Shown here piece by piece: positions 1 to 64,000 of a DNA stretch of 64,000 bases. Position 1 is the stretch's first letter. Each line of letters opens with the position of its first letter. Origin of the DNA: Sphingomicrobium sp. XHP0239 (lineage in GTDB: Bacteria > Pseudomonadota > Alphaproteobacteria > Sphingomonadales > Sphingomonadaceae); assembly GCF_039555325.1 (NCBI RefSeq), contig NZ_CP154608.1, forward strand, positions 1,736,001 through 1,800,000, in the 5' to 3' direction. The position numbers and the translations under genes were made by a program. Below the pieces are notes generated by a model. The model did no database searches. It worked only from the letters and a program-made list of their open reading frames with translations, and was not told the DNA's origin.

Positions 1-1238
1 TCTGGGGGGCGATCCCCGCGCTGCTCCTTCTCTTCGTCTGGAGCATCGTTCAGGACGGGCTCGTCAGCCAAGCCCTGCTCGCCAGCCCGCAGGGCCAGGC
101 GCTGCCCGACTTCGACTTGGCGCGGCAGGCGATCGTCAACGAAGCCCGCGCCATCGCGGAGGGCTACCGAACCACCGGCCTTTACGAGGAATCTGCTGAA
201 CTCGCGCCCGTGTATGCCGCCGCAGTCCAGCGCTACAGCCTGATCGGGATCGCCGTGTCGCTCTTTGCGATGGCGGTCGGCCTTTTCCTCGCCATGCGCC
301 GGATCGGAGTGAACTTCCGCGCGCGCACCGGCGTGGAACGCTGGACGATGGTGCTGCTCGTCGTCGCCTCGATGATCGCCATCTTCACGACGCTCGGCAT
401 CGTTCTCTCGCTGCTGTTCGAGACGATCCGCTTCTTCAATCTCGTCAGTCCCACCGAATTCCTGTTCGGCACCCAATGGTCGCCGCAGACCGCGATCCGC
501 GCCGATCAGGCGGGAAGCTCGGGCGCCTTCGGTTCGATCCCCCTCTTCTGGGGCACGGTCTTCATCGGCGCGATCATCGCCATGCTGGTCGCGATCCCGC
601 TGGGACTGATGAGCGCCATCTTCCTGACCAACTACGCCCACGCCCGCGTGCGCGCTTGGCTGAAGCCCATTCTCGAAATCCTCGCCGGCGTGCCGACCGT
701 GGTCTACGGCTATTTCGCCGCCATCACCGTGGCCCCCGCGATCCGCGACCTCGGTGTGTCGCTCGGCATTCCCTCCACCGCCGAGAGCGCGCTGGCGGCG
801 GGTCTGGTCATGGGCATCATGATCATCCCGTTCGTTTCCTCGATGGCCGACGACAGCATTGCCGCGGTCCCGCAGGCTATGAACGACGGCAGCCTCGCGC
901 TGGGCGCGACGCGGTCCGAAACCGTCAAACGCGTGGTCATCCCCGCTGCCCTGCCCGGCATCGTTGGCGGCATCCTGCTGGCCGTCAGTCGCGCGATCGG
1001 GGAGACGATGATCGTCGTCATGGCCGCGGGCCTGGCCGCGAACCTCACCGCCAATCCCTTCGCCAGCGTCACCACCGTCACTGCACAGATCGTGGCGCTG
1101 CTGACCGGCGATCAGGAATTCGACAGCGCCAAGACTCTCGCCGCGTTCGCGTTGGGCTTCGTCCTGTTCTTCATCACGCTCATCCTCAACCTCTACGCCC
1201 TCCGGGTCGTGCGGAAATATCGAGAGGCTTATGAATAA
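1..1238 (+). CDS. pstC: Phosphate ABC transporter permease PstC (5' end outside window)
   Basis: Inner-membrane permease that with PstA forms the phosphate channel of the high-affinity Pst importer. The frame is open from base 3 of the window, so the start codon lies upstream and at least 412 residues are visible. Several hydrophobic segments are present, and the C-terminal half carries the binding-protein-dependent permease signature (GATRSETVKRVVIPAALPGI) that contacts PstB. The region before this domain is longer than in E. coli PstC, as is common in alphaproteobacteria. The stop overlaps the pstA start by 8 bases, so the two are translationally coupled. pstS is expected upstream but is not visible. 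Confidence 0.93.
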   Translation, partial: WGAIPALLLLFVWSIVQDGLVSQALLASPQGQALPDFDLARQAIVNEARAIAEGYRTTGLYEESAELAPVYAAAVQRYSLIGIAVSLFAMAVGLFLAMRRIGVNFRARTGVERWTMVLLVVASMIAIFTTLGIVLSLLFETIRFFNLVSPTEFLFGTQWSPQTAIRADQAGSSGAFGSIPLFWGTVFIGAIIAMLVAIPLGLMSAIFLTNYAHARVRAWLKPILEILAGVPTVVYGYFAAITVAPAIRDLGVSLGIPSTAESALAAGLVMGIMIIPFVSSMADDSIAAVPQAMNDGSLALGATRSETVKRVVIPAALPGIVGGILLAVSRAIGETMIVVMAAGLAANLTANPFASVTTVTAQIVALLTGDQEFDSAKTLAAFALGFVLFFITLILNLYALRVVRKYREAYE

Positions 1239-2496
1239 CGCCGCCCCGATCTCGCCCGCTGGAAAGTGGAAGAGCGATTCGATGCAGAAGCGCGTCCGGG
1301 CGCGCTATGCGGCCGAGCGGCGCTTCCGTTTGTTCGGACTGGCCGCCGTCGGCCTGTCCGTGGCCTTTCTCGCCTTCCTGCTGGTGACGATGGTCGCCAA
1401 CGGCGCCTCGGGCTTCTTCAGGACCGAAGCCCCCGTGACGATCGACTTCGACGAAGCCGGCGTGATGCTGGATGCGCAGTCGCTGGAGGGGCGCAACGCG
1501 CGCAATGCCATCGCCGGCGCGAACCTCGATCGCGTCGTCCGCGAGGCCGCGGTGGCGCAATATGGCGAAGAGGGAGCGAATGTATTCGGACAGGCCGCGA
1601 CCATCGAACTGACCCAGCGCCTCCTCGACGATCCCACCATTCTGAGCGAGGGCGGGACCTTCACGCTGCCCGTGGCCTCCGATCTCGATCTGGCGGTCAA
1701 GGGCGACGGCCGTGCCGAGGCCGAGGCCTTGCAGCAGATCGTCGAACGAAACGCAGGGTTCGAACGCAGCTTCTCTTGGACCTTCCTCACCGCGAGCGAC
1801 AGCACCGATCCCTCCGCGGTCGGCATCTGGGGCGCTCTGAAGGGCAGTTTCTTCACCATCATCGTGACGATGGCGCTGGCCTTTCCGATCGGCGTTCTGT
1901 CGGCCGTCTATCTCGAGGAATTCGCGTCGCGAAATCGCTGGACGGACATGGTCGAGGTCTCGATCAACAATCTCGCGGCGGTACCCTCGATCATCTTCGG
2001 TCTCCTCGGACTGGCGGTCTTTCTCAACGTGATGGACATGCCCCGTTCCGCACCGATCGTCGGCGGGCTGACGCTGGCGCTGATGACCATGCCCGTTATC
2101 GTCATCGCCGGACGCAACGCCATCAAGGCGGTCCCGCCTTCGATCCGCGATGCGGCGCTCGGCGTCGGCGCGTCCAAGATGCAGGTCGTGTTCCACCACG
2201 TCCTGCCGCTCGCGCTGCCCGGCATCCTGACGGGGACGATCATCGGCATGGCCCGCGCGCTGGGCGAAACCGCCCCGTTGCTGCTCATCGGCATGCGCGC
2301 CTTCATCGCCTCGCCGCCCGACGGGTTCACCGACAAGGCGACCGTGCTGCCGATGCAGATCTTCCTGTGGTCGGACGAGGTCGATCGCGGTTTCGTCGAG
2401 AAGACGAGCGCGGCGATCATCGTGCTGCTTCTCTTCATGCTGGCGATGAACGCGCTGGCCATTTATCTTCGCAACAAATTCGAACGCCGCTGGTAG
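1231..2496 (+). CDS. pstA: Phosphate ABC transporter permease PstA
   Basis: Second permease subunit of the Pst phosphate importer, 421 aa. E. coli PstA is about 300 aa. The extra length is an N-terminal part with one membrane segment (about residues 30-55) followed by a roughly 120-residue soluble stretch, matching the DUF3333-type extension of alphaproteobacterial PstA. The C-terminal half has the permease fold with the coupling signature [20 protein letters not shown]. The ATG lies inside the end of pstC (8-base overlap), and pstB follows about 10 bases after the stop, so this is one operon. Confidence 0.95.
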
Positions 2497-2506
2497 GATG
2501 CCTCCC

Positions 2507-3368
<862 letters not shown>

Positions 3369-3376
<8 letters not shown>

Positions 3377-4088
3377 CAACGATCCCCAGCAAGACGAGAG
3401 CTACATCTCGGCCCACACACTCAAGGCCTTCGACGAAGACCTCGATCAACTCCGCGCGCTCATCAGCCAGATGGGCGGCCTCGCCGAACATCAGATCCGC
3501 GAGAGCATGCGCTGTCTGACGCAACGCGATCTCGAAGGCGCGCGCAAGGTCGTCGAGGACGACATCAAGATCGACGAGCTGGAGCGGGAAACCGAAAAGC
3601 GGGCGATCGAGACCATCGCGCTTCGTGCGCCGATGGCCGGCGATCTGCGCGACGTGGTCGCTGCGCTGAAGATCGCCAGCGTCGTCGAGCGGATCGGCGA
3701 CTATGCCAAGAACATCGCCAAGCGCGTTCCGATGGTCGAGGAATCCTCGCCGATCGCGCCTCTGTCGCTGATGCCCGAAATGGCGCGCATCGCGACCGAA
3801 ATGGTGCACGACGTGCTCAACGCCTTCCTTGAACGCGACGCCGAGACGGCGGTGCGGGTCACCCGCCGCGACCAGGCGGTCGACGATTTCTACAATTCGA
3901 TCTTCCGCACCTTGCTCACGCACATGATGGAAGACAGCCACACGATCGGCCCGGCGACGCAATTGCTGTTCGTGGCCAAGCATATCGAACGGGTCGGCGA
4001 CCACGCCACCAACATCGCCGAGATGGTCTATTATGCCGCGACCGGCGGCCGGATCGCGGACGTGCTGCAGGCGGACGACAACATCTAG
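3369..4088 (+). CDS. phoU: Phosphate transport system regulator PhoU
   Basis: Cytoplasmic helical protein, 239 aa, the usual PhoU length. It links the Pst transporter to the PhoR/PhoB two-component system and represses signalling when phosphate is plentiful. It shows the two PhoU repeats, each with the metal-binding-type motif: [19 protein letters not shown] in the first and [20 protein letters not shown] in the second. The start ATG at 3369 overlaps the last codons of pstB. phoB follows 20 bases after the stop. Confidence 0.95.
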
Positions 4089-4108
4089 GCGAAGGAACGG
4101 GGACGAGC

Positions 4109-4807
4109 ATGTCGGACAAGAAGTTGCTGCTGGTCGAGGACGATCGCGCTCTCGCCGATCTCGTCACCTATCATTTCGAACGCGCGGGCTATGACGTGAC
4201 CCGCACCGGCGATGGCGAGGAAGCGTTGATCCTCTCCGAAGAGATTACCCCCGACCTCGTCATCCTCGACTGGATGATCGAGGGTATCTCGGGCATCGAG
4301 GTTTGTCGCCGCCTGCGCCGTCGCCAGAATACCGCGAACCTCCCCATCATCATGCTGACCGCGCGGGGCGAGGAAGACGACCGGATCCGCGGTCTGGAAA
4401 CCGGCGCCGACGATTATATCACGAAGCCGTTCAGCCCCAAGGAACTGGTCGCGCGCGCAGGCGCGGTCCTGCGCCGCGTGCGCCCGGCGCTGGCCGCCGA
4501 GCAGCTCGAATATGCGGGTATCGAGATGGATCTCACCGCCCACCGGGTGAAACGCGACGGCAAGTCGATCCAGGTCGGCCCCACCGAATATCGGCTGCTG
4601 CGCCATTTCCTCGAGAACCCGGGCCGAGTCTTTTCGCGCCAGCAACTCCTCGAAACCGTCTGGCCCCACAGCGAGGATATCGAACTGCGGACCGTCGACG
4701 TGCACATTCGCCGCCTGCGAATCGCCTTGAACGAACATGGCGGCCCCGACCTCATCCGCACCGTGCGCGCTGCGGGCTACGCGCTGGATGCCGAGGGCGC
4801 GCGGTAG
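4109..4807 (+). CDS. phoB: Phosphate regulon response regulator PhoB
   Basis: OmpR/PhoB-family transcription factor, 232 aa. Receiver domain at about 1-120 with acidic pocket D11/D12, phospho-acceptor D54 (LVILDWM) and K106 (TKPFSPKE). C-terminal winged-helix DNA-binding domain at about 130-228, with the TEYRLLRHFLENPGRVFSR and DVHIRRLR segments typical of PhoB. It directly follows pst-phoU, which supports PhoB over another OmpR-family regulator. GAAGGA precedes the ATG. The TAG stop directly abuts the stop of the convergent downstream gene (TAGCTA at 4805-4810). The sensor kinase PhoR is not in the window. Confidence 0.93.
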   Translation: MSDKKLLLVEDDRALADLVTYHFERAGYDVTRTGDGEEALILSEEITPDLVILDWMIEGISGIEVCRRLRRRQNTANLPIIMLTARGEEDDRIRGLETGADDYITKPFSPKELVARAGAVLRRVRPALAAEQLEYAGIEMDLTAHRVKRDGKSIQVGPTEYRLLRHFLENPGRVFSRQQLLETVWPHSEDIELRTVDVHIRRLRIALNEHGGPDLIRTVRAAGYALDAEGAR

Positions 4808-5326
4808 CTACTCTTCGCGTTCGTACCGCGTCCCGCGTGGCTGCGGCAGTTCGACGTCGTGTCGGTGGTTCCACACCTCGACGATCTTGCCGTCTTCATC
4901 GAACCGGAAGACATTGATGATCGCGACCCGATCGACCGGCTCGATACCGGCCGCTCTTCCCATTTCGGATATAGTGTCCAGACTCACCCACCAGCGCGTC
5001 GCGACCCTGTCGCCCTCTGCAATCTGATAGTCGATCTCGCCGGTCAGATCGCCGAAGCCATGAAACAGGTCCGCGACATTCTTTTGCTCGATCGCGGCTT
5101 CGGTCACGCCCTTTCGTTCGCCGACGTCATGGACGACATATTCGTCGGCCATATAGTCGCGATACGCATCGGTATTGTCGCTGAACCATAGGTTCTCGTA
5201 GAACTCGCGGGCCAGACGCTTGTTGCGTTCGAGCCGCGGCTCCGCCTGCACGACGAGCTTGTGATCGACCGCGATAGCGGACAGCGGCGATGCACCCGAA
5301 ATGGCGATGGAAAGTGCAAGAAACAT
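4808..5326 (-). CDS. Exported SnoaL/NTF2-like family protein
   Basis: A 172-aa protein with a short hydrophobic N-terminus compatible with a signal peptide (MFLALSIAISGASPLSA), followed by an NTF2-like alpha+beta domain of the SnoaL type. Typical features are the opening helix RNKRLAREFYENLW, the YMADEYVVHD segment, a central NVADLFHGFGDL and the closing RFDEDGKIVEVWNH strand. Start chosen at 5326 because GAGGGG lies six bases upstream of that ATG; a longer frame to 5437 exists but would begin in poorly coding sequence. Substrate unknown: SnoaL-like proteins include hydroxylases, isomerases and non-enzymes. Convergent with phoB. Confidence 0.8.
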   Translation of the reverse strand: MFLALSIAISGASPLSAIAVDHKLVVQAEPRLERNKRLAREFYENLWFSDNTDAYRDYMADEYVVHDVGERKGVTEAAIEQKNVADLFHGFGDLTGEIDYQIAEGDRVATRWWVSLDTISEMGRAAGIEPVDRVAIINVFRFDEDGKIVEVWNHRHDVELPQPRGTRYEREE

Positions 5327-5430
5327 TCGATTGCCCCTCAACGATGTCGGATACTGAACATTAATCGATTGATTTATGTTAGGCAACGGCCGCGCTTGAA
5401 ACTGAAACCGGTTCCGCGCATGAGGCCGCC

Positions 5431-6183
5431 ATGGCACGCAAACGCAAATCGAAGCGCGGGGACAATCCCAACCGTCCCCGTTTCTGGGGCAAGCATGCGG
5501 TCGCCGCCGCGCTCGACAACCCGGATCGCAAGGTTCTCAAGGCTTGGGCGACGCAGGAAGCGGTGAACTTCATGCAGTTCCCGCCCGAGGTCCAGGTGGT
5601 GCGCGCCGAGGTGACCGACCTCGCGCGGCTGGTCCCGTCGGACGCGCCGCATCAGGGCGTGGTCGTCGAATGCGAACCGCTCGAAGACATCTGGCTGGGC
5701 GACGTGCTGGCGGAAGCGGACGAGGACGCGATCCTGCTGGTGCTCGACCAGGTCACCGATCCGCACAATGTCGGCGCGATCCTCCGCTCGGCGGCGGCCT
5801 TCGGAGCGACCGCGATCATCACGCAGGACCGGCATGCGCCGCCCGAAGGCGGGGCGCTGGCCAAGGCCGCGTCGGGAGCGCTCGAGACGATCCCGTGGGT
5901 GCGCGTCGTCAACCTCGCCCGCGCGATGGACGAGATGGCCGACGCGGGCTTCTGGAAGATCGGTCTGGCGGGCGAGGCCGACACGACTCTGGCCGACGCG
6001 CTGGGCCCCAAGCGGGTCGCGTTGGTGCTGGGGGCCGAGGGTTCCGGCATGCGCGCCAATGTGCGCGACCATTGCGACGCGCTCGCCAAGCTGCCCATTT
6101 CGGACGCGATGGAAAGTCTCAACGTCTCCAATGCGGCTGCCATCGCGCTCTACGCCGCGGCAACCGCGCCCAAAGCGGGCTAG
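5431..6183 (+). CDS. rlmB: 23S rRNA (guanosine-2'-O-)-methyltransferase RlmB, TrmH family
   Basis: SPOUT-class RNA methyltransferase, 250 aa, predicted to 2'-O-methylate a 23S rRNA guanosine. N-terminal substrate-binding domain at about 15-85, with FWGKHAVAAALDNPDRKV typical of RlmB. SPOUT domain from about 100, with motif 1 (VLDQVTDPHNVGAILRSAAAFG), motif 2 (VALVLGAEGSGM) and motif 3 (LPISDAMESLNVSNAAAIALY). The first dozen residues are a basic tail. The next gene starts on the base after the stop, suggesting co-transcription. RlmB and other TrmH-family members are hard to separate by eye, but the N-terminal domain favours RlmB. Confidence 0.88.
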   Translation: MARKRKSKRGDNPNRPRFWGKHAVAAALDNPDRKVLKAWATQEAVNFMQFPPEVQVVRAEVTDLARLVPSDAPHQGVVVECEPLEDIWLGDVLAEADEDAILLVLDQVTDPHNVGAILRSAAAFGATAIITQDRHAPPEGGALAKAASGALETIPWVRVVNLARAMDEMADAGFWKIGLAGEADTTLADALGPKRVALVLGAEGSGMRANVRDHCDALAKLPISDAMESLNVSNAAAIALYAAATAPKAG

Positions 6184-6801
6184 ATGGTCCTCACTCGCGA
6201 GACGCTCGACCGCGAGATCGACGCGCTCGCCGCGATCGAACCCGCTTTCGGTGACGTCGTCGCGGCCCACGGTCGTCCCGCACCGCGCGTGCGCCCGACG
6301 GGCCATGTGACGCTGCTCCGCACCATCATGGGGCAGCAGGTCAGCGTCGCCGCCGCCGACGCCATGTGGGCCAAGCTCGTCGCGCGGTTCGGTGAGGATC
6401 CCGATCTCGAGGCGCTGGTCGCCGCCGACGACGTCTCGCTGCGCGAGGCCGGCCTGTCGCGGCAGAAGGCCGGCTATGCACGCAGCCTCTCGCGCCTCGT
6501 CCTCGATGGCGACGTCGACTTCGCGGACCTGCCCGACGACAATGAAGACGCCATTGCCGAACTGACGAAGATCAAGGGCATCGGCCGCTGGACCGCCGAA
6601 ATCTACCTGCTCTTCAGCGAAGGCCGCCCCGACGCCTTCCCCGCGGGCGACCTGGCGGTCCAGATCGAGCTGGCGAGGATCCTGGACCGTGACGAGCGCC
6701 CGCCGGAAAAACTCGTTCGGGAGTGGGCGATGCCCTGGTCCCCGCATCGCGGTGCCGCCGCGATCCTCGCGTGGCATTCCTACATGGCGCCGCCGCTCTA
6801 G
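6184..6801 (+). CDS. DNA-3-methyladenine glycosylase II (AlkA-type, HhH-GPD)
   Basis: Base-excision repair glycosylase, 205 aa, predicted to remove alkylated bases. It has the HhH-GPD core: LLRTIMGQQVSVAAAD in the first helices, the helix-hairpin-helix LTKIKGIGRWTAEIYLLF around residues 122-140, and the catalytic aspartate in PAGDLAVQ. It lacks the N-terminal TBP-like domain of E. coli AlkA, so it is the short bacterial form. It starts immediately after rlmB with no spacer. Its TAG stop shares CTAG (6798-6801) with the stop of the convergent gene on the other strand. Confidence 0.88.
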   Translation: MVLTRETLDREIDALAAIEPAFGDVVAAHGRPAPRVRPTGHVTLLRTIMGQQVSVAAADAMWAKLVARFGEDPDLEALVAADDVSLREAGLSRQKAGYARSLSRLVLDGDVDFADLPDDNEDAIAELTKIKGIGRWTAEIYLLFSEGRPDAFPAGDLAVQIELARILDRDERPPEKLVREWAMPWSPHRGAAAILAWHSYMAPPL

Positions 6802-8060
6802 GCGGGTTTGAGAACCGCATCGCGAATGAGGCGCGGACCCGTGTCGATCCGCAGCGGCGCGAGCCGCCCGTCGCTGCCGCCGCTGCGGCCCACGAAATAG
6901 AGCTGGGTTTCGACGTGCATGCTTTCGCCGCCCCGGCCCATCGCACGGGTCAGCCGCAGCGCGAGGAGCGGCGCGGCGATCTTCCGGTCGCCGGCCTGCA
7001 ACAACCGCACGTCGCCGATCGCGCGACGCGCCCGCCCTTGGAATTGCACCGATCCACCGGGACTGAGTTCGGGCAGTGCTGCGCCGCCGCTGCTGCCGGG
7101 CGGTCGATCGAACAATGTGGCGACGGCTTCATCCTGGTCGGGGCCGGCGTTCACCAATCCCCCGTCGACCCGGACCTCGAACGCCGCGCCGCTGCCCGTA
7201 TTGCGTAACTCGACCTGGTAATCGAGCCAGATTTCCTCCTCGTCCACCGCCGCGCGCACCGGCGTGACGCGCATCGCGATCTGTGGGCGCAAGGTCGTGG
7301 TGACGATCCCTACCGGTGCTGCCGACGCGGCTTTGGCAGCGGGCGGCGGACTGGGAGGAGCCGCAGCGCGCGGTGCGGGCGGTTCGAGGTCGGCAAGCGG
7401 GTTGGAACGCTCGAACGGTTCGGGACGCACGGGGGTGGGATCGGATTGCGGAACCGGCGCAGCGGTCGCGACGGGCGCCGCCACTCCCTGTCCGCGCCGG
7501 CGGAACGCCATCCAGGCCGCTCCGATCGCGATCAGCGGAAGAAGAACCAGCAGCCACCATCCGGGCGCCGATGCCTCGGTTCCGAGGTCGCTCTGGTCCA
7601 GCGGGCGGGGCGCGATGGCGCCGGGATTCGTCGCGACAGGCGCAGCCTCGTCCACAGCGGTGGCGGCAGATGCGGGAAGATCGACGTCCGGAGCGGCGCC
7701 GGTCGCTGGCGGCGCGCTCGGAACGGTGACGGTCGGCCCGCTCTCGCGCGGCGCGATGGTGATCGTGCGCGCGGGAGGCGGCGGGGTCGTGCCAATATTC
7801 TCCCGCGTGGGCGCGGCGGCGGGTGGCGGGGTTGCGGGTTCGGCGGGGGCAGGCCGCGGCGGCGTCGCGGGCGCTTCTCGCGGGTCGCGGCCGAGCTGGA
7901 AGTCGCGCAGTTGCTCCGGCCCCACGACACGATCCTCCCCCCGCTGGTCGGGCGGAGGAATGGCGATGACGTTGCCGGGCGGCGTTGCGGACGCCGGGAG
8001 GGAGAGTGTGAGCGCGATCCCCAGCGGGACGATGCGCCCCGCGAGCGAGGATAAGGCCAT
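6798..8060 (-). CDS. Proline-rich exported membrane protein of unknown function
   Basis: A 420-aa protein I do not recognise. Layout: signal peptide (about 1-25), a 135-residue Pro/Ala-rich low-complexity segment, one membrane helix at about 167-187 (WWLLVLLPLIAIGAAWMAF) followed by RRR, another Pro/Ala-rich linker, then a C-terminal domain of about 150 residues rich in beta-strand propensity (IAMRVTPVRAAVDEEEIWLD, then a strand pair near the end). This order suggests a periplasmic N-terminus, one crossing and a cytoplasmic C-terminal domain, unless the signal peptide is retained. Convergent with the AlkA-type gene and sharing CTAG stop bases. No pathway can be assigned. Confidence 0.75.
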   Translation of the reverse strand: MALSSLAGRIVPLGIALTLSLPASATPPGNVIAIPPPDQRGEDRVVGPEQLRDFQLGRDPREAPATPPRPAPAEPATPPPAAAPTRENIGTTPPPPARTITIAPRESGPTVTVPSAPPATGAAPDVDLPASAATAVDEAAPVATNPGAIAPRPLDQSDLGTEASAPGWWLLVLLPLIAIGAAWMAFRRRGQGVAAPVATAAPVPQSDPTPVRPEPFERSNPLADLEPPAPRAAAPPSPPPAAKAASAAPVGIVTTTLRPQIAMRVTPVRAAVDEEEIWLDYQVELRNTGSGAAFEVRVDGGLVNAGPDQDEAVATLFDRPPGSSGGAALPELSPGGSVQFQGRARRAIGDVRLLQAGDRKIAAPLLALRLTRAMGRGGESMHVETQLYFVGRSGGSDGRLAPLRIDTGPRLIRDAVLKPA

Positions 8061-8103
8061 GACGAGGCGCTACATTTCAGCCTTTTCCCCGCGTGGCAAG
8101 CGA

Positions 8104-8799
8104 CTAGGCGGCGTCGACCAGCACCAATTCGACGTCCTGCTCCAGGGCGTCGATCACCAGCGTCTCTTCGTCCTTGACCGCGATGCCGTCGCGCGCCTGC
8201 GCTTCCTTGCCGTTCACGCGCACCGGAGCGGAAGGCACAAGGTAGAGATAGCGCCCGGCCTCGACCGTATATTCGATCGTCTCGCCCGCTTTCAGCGTCG
8301 CGCCGAGAACCCGCGCATCGGCATTGAAGCTCAATGCGCCGTCGGCGGGATCACCCGATGCCAGAAGCTGGAACGCGCCCGCGCGCTCGTCCTTGGGAAA
8401 CGGCATCTGACCCCAATCGGGCTGGGCGTTCGGACGCGCCGTCTCGATCCAGATCTGGAACAGCGTCGTCTCCTCGTCCTCGAGATTGTATTCCGCGTGC
8501 CTCACCCCCGTACCCGCGCTCATCACCTGCACGTCGCCCGCAGCGGTGCGGCCCTTGTTTCCCATCGAATCCTGATGGCTGATCGCGCCGGTGCGGACAT
8601 AGGTGATGATCTCCATGTCGCGGTGCGGATGCGGGGGAAACCCGCTCTTCGCCGCGATCCGGTCGTCGTTCCAGACACGGATCGGTCCCCAGCCCATGCG
8701 TTCCGGGTCGTGATAGTTGGCGAAGCTGAAATGATGGCGGGCGTCCAGCCAACCATGGTCGGCGTGGCCGAGGCTCTCGAAAGGACGAATATCGATCAT
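8104..8799 (-). CDS. Pirin family protein (YhhW-like bicupin)
   Basis: A 231-aa two-cupin protein. The first cupin carries the metal-binding histidines in FPPHPHRDMEIITYV and AGTGVRHAEYN, as in E. coli YhhW and related quercetin 2,3-dioxygenases. The opening residues (ARHHFSFANYHDPERMGWG) are very typical of the family. The second cupin (about 140-231) is degenerate. Some family members have quercetinase activity in vitro but the natural role is generally unclear. Divergent from the small gene at 8952, with about 150 bases between them. Confidence 0.9.
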   Translation of the reverse strand: MIDIRPFESLGHADHGWLDARHHFSFANYHDPERMGWGPIRVWNDDRIAAKSGFPPHPHRDMEIITYVRTGAISHQDSMGNKGRTAAGDVQVMSAGTGVRHAEYNLEDEETTLFQIWIETARPNAQPDWGQMPFPKDERAGAFQLLASGDPADGALSFNADARVLGATLKAGETIEYTVEAGRYLYLVPSAPVRVNGKEAQARDGIAVKDEETLVIDALEQDVELVLVDAA

Positions 8800-8951
8800 G
8801 CGATCAAGATGGCGCGATCGCCGGGACGTTCAAGAAGGCACATCGTTGTGACCCGGCGGGACGCCTGCACACCCCGCCACCCACCGCCGCGACCTTGCCA
8901 ACCGCGGCCGCGCTGCCCATGTGCGGTGTCGAGAAACGAGGAATCCAACCG

Positions 8952-9197
8952 ATGAAGAACGACCTGACGCTCACGACCATCGACACCGTCGACAAGGACA
9001 AGCAGGCGCACGTCCGCGCCAAGCCGCTGCCGATCATCAAGGGCCCGCACGAAGGCGACGTGAACTGCGGCGGGTGCGGCACCACCATCGCGCAGGGCGC
9101 CGGCCCTCAGGTGATCCACGCCTTGTTCCAGACCGAACAAGAACTGGTGTTCGAATGCACCTGCGGCGCGCTCAACCTGGTACCGCGCGAAGCCTAG
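8952..9197 (+). CDS. Small protein with two cysteine knuckles (possible zinc ribbon)
   Basis: An 81-aa protein with CGGC near residue 36 and CTC near residue 72, arranged like the two knuckles of a small zinc-binding beta-ribbon. The rest is polar, with no signal peptide. Start chosen at the ATG at 8952 because GAGGA at 8938-8942 sits nine bases upstream; a longer frame reaches 8895 without support. Its TAG stop is overlapped by the stop of the convergent RTX gene through CTAG at 9194-9197. Function unknown. Confidence 0.72.
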   Translation: MKNDLTLTTIDTVDKDKQAHVRAKPLPIIKGPHEGDVNCGGCGTTIAQGAGPQVIHALFQTEQELVFECTCGALNLVPREA

Positions 9198-10924
9198 CCG
9201 AATTCGGTCGCCAGTCCGCCCAGATCGGGCACGGGAGCGACCATGACGTCGGGGACGACGCCGGAACTCGCCGTCGTCGGCGCGACCAGATCTGCGGCGT
9301 CGAACTGCGATTCGCCCGACAGGAAGATCTGGAAATCCGCATCGGTGAACAGGCCGTCGCCATCGCTTTCGAAGATCAGCACCCCCCCGTCCTCGGTCTG
9401 GTAGAAGGCGTACCGAACTTCATTCTCGCCTGTCGACCCGGGCGCTGCCGCGTTCGCAGCGGCGAGGCTCGCGAAATTCCCGAGGAACGTCAGCGATTGT
9501 CCGTCGAAGGCGCCGCTCACGTCGATGTCGTCGACCCCGGCTTCGAAATCGCTGATCGTATCCCGTCCGGCGACCCCGCTGCTCGCGCCGAGCGTTTCGA
9601 ACAGGAAGACGTCCGCGCCTTGGCCTCCGGTCAGGACATCCGCACCCTCGCCGCCTTCGATAAGGTCGCCGAAGGCCGTTCCCACAATCTCGTCGTCGCC
9701 GACGCCGCCCGCCAGCACGAGCGCGCGGCCGATTCCGCTGGCATCGATCTCGCTGCCCTGATCGCCGAACACCGCGAAAGCATCAAAATCCGATGCGTCG
9801 AACAGTCCGCCTAGGATGATCGACACGTCCTGCTCGATTTCCAGCGATTCCACGCCACTGACGACTGCCAGCTGCGATTCGCTAGCCAACGTGGTCAGCA
9901 GCAGCCGGTCGAACCCTTCGCCGCCGATCACCCGGTCATCGGCGCCGAGAAAGCCCTGGAAGAAGAAGCTGTCGTTGCCCGTCCCCCCGTCCGCATAGGT
10001 CGGGGCGTTGTTGTAGACGAAGAAGGTGTCGTCGCCCGCTCCGCCGAACAGCGCGTTGATCCGCGACCCGTTCGAATTGAGAAAGTCGTCGCCCTCGCCG
10101 CCATAGGCGAAGTCGCCGCGCCCGTCGGCGGCACTGCTGCCGGTCCACAGTTCGTCGCTGCCCGCGCCGCCCCGCACGATATCCCCGCCGCGATCGTTGT
10201 CGGTATCCAGATAATCATCGCCCGCACCGCCGATCAGCTCGAGCCCGTAGGCCGAGACGTCGGGATAAGCGAATATGAACGCCTGCGTGCCCGCCTCGAA
10301 CGCGCTGGCATCGACAACCAGCAGCTCGCCCTGAGACGGCGCGTTGGAATCGTTGAGGTCGAAGGTGAACCGGGTAACCCCGTCGGCGGCCGTCAGGTTG
10401 ATCCGCTCGAAGCCCGTGACAGGCGAGCCGTCCGGGACCGAAACGTTGCCGGTTACCAGTGCCTCGAGCACATCGTATCCGTCACCGCCGTCGATCGGCT
10501 GCGTCCCGTCGAAGCCGGTCACGGTGGCAACGCCGTTGCCACCATCGGTCGCCGGCAGAGCGCTCGGGCTTGAGCCGATCACGGTATCCCCGAGAACGAA
10601 GGCGTTGAGATCGCTGTCGAACGTCAGCGTTCTGGCGTCCGTCCCGCCGTCGAACGTAATCGCGGTGGCCGCGGCGCCCGCGGGAATCACGAGCGTCGCA
10701 TCCGGTCCGGTAAGCGTCACGACCGTGCCAAGCACCGACACCTGATAATCCGCAGCCGATCCCGGCAGGTTGATCGTGTCCCCGCCGGTATTGAAGCTCG
10801 AATTGAGCTCGACCCGGCCCGACACCACCGTGACGACCTCGTTCGCCGCCGTCGTTCCGACGACAAGCACGTCGCCGCCGACGATGACGTCTTCACCCTC
10901 GTCCACCAAGATCAACCGCGCCAT
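9194..10924 (-). CDS. RTX calcium-binding repeat protein, type I secretion substrate
   Basis: A 576-aa acidic protein with no cysteine, lysine or histidine. Residues 1 to about 115 form a beta-rich module (MARLILVDEGEDVIVGG, then GGDTINLPG) also found in the 188-aa and 1546-aa neighbours. The middle and C-terminal parts hold nonapeptide RTX repeats (GGAGDDYLD, GGEGDDFLN, GGAGDDTFF, GGEGADVLT, GGQGADVFL) that bind calcium outside the cell. These are followed by a DxDxDG-type loop (ESDGDGLFTDADFQ) and a C-terminal tail ending GGLATEFG. No enzymatic domain is evident, so a structural or surface role is more likely than a toxin. AGGAGA precedes the ATG. Probably exported by the type I system at 20771-25665. 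Confidence 0.85.
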   Translation of the reverse strand: MARLILVDEGEDVIVGGDVLVVGTTAANEVVTVVSGRVELNSSFNTGGDTINLPGSAADYQVSVLGTVVTLTGPDATLVIPAGAAATAITFDGGTDARTLTFDSDLNAFVLGDTVIGSSPSALPATDGGNGVATVTGFDGTQPIDGGDGYDVLEALVTGNVSVPDGSPVTGFERINLTAADGVTRFTFDLNDSNAPSQGELLVVDASAFEAGTQAFIFAYPDVSAYGLELIGGAGDDYLDTDNDRGGDIVRGGAGSDELWTGSSAADGRGDFAYGGEGDDFLNSNGSRINALFGGAGDDTFFVYNNAPTYADGGTGNDSFFFQGFLGADDRVIGGEGFDRLLLTTLASESQLAVVSGVESLEIEQDVSIILGGLFDASDFDAFAVFGDQGSEIDASGIGRALVLAGGVGDDEIVGTAFGDLIEGGEGADVLTGGQGADVFLFETLGASSGVAGRDTISDFEAGVDDIDVSGAFDGQSLTFLGNFASLAAANAAAPGSTGENEVRYAFYQTEDGGVLIFESDGDGLFTDADFQIFLSGESQFDAADLVAPTTASSGVVPDVMVAPVPDLGGLATEFG

Positions 10925-10994
10925 GACGCTCTCCTATCGACTCGTTACTTCATGGACCAATGTGCGGCATGAGGGGGGTACTGGCAACACGACC

Positions 10995-11561
10995 CTAGGA
11001 AAGCTCGCCGCCGAGCGTGGGGAGGTCGATCGCGATCGGAAGCGAAATCGGGCCGATTCCTCCTCCGCCCGCAGGACTTCCACCCGTGCCAGACCCGACG
11101 TCGCCGACCACGTCCAGACCGCCCATGCCCCCGTCCATCGACATGAGAAACGTGTTGAGATCGGCGTCGCTGGTCGGCCCGGACAGGGGCGCAGGCGTCG
11201 TCCCGATCGCGACCCCGTCGAGCTCGAACCGTCCGTCGGCACTGTCGAACACCAAAGTCCGCGCATCGTCTCCGTTCGAGAAGGAGACCGTGTTCGCGAG
11301 GTCGCTCGTCGGGATCGTGACCGTCGTGCCCGCCGTGGGGTTCTCGAAGATGATCCGCGCGCCCTCTGAGCGGACGGTATAATCCTCTGCGTCACCCGGT
11401 AGGCGGATCGTGTCCCCCCCGGTCGTGAAGGAGGAATTGAGCACGACGTTGCCCGCGACGATCGTAATGGTTTCGCCGCCAGCGGTGGTGCCGATCACCT
11501 CGACGTTGCTGCCGCCGATGATGACGTCCTCGCCTTCTTCCAGCAGAATAACGCGTGCCAT
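10995..11561 (-). CDS. Minimal member of the type I substrate family (shared N-module plus tail)
   Basis: A 188-aa protein without cysteine, lysine, histidine or tryptophan. Residues 1 to about 118 are the same module as in the 1546-aa neighbour (MARVILLEEGEDVIIGG, VVLNSSFTTGGDTIRLPGD, FDSADGRFELDG). The rest is a Gly-rich linker and a tail ending LPTLGGELS, resembling the ends of the two larger proteins. There are no RTX or Ig-like repeats, so it is essentially the module joined to a putative secretion tail. Start set at 11561 because AGGGGA precedes that ATG and the paralogues begin with MAR; the frame upstream is non-coding in character. Function unknown. Confidence 0.8.
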   Translation of the reverse strand: MARVILLEEGEDVIIGGSNVEVIGTTAGGETITIVAGNVVLNSSFTTGGDTIRLPGDAEDYTVRSEGARIIFENPTAGTTVTIPTSDLANTVSFSNGDDARTLVFDSADGRFELDGVAIGTTPAPLSGPTSDADLNTFLMSMDGGMGGLDVVGDVGSGTGGSPAGGGGIGPISLPIAIDLPTLGGELS

Positions 11562-11926
11562 GATGGATTCCCCTTCGGTTTGGTATGAGAGCTCCGTGGT
11601 CGCAGTCCTCGGAAGCGGGTTCAACCCGGTAACGCCGGAAAATGGGTGGGGTTCGCGAGCATTGAACGCCGCGCGACGCACGAGCACGCGACGGTACCGG
11701 GGCCTGGGCGAGATCTTTCCGCGCTGCTCGTCCGACTAAGGCGCCGGCTCGATCCGACGCTCGCGGATGGCCTGTTCCCGATGACCACGTCGAACACTAT
11801 GGCCAATTATCGCGATTGAGCTGCGAGCGATGCGAAGGCGCTGCCCTCATCGCCCGATAGATTTACGATTTTCCGCAGCGAGCGCGCCGGCGCTCCGCCA
11901 CGAACGATCCCAGCATCGCGATGCCT
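11562..11926. other. Intergenic region between two secreted-protein genes
   Basis: This stretch separates the start of the 188-aa gene from the end of the 1546-aa gene, both on the minus strand. It should hold the promoter of the 188-aa gene. I could not identify convincing -35/-10 boxes, a tRNA or a small gene in it. The terminator of the upstream gene lies just beyond it. Confidence 0.5.
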
Positions 11927-11963
11927 CAAAAGGAAAGGGCCCCCCGCTTTCGCGGGAGGCCCT
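11927..11963 (-). terminator. Rho-independent terminator of the 1546-aa gene
   Basis: Hairpin at 11936-11963 with 12-base arms (AGGGCC-CCCCGC pairing with GCGGGAGGCCCT, one mismatch) and a TTTC-type loop. On the minus strand it is followed by CTTTCCTTTTG. It lies 35 bases past the stop of the 1546-aa gene. Confidence 0.75.
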
Positions 11964-11997
11964 CGCCTTACTGATCGTCCGGTGGACGAAGCTGGCG

Positions 11998-14900
11998 TTA
12001 GCCGAGCTCCGAACCGAGCGAACCCATGTCGAACGGGCTGACCATGACGTCCAGACCTTCCGGCGCCATAGCGAGCAGTTCCGGATTGCCATCGTCGTCC
12101 GAACCCGGCGCACCCGCACTAGCGGGCACAAAGTCACCCGGTCCGGCAAGGTTGGCCGCGTTGAACGCCGCGACACCATTCAGAAGGATCTGAATGTCCG
12201 CACCGCTGATGTCACCATCGTCATCCACGTCGATGTAGAGGATGTTGCTCGAGGTGTCGTAGATCGCCTCGATAACACCGTCGCCACCCGTGATGGAGCT
12301 TTCGACTTCGGCGAAGCCATTCACGTTACCAACGAACTCGATGTCGTCAGCCTCGCCGTCTCCGTCCAGATCGATGAAGATCTGATCGGTCGCACCGAGG
12401 TCCGTGATCGTGTCGCGGCTCGTAGCACCGAAGCTCTGGCCCTGATCATCGTAGTAGAAGATGTCACTGCCAACGCCACCGGTCAGCTGATCCGCGCCGT
12501 TGCCGCCACGGATCACGTCGTTCCCGGCACCACCGTTGATGACGTCGTTCCCGTTGTTGCCGTCGATGTAGTCGTTACCGCCACCACCGAGGAGCGTGTC
12601 CGCACCGGCACCACCAACGATCGTGTCAGCATTGTTGCTTCCGGTCACGTTGAAGGCGAGGTTCGAACCCTGACCACCGAAGGCCAGGCTCTCGTTCGCG
12701 GAAAGACCCGAGGCCGTCACCGAGAGCGGTCCGTCGAAGTCGGCCACATCAAGCGCCGAGCCATCAACGAAGACCGTACCCGACGAACCCGCCGAGGTCG
12801 CGGTATTGTCCGTGGTGATCACGATATTGTCGACGTTGACGATGTTGGACAGGTCGGCCATCGCACCGCCTTCGAAGTCGAAGGTGATGGTGGTGTTGCC
12901 TTCGCCGCCCTGAACGGTGTCGCCGTCAAGCTGGCTTGCGGTTTCGAAGTCGACGATGATGTCGCCTTCCGCTTCCGAAGCATTGATGAAGTCGTTGCCT
13001 TCACCCGTCACGATGGTGAGATCGTTGTCGAAGCCCTGGCCGACCGTGATGTCGTCATCCGTGTCAGTGCCGACGATCGTGTCGATCCCGGCCTGAGCCG
13101 CACGCGACCCGACCGTGACGCTGTCCGTATCATCGGTCAGCTGCACGATTTCCACGTCTTCGATATCGATGAACGCATCGTCCTCAAGGTCGCCGCCGGT
13201 CACCGCGATGATGTCGCGACCGCCGTTACCGTCGAAGTCGACAGTCGAACCGGCATCGTCACCGTCGATCGCGAGAACGTCGACACCCGAGCCCCCCGTG
13301 AAGTTGATGTTGTTATCAACCCCGACGTTCAGCTTGTTTACGACCGTCCGCGACGCACCACCGGTGATGTTGAACGTATAGTCGTTATCGGGAGTGTTGA
13401 TCTCGATCACGTTGGTGTCGTTCACATCGGTCACCGCGGAGGTGTCGATGTTGATCGGCGTGACGCTGGTTACCGACCCACCCGTGAAGGTGAGCGTGTT
13501 GACCTGCGCAGCATTCTCGTTCGCTGCCGTCGCGGGATTGTCGGTGATGCCGTTGCCGAGGAACGCGTAGTTTTCGACATTGGTAACATTCGACAGGTTC
13601 ACGTCGGCATCGATCGCCGTGTTGCCCACACCGCGGACGTCGAGCAGGATGGTGTCCGTTCCGGCACCGCCATTGATGACGTCATCGGTCCGAAGCTCCG
13701 AACCCTGCGCGATAACGGTGTCGTTTCCGCCGTTCAGCGTGACGTTGTTCACGCCGCTGTTCAGCAGAACCGTGTCGGCTCCGGAGCCGGTGATGACGAC
13801 GTCGTTGCCGCCCGCACCCTGGAAGCCGGTGTCGACCGTCAGACCACGCGAGAACGCCGAGGCGTCGACGCGATCGTCAGTGCTACCCGCCAGAACCACG
13901 GAGGTGATGCCGGTTTCGACCGCTTCCGCACCGAGCGTAAAGTTCTCGGCAGCGCCGCCATTCTGACCGCCAAGCGTTTCGACGTTCGTCACGTTGGTGA
14001 GGTCGGCATCGACGAGCACACCGTCGGTCCAGAACTGATCGACGCCGTCGCCGCCATCGTAGCTGTCGCCGGCATCGAAATCGCCGTTGGTGAAGAGGGC
14101 GTCATTGCCCGCACCGCCGAAGACCCGGTTGTCGCCGCCATCGGTGGCTACGAAGGTGAAGGTGTCGTTGCCAGCTTCACCGTAGAGGTCGTTGTCGCCG
14201 CCGTAGGTATCGATGCTGTCGTTGCCGTCACCGCCATAGGCGATGTCGGCAAGGCCGGCTTCACCGCCGACGTCGATATCGTCGTCACCACCGTTACCGT
14301 AGATCACGTCGCCACCGATGCCCTGATCGGACCACAGCGAGTCGTCACCTTCGCTACCGCGGATGAGGACATTGTAGTCCTGCGAGCCCGCATGGATCGA
14401 GACTTCGTCCGCATCGGCGTCCACGGCCGTCGCGTCGATCTCGAGGACCCCGCCTTCGGAAGGCGCATTGCCGTCGTTCAGGTCGAGATGGAAGGCACCA
14501 TCACCCGAAAGGGTGACCAGTTCGAAACCGCTGAATTGGAAGGTCGAGTAATTGGCGAAGTCGAAGATGTTGAGCGTATCGCTGCCCTCACCGGCGTTCA
14601 GCACGTCAGAGCTGAACAGACCGTCGACATTCACGACATCGTCCGAGTCACCCAGATCGACATTGTTATTGCCGCCATCGACGTTGACCGTCAGCGAGCC
14701 GTCGAAGTCGGTCGCGTCAAGGTCGGTCGAGTCAGACGAGTCGAGACCCAGATTGACGACTTCGATACCAGCTTCGAGCGCTTCTTCACCGAGGACGACG
14801 CTCGAACCGTCGGTCGCCGACAGAACGGTGACACCTTCGAAATCGGTGAAGTCTTCATCGTCGATGTCGTCGTCGTCGGTAACGACCGTGTCACCGTCGT

Positions 14901-16638
14901 CGCCGCTGAGGATGACGGTCGGCGTGTCGCTCAGATCGTCGATCGAGACCACCGTGCTACCAACGTGTGCGCTGGCATCGAGGACCTGAAGCGTTCCGGG
15001 CAGGTTGCCGAGGAACAGGTCGCCTTCGCCAAAGACGTTGAGCGTGGTGATGTCGGAGTCGAGGCCGTCGATCTCGCTGTCGCCTTCGACGTTCAGGTTG
15101 ATCGTTTCGACACCCGCCGACGAGTCGCCGTTCAGACCACCGATGGTGATCGTGCCGGGGTTGGCATCGTCAACGGTCAGATTGACCGTCGTGTTGCCGG
15201 CCAGAACGCTGTCCTGGAAGTCGACAAGCACGTTGGCCGAGTCCGTCACATTGTCGACAACGATGTCGACAAGGTTGGTCAGCTGGTTGAACTCGACGTC
15301 ATCCGAGCTGTTCTGCGTGATCACGGCTTCGAGACCGACGCTGCTCGACAGATCGATCGTGACGGTTTCACCCGAATCGTTGGTGACGAAGAGGTTCTCG
15401 ACCTGGTCGAGAACGAACGCACCATATTCGATGTCGCCGGTGCCGAAGATACCGCCGCCCGAGGCCTGCGAGTCCACGAAGAGACGCAGTTCGTCGTTAT
15501 CGCCACCGTTCGGATCGTCGATGCGGTCGCCGGCGCCGAGCTGGTTATTGCGGGCGATGTAGATATCATCGTCCTGCGTGCCGCTGATGCGGTCGACGCC
15601 TTCGGTCAGCTGCGTGGTCGTGCCGATCGACGTGCCGTTGACCGTGATGGTCAGCGTGTTCGTGTCGGTGTTACCCGCCGGGTCGGTGACCTGGTAGGTG
15701 ACGACAACGTCCTGGCTCTCACCGTCGTTCAACGGCTGATAAGCAGCGTTCGACGCGTCGAGCGTGTAGGTGCCATTGGGGTTCAGCGTGAAGCCGGCCG
15801 GCGCGGCGCCAACCAGCGTGAAGGTCAGCGGCTGACCTTCGGGATCGGTCGCGTCGTCCGCGAGCGTGCCCGAGATGGTCGTGTCTTCGTCGCCTTCGTC
15901 GGTAGCGGCCGTCGCAACGGGATCGCTGTCTTGGCCGTTCACGGTGACTGTGGCGGTCGCAATGTCGCTATTACCAGCCTCATCGGTAACCGTGTAGCTG
16001 AACGTCACTGTCGCAGTTTCGCCCGGGTCAAGTTCGGCATAGGCCGCATCGCTCGTGTCGAGCGTAAACGTGCCGTCATCGTTGAAGGTGAGGCCCGCAA
16101 CGTCGGTGCCGTCGACCAGTTCGAAGGTCAGATCGTCCGCGTCGGTGTCGACGTCAGTGTCATTCGCACCGACATCGCCCGAAAGCACCGCATCTTCGTT
16201 GACCGAGAACGTGTCGTCATTGGCGTTCGGCGCGAACGTTTCGACGAAGCCGTCGGGACGTACCGCAGTGTCCTGGTTCGTGATCGGCTGACCATCGAGT
16301 TCGAAGCGCCCGTCGACACTGTCGAACACGAGCTCGCGCGCGTCGTCGCCGCCCGAGAAGGTGATGGTGTTGGCGTTACCCGACGCCGGAAGCTGGATGG
16401 TGTCACCGGTCACCGTGTTGGTGAAGATGATCTGCGCGCCTTCCGAACGCACTACATAATCCTCGGCGTCGCCGGGGAGATTGATCGTGTCGCCGCCAGC
16501 GGCGAACGAGGCGTTCAGGACTACGTTGCCCGAAACAATGGTGATTTCCTCACCGCCGGAAGTCGTACCTACTACTACGATATCATCGCCACCGACGATG
16601 ATGTCTTCGCCTTCTTCCGTAAGAATAACCCGTGCCAT
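11998..16638 (-). CDS. Giant acidic RTX/Ig-like surface protein, type I secretion substrate
   Basis: A 1546-aa, very acidic protein with no cysteine and one lysine. Order: shared N-terminal module (about 1-118), two cadherin/Ig-like repeats (about 135-330, each with NDDGTFTLD- or NPNGTYTLD-type strands), a long beta-solenoid-like region rich in N, T, D and V with scattered RTX motifs (about 330-1340), a compact RTX block (about 1342-1400: GGAGADTLL, GGGGNDYID, GGAGNDVIR), then two calcium-loop motifs (DLDGDGEADD, DVDDDGDISGAD) and a tail ending GSLGSELG. This is the layout of an RTX adhesin or S-layer-like protein. An AAGGAG site precedes the ATG, and a terminator follows the stop. Probably exported by the adjacent type I system. 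Confidence 0.88.
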   Translation of the reverse strand: MARVILTEEGEDIIVGGDDIVVVGTTSGGEEITIVSGNVVLNASFAAGGDTINLPGDAEDYVVRSEGAQIIFTNTVTGDTIQLPASGNANTITFSGGDDARELVFDSVDGRFELDGQPITNQDTAVRPDGFVETFAPNANDDTFSVNEDAVLSGDVGANDTDVDTDADDLTFELVDGTDVAGLTFNDDGTFTLDTSDAAYAELDPGETATVTFSYTVTDEAGNSDIATATVTVNGQDSDPVATAATDEGDEDTTISGTLADDATDPEGQPLTFTLVGAAPAGFTLNPNGTYTLDASNAAYQPLNDGESQDVVVTYQVTDPAGNTDTNTLTITVNGTSIGTTTQLTEGVDRISGTQDDDIYIARNNQLGAGDRIDDPNGGDNDELRLFVDSQASGGGIFGTGDIEYGAFVLDQVENLFVTNDSGETVTIDLSSSVGLEAVITQNSSDDVEFNQLTNLVDIVVDNVTDSANVLVDFQDSVLAGNTTVNLTVDDANPGTITIGGLNGDSSAGVETINLNVEGDSEIDGLDSDITTLNVFGEGDLFLGNLPGTLQVLDASAHVGSTVVSIDDLSDTPTVILSGDDGDTVVTDDDDIDDEDFTDFEGVTVLSATDGSSVVLGEEALEAGIEVVNLGLDSSDSTDLDATDFDGSLTVNVDGGNNNVDLGDSDDVVNVDGLFSSDVLNAGEGSDTLNIFDFANYSTFQFSGFELVTLSGDGAFHLDLNDGNAPSEGGVLEIDATAVDADADEVSIHAGSQDYNVLIRGSEGDDSLWSDQGIGGDVIYGNGGDDDIDVGGEAGLADIAYGGDGNDSIDTYGGDNDLYGEAGNDTFTFVATDGGDNRVFGGAGNDALFTNGDFDAGDSYDGGDGVDQFWTDGVLVDADLTNVTNVETLGGQNGGAAENFTLGAEAVETGITSVVLAGSTDDRVDASAFSRGLTVDTGFQGAGGNDVVITGSGADTVLLNSGVNNVTLNGGNDTVIAQGSELRTDDVINGGAGTDTILLDVRGVGNTAIDADVNLSNVTNVENYAFLGNGITDNPATAANENAAQVNTLTFTGGSVTSVTPINIDTSAVTDVNDTNVIEINTPDNDYTFNITGGASRTVVNKLNVGVDNNINFTGGSGVDVLAIDGDDAGSTVDFDGNGGRDIIAVTGGDLEDDAFIDIEDVEIVQLTDDTDSVTVGSRAAQAGIDTIVGTDTDDDITVGQGFDNDLTIVTGEGNDFINASEAEGDIIVDFETASQLDGDTVQGGEGNTTITFDFEGGAMADLSNIVNVDNIVITTDNTATSAGSSGTVFVDGSALDVADFDGPLSVTASGLSANESLAFGGQGSNLAFNVTGSNNADTIVGGAGADTLLGGGGNDYIDGNNGNDVINGGAGNDVIRGGNGADQLTGGVGSDIFYYDDQGQSFGATSRDTITDLGATDQIFIDLDGDGEADDIEFVGNVNGFAEVESSITGGDGVIEAIYDTSSNILYIDVDDDGDISGADIQILLNGVAAFNAANLAGPGDFVPASAGAPGSDDDGNPELLAMAPEGLDVMVSPFDMGSLGSELG

Positions 16639-16679
16639 AATTTACTCCTTTTGCCCCTCAGTTAAGAGAGTATGGGTGT

Positions 16680-16707
16680 ATCATAATTTTGTCGCGCGGT
16701 CTGTCCG
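16680..16707 (-). promoter_or_regulatory. Candidate promoter of the 1546-aa gene
   Basis: On the minus strand, CGGACA (16702-16707) and TATGAT (16680-16685) are separated by 16 bases. The -10 matches the sigma-70 consensus at 5 of 6 positions and the -35 at 4 of 6. The predicted start would leave an untranslated leader of roughly 35 bases before the ATG at 16638. Inferred from sequence only. Confidence 0.4.
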
Positions 16708-16948
16708 TAACGGAAAGCCGCGCGCGACGCAAACCGAAAACTCTGTTGAAATTAGTCTTGTAGGCCGGTCTCCGTCAACAATCGTTCGGGTGTGTCACCA
16801 CCGCAACAATCGGGCATCAGACAGGACCCGCGCCCTCCCCGAAACGTTCGCTCACGGTCGGACGATATGTTCAAAGCCTACCCCCTCGATGCGATCGCTG
16901 AAGACGCCGCTATGTGCGCCTGAAGGTGACAATAAAAGGTTACGCCCA

Positions 16949-16985
16949 ATAAAAAAAGGCCCCCGTCGTTCCCGACGAGGGCCTT
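16949..16985 (-). terminator. Rho-independent terminator of the 1130-aa gene
   Basis: Hairpin at 16956-16985 (AAGGCCC-CGTCG pairing with CGACG-GGGCCTT around a short TTCC loop). On the minus strand it is directly followed by a run of seven T. It lies 20 bases past the stop of the 1130-aa gene and is a textbook intrinsic terminator. With the candidate promoter it accounts for most of the 366-base gap at 16639-17004. Confidence 0.9.
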
Positions 16986-17004
16986 CTTTCCATCTGGCGA
17001 TGAC

Positions 17005-20000
17005 TTAACCCAAGAAGAGGGTCTCGTCGGCCATCGGGGCAACCGCAGCGTCACCGCTACCGGTGTCGAAGATGAAGTTCTCCGTGCCCGGACCGATCGC
17101 GTCCTCGGCCTGCTGCTCGTTGAAGATGATCGCGCCATCTTCGACCGAGTTGAGCAGGACGATCTCGCTGACGACACCGTTGAGGTTGATCGCGATCTGG
17201 AGATCGTCGGCCTGGCCATCACCATCGAAGTCACCGCTGGCGAACGCCACGTCCGACGGATCGTCGACCAGGAAGGTCAGCGTGTCGTCGTCACCGAAAT
17301 TGTCGATCGCGACGTTGTTCGCCACCGTGCTGTCGTCGGTGAAGTCGAACGCACCGTCATCGCCGTCCTCGGTGAGGAGGAACTGCGTGTTGGTGTCGCC
17401 GTCATCGTCCTGATCGGCCGACGCCGGCGTAGAGGTGCCTTCACCCGGACCACCGCTGTTGTCAGTTTCGGGAAGCTCGTCACCGAACAGGAAGTTGTTC
17501 GTGTCGGCCCCGATCGCCGCTTCGGCAGTCGTTTCGTCGAATACGATCGAACCCGGAGCAACCGCGTCCAGCAGGAAGACTTGGCTGACCACGCCGCCGA
17601 TGTTGACCGCGATTTCGACGTCGTCAGCAAGACCGTCACCGTCGAAGTCGCCGCTGGCGAACGCAACATCGCTCGGATCGGCGTTGAAGGTGATCGTATC
17701 ATTGTCACCGAAATTCAGAACTGAAACATTGTTCTGAAGATCCTGATCGTCCGTAAAGTTGAACGCACCGTCGTCCGCATCGAGCACCGCGCCGGTGACC
17801 GCACCGTCTTCGCGAATGGCGAAGCGTGTGGCGTTATCATTGTCATCATCGACGTCGAGACTGATGAAGTCGAACGGGTCCGGGTCTGCAGCAACCGTCA
17901 CCGTCGCGGTCGACGAGGCAGTACCGCCGTTGCCGTCCGAGATGGTGTAGTCGATCACCGCGTCGCCCTCGAAACCGTCGTTAGGCGTGAAGGTGATCGT
18001 GCCGTCATCGTTTATGACCACGGTGCCGTCGTCCGAAGTGGCGGCGGTGACCGTCAGATCATCGTCATCGTCGGGATCGGTGTCGTTCGCCAGCACGTCG
18101 ATCGTGACCGCGGATTCGAAGTCCGCATTCGCAGTGTCAGCATTTGCCGTCGGCGCATCGTTCACGCCGGTCACCGTCAGCGTCACCGTCGCGGTGTCGC
18201 TGTCGCTGTCATCATCGCCACCGTCGGCATCCGAGAGGACATAGTCGAACGTGTAGGTCTGCGTTTCACCCGCGGCGAGCGACTGGTAGGCCGGCGCCGA
18301 GGTGTCGAGCGACCACGTGCCGTCCGCATTGAGCGTGAAGGCCGGCGGAAGGACCGAGCCGTCCGCAAGCATGACCATCACGTCGCCGCCGTCGGCATCC
18401 ACATCGTTGGCCGTCACGTCACCGGTCACTACGCCGCTGTCTTCGGTCGCAGCGTATACGTCGTCGATAGCATCAAGCGCATCAACAACCGGATCCACGG
18501 TGACCGTCAGCGTCGCCGTATCGGTCAGCTCACCGTCGCTCACCGTGTAGGTGATCGTCGCCGTGCCGTTGAAGTCGGCCGCCGGCGAGAAGGTCAGCGT
18601 ACCATCTTCATTGATGACAACCGTACCCTGTGCCGGATCGACCGTCGCAGAAGTGACCGTCAGGTCATCGCCGTCACCGTCCGAATCGTTGGCAAGAACG
18701 TCAACGGTGACATCGGTGTCCTCATCGGTGTTGGCCGTATCGTCGACCGCAATCGGTGCGTCAGCAACCGGATCGACCGTGACCGTCAGCGTCGCCGTAT
18801 CGGTCAGTTCACCATCACTCACCGTGTAGGTGATCGTCGCCGTGCCGTTGAAGTCGGCCGCCGGCGAGAAGGTCAGGGTACCATCTTCATTAATTTCGAC
18901 CGTACCCTGTGCCGGATCGACCGTCGCAGAAGTAACCGTCAGGTCATCGCCGTCACCGTCCGAATCGTTGGCAAGAACGTCGACGGTGACATCGTTGTCC
19001 TCGTCGGTGTTGGCCGTATCATCGACCGCAAGCGGCGCATCGGCAACCGGATCGACCGTGACCGTCAGCGACCCATCGGTGGTGTCGGTGCCATCCGAAA
19101 CGGTGAAGTTGATCACCGCATCGCCGTTAAAGTCGGCGTCGGGCGTGAAGGTGATCGTGCCATCATCATTGATGACGACCGTACCATTGTCCGAATCAGC
19201 CGATACGATCGTCAGATCGTCGCCGTCCGCATCCACAACGTTACCGAGGATGTCGATTTCGACAGCAGTGTCTTCGTCGGTGTCAGCGTCGATGACGCCG
19301 GTGACGTCCGGAGCGTCGTTTACCGGGTTCACAGTGACCGTCACGGTGCCGGTGTCAGTTACCGTGCCGTCGCTCACCGTGTAGGTGATCGTCGCCGTGC
19401 CGTTGAAATCGTCGGCGGGCGAGAAGGTGATCGTGCCGTCGTCGTTGATCTCGACCGTACCCTGCGCGGCCGGGACTGTCGCAGCAGTAACAATCAGATC
19501 ATCGTCCGCATCGGCGTCCGTGTCGTTGGCAAGCACGTCGATGGTAACATCGGTGTCCTCGTCCGTGACGGCGGTGTCGTCGACCGCGACCGGCGCGGCG
19601 TTGTCGGTCACGCCGTTGATGACGATCGTCAGCGTCCCGGTCGAGCTACCCGTGCCGTCCGAAGCGACGAAGTCCACGGAGAGGGTCCGCGTCTCGCCAT
19701 CGTCGAGATCCTGGTAGCCAGGCTGGTCGGCATCGAAGGTGAACGTGCCGTCCGAGTTGAACGTCAGGCCCGCCGGCGCCGTGCCGACAAGCGTGAAGGT
19801 CGGCGTATCGTCCGGGTCGACCGCGGTGACGCGGCCCGAAACGTCCGCATCTTCGTCGACCGTGATCGACGTATCCTGCGCGATCGGCGGGATGTTGATG
19901 TCGATCACGTCGAGATCGTCATCGTCATCGTCGCTCGACAGCAGCAGAACGCCGCCACCGATGATGAGGGCCGTCAGACCAACGGCGAGGAACGGGCTGA

Positions 20001-20397
20001 CCGTGTCGTCGTCGTCGTCGTAATAACCGTCGTCGTCATCGTCCATGTCCTGCGCCGCAGCGGCGTCGACGATGGCTTCGACTTCGGCGAGCGTTTCGGC
20101 GGCGACATCCTCGTCTTCCGCGTCGCTCTTCTCGTCTTCGTCCTTGTCTTCCTTCTTGGCCGTCTTTTCGTCGGCCTCGTCTTCGGCTTCGACGTCGCCC
20201 TCGACGACGGCTTCTGCCTCAGCGGCTGCCACACTGGCCGCCGCGAGAGCCGCGGCCTGCGCCGCGATTTCCGCCTGGCTCGGGGCCGGCGCCTGCGTTT
20301 CGGTTGCGGTTGCGGTTTCCGTCGTTTCTACGGTGTCCGCAGCTTCCGCACCGCTGTCTGCATTCGACGTATCAATCGATCCCACAGCGTCGGTCAT
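17005..20397 (-). CDS. Large Ig-like-repeat adhesin with N-terminal hydrophobic anchor
   Basis: An 1130-aa acidic, cysteine-free protein. Residues 1-130 are Ala/Glu/Asp-rich, coiled-coil-like, and contain the only lysines. Residues about 133-154 form one hydrophobic segment (FLAVGLTALIIGGGVLLL) flanked on both sides by poly-aspartate. From about 170 come tandem cadherin/CshA/VCBS-like repeats of 90-100 residues (VDDTA-TDEDTDVTVDVLAND and NDDGTITFSP signatures). Two of these are nearly identical at the DNA level. The C-terminus holds two copies of a domain of about 95 residues (FTDD, then FASGDFDGDG, then a NNFLFG- or ENFIFD-type end) and finishes LFLG. The layout resembles LapA/BapA-type adhesins held by an N-terminal retention element. 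AGGGAG precedes the ATG; transcribed divergently from the secretion genes. Confidence 0.87.
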   Translation of the reverse strand: MTDAVGSIDTSNADSGAEAADTVETTETATATETQAPAPSQAEIAAQAAALAAASVAAAEAEAVVEGDVEAEDEADEKTAKKEDKDEDEKSDAEDEDVAAETLAEVEAIVDAAAAQDMDDDDDGYYDDDDDTVSPFLAVGLTALIIGGGVLLLSSDDDDDDLDVIDINIPPIAQDTSITVDEDADVSGRVTAVDPDDTPTFTLVGTAPAGLTFNSDGTFTFDADQPGYQDLDDGETRTLSVDFVASDGTGSSTGTLTIVINGVTDNAAPVAVDDTAVTDEDTDVTIDVLANDTDADADDDLIVTAATVPAAQGTVEINDDGTITFSPADDFNGTATITYTVSDGTVTDTGTVTVTVNPVNDAPDVTGVIDADTDEDTAVEIDILGNVVDADGDDLTIVSADSDNGTVVINDDGTITFTPDADFNGDAVINFTVSDGTDTTDGSLTVTVDPVADAPLAVDDTANTDEDNDVTVDVLANDSDGDGDDLTVTSATVDPAQGTVEINEDGTLTFSPAADFNGTATITYTVSDGELTDTATLTVTVDPVADAPIAVDDTANTDEDTDVTVDVLANDSDGDGDDLTVTSATVDPAQGTVVINEDGTLTFSPAADFNGTATITYTVSDGELTDTATLTVTVDPVVDALDAIDDVYAATEDSGVVTGDVTANDVDADGGDVMVMLADGSVLPPAFTLNADGTWSLDTSAPAYQSLAAGETQTYTFDYVLSDADGGDDDSDSDTATVTLTVTGVNDAPTANADTANADFESAVTIDVLANDTDPDDDDDLTVTAATSDDGTVVINDDGTITFTPNDGFEGDAVIDYTISDGNGGTASSTATVTVAADPDPFDFISLDVDDDNDNATRFAIREDGAVTGAVLDADDGAFNFTDDQDLQNNVSVLNFGDNDTITFNADPSDVAFASGDFDGDGLADDVEIAVNIGGVVSQVFLLDAVAPGSIVFDETTAEAAIGADTNNFLFGDELPETDNSGGPGEGTSTPASADQDDDGDTNTQFLLTEDGDDGAFDFTDDSTVANNVAIDNFGDDDTLTFLVDDPSDVAFASGDFDGDGQADDLQIAINLNGVVSEIVLLNSVEDGAIIFNEQQAEDAIGPGTENFIFDTGSGDAAVAPMADETLFLG
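18486..19043 (-). repeat. Two tandem 279-bp repeats encoding Ig-like domains
   Basis: The sequence around 18486 recurs with few changes at 18765, and the start of the unit recurs again at 19044, giving an exact period of 279 bases (93 codons). Each unit encodes one cadherin-like domain of the 1130-aa protein. Flanking domains are related but diverged, so this pair is a recent in-frame duplication. Confidence 0.9.
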
Positions 20398-20770
20398 TTC
20401 AATCTCCCTTTTATACTCTTACGTATTCATCGAGCTTTCAGTCCCCGTTAGGAAAGGCAGAAATGCCCAATCCCTCCCGTTCCGAGTGGACTTGGCGCCC
20501 ACTCCTACAGGTCATGACAGGTTCTTCAAGCCGTAAATTTGCAATGTCGTTTCGTCTCCGGGTGGAATGGTCGCAACGCGCGATGATCCGAAAAGTCTCA
20601 AAGTTTCTGCGGTTTTGGGAACCTGTTGCGAAAGTGTCGCGCCCCGTTCGCACCCGAAAAGGAACATCCTCTTGGAATGCAAAGGTTTCCGTGCCATATG
20701 CCCCGGCCGGGCTGGGGACCCGAAACCGCCGCCTTCACCTTAGTCGATTATAGAAGAAGGGTTATCCGCC
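20398..20770. other. Divergent intergenic region between adhesin and type I secretion genes
   Basis: This 373-base region must contain promoters for the minus-strand 1130-aa gene and the plus-strand secretion operon. On the minus strand TATAAA occurs just ahead of the ribosome-binding site, too close to serve as its -10. On the plus strand TTGGAA-N17-CATATG near 20675 is a weak sigma-70-like candidate. I see no gene or convincing operator here. Confidence 0.45.
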
Positions 20771-22357
20771 TTGCCGATTGCCGCTGTTCGTTCCGGCGCT
20801 GCCCCCAACCGGATCCTCCGTCCGTTCCTCGCCCGTACCGGCCTCGCCGTCTTGCTGGCGGGCGTCGCGGCGAGCGCTTTCGCGCAGCAGGTGCCGGACC
20901 AGCCCGTGCCGCCGCCCCCGCCGCTCACGCAGCCCACCCCGGCCCCGACACCGCCCGTGACGACCCGGCCGGTGCCGGACGGAACGGTGTCCGACCGCCC
21001 GCTGCTCGACCGCCCGTCTTCGCTCGACGATCCGGCAGGCACGCTGGCGACCGACGGCGAAGCCGCGATCGATGTGACCGCGCAAGACCCGCTCGCCGCC
21101 GACGTCGCTGCGGGACAGCCTTCGGTCTACGGCCCCATCGACACGCGCACCGACGTCGCCCCGCTCGAGGTCGTGCCCTCCGATGCGCCCGGCGTTCCCG
21201 TCCGGCTCCAGGACGGCGCCATTTCCGCGCTGTCGAGCTTCCCCGCGCTGCGCTCGGCCCGCGCCAACATCCGCGCCGCCGACCTCGAGGTCGATGCCGC
21301 CAAGTGGCTCTACGGCCCCAGCGTCACCGTCGGTGCCCTTACGCGCGGTGTCGGCGGGGTCAGCCCCGAATTGACCGTCACCCAGCCGATCTATTCCTTC
21401 GGCCGCATCGAGGGGACGATCGAACGCGCCAAGGCCGTCCGCAATTTCGAGGCGACCACGCTCGGCGAACTGGCCGAGAACGTCCTCCTGCGCCTCGCCG
21501 AGAACTATTACGAGATCGTCCGTACCAGCCAGGTCATGGATGCGCTCGAAGTCAGCATCGCCGAACATCAGCGTCTGGTCGAAAGCATCGGTCGCCGCGT
21601 CGACCGCGCCGTCAGCCCCCGCTCTGATCTGGAGCTGGCCGACGCCCGCCTCGCACAGGTGCGTCAGCAATATGCGCTGGTCACGGCGCAGCGCTACGCC
21701 GCGCAGGAACGCTATCGCGAACTGACCGGTCAGCCGAGCGTGCCGACCCCGCCGTTCGACCCCTATAATCCGCAGGTCCATCACCCCAGCCCCGAAGATG
21801 CGATCCAGCGCGCGGTCGCCTGTTCGCCGACCATCGACCGACTGGGCGCCGAGGCCGAGATCGCCGAGGCCGATCGTCGCATCGCGGGCGCCGCCATCTA
21901 TCCCCAGCTGGGCGTGCAGTATCGCTACGACGAGTTCCGCGGCAGCCAGCTTGGCCTCTCGGTCCAGGCGAGCAGCCAGGCGGGTCTCCAGCCCTTCATC
22001 GCCGCCGACGCGGCCCGTGCGCGGGTCGATGCCGCGCTGCTCGAGGTCAACGTCGCCGAGCGGCAGGTCCGCGAGGCGCTCATCCTCGATCTCGTCGAGA
22101 ACCAGTCCTCGCGCGGCCGCATCACCTCGAGCGCCGCCGCCTCGACCGCGTCCGAAGCCGTCACCGACAGCTACCTGCGCCAGTTCGTCGCGGGGCGCCG
22201 CACGTGGCTCGATGTCATGAATGCCGTGCGCGAAGCGTCGAATGCGCGTATCGGGTTGGTGGAAAGCGAAGTCAGCGCCATGTCGTCGGCGGCGCGCATC
22301 CGGATACGTACATGCGAGTGGCGGCCCTATCCCGCCCTCCAGGAGGTTCAAGAATGA
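20771..22357 (+). CDS. TolC-family outer-membrane channel of a type I secretion system
   Basis: A 528-aa outer-membrane efflux protein. Signal peptide at about 18-39 (LAVLLAGVAASAFAQ), then an unusual extension of roughly 110 residues (proline-rich to about 75) before the coiled-coil/barrel OEP repeats, which begin near 150 (FPALRSARANIRAADLEV; VTQPIYSFGRIEGTIERAKA; second repeat PTIDRLGAEAEIAEADRRIA). Start: TTG at 20771, because AAGAAGG at 20754-20760 is well placed and no in-frame ATG precedes the signal peptide. The stop overlaps the ABC exporter start as ATGA. It should form the exit duct with the two downstream proteins. Confidence 0.88.
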   Translation: MPIAAVRSGAAPNRILRPFLARTGLAVLLAGVAASAFAQQVPDQPVPPPPPLTQPTPAPTPPVTTRPVPDGTVSDRPLLDRPSSLDDPAGTLATDGEAAIDVTAQDPLAADVAAGQPSVYGPIDTRTDVAPLEVVPSDAPGVPVRLQDGAISALSSFPALRSARANIRAADLEVDAAKWLYGPSVTVGALTRGVGGVSPELTVTQPIYSFGRIEGTIERAKAVRNFEATTLGELAENVLLRLAENYYEIVRTSQVMDALEVSIAEHQRLVESIGRRVDRAVSPRSDLELADARLAQVRQQYALVTAQRYAAQERYRELTGQPSVPTPPFDPYNPQVHHPSPEDAIQRAVACSPTIDRLGAEAEIAEADRRIAGAAIYPQLGVQYRYDEFRGSQLGLSVQASSQAGLQPFIAADAARARVDAALLEVNVAERQVREALILDLVENQSSRGRITSSAAASTASEAVTDSYLRQFVAGRRTWLDVMNAVREASNARIGLVESEVSAMSSAARIRIRTCEWRPYPALQEVQE

Positions 22358-24459
22358 CTCTCACCCTGCTGATCGAAAAGCTGGCCGCCGCGCAGGGCGC
22401 CGACCTGTCGCCCAACTGGCGGCTCGAGCTCGGTGACGAGGACTTCGACACCATGTCGCCCAACGGCCTCTATTATAACGAGGACGGATTGTACGCGCTC
22501 GCCCGCGCTGCTGGCTGGAAACCACCGGTCGAAATCCGCGGCCGTCCGCGACCCAACCAGTTCCCGTTGTTGATGCTGCTGCCCGAAAAGGGCTGGGTCA
22601 TCGCCGAACAGTGGGAAAGCCTCGACAGCGTCCGCACCAGCGGTCCCGCGGGCTCGCGCGTCATGCTCGTCCCCGAAGGCGCCAGCTTCTATTCGCTCAA
22701 GATCCCGCAGCTTCGCGACCGTACCGGCGGCCAGCGCGCGATCGACGTCTTCTGGCGTGCCCTGCTTCTTCGTAAGGGCATCTTCGTGTCGGCCGTCGTC
22801 GCGACCGTGATCGTCAACCTCATCGGTCTCGCCACCGCGCTCTTCTCGATGCAGGTCTACGACCGCGTCATTCCGCGTGGCGGCTTCTCGACCCTTTACG
22901 TGATGACCGTCGGCGTGCTGATCGCGCTGGCGCTCGACTTCCTCCTGCGCACCACGCGCAGCCTGATGATCGAGCGCGAGGCGGCGAAGATCGACGCCGA
23001 AGTCTCCGAATATTTCTTCGCTCGTGCCCAGGCCGTGCGCCTCGACGCGCGGCAGGGCGGCATCGGCACGATGGCCTCGCAGATTCGCGGCTGGGAACAG
23101 ATTCGCGGACTGATGAGCGCCGGCTCGATCTTTCTGATCGCCGACCTGCCCTTCGCGCTCTTCTTCATCTTCGTCATCTACGCGATCGCCGGACCCCTCG
23201 CCTTCGTGCCGCTCGTCAGCTTCCCGCTGGCGGTGATCATGGCGCTGATCTTCGCGCGCCTGATCCGCAAGGACACGGCCCGTGCGCAGGTCTCGGGCAA
23301 CCGCAAGAACGGCATGCTGGTCGAAAGCCTCGATGCCGCCGAGACGATCAAGGCCAACCGCGGCAACTGGCACATGCTTGCCCGCTGGAACCAGCTGATG
23401 GACGAAGTCCAGATGCACGAAGATCCGGTCAAGCGGTGGAGTTCGATCGCGACCTCCATGTTCACCGCGCTCCAGCAGACGACCTATGTGCTGATCGTCG
23501 CGGCCGGCGCCATCCTCGTGGCGCAGGGCGACCTCACCGCGGGTGCGCTGATCGCCTGCGCGATCATCGCGGGCCGGGTCAACGGACCGCTGGTGGCGCA
23601 GCTTCCCAACCTTCTCGTCCAGTGGGGCTATGCGCGTTCCTCGCTCAACGGTCTCGACATGCTGATGCAGCTGCCGCTCGACCAGGATCCCGAGGTCGAG
23701 GGCCTTCGCCCCGAGAGAATCGACCCCACCCTCAAGCTCGAGAATGTCGCCTTCGCCTATCCGGGCGTACGCACCGGCATCGAGATCCCGAAGTTGCAGA
23801 TCGAGGCTGGCGACCGCGTCGGCATCATCGGCGGCATCGGGTCGGGCAAGTCGACGCTCCTGCGCGTGATGGCGGGGCTCTACGCGCCCGCTCAGGGCAA
23901 CGTGCAGGTCGGCGGTCTCGACCTCGGTCTGATCGCGCCCGACGTTCTGCGCCGCCACGTCGGCTACCTGCCGCAGGATACACGCCTTCTGAACGGCACG
24001 CTGCGCGAGAACCTTCTCATGGGCCTGTCGGACCCGGGCGATGAAAAGCTGATGGCGACCATCGACAAGGTCGGGCTCGGCAACCTCGTCGCTAACCATC
24101 CGCACGGCCTCGACCTCATGATCCAGGAAGGCGGGCGCGGCCTGTCGGGCGGGCAGCGTACGCTCGTCAACATGGCGCGCCTGATGCTCGCCAATCCGGC
24201 GGTGTGGCTGCTCGACGAGCCGACCTCCAACCTCGATCAGGTCACCGAACAGAACCTCCTCAAGACGCTGGCCGAGCTTTTCGGCAGCGAGGCGACCGTG
24301 GTGCTCGTCACCCACCGCATGAAGCTCCTGCAGCTGACCAAGAAGCTCATCGTCATGGCGAACGGAAAGCCGGTCATGATGGGCCCGACGCAGCAGGTGC
24401 TCGAGAAGCTCAAGAGCCAAGGGGGCAAGTCGACCAAGCCGGTACGACTCGCCAGCTAA
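22354..24459 (+). CDS. Type I secretion ABC transporter (LapB/HlyB-like permease-ATPase)
   Basis: A 701-aa inner-membrane exporter. N-terminal domain (about 1-125) looks like the C39-peptidase-like domain of LapB/HlyB exporters but has no cysteine, so it would bind rather than cleave substrate. Membrane domain at about 135-425. ATPase domain with Walker A GGIGSGKST (493-501), signature LSGGQ (597-601) and Walker B VWLLDE (617-622). AGGAGG lies seven bases before the ATG, which overlaps the TolC-like gene's stop. A C39-like domain plus large repeat-rich substrates next door fits adhesin export rather than protease (PrtD-type) export. Confidence 0.93.
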   Translation: MTLTLLIEKLAAAQGADLSPNWRLELGDEDFDTMSPNGLYYNEDGLYALARAAGWKPPVEIRGRPRPNQFPLLMLLPEKGWVIAEQWESLDSVRTSGPAGSRVMLVPEGASFYSLKIPQLRDRTGGQRAIDVFWRALLLRKGIFVSAVVATVIVNLIGLATALFSMQVYDRVIPRGGFSTLYVMTVGVLIALALDFLLRTTRSLMIEREAAKIDAEVSEYFFARAQAVRLDARQGGIGTMASQIRGWEQIRGLMSAGSIFLIADLPFALFFIFVIYAIAGPLAFVPLVSFPLAVIMALIFARLIRKDTARAQVSGNRKNGMLVESLDAAETIKANRGNWHMLARWNQLMDEVQMHEDPVKRWSSIATSMFTALQQTTYVLIVAAGAILVAQGDLTAGALIACAIIAGRVNGPLVAQLPNLLVQWGYARSSLNGLDMLMQLPLDQDPEVEGLRPERIDPTLKLENVAFAYPGVRTGIEIPKLQIEAGDRVGIIGGIGSGKSTLLRVMAGLYAPAQGNVQVGGLDLGLIAPDVLRRHVGYLPQDTRLLNGTLRENLLMGLSDPGDEKLMATIDKVGLGNLVANHPHGLDLMIQEGGRGLSGGQRTLVNMARLMLANPAVWLLDEPTSNLDQVTEQNLLKTLAELFGSEATVVLVTHRMKLLQLTKKLIVMANGKPVMMGPTQQVLEKLKSQGGKSTKPVRLAS

Positions 24460-24471
24460 AGGACGAACGTC

Positions 24472-25665
24472 ATGTTGCAGACCCGTTTCAACCCGCGCCA
24501 CGACACCGGCATGGGCCGTTTCAAGCCCAAGGCGAGCACGGTCATCATCTTCGTGTCGCTGTTCGCGATCGTCGGCTTCCTCGTCTGGTCCATGTGGGCC
24601 AGCATCGACCAGATCAGCCGTGCTCCGGGCGAGGTCATCCCGTCGGGTCGCACGCAGATCATCCAGTCCGAGGAAGGCGGCACGATCGACCAGATCCTCG
24701 TGCAGGAAGGCGACGAGGTCGAGGCCGGACAGCTGCTCGTCCTGCTCGACAAGCGCCAGCCCGCGGCCGCGGTCGACGAAAGCCGGGCGCAGGTCGCCGC
24801 GCTGAAGACCCGCATGGCGCGGATCGAGGCGGAGCTGTTCAACCGTCCGCTCTCCTTCACCTCCGACACCGCCGCCTTCCCCGAATTCCGCGCCAACCAG
24901 AGCCAGCTCTACACGCGCCGTCGGCAGGCGCTGGCGACGCAGACGCAGGCGCTCCAGAACCTCCTCTCGATCACGCGCGAGGAAATCGAGATGGTCCGGC
25001 CGCTGGTCGAGACCGAGGACATCGCGCGCAGCGAGCTGCTGCAGATGCAGCGCACCGCCGCCGACTATCAGGGCCAGATCACCAATTTGCGCTCCGACTA
25101 TCTGGCCGAACTGCAAACCGAATTCGCCGCCACGCAGGAAGAACTCGCGAGCGCCTCTCAGCAGCTGGCGCAGCGCGAGGCCGTGCTCGGCGGGACCGAA
25201 TTGCGCGCGCCCACCGACGGGGTGATCGTGCACGTCGCATTGACGACGATCGGCGGCGTGCTGCGCGCCGGCGACGAGGTTCTCCAGATGGTCCCCTCGG
25301 GCGACGAGCTGATCGTCGAATCGCGCGTCGATCCGGCCGACATCGCCTTCGTGCGTGTCGGCGACGTCGGCAACGTGAAGTTCGACGCCTACGACAGCAC
25401 CATCTACGGCGCCGCCGCGGCGGAGGTCGTGTTCGTGTCGGCCGACACGCTGTCGGAGGAAACCGAGGACGGGGTCGAGACCTACTACCGCGTCCGCCTG
25501 TCGGTCGATCCCTCGACGCTGCGACCACGCTCCGCGAACGAGCGGATCTCGCTCCAGCCGGGCATGACCGCGATCGCCGAGATCAAGACCGGCGACCAGA
25601 CGGTGTTCCAGTATCTGACCAAGCCGATCCTCAAGACGGCGGGCGAGGCACTGGGCGAACGCTAG
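24472..25665 (+). CDS. HlyD-family periplasmic adaptor of the type I secretion system
   Basis: A 397-aa membrane-fusion protein linking the ABC exporter to the TolC-like channel. Short cytoplasmic N-terminus, one membrane helix (about 24-45), first lipoyl half (GGTIDQILVQEGDEVEAGQLL), a long alpha-helical hairpin (about 95-240), second lipoyl half (GTELRAPTDGVIVHV) and a beta-barrel domain ending in IKTGDQTVFQYLTKPI, typical of HlyD/LapC proteins. It follows the exporter by 12 bases with AAAGGA before the ATG. It is the last gene of the secretion operon and convergent with the next gene. Confidence 0.93.
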   Translation: MLQTRFNPRHDTGMGRFKPKASTVIIFVSLFAIVGFLVWSMWASIDQISRAPGEVIPSGRTQIIQSEEGGTIDQILVQEGDEVEAGQLLVLLDKRQPAAAVDESRAQVAALKTRMARIEAELFNRPLSFTSDTAAFPEFRANQSQLYTRRRQALATQTQALQNLLSITREEIEMVRPLVETEDIARSELLQMQRTAADYQGQITNLRSDYLAELQTEFAATQEELASASQQLAQREAVLGGTELRAPTDGVIVHVALTTIGGVLRAGDEVLQMVPSGDELIVESRVDPADIAFVRVGDVGNVKFDAYDSTIYGAAAAEVVFVSADTLSEETEDGVETYYRVRLSVDPSTLRPRSANERISLQPGMTAIAEIKTGDQTVFQYLTKPILKTAGEALGER

Positions 25666-25690
25666 CCGGAAGCCATGCGGCTCGGGCGGG

Positions 25691-26215
25691 TCAGTCGATC
25701 CGCTCGAGCCCGCTCCGGAACCGGGCGGCCTTGGCGACATAATGCGCGGCGTTGAGGCGGATCTTCTCGATCGCCTCTTCGTCCAGCGTGCGGATCGCCT
25801 TTCCGGGCGCACCCACGATCAGGCTGCGTTCGGGATATTTCTTGCCCTCGGTGACCAGCGCCCCCGCGCCGACGATCGAACCCGCGCCGATGACGGCGCC
25901 GTTCAGGATCCGCGCGCCCATTCCCACCAGCACCTCGTCCTCGACCGTGCAGCCGTGAAGGATCGCGGCGTGACCGACCGTGACCCGCGCTCCGATCGTC
26001 AGCGGCGCGCCCGGATCGCTGTGTCCGATCGCCCCGTCCTGAAAATTACTGTCCTCGCCGATCCGGATCGGCGTGTTGTCGGCGCGGATGATCGCTCCGA
26101 ACCAGACGCTGGCGCGCGCCGCCAGATGCACGTCGCCGATCAGATCGGCACTCGGCGCGACCCACGCATCGGCGGCGATCTTCGGGCGGCTGTCGTCGAA
26201 TGAATAGAGGGTCAT
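25691..26215 (-). CDS. Gamma-carbonic-anhydrase-like hexapeptide-repeat protein
   Basis: A 174-aa left-handed beta-helix protein of the YrdA/PaaY/gamma-CA family. The opening motif (APSADLIGDVHLAARASVWFG) and repeated hexapeptides are clear. Candidate zinc-ligand histidines occur in AIGHSD and in VGHAAILHGC, the same spacing as in gamma-class enzymes. A C-terminal helix follows GAPGKAIR. Activity as a carbonic anhydrase cannot be judged from sequence; many homologues have no proven activity. The gene is monocistronic in appearance. Confidence 0.9.
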   Translation of the reverse strand: MTLYSFDDSRPKIAADAWVAPSADLIGDVHLAARASVWFGAIIRADNTPIRIGEDSNFQDGAIGHSDPGAPLTIGARVTVGHAAILHGCTVEDEVLVGMGARILNGAVIGAGSIVGAGALVTEGKKYPERSLIVGAPGKAIRTLDEEAIEKIRLNAAHYVAKAARFRSGLERID

Positions 26216-26310
26216 GCCCCCCTTCTACGCCCGGCCCGCCGCAACGGCCAACCCCCCTCCCACGGCCGCCCGACATCCACCCGAAGGGCTTGGACCGGTC
26301 GGCCAAATGG

Positions 26311-26333
26311 CTCCGGATCGAGTCGATCCGGAG
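26311..26333 (-). repeat. Perfect inverted repeat downstream of tRNA-Leu
   Basis: CTCCGGATCG, a three-base loop and CGATCCGGAG form a perfect 10-bp dyad 20 bases past the tRNA 3' end. No strong T-tract follows (CCATTTGG on the minus strand), so it may act as a weak terminator or processing boundary for the tRNA transcript. Confidence 0.5.
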
Positions 26334-26352
26334 GAACATGCAGATGAAAGGG

Positions 26353-26439
26353 TGGTGCCCAGGAGAGGACTCGAACCTCCACGGGGTTTCCCCCGCCGCC
26401 ACCTGAAGACGGTGCGTCTACCAATTCCGCCACCTGGGC
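26353..26439 (-). tRNA. tRNA-Leu (anticodon CAG)
   Basis: On the minus strand the sequence folds into a complete class II tRNA. Acceptor GCCCAGG/CCTGGGC, D-arm with AATTGGTAGA, anticodon stem CCGTC/GGCGG around loop TTCAGGT giving anticodon CAG, a long variable arm (CGGGG/CCCCG) and T-arm with TTCGAGT. The long variable arm and anticodon identify leucine (CUG codons, dominant in this GC-rich genome). The 3' CCA is encoded (26353-26355). Confidence 0.96.
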
Positions 26440-26474
26440 ACAGGCATGCGATTGCGATTGCCGGTAGGCCGCGC

Positions 26475-26503
26475 CGTCTATGAAAGGCCGCGGGCAGTGT
26501 CAA
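26475..26503 (-). promoter_or_regulatory. Candidate promoter of tRNA-Leu
   Basis: On the minus strand a perfect TTGACA (26498-26503) lies 16-17 bases before ATAGAC/TAGACG (26475-26481). The -10 match is modest, but the exact -35 box about 60 bases upstream of the mature tRNA and otherwise gene-free sequence favour a real promoter with a short processed leader. Confidence 0.5.
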
Positions 26504-26637
26504 CAAGAGAGCGCAGACCCGCGCGGGAAATCTCCCGATCATCCCCGCGGCCTTAACCTGAATTTAGCGAATGGGTGCGATCTTGCCCGGAAGAGCGCCT
26601 TACCGCGCCTGTCGTGAAACGAAGGAAGGTCACGTCG

Positions 26638-26952
26638 ATGAATGCCCAGGTCCCGCTCCAGTCGGTCCGCCGCCAGCCTCGAATCGATCTCGAGGCGCAG
26701 GTCTCGTCGCGCCGTGCGGGGCGGCATCCCTACCCGACCACCATCACCAATCTCTCGCCCGGAGGCTGCTGCCTCGAACTGCCCTTCGGCGCGATGGTCG
26801 GCGAGCGGATCTGGGTCACCCTTCCCGGTCTGGCCCCGATCGAGGCGCAGGTCGGCTGGTCGGGACGCCACCTCACCGGGTGCATCTTCTCGACCCCTCT
26901 GCACGCGGCGGTGTTCGAAACCCTGCTCACCCGGATGCAGTCGGACGCCTGA
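26638..26952 (+). CDS. PilZ-domain protein
   Basis: A 104-aa single-domain protein. It shows the PilZ pattern: an RRQPR arginine motif near residues 12-16, then a beta-barrel containing NLSPGGCCLELP, close to the D/NxSxxG part of the cyclic-di-GMP-binding signature. It could therefore be a c-di-GMP receptor. The first motif is RxxPR rather than the usual RxxxR followed by a long linker, so binding is likely but not certain. The ATG at 26638 is chosen because GGAAGG lies ten bases upstream; a longer frame begins at 26575. No partner gene is adjacent. Confidence 0.8.
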   Translation: MNAQVPLQSVRRQPRIDLEAQVSSRRAGRHPYPTTITNLSPGGCCLELPFGAMVGERIWVTLPGLAPIEAQVGWSGRHLTGCIFSTPLHAAVFETLLTRMQSDA

Positions 26953-27034
26953 TCGCCCCATTGCGGGGTTGTGAGACGCCGAGCCTCTCGCCTAGAGAAA
27001 CGAACCACTCCGTTTCCCTAGCCGAGGCTATTTC

Positions 27035-27985
27035 ATGTCCGACCCCACCGCACCCAGGATCGTCACGCTTATCGGCGGGGGCGGCTTCATCGGTCGCTAT
27101 GCGGTCGAGGCGCTACTCAAACATGACGTCCGCCTGCGCATCGCGGAACGCAATCCCAAGAGCGCGCACACGCTGATGCCGCTGTCCAAGCCCGGCCAGA
27201 TCGCGCTGATGCCCGCCGATCTGACCCGGCCCGCAACCATCGAGACGGCGGTCGCGGGAAGCGATGCGGTCGTCAATCTGGTCGGCACCTTCGACGTCGC
27301 CAGCCAGCAGGCGCTCCACGTCGAGGGCGCGGGCCGCGCCGCCGACCTCGCGAAACAGGCCGGCGCCAAGGCATTCGTCCATGTCAGCGCGATCGGCGCC
27401 GATCCCGACGCCGCCTCCCATTATGCCCGCACCAAGGGCAAGGGCGAGGCCGCCGTTCGCGACGCCTTCCCGGGGGCCACGATCCTGCGTCCCTCGACCG
27501 TCTTCGGTGCGGAGGATGAGTTCACTAACCGCTTCGCCGGGATGATGGACCTGCCCGCGACGCCGGTCCTCGCCGCCGACACGCGGTTCCAGCCCGTCTT
27601 TGTCCGCGACCTCGGCCGCGCGATCGCCAGCGCAGCGCTCGACCCCGGGACCCACGGCGGCAAGACCTACGAGATCGCCGGCCCTGACGTGATGAGTCTC
27701 ATGGAAATCAATCGCGCCATCGCCGACCTGTCGGGCCGCGACCCCAATCTCGTCGAACTGCCCGACGTCTTCGGCAGCATGATCGCCAAGCTGGGCTTCC
27801 TCCCCGGCGCGCCCCTGACCAAGGATCAATGGACCCTGCTCCAGTCCGACAACGTCAAGGCCGACGACCGGCCCGGTCTCGCCGAAATGGGCATCGCCGC
27901 CACTCCGCTCCGCTCGGTCGCGGGCGACTGGCTGGGCAAGTACAAGCCCGGCGGTCGTTTCGCCCCCTCGCGCAAGAACGCCTGA
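27035..27985 (+). CDS. NDUFA9-like NAD(P)-binding protein (atypical SDR)
   Basis: A 316-aa Rossmann-fold protein of the atypical short-chain dehydrogenase group that includes the complex I subunit NDUFA9. The N-terminal GGGGFIGRYAVEALL is the dinucleotide-binding loop. The core has VNLVGTFDVASQQALHVEGA, VHVSAIGADP and YARTKGKGEAAVR, the last in the position of the SDR YxxxK. A C-terminal substrate domain follows (about 200-316). In alphaproteobacteria such proteins are often annotated as complex I-associated, but none of the nuo genes is nearby. uppP begins five bases after its stop. Confidence 0.88.
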   Translation: MSDPTAPRIVTLIGGGGFIGRYAVEALLKHDVRLRIAERNPKSAHTLMPLSKPGQIALMPADLTRPATIETAVAGSDAVVNLVGTFDVASQQALHVEGAGRAADLAKQAGAKAFVHVSAIGADPDAASHYARTKGKGEAAVRDAFPGATILRPSTVFGAEDEFTNRFAGMMDLPATPVLAADTRFQPVFVRDLGRAIASAALDPGTHGGKTYEIAGPDVMSLMEINRAIADLSGRDPNLVELPDVFGSMIAKLGFLPGAPLTKDQWTLLQSDNVKADDRPGLAEMGIAATPLRSVAGDWLGKYKPGGRFAPSRKNA

Positions 27986-27989
27986 GCCC

Positions 27990-28817
27990 ATGTCCGTCAC
28001 CCTGCTCGTCGTCATCCTCGGCATCGTCGAGGGTCTTACCGAATATCTGCCCGTCTCCTCGACCGGCCATCTCATCCTCGCGACCGAACTGCTGGGCTTC
28101 TCCGCCGAGGATTGGGCGGTGTTCAACATCGCGATCCAGCCCGGCGCGATCCTCGCGGTCGTGGTGCTCTACTGGAAGACCTTCTGGGGCGTCTTGAAAG
28201 GCATGTTCGAAGGATCGAAGGGCGCATGGGATTTCGTGCGCAACATCCTCGTCGCCTTCTTCCCCGCCGTTGCGCTGGGCCTTCTCTTCGGCGACCAGAT
28301 CGACGTGCTGCTCGCCAATGCGGTGGTGGTCGCCTGGGCGCTCATCATCGGCGGGATCGGCATCCTGCTCGTCGAAAAGCTCGCCAATCCGCCCGCCCGT
28401 CCCGACATTCCCGAGGATCAGATCGGCGGCGCGGTCGCCACCATGAGCTTCGGCAAGTCGCTGATGATCGGCGTGGTCCAGTGTCTCGCGATGATCCCGG
28501 GGGTCAGCCGCTCGGGCGCGACCATCATGGGCGCGATGGCGATGGGCGTCGATCGCCGCACCGCCGCGGAATTCAGCTTCTTCCTCGCCGTGCCGACATT
28601 GTCGGGGGCGACCGTCTATTCGCTCTACAAGGCGCGCGACCAGATCACCCCCGACGACCTCGGCCTCATCGGCTGGGGCGCGCTGGTGAGCTTCATCGTC
28701 GCTTATGTGGTCGTTAAGGCCTTCATCGCCATCGTGACGAAAATCGGTTTTGCGCCGTTCGCCTGGTATCGTATCATGGTGGGGATCGCCGCGCTGGTCT
28801 GGCTCGGCGCCGTTTGA
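27990..28817 (+). CDS. uppP: Undecaprenyl-diphosphate phosphatase UppP (BacA)
   Basis: Integral membrane phosphatase, 275 aa, that recycles undecaprenyl pyrophosphate to the monophosphate carrier lipid for peptidoglycan synthesis. Both catalytic signatures are present: GIVEGLTEYLPVSSTGHLIL near the N-terminus and PGVSRSGATI around residue 170. Multiple hydrophobic helices agree with the usual topology. It lies directly after the NDUFA9-like gene, likely co-transcribed, and the downstream DUF2059 gene starts 26 bases after its stop. Confidence 0.96.
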   Translation: MSVTLLVVILGIVEGLTEYLPVSSTGHLILATELLGFSAEDWAVFNIAIQPGAILAVVVLYWKTFWGVLKGMFEGSKGAWDFVRNILVAFFPAVALGLLFGDQIDVLLANAVVVAWALIIGGIGILLVEKLANPPARPDIPEDQIGGAVATMSFGKSLMIGVVQCLAMIPGVSRSGATIMGAMAMGVDRRTAAEFSFFLAVPTLSGATVYSLYKARDQITPDDLGLIGWGALVSFIVAYVVVKAFIAIVTKIGFAPFAWYRIMVGIAALVWLGAV

Positions 28818-28843
28818 ACAACAGCATTTTGGGGGAAATGAAC

Positions 28844-29785
28844 ATGAAGAAGATTCTGCTGGCCGCGACGGCCGCCGCCGCTTTCACCGCAACGCCCGCG
28901 TTCGCCAACGACACGAGCCAGCCCGTCGACAGCATCCGCATCGCACCCAGCGATGCGCGCATCGCGCTCGCCCGCGAGGCAATCGACCTCATGTATCCCC
29001 AGGGCCAGACCGACTATCTCGTCAACTACATGATGGGCCCGTACGCCGACTACATGCTCACCACGCCGCTGTCGCAGCTGGCCGAGGACTTCGGCGTGCG
29101 CGAATCGGCCGCCGCGTTCGGCGAGCTCCTTCCGATGCTGATGGGCGAGATGGGCGGGGGCATGGAGATGCCCGACGAGATGAACCCCGAAGCCATGGCC
29201 GCGGGCGTCGACATGATGATCGCGATGCTGGGCGACAAGACGATCCAGGGCTTCATCGTCGAACAGGACGAACATTTCGAGGAGCGCCTGTCGATCGTGC
29301 GCGACGTGCTGCAGGATCGCATGCCCGCCATCGCGACCGAATTCGAAGGTCCGTTGCGCGACGCGCTCGCCACCGTCTTCGCGCAGAAGTTCACTGACAC
29401 CGAATTGAGCGAGATCGCCGCCTTCGCCGACACCCCCGCGGGCCAGAAGTATGCGCGCACCTATCTCGTGGCCCAGTTCGAACCCGCCTATTACGGCGGC
29501 GTCATGCGCGCGGTGCCCGCCGTGGTGCCCCAGTTCATGCCGCTCGTCGAGGAAATCACCGAGCGCACGTCGCACCTTCCCCCGCTGTTCCCGGAAACGG
29601 TCTATTGCGACGACCTCGAGGAAGGCGACGAGACCGAATGCGTCGAGCGCCCGACCATCGAGATCCCTGGCGATAACGACATGACCCCGCAGCAGCAGGC
29701 CGCACAGCTCGAGGCCGAAGCCGCCGAGTACGAGCAGATGGCCGCGAACCTTCGCGCCGAGGCCGCCGAGCTTCGCGCCCAGTAG
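28844..29785 (+). CDS. Exported DUF2059-domain protein
   Basis: A 313-aa protein with a clear signal peptide (KKILLAATAAAAFTATPAFA). The central part (about 30-230) is alpha-helical with a DUF2059-like segment (FAQKFTDTELSEIAAFADTPAGQKYA). The C-terminal 50 residues include a DDLEEGDETECVE acidic stretch and an AAQLEAEAAEYEQMAANLRAEAAEL coiled coil. Start at ATG 28844 because GGGGGA lies seven bases upstream; TTG 28814 and ATG 28838 are in frame but poorly placed. A good intrinsic terminator follows. Likely periplasmic; function unknown. Confidence 0.82.
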   Translation: MKKILLAATAAAAFTATPAFANDTSQPVDSIRIAPSDARIALAREAIDLMYPQGQTDYLVNYMMGPYADYMLTTPLSQLAEDFGVRESAAAFGELLPMLMGEMGGGMEMPDEMNPEAMAAGVDMMIAMLGDKTIQGFIVEQDEHFEERLSIVRDVLQDRMPAIATEFEGPLRDALATVFAQKFTDTELSEIAAFADTPAGQKYARTYLVAQFEPAYYGGVMRAVPAVVPQFMPLVEEITERTSHLPPLFPETVYCDDLEEGDETECVERPTIEIPGDNDMTPQQQAAQLEAEAAEYEQMAANLRAEAAELRAQ

Positions 29786-29804
29786 AGCCGTTCATCGACC
29801 ATCG

Positions 29805-29841
29805 GGCCGCTCGCTTCGCTGGACGGGGCGGGCGGCCTTTT
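29805..29841 (+). terminator. Rho-independent terminator after the DUF2059 gene
   Basis: A 10-bp stem (GGCCGCTCGC at 29805-29814 with GCGGGCGGCC at 29828-29837, one U-G pair) with a 13-base loop, followed by TTTTCTAT. It lies 20 bases after the stop and closes the NDUFA9-like/uppP/DUF2059 transcription unit. Confidence 0.8.
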
Positions 29842-29863
29842 CTATGCCGCGATCGAAACACTC

Positions 29864-30535
29864 ATGTACCAGCTCTACCAATTCCCCCTCTGCCCCCATT
29901 CCCGCAAGGTTCGCCTCGTGCTGGGCGAAAAGGGCGTGCCGTTCGAGCTGGTGCGCGAATACCCCTGGGAACGGCGCGACGAGTTCATCGACATGAACCC
30001 CGCGGGCGAGACCCCCGTTCTGGTCGACCCCGCCAAGGGTCTCACCCTCATCGGCGCGCAGGTAATCTGCGAATATGTCGAGGAGGTCACCGACAAGACC
30101 CCGATGCTCCCCGGCGGCGCCGGTCAGCGCGCCGAGATCCGCCGCCTCGCCGACTGGTTCGACCGCAAGTTGTGGATCGATGTCGTCGCCCCGCTCTTGG
30201 AAGAACGGATGCTCAAGCGCGTCGTCCTGCGCACCAGCCCCGACACGGTCCGCCTGCGCGGCGCGATGCGCGCCGCCAACGGCCACCTCGACTATATGGA
30301 CTATCTCCTCGACCATCGCCGCTGGCTCGGCGGCCAGAGCCTCAGTCTCGCCGATTTCAGCGCGGCCGCGATGCTCAGCGTCGTCGACTATCTGGGGGCG
30401 CTAGACTGGCGCGGGCACGAGGCCACCAAGGACTGGTACGCGGTGATGAAGTCGCGCCCTTGCTTCCGCCCTCTGCTCGGCGAGCGTCAGGACGGCATCT
30501 CGCCGCCGGCGCATTATGATAAAGTCGACTTCTGA
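29864..30535 (+). CDS. Glutathione S-transferase family protein
   Basis: A 223-aa protein with a thioredoxin-like N-terminal domain (about 1-80: LYQFPLCPHSRKVRLVLGEKG, the cis-proline PVLVD and IGAQVICEYVEE for glutathione gamma-glutamyl binding) and an all-helical C-terminal domain with LSLADFSAAAMLSVVDYLG, the N-capping box of GSTs. The C-P-H-S position could supply a catalytic cysteine or serine. Substrate unknown. A 59-aa frame starts inside its stop codon. Confidence 0.88.
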   Translation: MYQLYQFPLCPHSRKVRLVLGEKGVPFELVREYPWERRDEFIDMNPAGETPVLVDPAKGLTLIGAQVICEYVEEVTDKTPMLPGGAGQRAEIRRLADWFDRKLWIDVVAPLLEERMLKRVVLRTSPDTVRLRGAMRAANGHLDYMDYLLDHRRWLGGQSLSLADFSAAAMLSVVDYLGALDWRGHEATKDWYAVMKSRPCFRPLLGERQDGISPPAHYDKVDF

Positions 30536-30714
30536 TGAGCGACCATCGGAAACTGAGGGTGAAAGCTTTCGAACGAGACGGCGAAAGAATTTTCTATTTT
30601 CCGAACCGCAAGTCAGGCGGCAAACGTGTTACGGCAGAGGAGTATGAAGCATTCTTGAGCGGGTCGGTCCGGAAGGTCGTAGAGCTTCATAGCTCGTTCT
30701 CCGGACGACCCTAA
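30535..30714 (+). CDS. Small hypothetical protein coupled to the GST gene
   Basis: A 59-aa basic protein (MSDHRKLRVKAFERDGERIF, ending SSFSGRP). Its ATG overlaps the GST stop codon as TGATG, the classic arrangement for translational coupling. Composition looks like real protein: a predicted beta hairpin (LRVKAFERDGERIFYFPN) then a helix (TAEEYEAFLSG). Base composition is clearly lower in GC than its neighbours. No family recognised. Confidence 0.6.
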   Translation: MSDHRKLRVKAFERDGERIFYFPNRKSGGKRVTAEEYEAFLSGSVRKVVELHSSFSGRP

Positions 30715-30747
30715 CCGAAAGTACGGCCAATTTCATTACTTTCAGTT

Positions 30748-31143
30748 TCACTCTCCACTGAAAGAACGGATAAAAGCGTTCTCCCCCGCACAATTCACAT
30801 TATTGTTCACGAGTTTGGGATAAAACTCGACCATGAAGTTAGCTGTTTTACCCAACTCTATAGCCCCGCTATCTGGCACGTTGAGATTACTTCCTATCTC
30901 GGAGACAGAGCTTCCGAGTGGAAAAAACGCGACGTAGGTTCTGCGTCCATCGACAAGATAGATGCAGTTATCGACATTCTCTAAGCGACCGACTCTTTTG
31001 GCGGCAGTAACGATGTCGCCGCCATCGAAGGTCTGAAGGATCGTTGCGTCGATCTTATCCTTGGGTACAGTCGTACAAGATGAGAGAACACCGAAACCGA
31101 TGATTGCTAATGATCGCACAAATCCCTGTAAAGCGATACGCAT
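30748..31143 (-). CDS. Putative lipoprotein of unknown function
   Basis: A 131-aa protein with a lipoprotein signal peptide: basic start MRIALQGFVR, hydrophobic core and lipobox VLSSC. The mature part is a small alpha/beta domain with two further cysteines (NVDNCIYLVDG and NNNVNCAGEN) that could form a disulfide. Codon use is far less GC-rich than surrounding genes, suggesting recent acquisition. It is convergent with the 59-aa gene, and a 7-bp inverted repeat (30739-30764, CTTTCAG/CTGAAAG) spans its stop, possibly a weak terminator. No family recognised. Confidence 0.68.
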   Translation of the reverse strand: MRIALQGFVRSLAIIGFGVLSSCTTVPKDKIDATILQTFDGGDIVTAAKRVGRLENVDNCIYLVDGRRTYVAFFPLGSSVSEIGSNLNVPDSGAIELGKTANFMVEFYPKLVNNNVNCAGENAFIRSFSGE

Positions 31144-31549
31144 GAGCAGTCCCGTTTACGTAAGCAATTCAGACAAAATCGATAAGCAAAACATTTGTTC
31201 CTTCTCGGAAGGTTCTTCTTCAAGGTTATCAACTGGCGGGCACAATGGCCAAAGCACAACGGATAGTGCCGCAACCCTCGTATGACTCGAGGTCGTGGTT
31301 TACTTTAGGTGTGGCTTCGCAGAGCGCGCTCTGATTGAAGCGGGCAAGCAGCTTTCCCGTACAGGCATCGATTTAATCGACCTTGCAGATCAGCGATCGT
31401 AACATGAGACGACGCTGACCATGGCGAGCCGTCGTGCCGCCTCGTGACATATCTTCTCTGGAACTTTGGAAGAGTTTCCCGCTTAGTTCGCGCGTTCTTA
31501 TGGGATTCGGGGCGTTCTTGTTGCTTGGGTTTGTAGTCGATCTGATATT
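31144..31549. other. Low-GC intergenic region with a possible gene remnant
   Basis: About 400 bases at roughly 50 % GC. No complete gene is visible. A frame at 31295-31402 on the plus strand encodes about 35 residues with protein-like character (YFRCGFAERALIEAGKQL, ending LIDLADQRS), but it has only a GTG for a start and no upstream continuation. It looks like the C-terminal scrap of a lost gene. Confidence 0.4.
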
Positions 31550-32269
31550 CTAGCTACGCCGCGCACTCATCAGATAGTTGAGCCGCAGATCCTCACTGAG
31601 GTGCAGCCCTTTTGCCGGCCCGAACGCAATGCCCTTGCGCTCGACCACCTCGAACCCCTCGGCCGCCAGCATCGCTTCCAGATCCTCGGGCGGAATGAAC
31701 TGGTCGTAGTCGTGGGTGCCGCGCGGGATGCGGCCCGTGCCTTCGGCCAGCGTGATCGTCAGCAATCGCGACAGCGGCGTCCGGTTGGGCGTCGACAGGA
31801 TCAGGAGCCCGTCCTCCGCCACCCGCGCCGCCACCGCGCGCAGGAACTCGCGCGGGTCGGCGACATGCTCGATCACTTCCAGCGCGGTCACCAGGTCGAA
31901 CGTCCCCTCGACCTCGGCCACCTCGCCCGCGCGATAGTCGATCATCAGCCCGCTCTGAATCGAATGCGCCTTCGCCGCCTCGATCAGTTCGGGCGCCGCA
32001 TCGACCCCCGTTACGCTCGCCCCCAGCCGCGACAGCGGTTCGGCCAGCAGCCCCGCTCCGCACCCGACGTCGAGCGCGCTTCTGCCGTCGAGCGGCGCGA
32101 AGTCGCATTCGTCGAGGCCGAAATGGCGGTCGAGCTGTTCGCGGATGAATTCCAGCCGCACGGGATTCAGTTTGTGCAGCATCGCGCTGCGGCCCTTTGG
32201 GTCCCACCAGTCGCCCGCCATGCCGCCGAAATGCGCGGCCTCGGCCGCCACGATGCTTGTCTTCGCCAT
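31550..32269 (-). CDS. ubiG: Ubiquinone biosynthesis O-methyltransferase UbiG
   Basis: SAM-dependent methyltransferase, 239 aa, carrying out both O-methylation steps of ubiquinone synthesis. Motif I is LDVGCGAGLLAEPLSRLGA, followed by VTGVDAAPELIEAAKAH, motif II FDLVTALEVIEHVADP and LSTPNRTPLSRLLTI, all diagnostic of UbiG. The N-terminal FGGMAGDWWDPKGRSAMLHKLNPVR is also family-specific. Divergent from lysC by about 60 bases. coq7, for another step of the same pathway, lies at 48125. Confidence 0.95.
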   Translation of the reverse strand: MAKTSIVAAEAAHFGGMAGDWWDPKGRSAMLHKLNPVRLEFIREQLDRHFGLDECDFAPLDGRSALDVGCGAGLLAEPLSRLGASVTGVDAAPELIEAAKAHSIQSGLMIDYRAGEVAEVEGTFDLVTALEVIEHVADPREFLRAVAARVAEDGLLILSTPNRTPLSRLLTITLAEGTGRIPRGTHDYDQFIPPEDLEAMLAAEGFEVVERKGIAFGPAKGLHLSEDLRLNYLMSARRS

Positions 32270-32331
32270 GCCCCCTTCCTAACAGGGCGCCATCCGTTTC
32301 CCTAGGAGAATGATCGCTGGCCCGCGTCGTC

Positions 32332-33552
32332 ATGAAATTCGGTGGCACCTCGATGGCCGGCATCGAACGCATCCGCCACGTCGCGGAGCGCGTCCGCCGC
32401 GAGGTCGAGGCGGGCAACGAGGTCGCGGTCGTCGTCAGCGCGATGGCAGGCGAGACCGACCGGCTGGTGCAGCTGTGCAAGGAAGCCGCCGCCACGTTCG
32501 ATCCACGCGAATATGATGTGGTGGTCGCTTCCGGCGAACAGGTGACCGCGGGCCTCCTCGCCATCACGCTCACCGGCATGGGCGTGAACGCCAAAAGCTG
32601 GATGGGCTGGCAGCTTCCGATCCGCGCCTCGGGCCACAGCGCCGCGCTGATCGAGGGCATCGACGTCGACGTGATGGAGCGCGTCTTCTCGGGCGGCGGG
32701 GTCGCGGTCATCCCAGGCTTCCAAGGCGTCACCGACACCAACGAGATCGCCACGCTGGGCCGCGGGGGCAGCGACACCTCCGCCGTCGCGGTGGCCGCGG
32801 CGATGAACGCCGATCGCTGCGATATCTATACCGACGTGGACGGGGTCTACACCACCGACCCGCGCATCGTCCCCAAGGCGCGCAAACTGGACACCATCAC
32901 CTTCGAGGAAATGCTCGAACTGGCCAGCACCGGCGCCAAGGTGCTGCAGACCCGCTCCGTCGGGCTCGCCATGCGCACCGGAATGCCGCTCACCGTGCTG
33001 TCGAGCTTCGAGGACACCCCCGGAACCCGCATCGTCGACGACGACGCGCTGGAGAATGACATGGAACGCAACATCCTTACCGGCATTGCCCACGACAAGA
33101 ACGAGGCGATGGTCACCCTGACCGGCCTTCCCGACGAGGTCGGCATGGTCGCCAAGATCTTCGCGCCCCTGTCCAAGGCCGACGTCAACGTCGATATGAT
33201 CGTCCAGTCGGTACCGCGAAAGGGCGAACCCAGCGTCCTCACCTTCACCGTTCCCACCGACAGCCTCGCCAGGGCCTCCGCCGAACTGGAAAAGCTGAAG
33301 GGCGAGATCGGCTACGACGAGATGATCACCGATGTGGACGTCGTGAAGGTCAGCGCGGTGGGCGTCGGCATGCGCTCCAACGCGGGCATTGCCGCGACCA
33401 TGTTCGAAACGCTCGCCAAGCGCGGCATCAACATCCTCGCCATCACCACCAGCGAGATCAAGGTCTCGGTCCTGATCCCCGAGGAATATCTCGAACTGGC
33501 CGTCCGGGTGCTGCACAGCGCCTACGGTCTCGACGCGGAGGACGGCGAATGA
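32332..33552 (+). CDS. lysC: Aspartate kinase
   Basis: First enzyme of the aspartate family pathway (lysine, threonine, methionine, diaminopimelate), 406 aa from the ATG. Kinase domain opens with MKFGGTSMAG and contains GRGGSDTSAVAVA and DVDGVYTTDPRIVPKA. Two ACT domains form the C-terminus (VTLTGLPDEVGMVAKIF; KVSAVGVGMRSNAGIAATMFE), as in monofunctional, feedback-regulated aspartokinases. The best ribosome-binding site (AGGAGA, 32304-32309) is 22 bases before this ATG but seven before an in-frame CTG at 32317, which would add LARVV, matching the usual family N-terminus. The stop overlaps the next start as ATGA. Confidence 0.95.
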   Translation: MKFGGTSMAGIERIRHVAERVRREVEAGNEVAVVVSAMAGETDRLVQLCKEAAATFDPREYDVVVASGEQVTAGLLAITLTGMGVNAKSWMGWQLPIRASGHSAALIEGIDVDVMERVFSGGGVAVIPGFQGVTDTNEIATLGRGGSDTSAVAVAAAMNADRCDIYTDVDGVYTTDPRIVPKARKLDTITFEEMLELASTGAKVLQTRSVGLAMRTGMPLTVLSSFEDTPGTRIVDDDALENDMERNILTGIAHDKNEAMVTLTGLPDEVGMVAKIFAPLSKADVNVDMIVQSVPRKGEPSVLTFTVPTDSLARASAELEKLKGEIGYDEMITDVDVVKVSAVGVGMRSNAGIAATMFETLAKRGINILAITTSEIKVSVLIPEEYLELAVRVLHSAYGLDAEDGE

Positions 33553-34559
33553 GCGAACATAAACTCGATGCGCTGATGCGGCGCGGCGCCGACTTCCTCG
33601 GCACGCGCTACGCCATCATGGGCGGCGCGATGAGCTGGATTTCCGAACGCAATCTCGTCTCCGCGATCAGCAATGCGGGCGGCTTCGGCGTCATCGCCTG
33701 CGGGGCCATGTCCCCCGACCTGCTCGACCAGGAAATCGCCGAGACCAAGACGCGCACCGACAAGCCCTTCGGCGTCAATCTCATCACCATGCACCCCGAT
33801 CTCGATCAGTTGATCGACATCTGCGCCGACCATGACGTCGGCCATGTCGTCCTCGCCGGCGGCCTGCCCCCGGGCAAGGCGATCGAACGCATCAAAGGCC
33901 GAGGTGCCAAGCTCATCGCCTTCGCCCCCGCGCTCGCCCTGGCGAAAAAGCTCAAGCGCTCGGGCGTCGATGCTCTCGTCGTCGAGGGCATGGAGGCGGG
34001 CGGCCATATCGGTCCCGTCTCGACCAGCGTCCTGGCGCAAGAAATCCTTCCCGAAGTCGCCGCCGACATGCCCGTGTTCGTCGCGGGCGGCATCGGGCGG
34101 GGCGAAGCGATCGCCGCCTATCTCGAAATGGGCGCGGTCGGCGTCCAGCTCGGCACCCGTTTCGTCTGCGCCACCGAATGCATCGCGCATGAGAATTTCA
34201 AGAAGATGTTCCTGCGCGCCAGCGCCCGCGACGCCGTGCCCAGCGTCCAGATCGACCCCCGCCTCCCGGTCATCCCGGTCCGCGCCCTGAAGAACAAGGA
34301 GACCGAGAATTTCGCCGCCAAGCAGCGCGAGGTCGCGGGCCATCTCGACAGCGGCAAGCTGGAAATGGCCGAAGCCCAGCTGCAGATCGAACATTACTGG
34401 GCCGGCGCCCTCAAGCGCGCGGTCATCGACGGCGACGTGGAATCGGGCAGCGTGATGGCGGGCCAGTCGGTCGGCATGGTCAAGCGCGAGGAACCCGTCG
34501 CCGACATCATCGCCGAACTGGTCGCCGAGGCGGCCGGAGCGCTGTCGGCCCGCGGCTGA
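33549..34559 (+). CDS. Nitronate monooxygenase / FMN-dependent 2-nitropropane dioxygenase-like protein
   Basis: A 336-aa TIM-barrel flavoprotein. Family features: GGAMSWISERNLVSAISNAGGFG at the N-terminus, DVGHVVLAGGLPPGKAI, MEAGGHIGPVSTSVL with the family histidine, and the FMN phosphate-binding AGGIGRGEAIAAYLEMGAVGVQLGTRF. The C-terminal 80 residues are less conserved. It overlaps the aspartokinase stop by four bases, so the two are co-translated, although no metabolic link is obvious. Family members also include enoyl-reductase-like enzymes, so the substrate is open. Confidence 0.87.
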   Translation: MSEHKLDALMRRGADFLGTRYAIMGGAMSWISERNLVSAISNAGGFGVIACGAMSPDLLDQEIAETKTRTDKPFGVNLITMHPDLDQLIDICADHDVGHVVLAGGLPPGKAIERIKGRGAKLIAFAPALALAKKLKRSGVDALVVEGMEAGGHIGPVSTSVLAQEILPEVAADMPVFVAGGIGRGEAIAAYLEMGAVGVQLGTRFVCATECIAHENFKKMFLRASARDAVPSVQIDPRLPVIPVRALKNKETENFAAKQREVAGHLDSGKLEMAEAQLQIEHYWAGALKRAVIDGDVESGSVMAGQSVGMVKREEPVADIIAELVAEAAGALSARG

Positions 34560-34622
34560 AATCCGCGCGGCCACCGCACGCATCCGCTGGCGCCCCGCCC
34601 CGTGCCCTGCTAGCTCGTGGAC

Positions 34623-36884
34623 ATGCCCACCGCCGCCGCCTCGTCCGCCCGCGATATCCTGACCGGCCTGCACGCGGTCATGGCGGGCCGCGGCGGGGCG
34701 CAGACCAAGCTCAACCGCGTCGTCGACATCATCGCCGAAGCGATGGCGAGCGAGGTCTGCTCGATCTACGTCCTTAAGGACGGCAAGCTCGAACTGTTCG
34801 CCACCCACGGGCTCAACAAGGCCGCGGTCCACCAGACCCGGCTCGATTTCGGCGAGGGCCTCGTCGGCACGATCGCCGAACAGATGCTCGTCCTCAATCT
34901 CGAAGAAGCCAGCCAGCATCCGCAATTCGCCTTCCGCCCCGAGACGGGAGAAGAGCATTTCCATTCCTTCGCCGGCGTGCCGATCGTGCGCCGCGAAACC
35001 CCGATCGGCGTCCTCACGGTCCAGCACGAGGACAGCCGCAAGTATGACGACGTCGAGATCGAGGCACTGCAGACGGTTGCGATGGTGCTGTCCGAACTGC
35101 TCGGCAACGCGGGCCTCGCCGACGGCACCAAGGGCCGCGCCCGCGACACCGGGGCGCAGCAGCTCGCCGGACTGAAACTTGTCACCGGCATGGCACGTGG
35201 CCACGCGGTCTTCCATCAGCCCAAGGTCACGGTCGAACAGACGGTCGCCGAGGACGTCGAGGCCGAACGCGCCCGCGTCTACACCGCCTTCCGCAAGATG
35301 CGCGAGCAGATCGACAACATGACCCGCGACGCCGAATTCGGCGTTCACGGCGAACATGAAGAGGTGCTCGAGACCTACAAGATGTTCGCCTACGACGAGG
35401 GCTGGGCCCGGCGCATCAACGAGGCGATCGACAGCGGCCTCACCGCCGAGGCCGCGATCGAGCGGGTCCAGCAGCATACCCGCGCGCGCATGCAGGAAAT
35501 CGACGATCCGCTTCTGAAGGAGCGGATGCACGACCTCGAAGATCTCTCCAACCGCCTCGTCCGCATCGTGTCGGGACGCTCGGGCACCGCGGCGCAAACG
35601 GGGCTTCAGCAGGACACGATCCTCATCGCGCGCAATCTCGGCCCCGCCGAACTGCTCGATTACGACAAGCGCCGTCTGAAGGGCATCGTGCTCCAGGAAG
35701 GCTCGCTCACCGCCCACGTCACCATCGTCGCCCGCGCGATGGGCGTGCCCCTCGTCGGCAAGATCGAGGATATCCGCCAGATCGCCTACGAGGGCGACGT
35801 CATTCTCGTCGATGGCGACTTGGCGACGATCGAGGTCCGGCCGACCGAGAAAAGGCAGGAAGAGTTCGATCGGCGGATGGCGTCGAGCAACAAGCGCCGC
35901 GCCGAATTCTCCGCCATTCGCGACAAGCCCGCGGCCACCACCGACGGCACCCATATCGAATTGATGGTCAACGCCGGGCTGGCCGAGGACGCCGACCATC
36001 TCGACGCTTTCGGGGCTGAAGGGATCGGCCTGTTCCGCACCGAATTCCAGTTTCTCGTCGCGGCCACCCTGCCGGGCCGCGAAAGCCAGTACCGGCTCTA
36101 CAAGAAGGTTCTGGCGGGCGCGGGCGACAAGCCGGTCGTGTTCCGCACCATCGACATCGGGGGCGACAAGGCGCTGCCCTATCTCGACGAGAAGGACGAG
36201 GCGGAAAATCCCGCGATGGGCTGGCGCGCCCTGCGCCTGTCGCTGGACCGCGCGGCATTGATGAAGGCGCAGGCCCGCGCGCTGATCGAGGCGGCGGCCG
36301 GCAAGCATCTGAAGGTCATGTTCCCGATGGTGTCGGAGCCGTGGGAATATGAAGAAGCGCGCCGGCTGTTCGAGGACCAGGTTGACTGGCTGCGGACGCG
36401 CAAGCGCTTCCTCCCCACCGTCATCGAATATGGCGCGATGCTCGAGGTGCCGAGCCTTGCCGAGATGCTCGACCAGTTACTCCCGCGCCTCGACTTCCTG
36501 TCGATCGGGACCAACGATTTGACCCAGTTCCTGTTCGCCGCCGATCGCGGCGATCCGCGGCTGGCCGATCGCTACGATTGGCTCAGCCCGGCGATCCTGC
36601 GTTTCCTCAAGCGCGTGATCGCGCAATGCGACGCCCATGCAACCCCGGTCCGCATCTGCGGCGAGATGGGCGGGCGGACGTTGGAGGCGATGGCCTTGGT
36701 CGGACTGGGCCTCAAGCGCTTCTCGATCACGCCGGCCGCGGTCGGGCCGATCAAGGCGATGGTGCGCTCGCTCGACCGGAGCGCGATCACCGCCGAGATG
36801 GATCGCCTGCTCGCCGATCCGCCACGCGACATGCGCCGCCAGCTCGAACAATGGGCGCGGGCCAACAATGTCGTCTATTACTGA
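34623..36884 (+). CDS. ptsP: Phosphoenolpyruvate-protein phosphotransferase PtsP (Enzyme I-Ntr)
   Basis: First component of the nitrogen-type PTS, about 753 aa, passing phosphate from PEP to NPr. N-terminal GAF sensor domain (about 15-160: CSIYVLKDGKLELFATHGLN, EDSRKYDDVEIEALQTVA). Enzyme I N-terminal domain with the phospho-histidine motif GSLTAHVTIVARAMGVPLVG. C-terminal PEP-binding TIM barrel with GIGLFRTEFQFL, DIGGDKALPYL and SIGTNDLTQFLFAADR. The GAF domain separates it from sugar-type Enzyme I. Start ATG 34623 (GTG at 34617 is possible); neither has a good ribosome-binding site. The partner NPr and EIIA-Ntr genes are not in the window. Confidence 0.94.
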   Translation: MPTAAASSARDILTGLHAVMAGRGGAQTKLNRVVDIIAEAMASEVCSIYVLKDGKLELFATHGLNKAAVHQTRLDFGEGLVGTIAEQMLVLNLEEASQHPQFAFRPETGEEHFHSFAGVPIVRRETPIGVLTVQHEDSRKYDDVEIEALQTVAMVLSELLGNAGLADGTKGRARDTGAQQLAGLKLVTGMARGHAVFHQPKVTVEQTVAEDVEAERARVYTAFRKMREQIDNMTRDAEFGVHGEHEEVLETYKMFAYDEGWARRINEAIDSGLTAEAAIERVQQHTRARMQEIDDPLLKERMHDLEDLSNRLVRIVSGRSGTAAQTGLQQDTILIARNLGPAELLDYDKRRLKGIVLQEGSLTAHVTIVARAMGVPLVGKIEDIRQIAYEGDVILVDGDLATIEVRPTEKRQEEFDRRMASSNKRRAEFSAIRDKPAATTDGTHIELMVNAGLAEDADHLDAFGAEGIGLFRTEFQFLVAATLPGRESQYRLYKKVLAGAGDKPVVFRTIDIGGDKALPYLDEKDEAENPAMGWRALRLSLDRAALMKAQARALIEAAAGKHLKVMFPMVSEPWEYEEARRLFEDQVDWLRTRKRFLPTVIEYGAMLEVPSLAEMLDQLLPRLDFLSIGTNDLTQFLFAADRGDPRLADRYDWLSPAILRFLKRVIAQCDAHATPVRICGEMGGRTLEAMALVGLGLKRFSITPAAVGPIKAMVRSLDRSAITAEMDRLLADPPRDMRRQLEQWARANNVVYY

Positions 36885-36982
36885 CCGCGGCGCCGGGCGC
36901 GCATCCGGTTGACAAAAACGGCTCGCACGCCTTGTCTGGCGGGCGAGGGAATTCACTCCAAATCGCACAGGATGATCGGGGC

Positions 36983-37756
36983 ATGGACGACGAGATCGAA
37001 TATGAACAGGAACCCACGGGCGCACCGGTCGGCACGCAGCTGAAGGAAGCGCGCGAGGCTAAGGGCATCTCGCTCGAAGATATGGCGGCCAAGACCCGTA
37101 TCCCCAAGCGTCACATCGAAAGCCTCGAAGCCAACGACTGGGAGAAACTCCCCGCCGCCACCTACGCCGCGGGGTTCGCCAAGACCCACGCCGCGATGAG
37201 CGGCGTCGACCCCGCCTGGGCCTCGCAGGCGGTGCGCGAGGAAATGGGCGCCTATACCCCCGAATATCAGCCCTCGCCCGTCTACGAGATCAACGAGGAA
37301 AAAAGGGGCATTCCCGCCTGGCTGATCGTCGTCGCCATCCTCGCGGTCATCGCCGCGATCCTCGGCTTCAGCTATCTGAACGACCAGCGTCTCGCCGCCG
37401 ACGAAACCCCGCAGGAAGAGGAGCAGGAGGAGGTGGCCGAGGCCACGCCCGCCGCAACGCCCGATCCCGCAACGCCCGATGTCGACAGCGACACGCCGGT
37501 CACGCTCGTCGCGACCCGCGCCGTCTGGCTGCGCATCACCGACGGCGATGAAGTGCTGTTCGCGCGCGAACTGGCCGAGGGCGAGGAGTATCAGGTTCCG
37601 GCGACGGCCAACGCGCCGCTCATGGAAACCGCTCGCCCCGCCTCGCTGCAAGCGCGCTTCGAGGACGAGACGGTCGGCTTCCCGGGCGAGGACGGCACCC
37701 GCATCAGCGGGGTCAGCCTGCTCGCCCCCGACCTCGTCGGAAACCGCAGCCTGTAG
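36983..37756 (+). CDS. RodZ-like helix-turn-helix membrane protein
   Basis: A 257-aa protein with the RodZ architecture. N-terminal Xre-type HTH at about 13-75 (LKEAREAKGISLEDMAAKTR, KRHIESLEANDWEKLPA, TYAAGFAKTHA). Basic juxtamembrane stretch and one membrane helix at about 109-130 (IPAWLIVVAILAVIAAILGF). A Glu/Pro/Ala-rich linker, then a periplasmic beta domain of the DUF4115 type (ATRAVWLRITDGDEVLFARELAEGEEY). Homologues connect MreB to cell-shape control. About 95 bases separate it from ptsP. Confidence 0.82.
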   Translation: MDDEIEYEQEPTGAPVGTQLKEAREAKGISLEDMAAKTRIPKRHIESLEANDWEKLPAATYAAGFAKTHAAMSGVDPAWASQAVREEMGAYTPEYQPSPVYEINEEKRGIPAWLIVVAILAVIAAILGFSYLNDQRLAADETPQEEEQEEVAEATPAATPDPATPDVDSDTPVTLVATRAVWLRITDGDEVLFARELAEGEEYQVPATANAPLMETARPASLQARFEDETVGFPGEDGTRISGVSLLAPDLVGNRSL

Positions 37757-37768
37757 GAACGATGCATC

Positions 37769-37784
37769 GGTTGGATTCATCCAA
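37769..37784. repeat. 16-bp perfect dyad between rodZ-like gene and cpoB
   Basis: GTTGGAT-TC-ATCCAAC is a perfect palindrome lying 12 bases after the rodZ-like stop and 60 bases before cpoB. It could be a small hairpin (6-bp stem, TTCA loop) ending the upstream transcript or a protein-binding site. No T-run follows it. Confidence 0.4.
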
Positions 37785-37843
37785 CGCTCAGCTTCTTACA
37801 CCCATGCACTAGGTATCTGTCGCACGATCAATTCGGAACCCAC

Positions 37844-38746
37844 ATGACCCGTATCCTGCTTTCCCTTTTCGCCCTTCTCCTGCTGATCGATCCTGCCTTC
37901 GCGCAGGAATCGGACCGTTCGCGCGAACGCGAGAATCGCGACCGCATCAATCGCCTCGAACGGCAGGTCCGGCAGATCCAGGAGGAGGTCTATCCCGAAG
38001 GCCGCCCGGCCAGCACCGCGGGCTATGCCGACGAGCCGGTCGCGACCCGTTCGTCGGTCGACATCCTCACCGGACGCCTTCAGTCGATGGAAAGCCAGCT
38101 GACGACCCTGGTTCGTCAGGCCGAGGAAGCGCAGTATCGCATCGGTCAGATGGAGGCCGAGATCGCGCGCCTGCGTGGCGAGGTGCAGACGATGCGCGAC
38201 GCCCCGCCGCCGCCGTCCCGTCCGATCGACGATGGCCCCATTCCGGTCGAACCCGACGGCGGTATCGGCGATGGCGCGGGCCCGCTCCCCGCCAATCCCA
38301 ACCCGCCTCGCGTCGCCGCGGTCGATCCCGCCAACCTCGAGGATCCGCAGTGGCTCGCCGACGGCAAGGAAGCCTATGATGCGGGATTCCGCCTGTGGGA
38401 CGCGCGCGATTTCACCGGTGCGGTCCGACAGCTGGACGCGATGGTCGAACAATATCCCGGCCACCCCAACGTGAGCTGGGCGCGCAACCTCAAGGGCCGC
38501 GCGCTGCTCGATGCCAACCGTCCGCGCGATGCCGCCGAAGTGCTGCTCGCCAATTATCGCGACAACCCCGACGGCGCGCGCGCCGCAGACAGCCTCTATT
38601 TCCTGGGCCAGGCGCTGATGCGCCTCGACCAGCCGGGCCAGGCCTGCCGCGCCTATGACGAGCTCGAGGAAGTTTATGGCGGAACGTTGCGCAGCTTCAT
38701 CACCGAACGTCTGCCCGCCGCCCGCAGCGCCGCGCGCTGCGAATAG
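37844..38746 (+). CDS. cpoB: Tol-Pal system TPR protein CpoB (YbgF)
   Basis: A 300-aa periplasmic protein that coordinates peptidoglycan synthesis with outer-membrane constriction. Signal peptide (LLSLFALLLLIDPAFAQ), N-terminal coiled coil for trimerisation (about 25-120: RINRLERQVRQIQEEV; RLQSMESQLTTLVRQ), a proline-rich linker (about 120-165) and C-terminal TPR repeats (AYDAGFRLWDARDFTGAVRQL; ADSLYFLGQALMRLDQPGQAC). The tolQRAB-pal genes usually found with it are not in the window, so it is separated from its operon, unless they lie elsewhere. Confidence 0.9.
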   Translation: MTRILLSLFALLLLIDPAFAQESDRSRERENRDRINRLERQVRQIQEEVYPEGRPASTAGYADEPVATRSSVDILTGRLQSMESQLTTLVRQAEEAQYRIGQMEAEIARLRGEVQTMRDAPPPPSRPIDDGPIPVEPDGGIGDGAGPLPANPNPPRVAAVDPANLEDPQWLADGKEAYDAGFRLWDARDFTGAVRQLDAMVEQYPGHPNVSWARNLKGRALLDANRPRDAAEVLLANYRDNPDGARAADSLYFLGQALMRLDQPGQACRAYDELEEVYGGTLRSFITERLPAARSAARCE

Positions 38747-38750
38747 CAGG

Positions 38751-39716
38751 ATGACCGGCGCGCTCGACCCCACGACGGTCGAGCGATTCGCCCGCGATCT
38801 GGACGCCCTCGTGCCCGCCGGCGTGCCGTTCGGCGTGGCGGTTTCGGGCGGCGCGGACAGCCTTGCGCTATTGCTGATGTCGCACGCGGTGGCGCCCGAC
38901 CGGGTCCGCGCGGCAACCGTCGATCACGGTCTTCGTCCCGAAAGCAGCGCCGAAGCCGCCTTCGTTGCGTCGGTCTGCGCCGATCGGGACATCCCGCACG
39001 CAACCTTGACGATCGACTGGGCCGAGGGTCCGCCGACCGCCAATATCGAGGCCTTGGCCCGCGACGCGCGCTACGAAAGGTTCGGCCGCTGGGCTGCGCA
39101 GCACCACCTCGGCTATCTCGCCACGGGTCACCATGCCGACGACCAGGCGGAGACGATGCTCATGCGCCTGGCGCGCGGCGCCGGCCTGTCGGGCCTTGCA
39201 GGGATCCGCAGAGAGATCGTCCAGCGCGATCTCACCATCGTTCGCCCGCTACTTCGATGGACCCGCGACGAACTCCGGTCGGTGGTCGCCGCAGCGGGGC
39301 TCGATCCAGCGGAGGATCCGCACAACGACGACCCTACGTTCGATCGCGCGCGCCTGCGCACGGCGTTGCGCGCGGCCGGCTTCCACGATGCGTCATCCTA
39401 CGCCGCCAGCGCGGTCTACCTTCAGGAAGCGGAGGAAGCCTTGGGCTGGATGCTCTTCGACCTGTGGGACAGGGTCGCCGTCGAACGGAACGGCACCTTC
39501 CGGCTCGATCTGGACGGCATTCCCAGCGAGCTCCGCCGACGATTGCTGCGCACCGCCATCCATCTGAGCGGAGACCGCCTTCCCCGCGGTCCGGAACTGC
39601 GCCGCGCGGTCGAGCGGGTCGAGGACCTCGGCAAGACCTCGCTGGGAGCCACGTTGATCGAGCGCGACGGAACGCTCTGGACCGTCCGCCCCGCGCCACC
39701 CCGACGAACCGGCTGA
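38751..39716 (+). CDS. tilS: tRNA(Ile)-lysidine synthase TilS
   Basis: ATP-dependent ligase, 321 aa, that converts the wobble cytidine of tRNA-Ile(CAU) to lysidine, needed to decode AUA. The PP-loop signature AVSGGADSLALLLM is at about 27-40. It is followed by VDHGLRPES, NIEALARDARYERF and TGHHADDQAETMLMRLARGAGLSGLAG, all TilS hallmarks. The protein is of the short type, lacking the full C-terminal domains of E. coli TilS (432 aa). Starts four bases after the cpoB stop. Confidence 0.93.
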   Translation: MTGALDPTTVERFARDLDALVPAGVPFGVAVSGGADSLALLLMSHAVAPDRVRAATVDHGLRPESSAEAAFVASVCADRDIPHATLTIDWAEGPPTANIEALARDARYERFGRWAAQHHLGYLATGHHADDQAETMLMRLARGAGLSGLAGIRREIVQRDLTIVRPLLRWTRDELRSVVAAAGLDPAEDPHNDDPTFDRARLRTALRAAGFHDASSYAASAVYLQEAEEALGWMLFDLWDRVAVERNGTFRLDLDGIPSELRRRLLRTAIHLSGDRLPRGPELRRAVERVEDLGKTSLGATLIERDGTLWTVRPAPPRRTG

Positions 39717-39749
39717 CGACGTCCCTCACCACCGCCCTTCGCCCACATA

Positions 39750-39778
39750 TTGTCGCCGCGCGCCCGCGTCCCTATCTT
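39750..39778 (+). promoter_or_regulatory. Candidate promoter of ftsH
   Basis: TTGTCG (39750-39755) and TATCTT (39773-39778) are separated by exactly 17 bases, each matching the sigma-70 consensus at 4 of 6 positions. It lies in the 98-base gap before ftsH, giving a leader of about 30 bases. No sigma-32-like element was evident. Confidence 0.45.
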
Positions 39779-39814
39779 AAGCCTCAAGTCATTTCCCCCT
39801 GATAGGTTTGTCGC

Positions 39815-41760
<1,946 letters not shown>

Positions 41761-41764
<4 letters not shown>

Positions 41765-42129
41765 AGACGCTCGTCACTTTCGCTGCCCTCCTGGTGGCGG
41801 TCGGGGCCGCGACGCCCACCGCTGCGCAGGAGATGAACGCGCAGGAATTTTACGAACGCGGCAAGAAGCTCGAATCGAAGGGACCGCTGGCGCTCTTCGA
41901 CGGCGATCTCAAGCGGCTCGAACGTGAAGGCAATGCGGCGGCGGAGCGGGCGATCGCGCGCAACGACCGGGCATCGAAGAAGCAATTCTGCATCCCCGCA
42001 AACGCCGACCGTATGGACCCCCGCGAGTTCCTGCGGGCGATGGAAGACTTCACGGCGGCCCAGCGCCGCGGGTGGACGAGTACCGAGCTTACCGTCCGTA
42101 TCTTCGCGCGCAAATATCCCTGCCGCTGA
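41761..42129 (+). CDS. Rap1a/Tai-like exported protein
   Basis: A 122-aa protein with a signal peptide ([20 protein letters not shown]). The mature part follows the Rap1a/Tai immunity-like pattern: [20 protein letters not shown], then [21 protein letters not shown], and a C-terminal helix ending FARKYPC. The two cysteines would form the conserved disulfide. Named family members neutralise peptidoglycan amidase effectors of type VI secretion, but most homologues, like this one, are not next to effectors. ATG overlaps the ftsH stop by four bases, suggesting an envelope role tied to ftsH expression. Confidence 0.7.
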
Positions 42130-42193
42130 ATTCGGGACCATCGGAACATAATGCGAACATCGTCGTTGGTTCTCTCGAAGGAGTAACGATACG

Positions 42194-42427
42194 ATGACTG
42201 CCCCCAAGCCCGACCCTACCCCCAAGACCAATCCCGTCTCGAATGCCGAGAAGGATCCCGACAACTGGACGACCGGCGACGAGCGCATGACCGGCGCGCA
42301 GGCGAGCTACCTCAAGACGCTCGCCGAAGAAGCCGGCAAGACCGAAATCTACGATCCGGAAATGACCAAGGCGGACGCGTCCAAGAAGATCGACGAACTG
42401 CAGGCCGAAACCGGCCGCGGGCGCTAG
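42194..42427 (+). CDS. DUF3072 family small protein
   Basis: A 77-aa hydrophilic protein. The family core is visible: NAEKDPDNWTTGDERMTGAQ, SYLKTLAEEAG and LTKADASKKIDELQ-like helices. Proline-rich at the N-terminus, no signal peptide. Members resemble small DNA- or RNA-associated SAP-like domains, but no function is established. GAAGGAG precedes the ATG. Its TAG stop shares CTAG (42424-42427) with the convergent DUF3667 gene. Confidence 0.8.
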   Translation: MTAPKPDPTPKTNPVSNAEKDPDNWTTGDERMTGAQASYLKTLAEEAGKTEIYDPEMTKADASKKIDELQAETGRGR

Positions 42428-43509
42428 CCGATCGCGCCCAGTGCGAGCATCAGGCCGAGGAAGATGCTCAGCACGATCCACGTCACCACGCTCAGGAGCA
42501 TCGTACGGACGAGCGCCGATACCCGGCCGAGTTCGTAGGTGCCCTTGAGCTGTCGGTAGAGGTGGAAGGCTGCATAGAGCATCCCGGCCGCTATCATCGG
42601 CCCCACCACGCTCGTTCCCGGGACGACTTTCGCCACGAGACCGACAACGATCACCATCAGCATCATGAAGCTGATGGAATAGGTTACGAAAACCGCATGA
42701 TCGTAAAGCCCGAAGCGGCGCGAGAAGGGGAACAGTAGCCACATGAACGGAAGGCTGAGCGGAATGAGCAGCCAGCTCAATTTGTAGGCGGTCGTCTGCG
42801 CCTTGTAGAGAAAGAGACTTGGATTCTCCCCGGCTTTCTCCAGTCCGAGCGAGAGCTGGCCGATCAAGGGCGTACCCTCATCGGCTTCCTCTTCGACCGT
42901 CGCACCGGTTTCCGAGGGATCGCCTCCCAACTCCGCGCGACGTCGCTCGACCGCATCGATCTCCGCGCGAACCCCCGCTCGCGCGCCGGAGACGCCCGGA
43001 AAGTCTTCCTGCTCGAGCTCGTCCAAACCCTCCTGAAGCTCCTCCAGGCGCGCATCCGCCTCCTCCACGCTCCCGATTTCCTGTGCGTCGGGTCCCAGGG
43101 TGATGTCGCCTTCCGCGATATCGCCGACCGAGACCACCAGCGCGAACATCGCGACGACCGTGAACAGGTAGAAGGCGATCGGGCTGATATAGCGTGCACG
43201 GTGCCCGTCGATATAGTCGCGCGTCAGCTTGCCGGGGCGCCAGACGAGGAGCGGCAGGGTATTCCAGAACTTGCCGTCCAGATGCAGAACCCCGTGCACG
43301 ATGTCATGCAACAGGCCGCCGATCGTCGTATGAAGATGCGCTTTCTGGCCGCACGATGCGCAGAAGTTTCCGGTCAGCGCCGCGCCGCAGTTGAGACAGC
43401 GGTCGGGCCCTTCGCCATGATCTCCGCCGGCGCCATGCGTGTGCGGTTCGAGCGCGCGCGCCGCACCCGCCCCGCCGATCATCTCGCCCGCCGCCTCGAT
43501 CCCGCTCAT
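42424..43509 (-). CDS. DUF3667 membrane protein with N-terminal zinc ribbon
   Basis: A 361-aa protein. Cysteines at about 38, 41, 50 and 53 (CLNCGAALTGNFCASCGQ) form a zinc-ribbon head, followed by the DUF3667 signature HDIVHGVLHLDGKFWNTLPLL and RPGKLTRDYIDGHRARYISP. One membrane helix (about 103-126), then an acidic, partly coiled-coil segment of about 110 residues, then a cluster of further membrane helices up to the C-terminus. Start at 43509 because the frame upstream is GC-biased non-coding sequence. Role unknown; the long loop between helix 1 and the rest is larger than I would expect for the family. Confidence 0.8.
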   Translation of the reverse strand: MSGIEAAGEMIGGAGAARALEPHTHGAGGDHGEGPDRCLNCGAALTGNFCASCGQKAHLHTTIGGLLHDIVHGVLHLDGKFWNTLPLLVWRPGKLTRDYIDGHRARYISPIAFYLFTVVAMFALVVSVGDIAEGDITLGPDAQEIGSVEEADARLEELQEGLDELEQEDFPGVSGARAGVRAEIDAVERRRAELGGDPSETGATVEEEADEGTPLIGQLSLGLEKAGENPSLFLYKAQTTAYKLSWLLIPLSLPFMWLLFPFSRRFGLYDHAVFVTYSISFMMLMVIVVGLVAKVVPGTSVVGPMIAAGMLYAAFHLYRQLKGTYELGRVSALVRTMLLSVVTWIVLSIFLGLMLALGAIG

Positions 43510-43589
43510 TCGACCCCCCGAACCGTTTCCACCGAACCTTATAGCGCCCCGATGGCGCGGGCCAAAGCCTCGTGCTAGCGCGTGGAAGA

Positions 43590-44198
43590 ATGGCACGCAT
43601 CGGCCTCCTTGGCGGCAGTTTCAATCCGGCGCATCGCGGCCACCGGCACATCAGTCTCGCCGCCCGGCGCGCGCTCGGCCTCGACGAGGTTTGGTGGCTG
43701 GTCAGTCCCGGCAACCCGCTCAAGCCCAGCAAGGGCATGGCGCCCTACGAAGCCCGTCTCACCTCGGCGCGGCGGATGGCGCGCCGCGCGCCTATCCGCG
43801 CCAGCGATTTCGAACGAGAAGCGGGCACACGCTACACCGTCGACACGATCGCCGCGATCCAGCAGGCGCACCCGAACCACGATTTCATCTGGCTCATGGG
43901 CGAGGATACTGTTGCCCAATTCCACCAGTGGAAGGACTGGCGCCGCCTCGCCCGCTCCATTCCGATTGCCGTCCTCACCCGTCCCGGCTATAAGGACGAA
44001 GCCCGCGCGGCTCGCGCGATGGGCTGGCTGCGGTGGTTCGTCCGACCGGCTGCCAGGAATGACTGGACGACCTGGAGTGTACCGGCGATCACGTTCTTGC
44101 GTCTGCCGCCCGATCCGACCTCCGCCACCGCGCTTCGTGCGCGCGACCCCGACTGGTATGAAAACGATGCGACCGGAGGCAGCGGTCCGATCTCATGA
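43590..44198 (+). CDS. nadD: Nicotinate-nucleotide adenylyltransferase NadD
   Basis: NAD biosynthesis enzyme, 202 aa, adenylating nicotinate mononucleotide. Nucleotidyltransferase signature GLLGGSFNPAHRGHRHIS (about 5-22), then LVSPGNPLKP for pyridine binding, FIWLMGEDTVAQFHQWKDW and the C-terminal TSATALRAR in place of the usual STxIR. Start ATG 43590; a GTG at 43572 is in frame. It opens a plus-strand run (nadD-rsfS-rlmH-envC-ctpA) that is a standard cluster in alphaproteobacteria. Confidence 0.94.
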   Translation: MARIGLLGGSFNPAHRGHRHISLAARRALGLDEVWWLVSPGNPLKPSKGMAPYEARLTSARRMARRAPIRASDFEREAGTRYTVDTIAAIQQAHPNHDFIWLMGEDTVAQFHQWKDWRRLARSIPIAVLTRPGYKDEARAARAMGWLRWFVRPAARNDWTTWSVPAITFLRLPPDPTSATALRARDPDWYENDATGGSGPIS

Positions 44199-44207
44199 GG
44201 AGTGACC

Positions 44208-44618
44208 TTGTCCCCCATCGCCACCGTTCTTTCCATGACGACGCCTGACCCCGCCGCCCCGCCGCCTGCACCCAGCAAGGATGCCGAGGCGCTTCACGCC
44301 TTGGTGATGCAGATGCTCGACGACGAGCAGGCGCAGGAGATCGTCTCGATCCCGCTCGAGGGAAAGAGTTCGATCGCTGATTACATGGTGATCGCCAGCG
44401 GCCGATCGACCCGGCAGGTCGCCGCCATCGCGCAGAAGCTTTCCGAGAAGGTCAAGTCGATCGAGGGCGTTGTCCCGCGCATCGAAGGGCTGCCGACCGC
44501 CGATTGGGTATTGCTCGACGCGGGCGATGTCATCGTTCACCTGTTCCGCCCCGAGGTGCGCAGCTTCTACAATCTGGAACGCATGTGGGCCTTCGGTGAC
44601 GAGGAAGGCAGCGCCTAG
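44208..44618 (+). CDS. rsfS: Ribosome silencing factor RsfS
   Basis: Binds ribosomal protein uL14 and blocks 50S-30S joining in starvation. The core domain is very typical: LDDEQAQEIVSIPLEGKSSIADYMVIASGRSTRQVAAIAQKL, then IEGLPTADWVLLDAGDVIVHLF and the terminal FYNLERMWAF. Start choice is uncertain: GAGGAG (44197-44202) is ideally placed for the TTG at 44208, while GTG 44202 and ATG 44235 are also in frame. I prefer TTG on ribosome-binding-site spacing. Located between nadD and rlmH as in many genomes. Confidence 0.92.
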   Translation: MSPIATVLSMTTPDPAAPPPAPSKDAEALHALVMQMLDDEQAQEIVSIPLEGKSSIADYMVIASGRSTRQVAAIAQKLSEKVKSIEGVVPRIEGLPTADWVLLDAGDVIVHLFRPEVRSFYNLERMWAFGDEEGSA

Positions 44619-44645
44619 GCGCGAAGCCGCCGGGGGCTTCAGGAC

Positions 44646-45077
44646 ATGCTCCTTCACCTGATCGTGCGCGGCAAGATCGGTCGCTCGCCCGAGGCGGAGC
44701 TGACCGATCGTTACCTCGAACGGATCGCGTGGAAGACCCGAACCACCGAACTGCCGGATACCGGCGGGACGACCCCCGACCCCATCGCCACTCCCGCACG
44801 AACCGTGGTTCTCGACGAGCGCGGCAAGGCGCTTCGATCGGTCGCGTTCGCCGAACGACTGGGAAGATGGCGCGACGAGGGCATTCGCGAAGTCCGTTTC
44901 CTGATCGGGGCCGCCGACGGGCATGACGAACAGACGTTGGAGAGCGCGGACCTGCGCCTCGGGTTCGGCCCCGCGACCTGGCCGCACATGCTGTGCCGGG
45001 CGATGCTCGCCGAACAGCTTTACCGCGCGACGGCCATCCTGGCGAACCATCCCTATCACCGCGAAGGCCCACGATGA
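44646..45077 (+). CDS. rlmH: 23S rRNA (pseudouridine1915-N3)-methyltransferase RlmH
   Basis: Small SPOUT methyltransferase, 143 aa. Characteristic elements are LTDRYLERI, TVVLDERGKALRSVAFAERL, the SAM-knot RFLIGAADGHDE and the C-terminal WPHMLCRAMLAEQLYRATAILANHPYHR. It modifies pseudouridine 1915 in helix 69 of 23S rRNA on the 70S ribosome. The stop overlaps the next ATG (ATGA at 45074). Confidence 0.96.
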   Translation: MLLHLIVRGKIGRSPEAELTDRYLERIAWKTRTTELPDTGGTTPDPIATPARTVVLDERGKALRSVAFAERLGRWRDEGIREVRFLIGAADGHDEQTLESADLRLGFGPATWPHMLCRAMLAEQLYRATAILANHPYHREGPR

Positions 45078-46213
45078 GACGCCTGTTCGCGGCTGCGATC
45101 ATGGCGGGGCTGGCGAGCCACGCGCTTGCCTCGCCCCCCGCGGCGCAGGATCGGCTCGAACGACTGCGCGCGGAGGCGCGGGAGGCGTCGCAGCGCGCCG
45201 ATCGCCTCGAAGCCCGCGCAGACCAGGCCCGCAACGACGTCGCCCGCATCGCCGCCCGCCGCGCCGCGCTGGCCGGGCGGATCGATGCGCTCGACACCCG
45301 CCTCGCGGCCGCGCGGATCGAGGAAGAACGCCTTCTCGACGCCATCGATGATACGCGCGCGCAGATCGCGCTCGCGCAGGAGCCCGCCTCCGCCTTGCTC
45401 GCCGGGCTTGCGACCTTGTCGCGCCGCCCGCCGCTGCTCACCCTCGCCGATGGCGGTTCGCTCGACGAATTCGTGCGCACACAGCTGCTGGTCGAAGCCG
45501 TCGTCCCCGCGATCGACGCGCGGACGCGCGCCGTGCGCGACCGGGCCGCGACGCTCGCCGCGCTGGCGGAGGAACTGGCCACGGTCCGCACGGAAATCGA
45601 AAGCGAGCAGACGCGCCTTGCCACGCTCCGGACCGATCTGGCCGATGCCGAGCGATCCGCAGGCACCGAGGCCGCTGACCTCGATCGCGCCGCGGCGCGC
45701 GCCGGCACGCGTGCGCTGGCTGCCGGGGAGCGCGGTGCGGAGCTGGTGGACGAGGCGACCCGCGAAGCGTTCACCGCCGAGATCGCAGCCTCGCTCGCGA
45801 CCTACGACTCAGCGCCTCCGCCCCCGCGTTCGTTGCGCATCGCGGCGGGAGGCCCGCCCCTTGCCTACCGCCTTCCCGTCGACGGGCGGATCACCGCGGG
45901 GCTGGGCAGCCTCGACGCCGACGGGGTTCGGGCGCGCGGTCTGACCATCGCGGCCCGGCGGGGTGCGCCGGTCACCGCCCCGGCCGCGGGCACGATCCGG
46001 TTCGTCGGCGCCTTCCGAGGTCGCGACGGCATCGTCATCCTCGATCATGGCGATGGCTGGCACAGCCTCCTTGCGGGTGTCGCCACTACCGCCCGGCGCG
46101 GCCAGCGGGTCGCGCGCGGCGAGCGGTTGGGCACGGCACGAGGGACCATGCTGATCGAATTATGGGACGGGCGGACGCCTCGGTCCCCGGCTCTCATCGC
46201 AGGTTCATCATAA
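45074..46213 (+). CDS. EnvC-like amidase activator (coiled coil plus degenerate LytM)
   Basis: A 379-aa periplasmic protein. Signal peptide (LFAAAIMAGLASHALA), long coiled coils (about 25-110 and 150-250) and a C-terminal LytM/M23-like domain (about 265-379). The metal ligands of active M23 peptidases appear to be missing: the RGLTIAARRGAPVTAP segment and LDHGDGWHSLLAGV replace the usual HxxxD and HxH, the same kind of loss as in E. coli EnvC. It should therefore activate cell-division amidases rather than cut peptidoglycan itself. Neighbouring ctpA supports an envelope-remodelling role. Confidence 0.88.
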   Translation: MRRLFAAAIMAGLASHALASPPAAQDRLERLRAEAREASQRADRLEARADQARNDVARIAARRAALAGRIDALDTRLAAARIEEERLLDAIDDTRAQIALAQEPASALLAGLATLSRRPPLLTLADGGSLDEFVRTQLLVEAVVPAIDARTRAVRDRAATLAALAEELATVRTEIESEQTRLATLRTDLADAERSAGTEAADLDRAAARAGTRALAAGERGAELVDEATREAFTAEIAASLATYDSAPPPPRSLRIAAGGPPLAYRLPVDGRITAGLGSLDADGVRARGLTIAARRGAPVTAPAAGTIRFVGAFRGRDGIVILDHGDGWHSLLAGVATTARRGQRVARGERLGTARGTMLIELWDGRTPRSPALIAGSS

Positions 46214-46286
46214 ACTGTTCATAGGAGGGCAATCCGGCTAGGATCAGCGTCCAGCCGCGCCCTCTCGCCACAAGGATCTGCCGCCC

Positions 46287-47630
46287 GTGAACTTCAAGCG
46301 CCTCGCCACCAGCCTCGTCCCCGCCGCCGCGGTCGTCGGGGTCGTCGCCTTCATGCCCGGTGTCGATCAGGCCGCCACGGCGCAGGATCAGCAGACCTAT
46401 CGCGAATTGGAAAACTTCCTCTCGGTGTTCGAGCGGGTGCGCGCCAATTATGTCGAGGAAACCGACGATGCGGAACTGATCCGCGGCGCGATTAACGGCA
46501 TGCTCGCCAGCCTCGATCCGCATTCCAGCTACCTGACCGCCGCCGACTTCGACTCGATGCGGCTGACGACCGACGGCAATTACGGCGGACTCGGCATCTC
46601 GATCACGCAGGAAGACGGCGTGGTGAAAGTCGTGTCGCCCACCGAAGGCACGCCCGCCGATCGGGCCGGCATGAAGGCGGGCGATTATGTCACGCAGGTC
46701 GACGATGAACTCCTGTTCGGCCTGACGATGGACGAGGTGCTCGAACGGCTCCGCGGCGAGCCGGGGACGAGCGTTACGCTGACCGTCGTGCGCCCGGGAC
46801 GCGACAAGCCGTTCGACGTCGAGATCACGCGCGAGATCATCGACATCCGGCCGGTCCAGTGGGAAGTCACCGACAATATCGGCGTCATCAACATCAACAG
46901 CTTCTCCGCTCCCACGGGCGAAGGACTGGCCAACGCCTTCCGCGAGATCGATCTGGCCGTCGGCGGCGATGGCCCGGTCGGTTACATCCTCGATCTTCGC
47001 CGCAACCCCGGCGGACTGCTCGATCAGGCGGTCGAGGTATCCGACGCCTTCCTCGAACGCGGCGAAATCGTGTCCGAACGCGGTCGCGACAAACAGGACA
47101 TCGACCGTTTCTATGCCAAGAAGGGCGACCTCGCGAACGGCAAGCCTGTTATCGTCCTGATCGACGCGGGTTCTGCCAGTGCGAGCGAGATCGTGGCGGG
47201 CGCGCTCCAGGATCATCGCCGCGCGGTGGTGATGGGCGAGACCAGCTTCGGCAAGGGCAGCGTCCAGACCGTCATCCAGACCGGCGAGCAATCGGCGCTG
47301 CGGCTCACGACTGCGCGCTACTACACCCCCTCCGGCCGCAGCGTGCAGGCCGGCGGGATCGAGCCCGACATCATGGTTCCCCAGCTGTCGGACCCCGACT
47401 ATCTTTCCCGTCCGCGGCTTCGCGAAGCCGATCTTCGCCGCCATCTGGTCGCGCAGGCGGGGGTCGAGGATGAAGTGCTGGAAGACGATGGCCGCACCGA
47501 TCCGCGCTTCAGCCAGACCGCCGAGGAGCTCGAGGAAGCGGGGATCGAGGATTTCCAGCTGCATTACGCGCTCGAGACCATGACCCGATTGACCGGCAAG
47601 GCGGCGCCCGCGCGGGTCGCGGCCAAGTAG
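46287..47630 (+). CDS. Carboxy-terminal processing protease (S41 family, CtpA)
   Basis: A 447-aa periplasmic serine protease. N-terminal signal or anchor segment (LVPAAAVVGVVAFMPGV), PDZ domain at about 95-180 (GGLGISITQEDGVVKVVSPTEGTPADRAG) and the S41 core with the catalytic serine in DAGSASASEIVAG and lysine in GETSFGKGSVQ. C-terminal tail is Glu-rich. GTG start at 46287 with AAGGA ten bases upstream. The EnvC-CtpA pair is frequently adjacent in proteobacteria and processes envelope proteins during division. Confidence 0.94.
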   Translation: MNFKRLATSLVPAAAVVGVVAFMPGVDQAATAQDQQTYRELENFLSVFERVRANYVEETDDAELIRGAINGMLASLDPHSSYLTAADFDSMRLTTDGNYGGLGISITQEDGVVKVVSPTEGTPADRAGMKAGDYVTQVDDELLFGLTMDEVLERLRGEPGTSVTLTVVRPGRDKPFDVEITREIIDIRPVQWEVTDNIGVININSFSAPTGEGLANAFREIDLAVGGDGPVGYILDLRRNPGGLLDQAVEVSDAFLERGEIVSERGRDKQDIDRFYAKKGDLANGKPVIVLIDAGSASASEIVAGALQDHRRAVVMGETSFGKGSVQTVIQTGEQSALRLTTARYYTPSGRSVQAGGIEPDIMVPQLSDPDYLSRPRLREADLRRHLVAQAGVEDEVLEDDGRTDPRFSQTAEELEEAGIEDFQLHYALETMTRLTGKAAPARVAAK

Positions 47631-47645
47631 GTCTGGCGCAACCCA

Positions 47646-48128
47646 GTGCTCGCCCTGTCCAAGCCACGCTCGTCGCTTCCGTCGCTGCCGGCCGCGCACG
47701 CCGCAGCGCTGCTCGTTCCTACCGCGCTTCTAGCCGGGGCGATCGGGTCGCAACTGATCGGCGGGCTGGTACCTTGCGAGATGTGCATCTGGCAGCGCTG
47801 GCCCCATGTCGCCGCTGTGGTTCTTGCCTTGCTCGCCTTTCCGCTGCGCGGCGCGCGACGGGCGCTCGTCGCGCTTGCGGGCCTCGCCATTGCCGTGTCC
47901 GGGGCGATCGGGGTTTATCATGCGGGGGTCGAACTGGGTCTCCTCGACGGGATCACCACCTGCACGGCCAATGCCACCGGGCTCGACCAGATCATGAACG
48001 CCGATCTGGTGCGTTGCGACGCGGTGCAATGGGAGTTGCTCGGCGTGTCGATGGCCGGTTGGAACGCGATCATCAGCCTTTCGGCCGCCTTGTTCATCGC
48101 GCTCGGCGTGGCGAGAGGCAGGGCATGA
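47646..48128 (+). CDS. Disulfide bond formation protein B (DsbB family)
   Basis: A 160-aa membrane protein with four hydrophobic helices. First redox pair in PCEMCIWQRWPH (CxxC), typical of DsbB. Second periplasmic pair in ITTCTANATGL and DLVRCDAVQW. It reoxidises DsbA and passes electrons to quinone. GTG start at 47646, 15 bases after ctpA. It overlaps coq7 (ATGA), a pairing that fits because DsbB uses ubiquinone. A DsbA-like lipoprotein is encoded at 60023. Confidence 0.9.
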   Translation: MLALSKPRSSLPSLPAAHAAALLVPTALLAGAIGSQLIGGLVPCEMCIWQRWPHVAAVVLALLAFPLRGARRALVALAGLAIAVSGAIGVYHAGVELGLLDGITTCTANATGLDQIMNADLVRCDAVQWELLGVSMAGWNAIISLSAALFIALGVARGRA

Positions 48129-48667
48129 GCAAGGAAAATTGGCAACCGGGCGACAAACGCCTCGATACGGACAGCATGATCCGCGTGGATCAGGCCGGAG
48201 AATATGGCGCGACCCGCATCTATGCGGGCCAGCTCGCCGTCCTGGGCGAGGACAGCCACACGGCGCACCTCGTCACCCACATGGCCGCGCAGGAGGAACG
48301 CCACTTGGCGCGCTTCAACGAGGTGATGGCAGAGCGGCGCATCCGCCCTACCCTGCTCCAGCCCTTCTGGGATGTCGCGGGGTTCGGCCTCGGCGCCGTC
48401 ACCGCGCTCATCGGGCCGAAGGCCGCCATGGCCTGCACCGACGCGGTCGAGACCGAAATCGACAAGCATTACGAGGAACAGCTCGTCGCGCTCGGCGACA
48501 GCGATCCCGAGCTCAGCGCCGATATCCGCCAGTTCCAACTCGAAGAGCTCGAACATCGCGAAACCGCGAAGGCGCACGGCAGCGAGGAAGCGGTCGCCTA
48601 TCCATTGATGAGCGCGGTGATCCGTGCCGGTTGCAAGGTCGCCATCGCGCTCTCCAAGCGTATCTGA
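48125..48667 (+). CDS. coq7: 2-nonaprenyl-3-methyl-6-methoxy-1,4-benzoquinol hydroxylase (COQ7)
   Basis: Di-iron monooxygenase of ubiquinone biosynthesis, 180 aa, hydroxylating demethoxyubiquinol. The two carboxylate-histidine halves are visible: VDQAGEYGATRIYAGQL and MAAQEERHLARFNEV in the first, ETEIDKHYEEQLVAL and FQLEELEHRETAKAHG in the second. The ATG is inside the end of dsbB. UbiG for the same pathway is at 31550. Typical short alphaproteobacterial form. Confidence 0.95.
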   Translation: MSKENWQPGDKRLDTDSMIRVDQAGEYGATRIYAGQLAVLGEDSHTAHLVTHMAAQEERHLARFNEVMAERRIRPTLLQPFWDVAGFGLGAVTALIGPKAAMACTDAVETEIDKHYEEQLVALGDSDPELSADIRQFQLEELEHRETAKAHGSEEAVAYPLMSAVIRAGCKVAIALSKRI

Positions 48668-48716
48668 CGAACCCGTCGCGCCGTCGGCGCGTTGGGGGGA
48701 TGAAAGGAAGTCGAGT

Positions 48717-49121
48717 ATGAAGACGATGCTAGCACTGGGCGGTTTCGCCATCGCGGGCGGCGCTGCCGCCGTCGCCGGAGCCGAGGATGCCACCGCGCAG
48801 CCCCGCCCGATCGGCGAGATCGTCGTCTTCGGCGAGGACCCCTGCCCCCGCTCGACCGACGACAATGTCGTGGTCTGCGCGCGCAAGCCCGAGAGCGAAC
48901 GCTACCGCATTCCCGAAGAATTCCGCCAGAACGGTTCGCGTCAGCAGAACCAGAGCTGGGCCGCCAACGCGCGCTATCTCGAGACGGTCAACAGCACCGG
49001 CATTCGCCGCTGTTCGCCCGTCGGCCCCGAGGGCGCGCTGGGCTGTCTGTCCGAACTGATCGAGAACAATCGCGCCGAGCGCGAAGAGTTCGAGGAAGAG
49101 GAAGTCTTCGTCGCGGAATAG
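48717..49121 (+). CDS. Small exported protein of unknown function
   Basis: A 134-aa protein with a signal peptide (KTMLALGGFAIAGGAAAVAGAEDATAQ). The mature chain has a short strand region (GEIVVFGEDPCPRSTDDNVVVCARKPESERYRIPEEF), a second cysteine pair (RRCSPVGPEGALGCLSEL) and an acidic tail. Four cysteines suggest two disulfides in the periplasm. The IVVFGEDPCP and VCARKPESERYRIPE parts recur in small sphingomonad proteins as I remember them, but I cannot name a family. Start ATG 48717 has AAAGGAAG well placed. Convergent with the DUF885 gene. Confidence 0.72.
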   Translation: MKTMLALGGFAIAGGAAAVAGAEDATAQPRPIGEIVVFGEDPCPRSTDDNVVVCARKPESERYRIPEEFRQNGSRQQNQSWAANARYLETVNSTGIRRCSPVGPEGALGCLSELIENNRAEREEFEEEEVFVAE

Positions 49122-49134
49122 GCCGGGTGGGGCG

Positions 49135-50880
49135 TCAGGCCCCGCCGCTTTCCACCCATTGCATCACCTGCGTCTCGAGCACGTCGAGCGGTACCGCCCC
49201 GTTGCCGAGAACGACGTCGTGAAAGCGCCGAAGATCGAAATCCTCGCCGAGCCGCTCCTCTGCCATCCCGCGTAGTTCGCGGATCTTCAGTTCACCGATC
49301 TTGTAGGCAAGGGCCTGACCCGGCCAGCTGATGTAGCGGTTGACCTCCGCCTCCACGTTGGCCTCGGTCAGCGCGGTATTGTCGAGCATGTAATCGATGG
49401 CGCGCTGCTTCGACCAACCCTTGGAATGCAGGCCCGTATCGACCACCAGCCGGGTCGCGCGCCACATTTCGTAGGAAAGCCGACCCATGTCCTTGGCCGG
49501 CGTGTCGTAGAGTCCCATCTCGATCCCGAGCCGTTCCGAATAGAGGCCCCAGCCCTCGACGAACGCGGTGAAGAACAGATTGCGGCGCCAGGCCGGCTGA
49601 TCGTTCTCCTGCGCGAGCGCGATCTGATGGTGGTGGCCCGGGACGGCTTCGTGGACCGACAGCGCGGGCACCTCCCACAAGGGGCGCTGATCGAGCTTGG
49701 ACGTGTTCACGTAATACAGCCCCGCGATCCCGTTCTGCGGGCTGCCGGGATTATAGTAGGCGGTGGTCGTCCCTTCCGCGATCTCAGCAGGAATCTCGGC
49801 GATCCCATAGGGCAGTCGCGGCAGCACCGTGAACAGCGTGGGCATCAGTGCGTCGATCTTCTTGGTCTCGCGCGCCACATATTCCATCAGCTCTTCGGGT
49901 GTCTTCGCATAATAGACCGGGTTGGTGCGCAGCTCCTCGATGAAGGCTTCGCGGCTGGCATATCCCGCATCGGCGGCGACCGCTTCCATTTCGGAGCGGA
50001 TACGCGCGACCTCGCCGAGGCCGATCTGGTGGATTTCGTCCGCCGACAGGTCGGTGGTGGTCATCTCGCGGACCTGGAAATCGTAATATTCCGCCCCGCC
50101 CGGCTGTGCCGACACCCCGACATCCTGCGCACAGGCAGGGAGATAGTCGCTTCGATACCAGGAGAGGTGGCGGTCGTAGGCAGCGCGGACGGGACCGTCT
50201 AGCAAGGCGCGCGCCTCGCCCTGCAACTCGCTCCAGGTTGCGGCATCAAGCGTTGCCGGCCGGTCGCCCGCGAACGGGCCGTACAGGCGGCTTGCGGTGA
50301 CGTCGTCGCCCAGAACGCCGCTGATCGATCCGTCATAGCCGTCCAGCACAGCGCACGGCAGAACGTAGCCGCCCGCGATCGCCTGGTCAGACACCGCGAT
50401 CGCCGCGTCGTTCTGCGCCGGGTAGGCCGCAAGGCGCTTCAGATAGTTGCGGTAGTCCGCCTCTGTCCGGAACGAGAGGTTGTTGGCCAGCCCCGCCATC
50501 GACTGGTGCCAGCCGGAATAGGTCGAGAAAAGCATCGTGCGCTGACCGAAGCGATTGGCCTCGATCCGCGACTCGAGCTCGCGCTCCAGGATCGTCTTGT
50601 TGACGCGGCTTTCCGCGTCGAGACCCTCGTCGGAAATCGCCCGTAGCCGGGTGAGGAAGAAGTCGGCCTCGCGCGCGCGCTCATCCGCCGCTTCCAGCGA
50701 ATAATCGTAAAGCCGGTCGTCATAATCGCGGACCCCCACCGAGGAAGCGAGCGTCGGCGAATCCTCGAGCGCCGCCTGCCAGATGCGCTCGGTCAGCGCC
50801 TCATACTCCTGCTGAGGCTGTGCGAACGCGGGCGTCGCGGCCGTCGTGGCGAGAAGGGCGGCGGTGAGGAAAAAGCGCAT
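49135..50880 (-). CDS. Exported DUF885 metallopeptidase-like protein
   Basis: A 581-aa periplasmic protein. Signal peptide (FFLTAALLATTAATPAFAQ), then the all-helical DUF885 fold. The putative zinc site is LSVHEAVPGHHHQIAL, an HExxxGHH-type variant of the metallopeptidase motif, followed by FVEGWGLYSERLGIEMGLYD, the matching downstream element. DUF885 proteins are related to M32-like carboxypeptidases, but substrates are mostly unknown. Divergent from the radical SAM gene with a 119-base gap. Confidence 0.88.
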   Translation of the reverse strand: MRFFLTAALLATTAATPAFAQPQQEYEALTERIWQAALEDSPTLASSVGVRDYDDRLYDYSLEAADERAREADFFLTRLRAISDEGLDAESRVNKTILERELESRIEANRFGQRTMLFSTYSGWHQSMAGLANNLSFRTEADYRNYLKRLAAYPAQNDAAIAVSDQAIAGGYVLPCAVLDGYDGSISGVLGDDVTASRLYGPFAGDRPATLDAATWSELQGEARALLDGPVRAAYDRHLSWYRSDYLPACAQDVGVSAQPGGAEYYDFQVREMTTTDLSADEIHQIGLGEVARIRSEMEAVAADAGYASREAFIEELRTNPVYYAKTPEELMEYVARETKKIDALMPTLFTVLPRLPYGIAEIPAEIAEGTTTAYYNPGSPQNGIAGLYYVNTSKLDQRPLWEVPALSVHEAVPGHHHQIALAQENDQPAWRRNLFFTAFVEGWGLYSERLGIEMGLYDTPAKDMGRLSYEMWRATRLVVDTGLHSKGWSKQRAIDYMLDNTALTEANVEAEVNRYISWPGQALAYKIGELKIRELRGMAEERLGEDFDLRRFHDVVLGNGAVPLDVLETQVMQWVESGGA

Positions 50881-50999
50881 GGATCGGTTCCTTTCGCGAG
50901 AAAGGCTAGGACGAGCCGCCCCGCACTGTCGACGAAAAACTTTGGCCTATGTCGGGAAGGAGTCTTTCCCATGCCGCCGCGGGAACGTATAGAGAACAG

Positions 51000-52262
51000 A
51001 TGGCCCAACTCGATACCCAGGCGAAGCTCGGAATTTTGGCGGACGCCGCCAAATACGATGCGTCATGTGCCTCTTCGGGCGCCAAGGGTCGCGACAGTCG
51101 CGGCGGCAAGGGCATGGGGTCGACCACCGGAACCGGTATCTGCCATAGCTACGCGCCCGACGGTCGCTGCATCTCGCTCCTCAAGATCTTGCTGACCAAC
51201 AGCTGTATCTTCGACTGTCATTACTGCATCAATCGCAAGAGCTCGAACGTTCGCCGCGCGCGCTTCACGGTCGAAGAGGTCGTCGCCCTCACGCTCAATT
51301 TCTACAAACGCAACTATATCGAGGGACTGTTTCTCTCTTCGGGAATCATCCGTTCGCCCGACTATACGATGGAGCAGCTGGTCGGCGTTGCCCGAACGCT
51401 GCGCGAAGTCCACGATTTTCGCGGATACATCCATCTCAAGACGATCCCCGACGCCGATCCCGAGCTGGTTCGGCAGGCGGGTCAATATGCCGACCGAGTG
51501 TCGATCAACGTAGAGCTTCCAACTCGGGAGGGGCTCGAATCTCTGGCGCCGGAAAAGAGCGAAGATCGCATCGAAGGGGCGATGGGCGACATGAAGTCGC
51601 ACATCCTCGACGCGAAGGACGCGAAGAAGCGCTATCGCAATGCGCCGAAGTTTGCCGCCGGAGGCCAGTCGACGCAGATGATTGTCGGAGCCGACGGGGC
51701 GAATGACGGTGCGATCGTGACCCGGGCGAACGGGCTTTACGATCGCTTCGGGCTTCGCCGCGTCTATTACAGCGCCTTCTCGCCCATCCCCGATCCGAGC
51801 GCGGTCCTCCCCCTCAAACGGCCGCCCCTCATGCGCGAGCATCGCCTCTACCAATCCGACTGGCTGATGCGCTTCTACGGCTTCTCGCCTCAGGAGGTCG
51901 TGGCCGCGACCGACGAAAATGGCATGTTGCCGCTCGATATCGACCCGAAATTGGCCTGGGCGCTCAAGTTTCGCGATTCCTTTCCGGTGGACGTCAACCG
52001 CGCATCGAAGGAACAGTTGCTCCGCGTGCCGGGCCTCGGGACCAAGGCGGTCGGACGCATTCTCGTGTCGCGCCGACACCGGCGTCTCCGTCTCGACGAT
52101 ATCGCGCGGCTGACCGTGTCGGTGAAGAAGATCAGGCCCTTCATCGTCACGTTGGACTGGTCGCCCACGCTGCTCACCGATCGTGCGGACCTCAAGTCGA
52201 TGCTGCTGCCGCAACCGGCACAGCTCGGTCTGTTCGATCCCCCTGACCTAAAGGCCGCCTGA
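51000..52262 (+). CDS. Radical SAM protein, putative DNA modification/repair (TIGR03916-type)
   Basis: A 420-aa enzyme. Radical SAM cluster site C69-x3-C73-x2-C76 (NSCIFDCHYCINRKSSN). The N-terminus ILADAAKYDASCASSG and the STTGTGICHSYAPDGRC segment are hallmarks of the TIGR03916 family, usually found beside DUF4130/UdgX genes. The C-terminal part has a helix-hairpin-helix element (VNRASKEQLLRVPGLGTKAVGRIL), suggesting DNA contact. Start ATG 51000 fits the family; an in-frame ATG at 50949 adds 17 unlikely residues. Reaction unknown. The UdgX fusion gene follows after a hemerythrin gene. Confidence 0.88.
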   Translation: MAQLDTQAKLGILADAAKYDASCASSGAKGRDSRGGKGMGSTTGTGICHSYAPDGRCISLLKILLTNSCIFDCHYCINRKSSNVRRARFTVEEVVALTLNFYKRNYIEGLFLSSGIIRSPDYTMEQLVGVARTLREVHDFRGYIHLKTIPDADPELVRQAGQYADRVSINVELPTREGLESLAPEKSEDRIEGAMGDMKSHILDAKDAKKRYRNAPKFAAGGQSTQMIVGADGANDGAIVTRANGLYDRFGLRRVYYSAFSPIPDPSAVLPLKRPPLMREHRLYQSDWLMRFYGFSPQEVVAATDENGMLPLDIDPKLAWALKFRDSFPVDVNRASKEQLLRVPGLGTKAVGRILVSRRHRRLRLDDIARLTVSVKKIRPFIVTLDWSPTLLTDRADLKSMLLPQPAQLGLFDPPDLKAA

Positions 52263-52325
52263 ACGATCCTTCGGTCCATGCGTTGAGCCTGTGAAACGAA
52301 ACACCTTGGTAAAAGGAAAAGAATC

Positions 52326-52805
52326 ATGGCCGACCAGACGATTTTCAAACGCCTGAAAAAAGATCACGAAACCCACCGCACGATGCTCGACAAGATCGAG
52401 AAGGCGTCGGGTAGCGAACGGATGGAGCTGTTCAAGAAATTCCGTGTCGAAGTCACCGCGCATGCCGCGGCGGAGGAGGAGACGCTCTATTCGACGATGC
52501 TCGAGGATCCCGAACTGCGGCACGACGGTCAGCATTCGGTGGCCGAACATCACGAACTCGACGAGCTGATGGAAGAGATTGAAGGGCTCGAACCGGACTC
52601 GGACGAGTTCAAGCAGAAGTTCTTCAAGCTGCGTCACGATTATCTTCATCACATCGATGAGGAAGAAGACGACATGTTCCCGGAGGCCAAGGAAGAGCTG
52701 AGCTCCGCCGAAGCCAACAAGCTCGGCGACAAGTTCAAGGAGCGTAAGCCCGCCGAACTCAAGCGAGCCGAAGATGGCGTCGACATGGGCGACGATCGCG
52801 AATAG
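52326..52805 (+). CDS. Hemerythrin-domain protein
   Basis: A 159-aa protein with the four-helix HHE domain. Candidate iron ligands are in HETHRTMLDKIE, VTAHAAAEEETLYSTML, SVAEHHELDELMEEIE and LRHDYLHHIDEEEDDMFP. The C-terminal 40 residues are charged. Such proteins bind a di-iron centre and sense or bind O2 or NO, or buffer iron. It lies 64 bases after the radical SAM gene and 21 bases before the UdgX gene, so all three are probably co-expressed. Confidence 0.9.
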   Translation: MADQTIFKRLKKDHETHRTMLDKIEKASGSERMELFKKFRVEVTAHAAAEEETLYSTMLEDPELRHDGQHSVAEHHELDELMEEIEGLEPDSDEFKQKFFKLRHDYLHHIDEEEDDMFPEAKEELSSAEANKLGDKFKERKPAELKRAEDGVDMGDDRE

Positions 52806-52825
52806 CCCGATGAGACGGCCTGCGC

Positions 52826-54298
52826 ATGACGAACATCCTGCCTGACGGGCCTCAGATCGACCATCACCGCGCGCTCCTCGCCCGCCCCGACGATTTCGAA
52901 GGGTGGCGGGAGGCGGCGCGCGGTTTCGTCATGGCGGGCGTTCCGCCCGAAGCGGTCACGTTCGAAGTGGCGGGCGAAGAGGTCGGCCTGTTCGGCGACG
53001 ATGCCCCCCTCGATGCGGAAGGCGGACGCGAAGTTCGCGTTCCCAAGGGGTTTCTTCCTCTCGCCAGGCGCGCGATCCTCCATTCCGATCCCGAGCGTTT
53101 CTCGCTGCTCTACGCATTGCTGTGGAAGCTTCAGACCGATCGCCACATGCTCGAAGATCGTGCCGATCCGCTGGTCGACCGGCTCCACCGGCTCGCCAAG
53201 GAAGTGGGGCGCGACGCGCACAAGATGCACGCCTTCGTCCGCTTTCGCGAAGTCGCCGACAGTGACGGCGAAGAGCGCATGGTCGCCTGGTTCGAACCCG
53301 ACCACCATATCGTTCGCGCAGAGGCCGATTTCTTCGTCCGCCGGTTCACCAATATGCGCTGGACGATCCTGACCCCCGAGGTTTCCATTCACTGGAACGG
53401 CGAGCGGCTGACCGAAAGCGCCGGCGCGACCAAGGTCGATGCGCCCGGCGGCGACGGGTTCGAGGAAACGTGGAAGACCTATTACAAATCCATCTTCAAT
53501 CCCGCGCGGGTGAAGGTGAAGGCCATGCAGGCCGAAATGCCGAAGAAATACTGGAAGAACATGCCCGAAACCGCGCTCATCCCCGAGCTTCTGGCGGGCG
53601 CGCAGGCGCGTGAGGCGAGCATGATCGAAACCAGCCGCAGCCGTACTCCAGCCCAACCGAAAGCCGATCCCATGCCCGACCTCCCTTCCGAACCCGCCCC
53701 CGCCATCGAAAGCTGGGACGATCTCGCGCGCGAGGCTCGTGCCCGGCACCATGAGGACACCGGCAATTCGGGAACGCAGCTCGTCTTCGGCGAAGGCAAT
53801 CGCGACGCCGCGCTGATGCTGGTCGGCGAACAGCCGGGCGATGAAGAGGACAAGGCCGGCCGCCCCTTCGTCGGTCCGGCGGGACAATTGCTGAACGACG
53901 CGCTCGAGGAAGCCGGTATCGAGCGCGAGACGCTCTACGTCACCAATGCCGTCAAGCGGTTCAAGTTCGTCCAGAAGGGAAAGAAACGCATCCATTCGAA
54001 ACCCGGCGCGGGCGACATCGAGCATTTCCAGTGGTGGTTGCAGGCCGAACGTCAGCTCGTCGCACCGCAGATCACGCTCGCGCTAGGCGCGACCGCTGCC
54101 CGCGCGTTGCTCGGCAAGACCGTCACGATCAGCCGCGTGCGCAGCGAACCACTCGAGCTTCCGGGAGGCGGCACCGGGATGGTCACCGTCCATCCCAGCT
54201 ACCTGCTCCGCCTCCCCGACCGCGACATGGCGGCCAGGGAGCGGGCACGGTTCATCGACGACCTCAAACGGGCGCAGGACCTCGCGGCCGCAGCCTAG
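52826..54298 (+). CDS. DUF4130-UdgX fusion, uracil-DNA glycosylase family, lacking Fe-S cysteines
   Basis: A 490-aa protein. N-terminal DUF4130 domain (about 1-250: KMHAFVRFREV, WFEPDHHIV, YYKSIFNPARVKVKAMQAEMPKKYW). C-terminal UdgX domain (about 295-490) with motif GEQPGDEED (334-342), TNAVKRFKF, the R-loop KRIH with H390, the residue known in UdgX to bond covalently to DNA, and HPSYLL (456-461). The whole protein has no cysteine: the usual CxxC before FGEG is replaced by residues around RHHEDTGN (308-315), and F401 stands where another cysteine is usual. It should thus lack the [4Fe-4S] cluster. Stop shared with the convergent receptor gene at CTAG. Confidence 0.9.
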   Translation: MTNILPDGPQIDHHRALLARPDDFEGWREAARGFVMAGVPPEAVTFEVAGEEVGLFGDDAPLDAEGGREVRVPKGFLPLARRAILHSDPERFSLLYALLWKLQTDRHMLEDRADPLVDRLHRLAKEVGRDAHKMHAFVRFREVADSDGEERMVAWFEPDHHIVRAEADFFVRRFTNMRWTILTPEVSIHWNGERLTESAGATKVDAPGGDGFEETWKTYYKSIFNPARVKVKAMQAEMPKKYWKNMPETALIPELLAGAQAREASMIETSRSRTPAQPKADPMPDLPSEPAPAIESWDDLAREARARHHEDTGNSGTQLVFGEGNRDAALMLVGEQPGDEEDKAGRPFVGPAGQLLNDALEEAGIERETLYVTNAVKRFKFVQKGKKRIHSKPGAGDIEHFQWWLQAERQLVAPQITLALGATAARALLGKTVTISRVRSEPLELPGGGTGMVTVHPSYLLRLPDRDMAARERARFIDDLKRAQDLAAAA

Positions 54299-56490
54299 AA
54301 GGTGAAGCGCATCGTCGCGCGGACCCGTCGCGGCTCGACGGGATGCAAGTTGTTGTCCCCGTGCGCGAAGGCGATACCCTCTTCGTTCAGCAGATTGTCG
54401 GCGTTGACCTGGACGACAAGTCGGTCGGTCACGTTCGCGAATAGCGCCGCCGAGACCGTCGTCAGCGGATCGACCACCACCTCGTTCGAGATGCTCGCGA
54501 ACAGCGAGGAACGATGGCTCGCGCCGATCCCGACCCCCAGTCGGTCGTTGACATCGTAACGACCCCACAGGCTCGCTTCGAAATCGGGCTGGTCGGGGAC
54601 CTGCCGCCCGGCCGGTGCCGCCGTGGTCGTCTCCGTGATTTCCGAATCCTGGAACGCCACCCCGCCCGCCAGCGAGAACGCGCCGATCTTGCCGACCGCC
54701 TCGACTTCGATGCCTTCGGAGCGCTGCGAACCTGTCAGCACCAGTCCCGTCGAATCCGGGTCCTGCGCCTTCACATTGTCGAGGTCGAGCCGATAGGCAG
54801 CGACCGTGATGTCGAGCGAGGGCAGCGCCGCCCACTTGAGTCCGATCTCGCGGTTTGTGAACCGTTCCGGCTCCAGCGCCGCATCGGTCGGCGAAAGGCT
54901 GGCGAACTGGTCGCCCGACTGGGGAACGTAGCTGCGCGTCCAGCTGGCGTAGAGGTTGAGCGTATCGGTCGGCTTCGCCACCACGCCGATCCGGGGACTC
55001 CACAGATCGTCGGTGCGCGACAGATCCGTCCCACCAATGAAATCGGCAACCCGGATATCGACGCTATCGTAGCGCAGCCCCGCAATCACTTCGACATAAT
55101 CGCCGATCTCGACCTGGTCCTGCACCAGCACACCGAGCGCATCGACCTCGGTTTCCGACGCGCGCTCGCCCGACCCGCCGCGAAACGTCAGCGGCGGCAC
55201 GACGATCGGATCGGCGAGCGGCACGAACGTCTCGCGCCCGTTGGGCGATTTCTGGCCGGCGGGCAGCGTGTCGAAGAAACCGCGCAACCGTCCCGCCTCG
55301 GTCCGCTGGATCGCGACATCGGCGCCGACCAGCAGCGTGTGGCGGAGCGCCCCGGTTGCGAGGCGGCCGACAAGATTGTTCTGCCACAGGAAATTCTGTC
55401 GTTCGGTAAAATCCTCGTAGGCGCTGATCAGCACCGAGGGCACCCCGTCGACATCGGTGACCGCGCTCGAGGGAACCGTATTGCGATAGAGCTTGTCATA
55501 GTCGCCCACCAACGCCTTCGATTCGAACGTCAGCGCGTCGGACAACCGATGGTCGACTGCCAGATCGACGACATGCTTGGCGAAGTCGGCGCGATTGACG
55601 TCGCGATCGCCGAAGAACACCTCGTCGAACCCTTCGACCGCACGCGCCGGGTCGGCAATCGTGCCCTCTCGTGCGGGCGGCAAGCCGCGATCGACGTCGC
55701 GGTGATCCTCCGCATATTCATAGCCGATGTCGATCCGCGTTTCGGGCGACAGTCGCCATCCGAGCGTCGGGTTCACGCCCCAGCGATCGCCCTCGATCCC
55801 GCGAAAATTGTCGAACCGCTCATAGACCGCGTTGATCCGAGCATCGGCGCGTGTCGCGATCGGGCCGTTGAGGTCGACCTCGGCGAAACCCGCGCCCTCG
55901 CTGTCGATCGACACGGCACCGGCGGCATAGCGCGCGCCGAACGGCCGCTTGAGCACGCGGTTGACCAGTCCGCCCCCGCCGCCCCGGCCGAAGACCAGCG
56001 CATTGGGGCCTTTCAGGATTTCGACCCGCTCGACATTGTAGAGGCCGCGATAATGCTGCACGTCGTCGCGCAGACCGTCGGTAAAAAAGTCGGCGGTCGA
56101 CAGGTTGCCGCGGATGACGATCGCGTCGCGGTGCCCCTCGCCCGATTCCATCGAGATGCCGGGAACGTAGCGCGCCACGTCGCCCACCGACCGGAGCGCC
56201 TGATCGGCGATCTGTTCGGCAGTCACCACGCTGATCGACTGCGGAATGTCGGACAGGTCGGTGTCGGTGCGGGTGCCGCTTTCGACCTCGTCCGCCCCGT
56301 ACCCCTGACGAACGCCGGTGATGACGATCGGATCGCTTTCGTCGCCCTCGTCGACGACCCGAACCGTCGTCGTGCTCGCCGTGGAGTCGGAAGCGCCGTC
56401 GCCGGGTGCGGCGGCATAGAGGGGCGCGGGCCCGACCGCGACCGAGGCGAGAAGGAGGAGGCGAAAGGTCGGCGAACGATGCGAAAACAT
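54295..56490 (-). CDS. TonB-dependent siderophore receptor
   Basis: A 731-aa outer-membrane receptor. Signal peptide (LLLLASVAVGPAPLYAA), TonB-box-like DPIVITGVR, plug domain (about 75-185: SDIPQSISVVTAEQIADQA, YNVERVEILKGPNALVFGRGGGGGLVNRV) and a 22-strand barrel ending in aromatic FTF. The plug sequence places it with catecholate/hydroxamate ferri-siderophore receptors (FhuE/FpvA-like). A Fur-box-like site lies 45 bases upstream of the ATG, so iron repression is likely. No siderophore biosynthesis or TonB genes are next to it. Confidence 0.93.
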   Translation of the reverse strand: MFSHRSPTFRLLLLASVAVGPAPLYAAAPGDGASDSTASTTTVRVVDEGDESDPIVITGVRQGYGADEVESGTRTDTDLSDIPQSISVVTAEQIADQALRSVGDVARYVPGISMESGEGHRDAIVIRGNLSTADFFTDGLRDDVQHYRGLYNVERVEILKGPNALVFGRGGGGGLVNRVLKRPFGARYAAGAVSIDSEGAGFAEVDLNGPIATRADARINAVYERFDNFRGIEGDRWGVNPTLGWRLSPETRIDIGYEYAEDHRDVDRGLPPAREGTIADPARAVEGFDEVFFGDRDVNRADFAKHVVDLAVDHRLSDALTFESKALVGDYDKLYRNTVPSSAVTDVDGVPSVLISAYEDFTERQNFLWQNNLVGRLATGALRHTLLVGADVAIQRTEAGRLRGFFDTLPAGQKSPNGRETFVPLADPIVVPPLTFRGGSGERASETEVDALGVLVQDQVEIGDYVEVIAGLRYDSVDIRVADFIGGTDLSRTDDLWSPRIGVVAKPTDTLNLYASWTRSYVPQSGDQFASLSPTDAALEPERFTNREIGLKWAALPSLDITVAAYRLDLDNVKAQDPDSTGLVLTGSQRSEGIEVEAVGKIGAFSLAGGVAFQDSEITETTTAAPAGRQVPDQPDFEASLWGRYDVNDRLGVGIGASHRSSLFASISNEVVVDPLTTVSAALFANVTDRLVVQVNADNLLNEEGIAFAHGDNNLHPVEPRRVRATMRFTF

Positions 56491-56534
56491 GATTGGATAG
56501 GTCTTTCGTTTTGAGTGACGAAAGGCCGCCTACC

Positions 56535-56553
56535 GTTAATGATAATCACTCGC
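56535..56553 (-). promoter_or_regulatory. Fur box upstream of the siderophore receptor
   Basis: GTTAATGATAATCACTCGC matches the 19-bp palindromic Fur consensus at 15 positions, with an intact AATGATAATCA core. It lies 45-63 bases before the receptor start codon, within the gap to smc, where a promoter is expected. Iron-replete repression is inferred. Confidence 0.75.
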
Positions 56554-56578
56554 AATAGCAGAATTGAAGATCGACAGA

Positions 56579-59500
56579 TTATTCCGCCGCGACCAATCGC
56601 TCCGCGTCCGACAGGTCGACCGACACAAGACGACTGACGCCCTGTTCGATCATGGTCACCCCATAGAGGCGATCCATCCGGCTCATCGTCACGGCATTGT
56701 GCGTGACGATAAGGTAGCGCGTCTCGGTCTCCGCATTCATCCGCGCCAGCAGGTCGCAGAACCGCTCCACATTCGCGTCGTCCAGCGGAGCATCGACCTC
56801 GTCGAGGACGCAGATCGGTGCCGGGTTGGTGAGGAAGATCGCGAAGATCAGCGCCACCGCCGTCAGCGCCTGCTCCCCTCCCGACAACAGCGTCAGCGCC
56901 GACAGTTTCTTTCCCGGAGGCTGCGCCATGATCTCCAGCCCCGCCTCGAGCGGGTCGTCAGACTCGACCAGTTCCAGATGCGCCTGCCCGCCTCCGAACA
57001 AGGTCGTGAACAGGCTCCTAAAATGCCCGTCGACCTGCTCGAACGCGGCCAGCAGCCGTTGCCGCCCCTCGCGGTTGAGATGGCCGATCGAACCGCGCAG
57101 CCGGTGGATCGCCTCGGCCAGTTCCTCCTTTTCGACCGCGCTCGTGTCCTGCTCGGCCTCCAGTTCGGCCAGCTCGCTTTCGGCCACCAGGTTCACCGGC
57201 CCGATCCGCTCGCGCTGCGCCGTCAGTTGCGCCAGCGATTCGCGCAGTTCGCCCGTTGCCGGCAGCGCCTCCGCGTCGAAGTCGAACCGTTTCGCCAATC
57301 CTTGCGGCGAACAGTCATATTCCTCGAACGAGGCCGCGGCCCGGCGCTGGCGCTGCTCCTCCGCCGCCTGCGCCCGCTCCGCCGCGCCCGCCCGGCGTTC
57401 GCGCGCCGCGGCGAAGGCCTCGGCAGTCTGCGAGTGGGCGCGGTCGCGCTCTGACTGCGCCGCCTGCGCCGCGGTCATGGCCGCATCCTTGTCCGCGACC
57501 CGCGCGGCAATCTGGCCCTGTTCCTTCTCCAGTCGTTCGATCTCCTCGGCCAGCCGCTCGGGACTGCCCGACAATTCCTCGCGTTCCGCGCGTTGTGCCT
57601 TGTTGCGCGACGCCGTCTCGTCGAGCCGTGCCTCCGCATCGCGGGCGCGCGCGCGCCAGCCGTCCTGTTCGCGTCCTGCCGCCGACATCCGGTCGCGTGC
57701 GGCCTCGATCCCCTGCCGACGCGTCGCCACCGCGGCGCGATGCCCCGCCACCGTCTCGCCCGCTTTCGCCGCCGCAGTCCGCGCGGACGCGATGTCCCGG
57801 TCCAGCCGTTCGTCTTCGGACAGGCTGGCGAGTGCCCGTTGCGCCTCCGCCAGTCGTTCGCACGCGCTTTCATGCAGCGGTTTCAGTTCCGCGCGCCGTT
57901 CCTTGAGGCTCGCCGCCCGCGCCTCGGCCCGTTCGATCGCCGACCGCGCGCGATCCGCGTCCCGCGCCGCGCCGCGCATCGCCTCTTCCACCGAGGCGAG
58001 CCGCGAGCGCGCGGCCCGCTCGGTCTCGCGCGCGGCGACCACCCTTCGCTCGACCGCCTCGCGCGACGCCTCCGCCTCGCGTGCTGCCCCATCGAGCGAG
58101 GGCAATTGCTCCTCCAACGCCGCCAACCGGTTTGCCCGCTCGAGCCGTTCCGCCTCCGCAGCGCCCTCGCCCTCGACCACGAACCCGTCCCAGCGACGCA
58201 TCCGTCCGTTCCGCGTTACCAACCGCTGCCCCGCTGCGAGCGATTGCCCCTCGTCGGCCTCGACCACGCCGATCATCGCCAACCGCCGCTGGAGGGCTGG
58301 CGGCGCATCGACATGGTCGGACAGCGGATGTGCGCCCTTCGGCAGTGCCGCATCTTTAGCGTGATCGCTTAGGCCTTCCGACCAACGTCGCGGCCCCTCG
58401 CCCCCGATGTCCGCGAGCAGATCGTCGCCCAGCGCAGCGGCCAGCGCCCGCTCGTACCCCGGCGCCGCGCGAACCCCGTCCAGTGCGCCGTGCTCCCCAT
58501 CGGACAGCGCCGCGCGAAGCGTGCGCACCTCCGCCTCCACCGCCGCAAGCGCCGCCCGCGCGTCGGCGCGCGCCGCTTCGGTCGCATCCCGTTCGGAGAG
58601 CGCCCGTTCGCCTGCTTCCTCGGCTTCCTCGATCGCAGCCACCGCCTCGGCCGCGCGCTTTTCCTGCGACGCGATCGCCTTTTCGGCCAGCTTCAAGGCG
58701 CTGCGATAATCCTCGTCGGCGTCGAGCGTCGCTTCCTGCTCGGCCAGCCGGCGCAACTCGTTCTCGATCCGGTCGGCCTGCGCCTGCGCCGCTTCCAGGG
58801 CCACTTCGGCGACCTGCCGCTCGGCACGTCCCGCCGCCTGCTTCGCAAGCAGCGCGGCCAATTCGGCCTCGCGGTCCGACGCTTCCGCTTCGGCCGCCGA
58901 CAGTTTCGCAGCAACCTCGCGCGCGTCCTCTTCTTCACCGGCCAGCCGCTGTTCGAGCGCTTTCTGTTCCTTGCCCAGCGCCTCGATCGCGCGCGCCGCA
59001 TCCTCGCGCAGCGCCGTCTCGCGAGCCCGATCGGTGTCGAGCGCGCGCATCGCCGCGTCCAGCTCCTCGATCCGCCGCGTCACCGCGCCCGCTTCCGCTC
59101 GCGCGGTTGCCAGTCGGTGCGCCAGTTCCTGTCCCGCCGATCGCGCCGCCACCGCTTCCTCGCGCGCGGTCGACAGAGCCGTTCCGGCCTTCGATTGTTC
59201 GAGCAGCGCCGCATCGCGTTCGCCCCGCAACCGCTCGACCGCTTCCTCGGCTTTCTGCGCCTGCTCCTTCGTCTCGCGCGCCCGTACATCCGCCGCCCGC
59301 CATTCGGCCAGCATCAGCTGCGCTTCGACGAGCCGGATCTTGTCGGAAAGCTGCCGATAGCGGGCCGCCGCGTTGGCCTGCCGCTTCAGCGCCGCCGCCC
59401 GCGCCGCCTGTTCGCCCAGCAACCGGTCCAACCGTTCGAGGTTCGCCTCCGCCCCCCGCAATTTCTGCTCGGCATCCTTGCGGCGCGCATGCAGTCCGCT

Positions 59501-59998
59501 GATCCCCGCAGCTTCCTCCAGCAATTGGCGACGCTGTTGCGGCTTGGCGGAGATCACCGCCCCGATCTTGCCCTGGCTGACGAGCGCCGGACTGTGCGCG
59601 CCCGTCGCCGCGTCGGCGAACAGCAGCGCCACGTCCTTCGCCCGAACGTCACGCCCGTTCAACCGATAGGCCGATCCCGCGCCCCGCTCGATCCGCCGGG
59701 TCACCTCGTTCTCGCCGGCGTCTTCGCCCGCCTCGGGTCCGCGTTCGACGGTCAGCGTGACTTCGGCAAAGTCGCGCGCCGGACGGCTTTCGGTGCCCGC
59801 GAAGATGACGTCTTCCATCCCGCCGCCGCGTAGCGACTTGGGACTTCCTTCCCCCATCGCCCAGCGAATCGCTTCAAGAAGATTCGATTTGCCGCACCCG
59901 TTCGGGCCGACGATTCCCGTCAGCCCGTCGCGGATTGCCATGTCGGTGGGCTCGACGAAGCTCTTGAACCCGACCAGCCGAAGCCGCCGGAACTTCAC
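56579..59998 (-). CDS. smc: Chromosome segregation protein SMC
   Basis: A 1139-aa condensin ATPase. N-terminal Walker A GPNGCGKS (31-38) and KSLRGGGMEDVIFAGT. Coiled coil (about 165-500), hinge (about 500-660; shorter and Gly-poorer than in Bacillus SMC but containing the PGYERALAAALGDDLLADI start), second coiled coil, and C-terminal signature LSGGEQALTAVALIFAIF with Walker B PICVLDEVDAPLDD. The whole has the expected antiparallel-arm layout. The dsbA-like and dciA genes lie upstream on the same strand with short spacing, an order I associate with sphingomonads. Confidence 0.95.
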   Translation of the reverse strand: MKFRRLRLVGFKSFVEPTDMAIRDGLTGIVGPNGCGKSNLLEAIRWAMGEGSPKSLRGGGMEDVIFAGTESRPARDFAEVTLTVERGPEAGEDAGENEVTRRIERGAGSAYRLNGRDVRAKDVALLFADAATGAHSPALVSQGKIGAVISAKPQQRRQLLEEAAGISGLHARRKDAEQKLRGAEANLERLDRLLGEQAARAAALKRQANAAARYRQLSDKIRLVEAQLMLAEWRAADVRARETKEQAQKAEEAVERLRGERDAALLEQSKAGTALSTAREEAVAARSAGQELAHRLATARAEAGAVTRRIEELDAAMRALDTDRARETALREDAARAIEALGKEQKALEQRLAGEEEDAREVAAKLSAAEAEASDREAELAALLAKQAAGRAERQVAEVALEAAQAQADRIENELRRLAEQEATLDADEDYRSALKLAEKAIASQEKRAAEAVAAIEEAEEAGERALSERDATEAARADARAALAAVEAEVRTLRAALSDGEHGALDGVRAAPGYERALAAALGDDLLADIGGEGPRRWSEGLSDHAKDAALPKGAHPLSDHVDAPPALQRRLAMIGVVEADEGQSLAAGQRLVTRNGRMRRWDGFVVEGEGAAEAERLERANRLAALEEQLPSLDGAAREAEASREAVERRVVAARETERAARSRLASVEEAMRGAARDADRARSAIERAEARAASLKERRAELKPLHESACERLAEAQRALASLSEDERLDRDIASARTAAAKAGETVAGHRAAVATRRQGIEAARDRMSAAGREQDGWRARARDAEARLDETASRNKAQRAEREELSGSPERLAEEIERLEKEQGQIAARVADKDAAMTAAQAAQSERDRAHSQTAEAFAAARERRAGAAERAQAAEEQRQRRAAASFEEYDCSPQGLAKRFDFDAEALPATGELRESLAQLTAQRERIGPVNLVAESELAELEAEQDTSAVEKEELAEAIHRLRGSIGHLNREGRQRLLAAFEQVDGHFRSLFTTLFGGGQAHLELVESDDPLEAGLEIMAQPPGKKLSALTLLSGGEQALTAVALIFAIFLTNPAPICVLDEVDAPLDDANVERFCDLLARMNAETETRYLIVTHNAVTMSRMDRLYGVTMIEQGVSRLVSVDLSDAERLVAAE

Positions 59999-60022
59999 CT
60001 CGTCTCGCCCCCGTGCCGCATC

Positions 60023-60796
60023 CTACTCGGCAGCGGCCTCGGCCGTCACTTCCTCGCCCAGCGCGCGCTGGAGGACGGGTTTGAGGTTGGAATAGTCCGC
60101 ATCGACCTCCTGCGCCGGAACCCCGTTGATCAGGAAATAGGGCGTGCGATTGACGCCGAAGTCGCTCTGACCGACGCTCTGCATCGACACCAGCTCGCTA
60201 ACCGCCGCTTCGTCGGCCAGACAGGCGTCGGCCTGGCTGGCGGGAAGGCCGCGCTGCACCGCAAAGGTCTTGAGGCCCGTCACTTCGGCCAGCCGCGCGA
60301 ACTGCTCGTTGGGGCTGAGCGACCGCAGCTGCGGCATGACTTCGCGAAGCTGCGGGATGCGCTGCCCGTACCATTCGTTCTGCGCCGCGAACATCGCATC
60401 GGTCAGCGGGAAGAAGCGGTTCTCGCCCCCGCACCGCGCCAGCAGCGAGGCGGTCACGTCGATGGGATCGCGCGTATAGTTGCGGAATTCGAACGAGACG
60501 CGACCCGAATCGAGATATTCCTCCTTCAGCTGCTGCTCGCCGTTGGTGCTGAAGAAGGCGCAGGCGCCGCAGGTCATCGAGCCATATTCGACGACCTTCA
60601 CCGGCGCGTCGGGATTGCCCATCAGGTAACCACCCGCATCGGTCTTCGAGACCACGTCGGCCCATTCCTGCCCGTCGGGGGCCGCAACGGCCTCGACCGG
60701 CGTATCGGCGACCGGCAGTTCGCCCGTCGCGCCCGCTTCCTTGTTGCAGGCGGTCAGCGCCAGTGCGGCGGTGGTGAGGATCAGCATGTTCTTCAT
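60023..60796 (-). CDS. DsbA-like thioredoxin-fold lipoprotein
   Basis: A 257-aa envelope protein. Lipobox LALTAC after a hydrophobic start, so it is probably lipid-anchored. The thioredoxin-fold domain begins at about 60 (MGNPDAPVKVVEYGSMTCGACAFF) with active-site CGAC, a DsbA-type helical insertion and the cis-proline loop NRTPYFLINGVPAQ. It likely acts as a thiol oxidoreductase or isomerase. A further cysteine pair (LLARCGG, ADACLAD) sits in the helical insertion. Overlaps dciA by four bases; smc follows 24 bases after its stop. Confidence 0.88.
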   Translation of the reverse strand: MKNMLILTTAALALTACNKEAGATGELPVADTPVEAVAAPDGQEWADVVSKTDAGGYLMGNPDAPVKVVEYGSMTCGACAFFSTNGEQQLKEEYLDSGRVSFEFRNYTRDPIDVTASLLARCGGENRFFPLTDAMFAAQNEWYGQRIPQLREVMPQLRSLSPNEQFARLAEVTGLKTFAVQRGLPASQADACLADEAAVSELVSMQSVGQSDFGVNRTPYFLINGVPAQEVDADYSNLKPVLQRALGEEVTAEAAAE

Positions 60797-61350
60797 GATT
60801 CAGTACGTCCTTGCTTGGAAGTCGGCTCGCCGATGCGGCCGAGAACGGGAATGGTGGGCTGGCTCGCGCCCTCGAGGCTGGAGGCCAGCGATTCGAGCAC
60901 CGAGCGCAGTTCGGGATCGGGAATGTCGCGCAGCCCCTCGCCCAGTTCCTTGGATACCGGCGCAGGGGTCGGGCGGGCGATAGCGGGGCGCGGCTTTTCG
61001 ATCCGTCCCTGCTTGAACACGACCTTGGTGACCGCGCCTGCGCCGAAGAAGTCGTTGACCTTCTCGAGGATCATCGGTGCCAGATGCTGGAACAGCGGTG
61101 CCTGCGCGCCTTCGACCTTGAGCGTCAGCGTACCGCCCCGCTTGGCACCGCTGGGAAAGCGGATCGATTCCGGCATCGAGACCTTGGCATATCGTTCGCC
61201 GACGATCTCGTCCCAGCGCTCGACAACCGACGACTGCACGAAGCCGAAGCGCTTGAACGCCTGCCCCGCGATCGGCGCGACCAGGTCGCCCGCGCGGCGG
61301 ACCCCGTTCGCGCGCGTGTCATCGTTCGATTTTGGCGACCACTTCGTCAT
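60793..61350 (-). CDS. DciA-like protein (DUF721), replicative helicase loader candidate
   Basis: A 185-aa protein with the DUF721/DciA core in its first 120 residues: DLVAPIAGQAFKRFGFVQSSVVERWDEIVGERYAKVSMPESIRFP, then GTLTLKVEGAQAPLFQHLAPMILEKVNDFFG. DciA proteins load DnaB in bacteria lacking DnaC. The C-terminal part is Pro-rich and less conserved. Divergent from mutY with 27 bases between start codons, and first of the dciA-dsbA-like-smc unit. Confidence 0.88.
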   Translation of the reverse strand: MTKWSPKSNDDTRANGVRRAGDLVAPIAGQAFKRFGFVQSSVVERWDEIVGERYAKVSMPESIRFPSGAKRGGTLTLKVEGAQAPLFQHLAPMILEKVNDFFGAGAVTKVVFKQGRIEKPRPAIARPTPAPVSKELGEGLRDIPDPELRSVLESLASSLEGASQPTIPVLGRIGEPTSKQGRTES

Positions 61351-61377
61351 TGCCCCGTCTCATGCCATAGGCGCCGC

Positions 61378-62397
61378 ATGCGTCAAAGCGTTAAGCACGA
61401 TCTGGTGACCCATTACCGCGAACACGCGCGCGACCTGCCGTGGCGAATTGCGCCGGGAGGCAACGAAAAGCCCGATCCCTATCGTATCTGGCTGAGCGAA
61501 GTGATGCTCCAGCAGACGACGGTCGCTACGGTCGGGCCGCGCTTCCGGTCGTTCGTGGAACGCTGGCCGACGGTGGAATCGCTCGCCGAAAGTCCGGTCG
61601 AGGATCTGCTCGCCGCCTGGGCGGGGCTCGGCTACTACGCCCGCGCCCGCAACCTGCATGCTTGCGCGGTTCGGGTCGCGGCCCGCGGCGGCTTCCCCGA
61701 TACCGAGGCCGCGTTGCGCGAATTGCCCGGAATCGGCGATTATACCGCCGCCGCGATCGCCGCGATCGCCTTCGGCCGCGACGCGGTGGTCGTCGACACC
61801 AACGTCGAACGGGTGGTCGCGCGGCTGATCGCGCTCGACCGCCCGGTCCGGGAGGAGAAGGCGCTGATTCGCGACGAAGCGGCCAAGCTCTACGACGGCA
61901 TGGATGCGGGCACGGTCGCGCAGGCGCTGATGGACCTCGGCGCCACCATCTGCCGCCCGCGCGATCCGCGTTGCAGCGAATGCCCCCTGCGCGCCCATTG
62001 TGCAGCCTTTGCGACCGGGACCCCCGCCGCTTTCCCGCCGCGCCCCGCGAGAAAGGATCGCCCCGACCGCCACGGTACCGCCTGGTGGATCGAGCGCGAC
62101 GGAGCGATCTTCCTGGTCCGCCGTCCCGGACGCGGAATGCTGGGCGGGATGGCGGCGCTGCCCGGCAGCGACTGGCACGACGGCCCCCTTCCCCCGACCG
62201 ATGCGCCGAGTATCGTCCACGGCTTCACCCATTTCACCCTCGCGCTCGCGATCGAACCGCGGGCGGAGCCGGACGCGGGGGCGGAGGGATGGTGGCAGCC
62301 TTTGGACCGTCTCGACGAAGCGGGTCTGCCTACGCTTTACAAAAAGGCGATCGCTGCCATGCAGGCCGCGCATCCGCGCCTGCCGCTGACGCCTTGA
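61378..62397 (+). CDS. mutY: Adenine DNA glycosylase MutY
   Basis: Removes adenine mispaired with 8-oxoguanine, 339 aa. HhH-GPD core with LSEVMLQQTTVATV, the helix-hairpin-helix LPGIGDYTAAAIAAIAFG and catalytic VVDTNVERV. The four-cysteine Fe-S loop is C-x6-C-x2-C-x5-C (CRPRDPRCSECPLRAHC). A C-terminal NUDIX-like domain (from about 230: GTAWWIERDGAIFLVRRPGRGMLGGMAALPG) recognises 8-oxoG. Starts 27 bases from divergent dciA. Confidence 0.96.
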   Translation: MRQSVKHDLVTHYREHARDLPWRIAPGGNEKPDPYRIWLSEVMLQQTTVATVGPRFRSFVERWPTVESLAESPVEDLLAAWAGLGYYARARNLHACAVRVAARGGFPDTEAALRELPGIGDYTAAAIAAIAFGRDAVVVDTNVERVVARLIALDRPVREEKALIRDEAAKLYDGMDAGTVAQALMDLGATICRPRDPRCSECPLRAHCAAFATGTPAAFPPRPARKDRPDRHGTAWWIERDGAIFLVRRPGRGMLGGMAALPGSDWHDGPLPPTDAPSIVHGFTHFTLALAIEPRAEPDAGAEGWWQPLDRLDEAGLPTLYKKAIAAMQAAHPRLPLTP

Positions 62398-62452
62398 AAC
62401 CCCGCGCGCACCGCCCTAAAGCCACGCCAGAAACTTTCTCCCAAGGGATCGC

Positions 62453-63166
62453 ATGAACGACCGTCAAAACACCATCGCCGGCTGGGTACTGTTCGCCAGC
62501 GTCATCGCGCTCGGCACCAGCCTCGTCGTCGGTGAAGTCTTCCACGGCGAAGAAATCGACAGCTGCGAAGAGGGCGCCACCGACGGCTACTGCCCCGCCT
62601 ACGTGGCCGAAGCTTCGGCTGCCGCGGCAGGCGGCGCTGCGGAGGCGGAAGAACCGATCGCCTTCTATCTCGCGACCGCAGACGCCTCGCGCGGCGAGAC
62701 GGTGTTCGCCAAGTGCACCGCCTGCCACAACGCCGCGGCGGGCGGTCCCAATGCGCTGGGCCCGAACCTCTACGGAGTGATGGGCTCCAATATCGCGAGC
62801 AAGGCGGGCTTCGCCTATTCCGACGCCTTGTCGGGAATCGACGGAAGCTGGCAGTGGGATAACATGTCCGAATGGCTGCGCAGCCCGCGCGGCTTTGCGC
62901 CCGGCAACAAGATGACCTTCGCGGGCCTCGGCGATCCTCAGGACCGCGCCGATCTGATGCTGTGGCTCAATCAGCAGGGTTCGAGCCTCGCCGTTCCGCC
63001 TCCGCCCGAACCGGGTGCCGAGGGCGAAGAAGCTGCCGAGGACGCGGCGACCGAGGGCGATGCCCAGACCGCGCAGGACACCAACACCGCCGAGGATCTC
63101 ACCGACACCAGTGCCGAAGGCACCGGGAGCGAGGGCGGGGTCGAGGTGCCGGAAGCCACCGAATAG
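62453..63166 (+). CDS. Membrane-anchored c-type cytochrome with acidic C-terminal tail
   Basis: A 237-aa protein. N-terminal anchor helix (about 8-28: IAGWVLFASVIALGTSLVVG), a spacer, then a class I cytochrome c domain with haem motif CTACH (about 90-94), GPNLYGVMG and GNKMTFAG, where the methionine is the distal ligand. This matches the CycM/cytochrome c552-type membrane cytochromes of alphaproteobacteria. The final 55 residues are a low-complexity Glu/Ala/Thr/Asp tail that I do not usually see in this family. AAGGGA precedes the ATG. Role in electron transfer to terminal oxidase is likely. Confidence 0.9.
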   Translation: MNDRQNTIAGWVLFASVIALGTSLVVGEVFHGEEIDSCEEGATDGYCPAYVAEASAAAAGGAAEAEEPIAFYLATADASRGETVFAKCTACHNAAAGGPNALGPNLYGVMGSNIASKAGFAYSDALSGIDGSWQWDNMSEWLRSPRGFAPGNKMTFAGLGDPQDRADLMLWLNQQGSSLAVPPPPEPGAEGEEAAEDAATEGDAQTAQDTNTAEDLTDTSAEGTGSEGGVEVPEATE

Positions 63167-63270
63167 ACCGAGACGCCGACGACCGCTTCGCCGCGGACGC
63201 CGGCTGCTTCGCGCGCCCGTTTCAGCGACTTATGGTCGCGTGAACGCGATCGCTTTGTCCCCAGCGCCTA

Positions 63271-64000
63271 TCAAGCCGGGTGGTCGCACACCTCGTAGGC
63301 GTCGCAGACATGGTCCCACGCCTCCTCGGCCGTCTCGACCCAGGTGATGAGGTCGAGGTCGCGCTTGGAGATCGTGCCCTCCAGCGCCAGCGCATCGAGA
63401 TCCATCACCTTGTCCCAGAATTCGCGCTTGCCGAATACGAGCAGCGGCATCGGATGGACCTTGCCTGTCTGGATGAGCGTCAGCAGCTCGAAGAATTCGT
63501 CGAACGTCCCGAACCCGCCCGGGAACACCGCCACCGCCCGCGCGCGGATCAGGAAGTGCATCTTGCGGATCGCGAAATAGTGGAATTGAAAACTCAGTTC
63601 GGGCGTGATGTACTCGTTGGGTAGCTGCTCGTGCGGCAGGACGATGTTCAATCCGATCGATTCCTTGCCCTCGTCATGGGCGCCGCGGTTCGCCGCTTCC
63701 ATGAAGCTGGGCCCCCCGCCCGACACCACCACGAAATGCCGTTCGCCGTCCGGATCGACGGGATAGGTCGATGCGATCCGCGCCAGCTTGCGCGCTTCGT
63801 CATAATAATGCGACTTGGCGACCAGCCGCTGGGCAACCTGCCGGTCCCAATCGTTGTCCGCCGCCTCGAGCAGCGCCTGCGCCTTGGCGGGCTCGGGCAC
63901 GCGCGCCGACCCGTACATCACGAAGGTCGAGGCGATGTTCGCCTCCTGCATCAGCAGTTCGGGTTTCAGCAGCTCGAGCTGCAGCCGCACGGGCCGAAGC
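63271..64000 (-). CDS. LOG-family protein (TIGR00730-like), 5' end outside window
   Basis: At least 243 residues are visible. A GTG at 63990 could start it, but the frame remains open to the window edge, and the extra residues (LRPVRLQLELLKPE) look like conserved family sequence, so the start is probably outside. LOG motifs: FVMYGSARVPEP, SGGGPSFMEAANRGA and PGGFGTFDEFFELLTLIQTG, which replace the usual PGGxGTxxE. Members are cytokinin-riboside phosphoribohydrolases or nucleotide hydrolases of broad role. Convergent with the cytochrome gene. Confidence 0.9.
   Translation of the reverse strand, partial: LRPVRLQLELLKPELLMQEANIASTFVMYGSARVPEPAKAQALLEAADNDWDRQVAQRLVAKSHYYDEARKLARIASTYPVDPDGERHFVVVSGGGPSFMEAANRGAHDEGKESIGLNIVLPHEQLPNEYITPELSFQFHYFAIRKMHFLIRARAVAVFPGGFGTFDEFFELLTLIQTGKVHPMPLLVFGKREFWDKVMDLDALALEGTISKRDLDLITWVETAEEAWDHVCDAYEVCDHPA

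What the first reader, a model, noticed from the sequence alone, without database searches (positions are those of the whole stretch)
9194..25665. Dedicated type I secretion locus with four divergent surface-protein substrates
A complete TolC-like/ABC/HlyD-like export set sits divergent to four large, acidic, repeat-rich proteins of 576, 188, 1546 and 1130 aa, all cysteine-free. Co-location, RTX/Ig-like content and a C39-like but cysteine-less exporter domain together argue for an adhesin or S-layer export locus in a sphingomonad-type bacterium. No LapD/LapG-like control genes are visible.
Basis: partly seen in the sequence, partly recalled or inferred. Interest (0 to 1): 0.75.

Follow-up and report, generated by a model that had tools for sequence, protein, structure and literature searches.

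The report
Dedicated exporter with module-tagged surface proteins
This stretch holds a protein exporter and the surface proteins it probably exports, three of which carry the same undescribed end module that in related bacteria also sits on unrelated enzymes and adhesins, hinting at a shared export or surface-attachment tag.

Summary
The locus is real: TolC-, ABC- and HlyD-type genes face four acidic, cysteine-free proteins. P1, P2 and P3 share a ~115-residue N-terminal module without a Pfam or NCBIfam model; P2 is only that module plus a tail. Two more module proteins lie elsewhere in the genome. The module, found almost only in Sphingomonadales, sits near an end of unrelated passengers: serralysin-like and subtilisin-like proteases, CAP, FG-GAP, Ig and RTX proteins. 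In 396 genomes of the order, 7 of 8 clear module carriers hold this exporter subtype against 16 of 388 others. Of 14 carriers among named genomes, 13 hold it, including 6 of 6 not used for its profile. P4 orthologues sit beside the exporter in 18 of 19 module loci, in 0 of 16 module-free ones. The module is predicted to fold like an RTX beta-roll with cap. Best reading: a lineage-specific surface-display system, LapA-like but without a LapG-type gene at the locus, whose clients carry a portable terminal domain. That domain's role is inferred.

The parts
9194..10924 (-). P1, 576 aa: N-terminal module (about aa 1-116), RTX/serralysin-C-like repeats, tail
10995..11561 (-). P2, 188 aa: standalone module (aa 1-120) plus low-confidence tail
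11998..16638 (-). P3, 1546 aa: N-terminal module, Ig/cadherin-like domains, RTX repeats, tail
17005..20397 (-). P4, 1130 aa: acidic N-terminus, Gly-rich hydrophobic stretch at about aa 136-154, Ig/cadherin repeats, two C-terminal C-modules
20771..22357 (+). TolC/OEP outer-membrane component (start uncertain)
22354..24459 (+). ABC exporter, 701 aa, LssB-like core (616.6 bits, cut-off 693.1) with a distinct N-domain (ABC_N, 22354-22797)
24472..25665 (+). HlyD-type periplasmic adaptor, 397 aa
11935..11964 (-). terminator-like hairpin after P3 (13 pairs); a second GC-rich hairpin with a T run follows P4 in the P4-P3 gap, seen by eye
   Evidence: the region as a whole has fewer such sites (5) than shuffles (mean 10.4)

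Best explanation
A lineage-specific type I secretion and surface-display system. The exporter (TolC/ABC/HlyD; one ABC_N match in each genome that has it) secretes (i) P4, a Bap-like adhesin whose N-terminal Gly-rich hydrophobic stretch probably stops transport and keeps it anchored (inferred), and (ii) a set of clients carrying the terminal module, some encoded beside the exporter and others scattered. The module is predicted to be a beta-roll/cap domain like the end of RTX blocks. It most likely acts as a portable client domain that folds on emergence and helps export and/or attach the passenger at the cell surface. Shown here: genes, module, conserved locus, co-occurrence, diverse passengers, predicted fold. 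Inferred: export of these proteins by this exporter, tethering by P4, the module's role.
Against: No experiment. 16 order genomes have the exporter subtype without a module found, so the exporter does not need it; on the exporter tree the 13 module+ rows are not one clade (5 changes, 3 forced by starred branches). One order genome (G322; also the weak G207) and one gamma-proteobacterial MAG have a module match without the exporter. L146 shows no P4. Fisher values ignore relatedness (G378/G426 are near-copies), ABC_N was profiled from module loci, and the genome searches score only the best 10-11 candidates per genome, so modules may be missed. Hydropathy separates P4 only in part: other windows of P4 orthologues reach 1.87 and module proteins 1.95. 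A C-tail motif [VL]M[IV][AS]P in 4 of 5 own module proteins has a close variant in the adhesin of the other exporter, so the tail does not discriminate. 5 of 25 module proteins scanned had no Pfam match at all. Foldseek E-values are weak (best 8e-3).
Confidence: 0.55

Rival explanations
1. The module is only a structural RTX-type cap that stabilises beta-rolls; it has no sorting or anchoring role. It spread by duplication from the exporter-linked gene, and co-occurrence reflects that history.
For: RTX-block-like predicted fold; P2, P3 and L006 modules group together in the module tree (SH-aLRT 94, quick tree, few columns); 18 of 28 module proteins scanned match PF00353.
Against: P2 and L146 are modules without RTX repeats seen; 10 of 28 scanned have no PF00353 match, e.g. 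L006 FG-GAP, L018 PPC, L026 Ig; the exporter is present in 6 of 6 carriers not used for its profile.
Confidence: 0.3
2. The locus makes an S-layer or biofilm-matrix lattice: P3/P1 are lattice proteins, the module anchors them to LPS or polysaccharide, and standalone P2 is a filler or cap.
For: Large acidic Cys-free proteins; standalone modules recur; tandem modules would suit multivalent binding.
Against: No S-layer family match; profile match to an S-layer chain only at E 0.47; carriers include proteases and CAP proteins.
Confidence: 0.15
3. A LapA-type adhesin system regulated by LapD/LapG.
For: LssB-like exporter core, Bap-like P4; one LapG-family gene exists elsewhere in the genome.
Against: That gene lies beside another exporter that passes the LssB cut-off (778.7 vs 693.1), whereas the window exporter does not (616.6). 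LapD was not searched for.
Confidence: 0.08
4. P4's Gly-rich helix marks a contact-dependent killing system like Caulobacter Cdz.
For: Glycine-zipper-like stretch on a likely type I substrate; Cdz toxins use a type I system and are surface-bound (PMC5380434, passages).
Against: Cdz proteins are small (86 and 84 aa); P4 is 1130 aa with Ig repeats. An immunity gene was not sought.
Confidence: 0.03

Closest known systems
LapA/LapBCE-type (BTLCP-linked) adhesin secretion
   Same: LssB/LapB-like exporter core; large acidic Ig-repeat adhesin; N-terminal element that may keep it on the cell
   Different: No LapG-family gene at the locus (LapD not searched); exporter below the LssB cut-off and its N-domain unaligned; hydrophobic stretch in P4; extra module-bearing proteins
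RTX proteins and their C-terminal caps (block V type)
   Different: No RTX family match in 36 module copies at E<=1 (best of any family E 0.0088); N-terminal or tandem placement; occurs alone
Bap-like adhesins
   Same: Big_9/cadherin repeats preceded by a hydrophobic stretch (P4; one is also seen in L126)
   Different: Low-complexity acidic or Ala-rich N-terminus; conserved C-module without Pfam model
T9SS CTD / sortase-type sorting tags (recalled)
   Same: One terminal domain shared by unrelated passengers, tied to an export apparatus
   Different: Type I exporter; module found at either end; no processing enzyme noticed (not sought); role untested

Membership tests
Type I secretion system | ABC + HlyD-type adaptor + TolC-type channel | tested here: met
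   TolC and ABC genes overlap by 4 bp, ABC and HlyD are 12 bp apart
LssB/LapB subfamily (TIGR03375) | score over the curated cut-off | tested here: not met
   616.6 vs 693.1; 0 of 6 relatives over it
C39 peptidase-like exporter domain | C39 homology of the N-domain | tested here: inconclusive
   no Pfam C39 match; HlyB model reaches into the domain in 2 of 6 relatives; fold job failed
LapA/LapG/LapD system | LapG-type protease with the adhesin locus | tested here: not met
   the only C93 match in the genome lies near another exporter
LapA/LapG/LapD system | LapD | not tested
   no search made
LapA/LapG/LapD system | LapA-type retention module with cleavage site in P4 | not tested
   only by-eye reading of P4's N-terminus
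RTX proteins | PF00353 repeats | tested here: met
   P1 and P3 over cut-off; P2 and P4 no match
RTX block (module itself) | RTX nonapeptide family match | tested here: not met
   0 of 36 copies match PF00353 at E<=1
RTX block (module itself) | beta-roll plus cap fold | tested here: inconclusive
Bap-like adhesin (P4) | tandem Ig/cadherin repeats | tested here: met
   seven Big_9 stretches, E 4.1e-110
S-layer protein | forms a cell-surface lattice | not testable with these tools
   no S-layer family match

The most novel reading that the evidence does not exclude
The module is a general sorting tag of type I secretion: a portable terminal beta-roll domain, working from either end of a protein, that commits unrelated enzymes and adhesins to one dedicated exporter and docks them at the cell surface, perhaps on the P4 tether.
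Probability: 0.25. Interest if true: 0.8.

Novelty: new variant of a known kind. Interest (0 to 1): 0.55.

Why it matters
Type I clients are normally recognised by poorly conserved C-terminal signals (recalled), so clients are hard to predict. A recognisable module tied to one exporter subtype would let clients be listed from sequence, including scattered genes, and makes the question of how a type I exporter chooses and retains several clients testable in sphingomonads. It also suggests a second way of surface display, without a LapG-type gene at the locus, in a genome that carries a LapG-linked exporter as well.

Tried and rejected
Rejected or not claimed: the antisense ORF 11830-16665 as a gene (no Pfam match). 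Homology of module and C-module: hhalign probability 2-37%. A shared upstream motif of P2 and P3: longest exact blastn match 11 bases. A tail motif as an exporter-specific signal: a variant is also in the adhesin of the second exporter. Profile searches of the PDB with module, C-module and ABC_N alignments gave nothing below E 0.05. Plasmid records: no match to the P3 module. One-clade origin of module+ exporters: not supported by the tree.

Literature: six searches, of which only the listings were seen, except passages of PMC12153261, PMC8277102 and PMC5380434. No title or abstract start in these listings names this module; one search returned no paper at all. Subscription papers and preprints are not covered.

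Rows dropped before counts: G207 (E 3.9e-4) from the 'strong' test, with the version including it also (p 2.9e-8); L088 as a duplicate of L036; L091 and L092 from the module tree only; module hits weaker than 1e-15 from the class count. The 44-protein count includes near-copies (G378/G426; G322/G426) and cut ORFs, among them L023's first ORF, which is listed as single but may be the end of a tandem, and L092. Of the 14 named genomes, two look like genomes already counted under G handles (L018's = G032, same contig number, exporter place within 12 bases; L036's = G269, same place), and eight gave rows to the ABC_N profile themselves or through such a copy.

Full report
Setting. The window is bases 1736001-1800000 of a complete 2.42 Mb genome. 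It is a sphingomonad: G032, placed in its genus, appears to be the MAG 'Sphingomonas sp. MGR_bin57' (same contig number and exporter place). The flanks look like housekeeping genes (pirin-like and TrmH-like to the left; carbonic-anhydrase-like, tRNA-Leu and lysC-like to the right; by eye, names recalled).

Genes. The export genes lie at about 20771-25665 (+). Divergent from them on the - strand are P4, P3, P2 and P1. Terminator-like hairpins follow P4 (by eye) and P3, so P4, P3 and P2-P1 may be separate transcription units. All four proteins are free of cysteine with pI near 4.05. P1 and P3 match RTX families over cut-off, P4 matches Big_9/cadherin families, and P2 has no match over a cut-off.

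A shared module. P1, P2 and P3 begin with the same ~115-residue domain (P2/P3 71%, P1/P3 54% identity). Pfam has no model for it: 36 copies scanned at E<=1 gave a best E of 0.0088, no family matched more than 3 members, and no RTX family appeared. NCBIfam gave no family for P2. P2 is this domain plus a tail that is modelled with low confidence. The genome has two further copies far away, on a 919-aa FG-GAP frame and a 728-aa RTX frame.

Distribution. The module was found in 3 of 149 relatives, 9 of 396 genomes of the order (8 strong), none of 384 other genomes of the class sample and 2 of 397 others of the phylum sample, both weak. A one-pattern scan of named genomes gave 19 loci: 17 in Sphingomonadales (one of them Pacificimonas), one in a gamma-proteobacterial MAG and one in a Pseudomonadota MAG. 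These searches score a limited number of candidates, so misses are possible.

Architecture. In 44 module proteins (near-copies and cut ORFs included) the script classed the module as single and N-terminal in 25, in tandem near the C-terminus in 16, in tandem near the N-terminus in 2 and elsewhere in 1. Exporter-linked copies are mostly single and N-terminal: 16 such proteins at 14 loci against one tandem protein there (L033), and a second tandem beside an exporter in L144. The other tandem proteins had no exporter in the stretch fetched. Of 25 module proteins scanned, passengers are serralysin-type metalloproteases (L020, L021, L024, L087), CAP proteins (L027, L033, L035), a subtilase (L023), FG-GAP (L006), PPC (L018, L020) and Ig/RTX proteins; five, all exporter-linked single-module proteins, have no Pfam match (L022, L025, L028, L076, L079).

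Link with the exporter. The exporter's N-terminal domain (ABC_N) occurs in 4 of 149 relatives, three of them the module carriers. In the order sample 23 of 396 genomes have it; 7 of the 8 strong module genomes do, against 16 of 388 others (Fisher p 6.6e-9, or 2.9e-8 with the weak genome). In these seven and two relatives the nearest module gene is 4.3-7.6 kb from it. The ABC_N profile was built from module-linked loci, so its scores lean towards them, and relatedness is not corrected for. A less biased test used 14 genomes reached through named module loci, some of them the same as or used with the earlier ones: 13 hold exactly one ABC_N match. Six (those of L021, L024, L029, L030, L034, L035) were not used for the profile, and all six hold it (in L034's genome as a fragment at a contig end). 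Five gave a full neighbourhood: four show the same set (exporter, P4 orthologue, single N-terminal module protein), and the fifth (L146, Sphingomonas colocasiae) shows the exporter and a 214-aa standalone module frame about 3.5 kb away, with no P4 detected.

P4. Its orthologues share a low-complexity N-terminus, a Gly-rich hydrophobic stretch at aa 107-210 of the frames (13 of 14; the other is cut by Ns), Ig/cadherin-like repeats and one to three copies of a ~95-residue C-module at the end (14 of 14). The C-module profile was built from nine of these, but the four new loci match it independently. Hydropathy alone is not a clean mark: other windows in P4 orthologues reach 1.87 and module proteins 1.95. 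None of the 16 module-free exporter loci has a clear P4 orthologue within the stretch fetched (several lie near contig ends); L126 gives one weak match at 0.0085. A long frame of L126 has a different N-terminus followed by a hydrophobic stretch, as in Bap-type adhesins (recalled).

The exporter and the Lap comparison. The window exporter scores 616.6 on TIGR03375 (cut-off 693.1), aligned only from model position 139, and six relatives behave alike. In two of the six the HlyB model extends back to positions 69-73, so part of the N-domain may be C39-like. The same genome has a second exporter that passes the cut-off (778.7), with a large DUF5801 protein, TolC- and HlyD-type genes, a cell-wall-hydrolase-like frame and the genome's only LapG-family match. 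Retention of LapA by an N-terminal module is as summarised in PMC12153261 (passages); CLDs are described in PMC8277102 (passages).

Against the reading. The exporter subtype also exists in 16 order genomes where no module was found; module-bearing exporters are not one clade; G322 and a gamma-proteobacterial MAG have modules but no exporter found; no experiment exists. The tag, cap and lattice readings cannot be told apart from sequence.

Verdict. The new points are the shared, portable terminal module, its tie to one exporter subtype, and the conserved P4 partner. New variant of a known kind.

Noticed in passing
window 11830-16665 (+): 1611-aa open frame antisense to P3 without Pfam match; probably a by-product of the codon make-up of Asp/Gly-rich repeats.
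   Followed up: partly
L118 153-10775 (same genome, C1 about 2.15-12.8 kb): Second type I locus: DUF5801 protein, TolC, LssB-type ABC, cell-wall-hydrolase-like frame, HlyD, LapG-family protease.
   Followed up: partly
window 33355-33450: Predicted tRNA-Ala (ggc) lies inside the lysC-like frame 32332-33552; probably a false call.
   Followed up: no
L023 and L030: Module proteins in a gamma-proteobacterial and a Pseudomonadota MAG: transfer or binning error. L030's genome holds the exporter locus (L147), in L023's none was found.
   Followed up: partly
L129 12480-17817, L134 871-6258: Module-free loci of the same exporter subtype lie beside other large acidic frames (one with an HEXXH zinc-protease-like stretch, by eye) ending in EFYG or EFFG: possibly another client family.
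   Followed up: no
L084 429-10028, L091 8829-19001: Very long frames (over 3000 aa) of G322 and G426 with a tandem module near the N-terminus followed by FG-GAP-like repeats (by eye); no exporter of this subtype was found in G322.
   Followed up: partly
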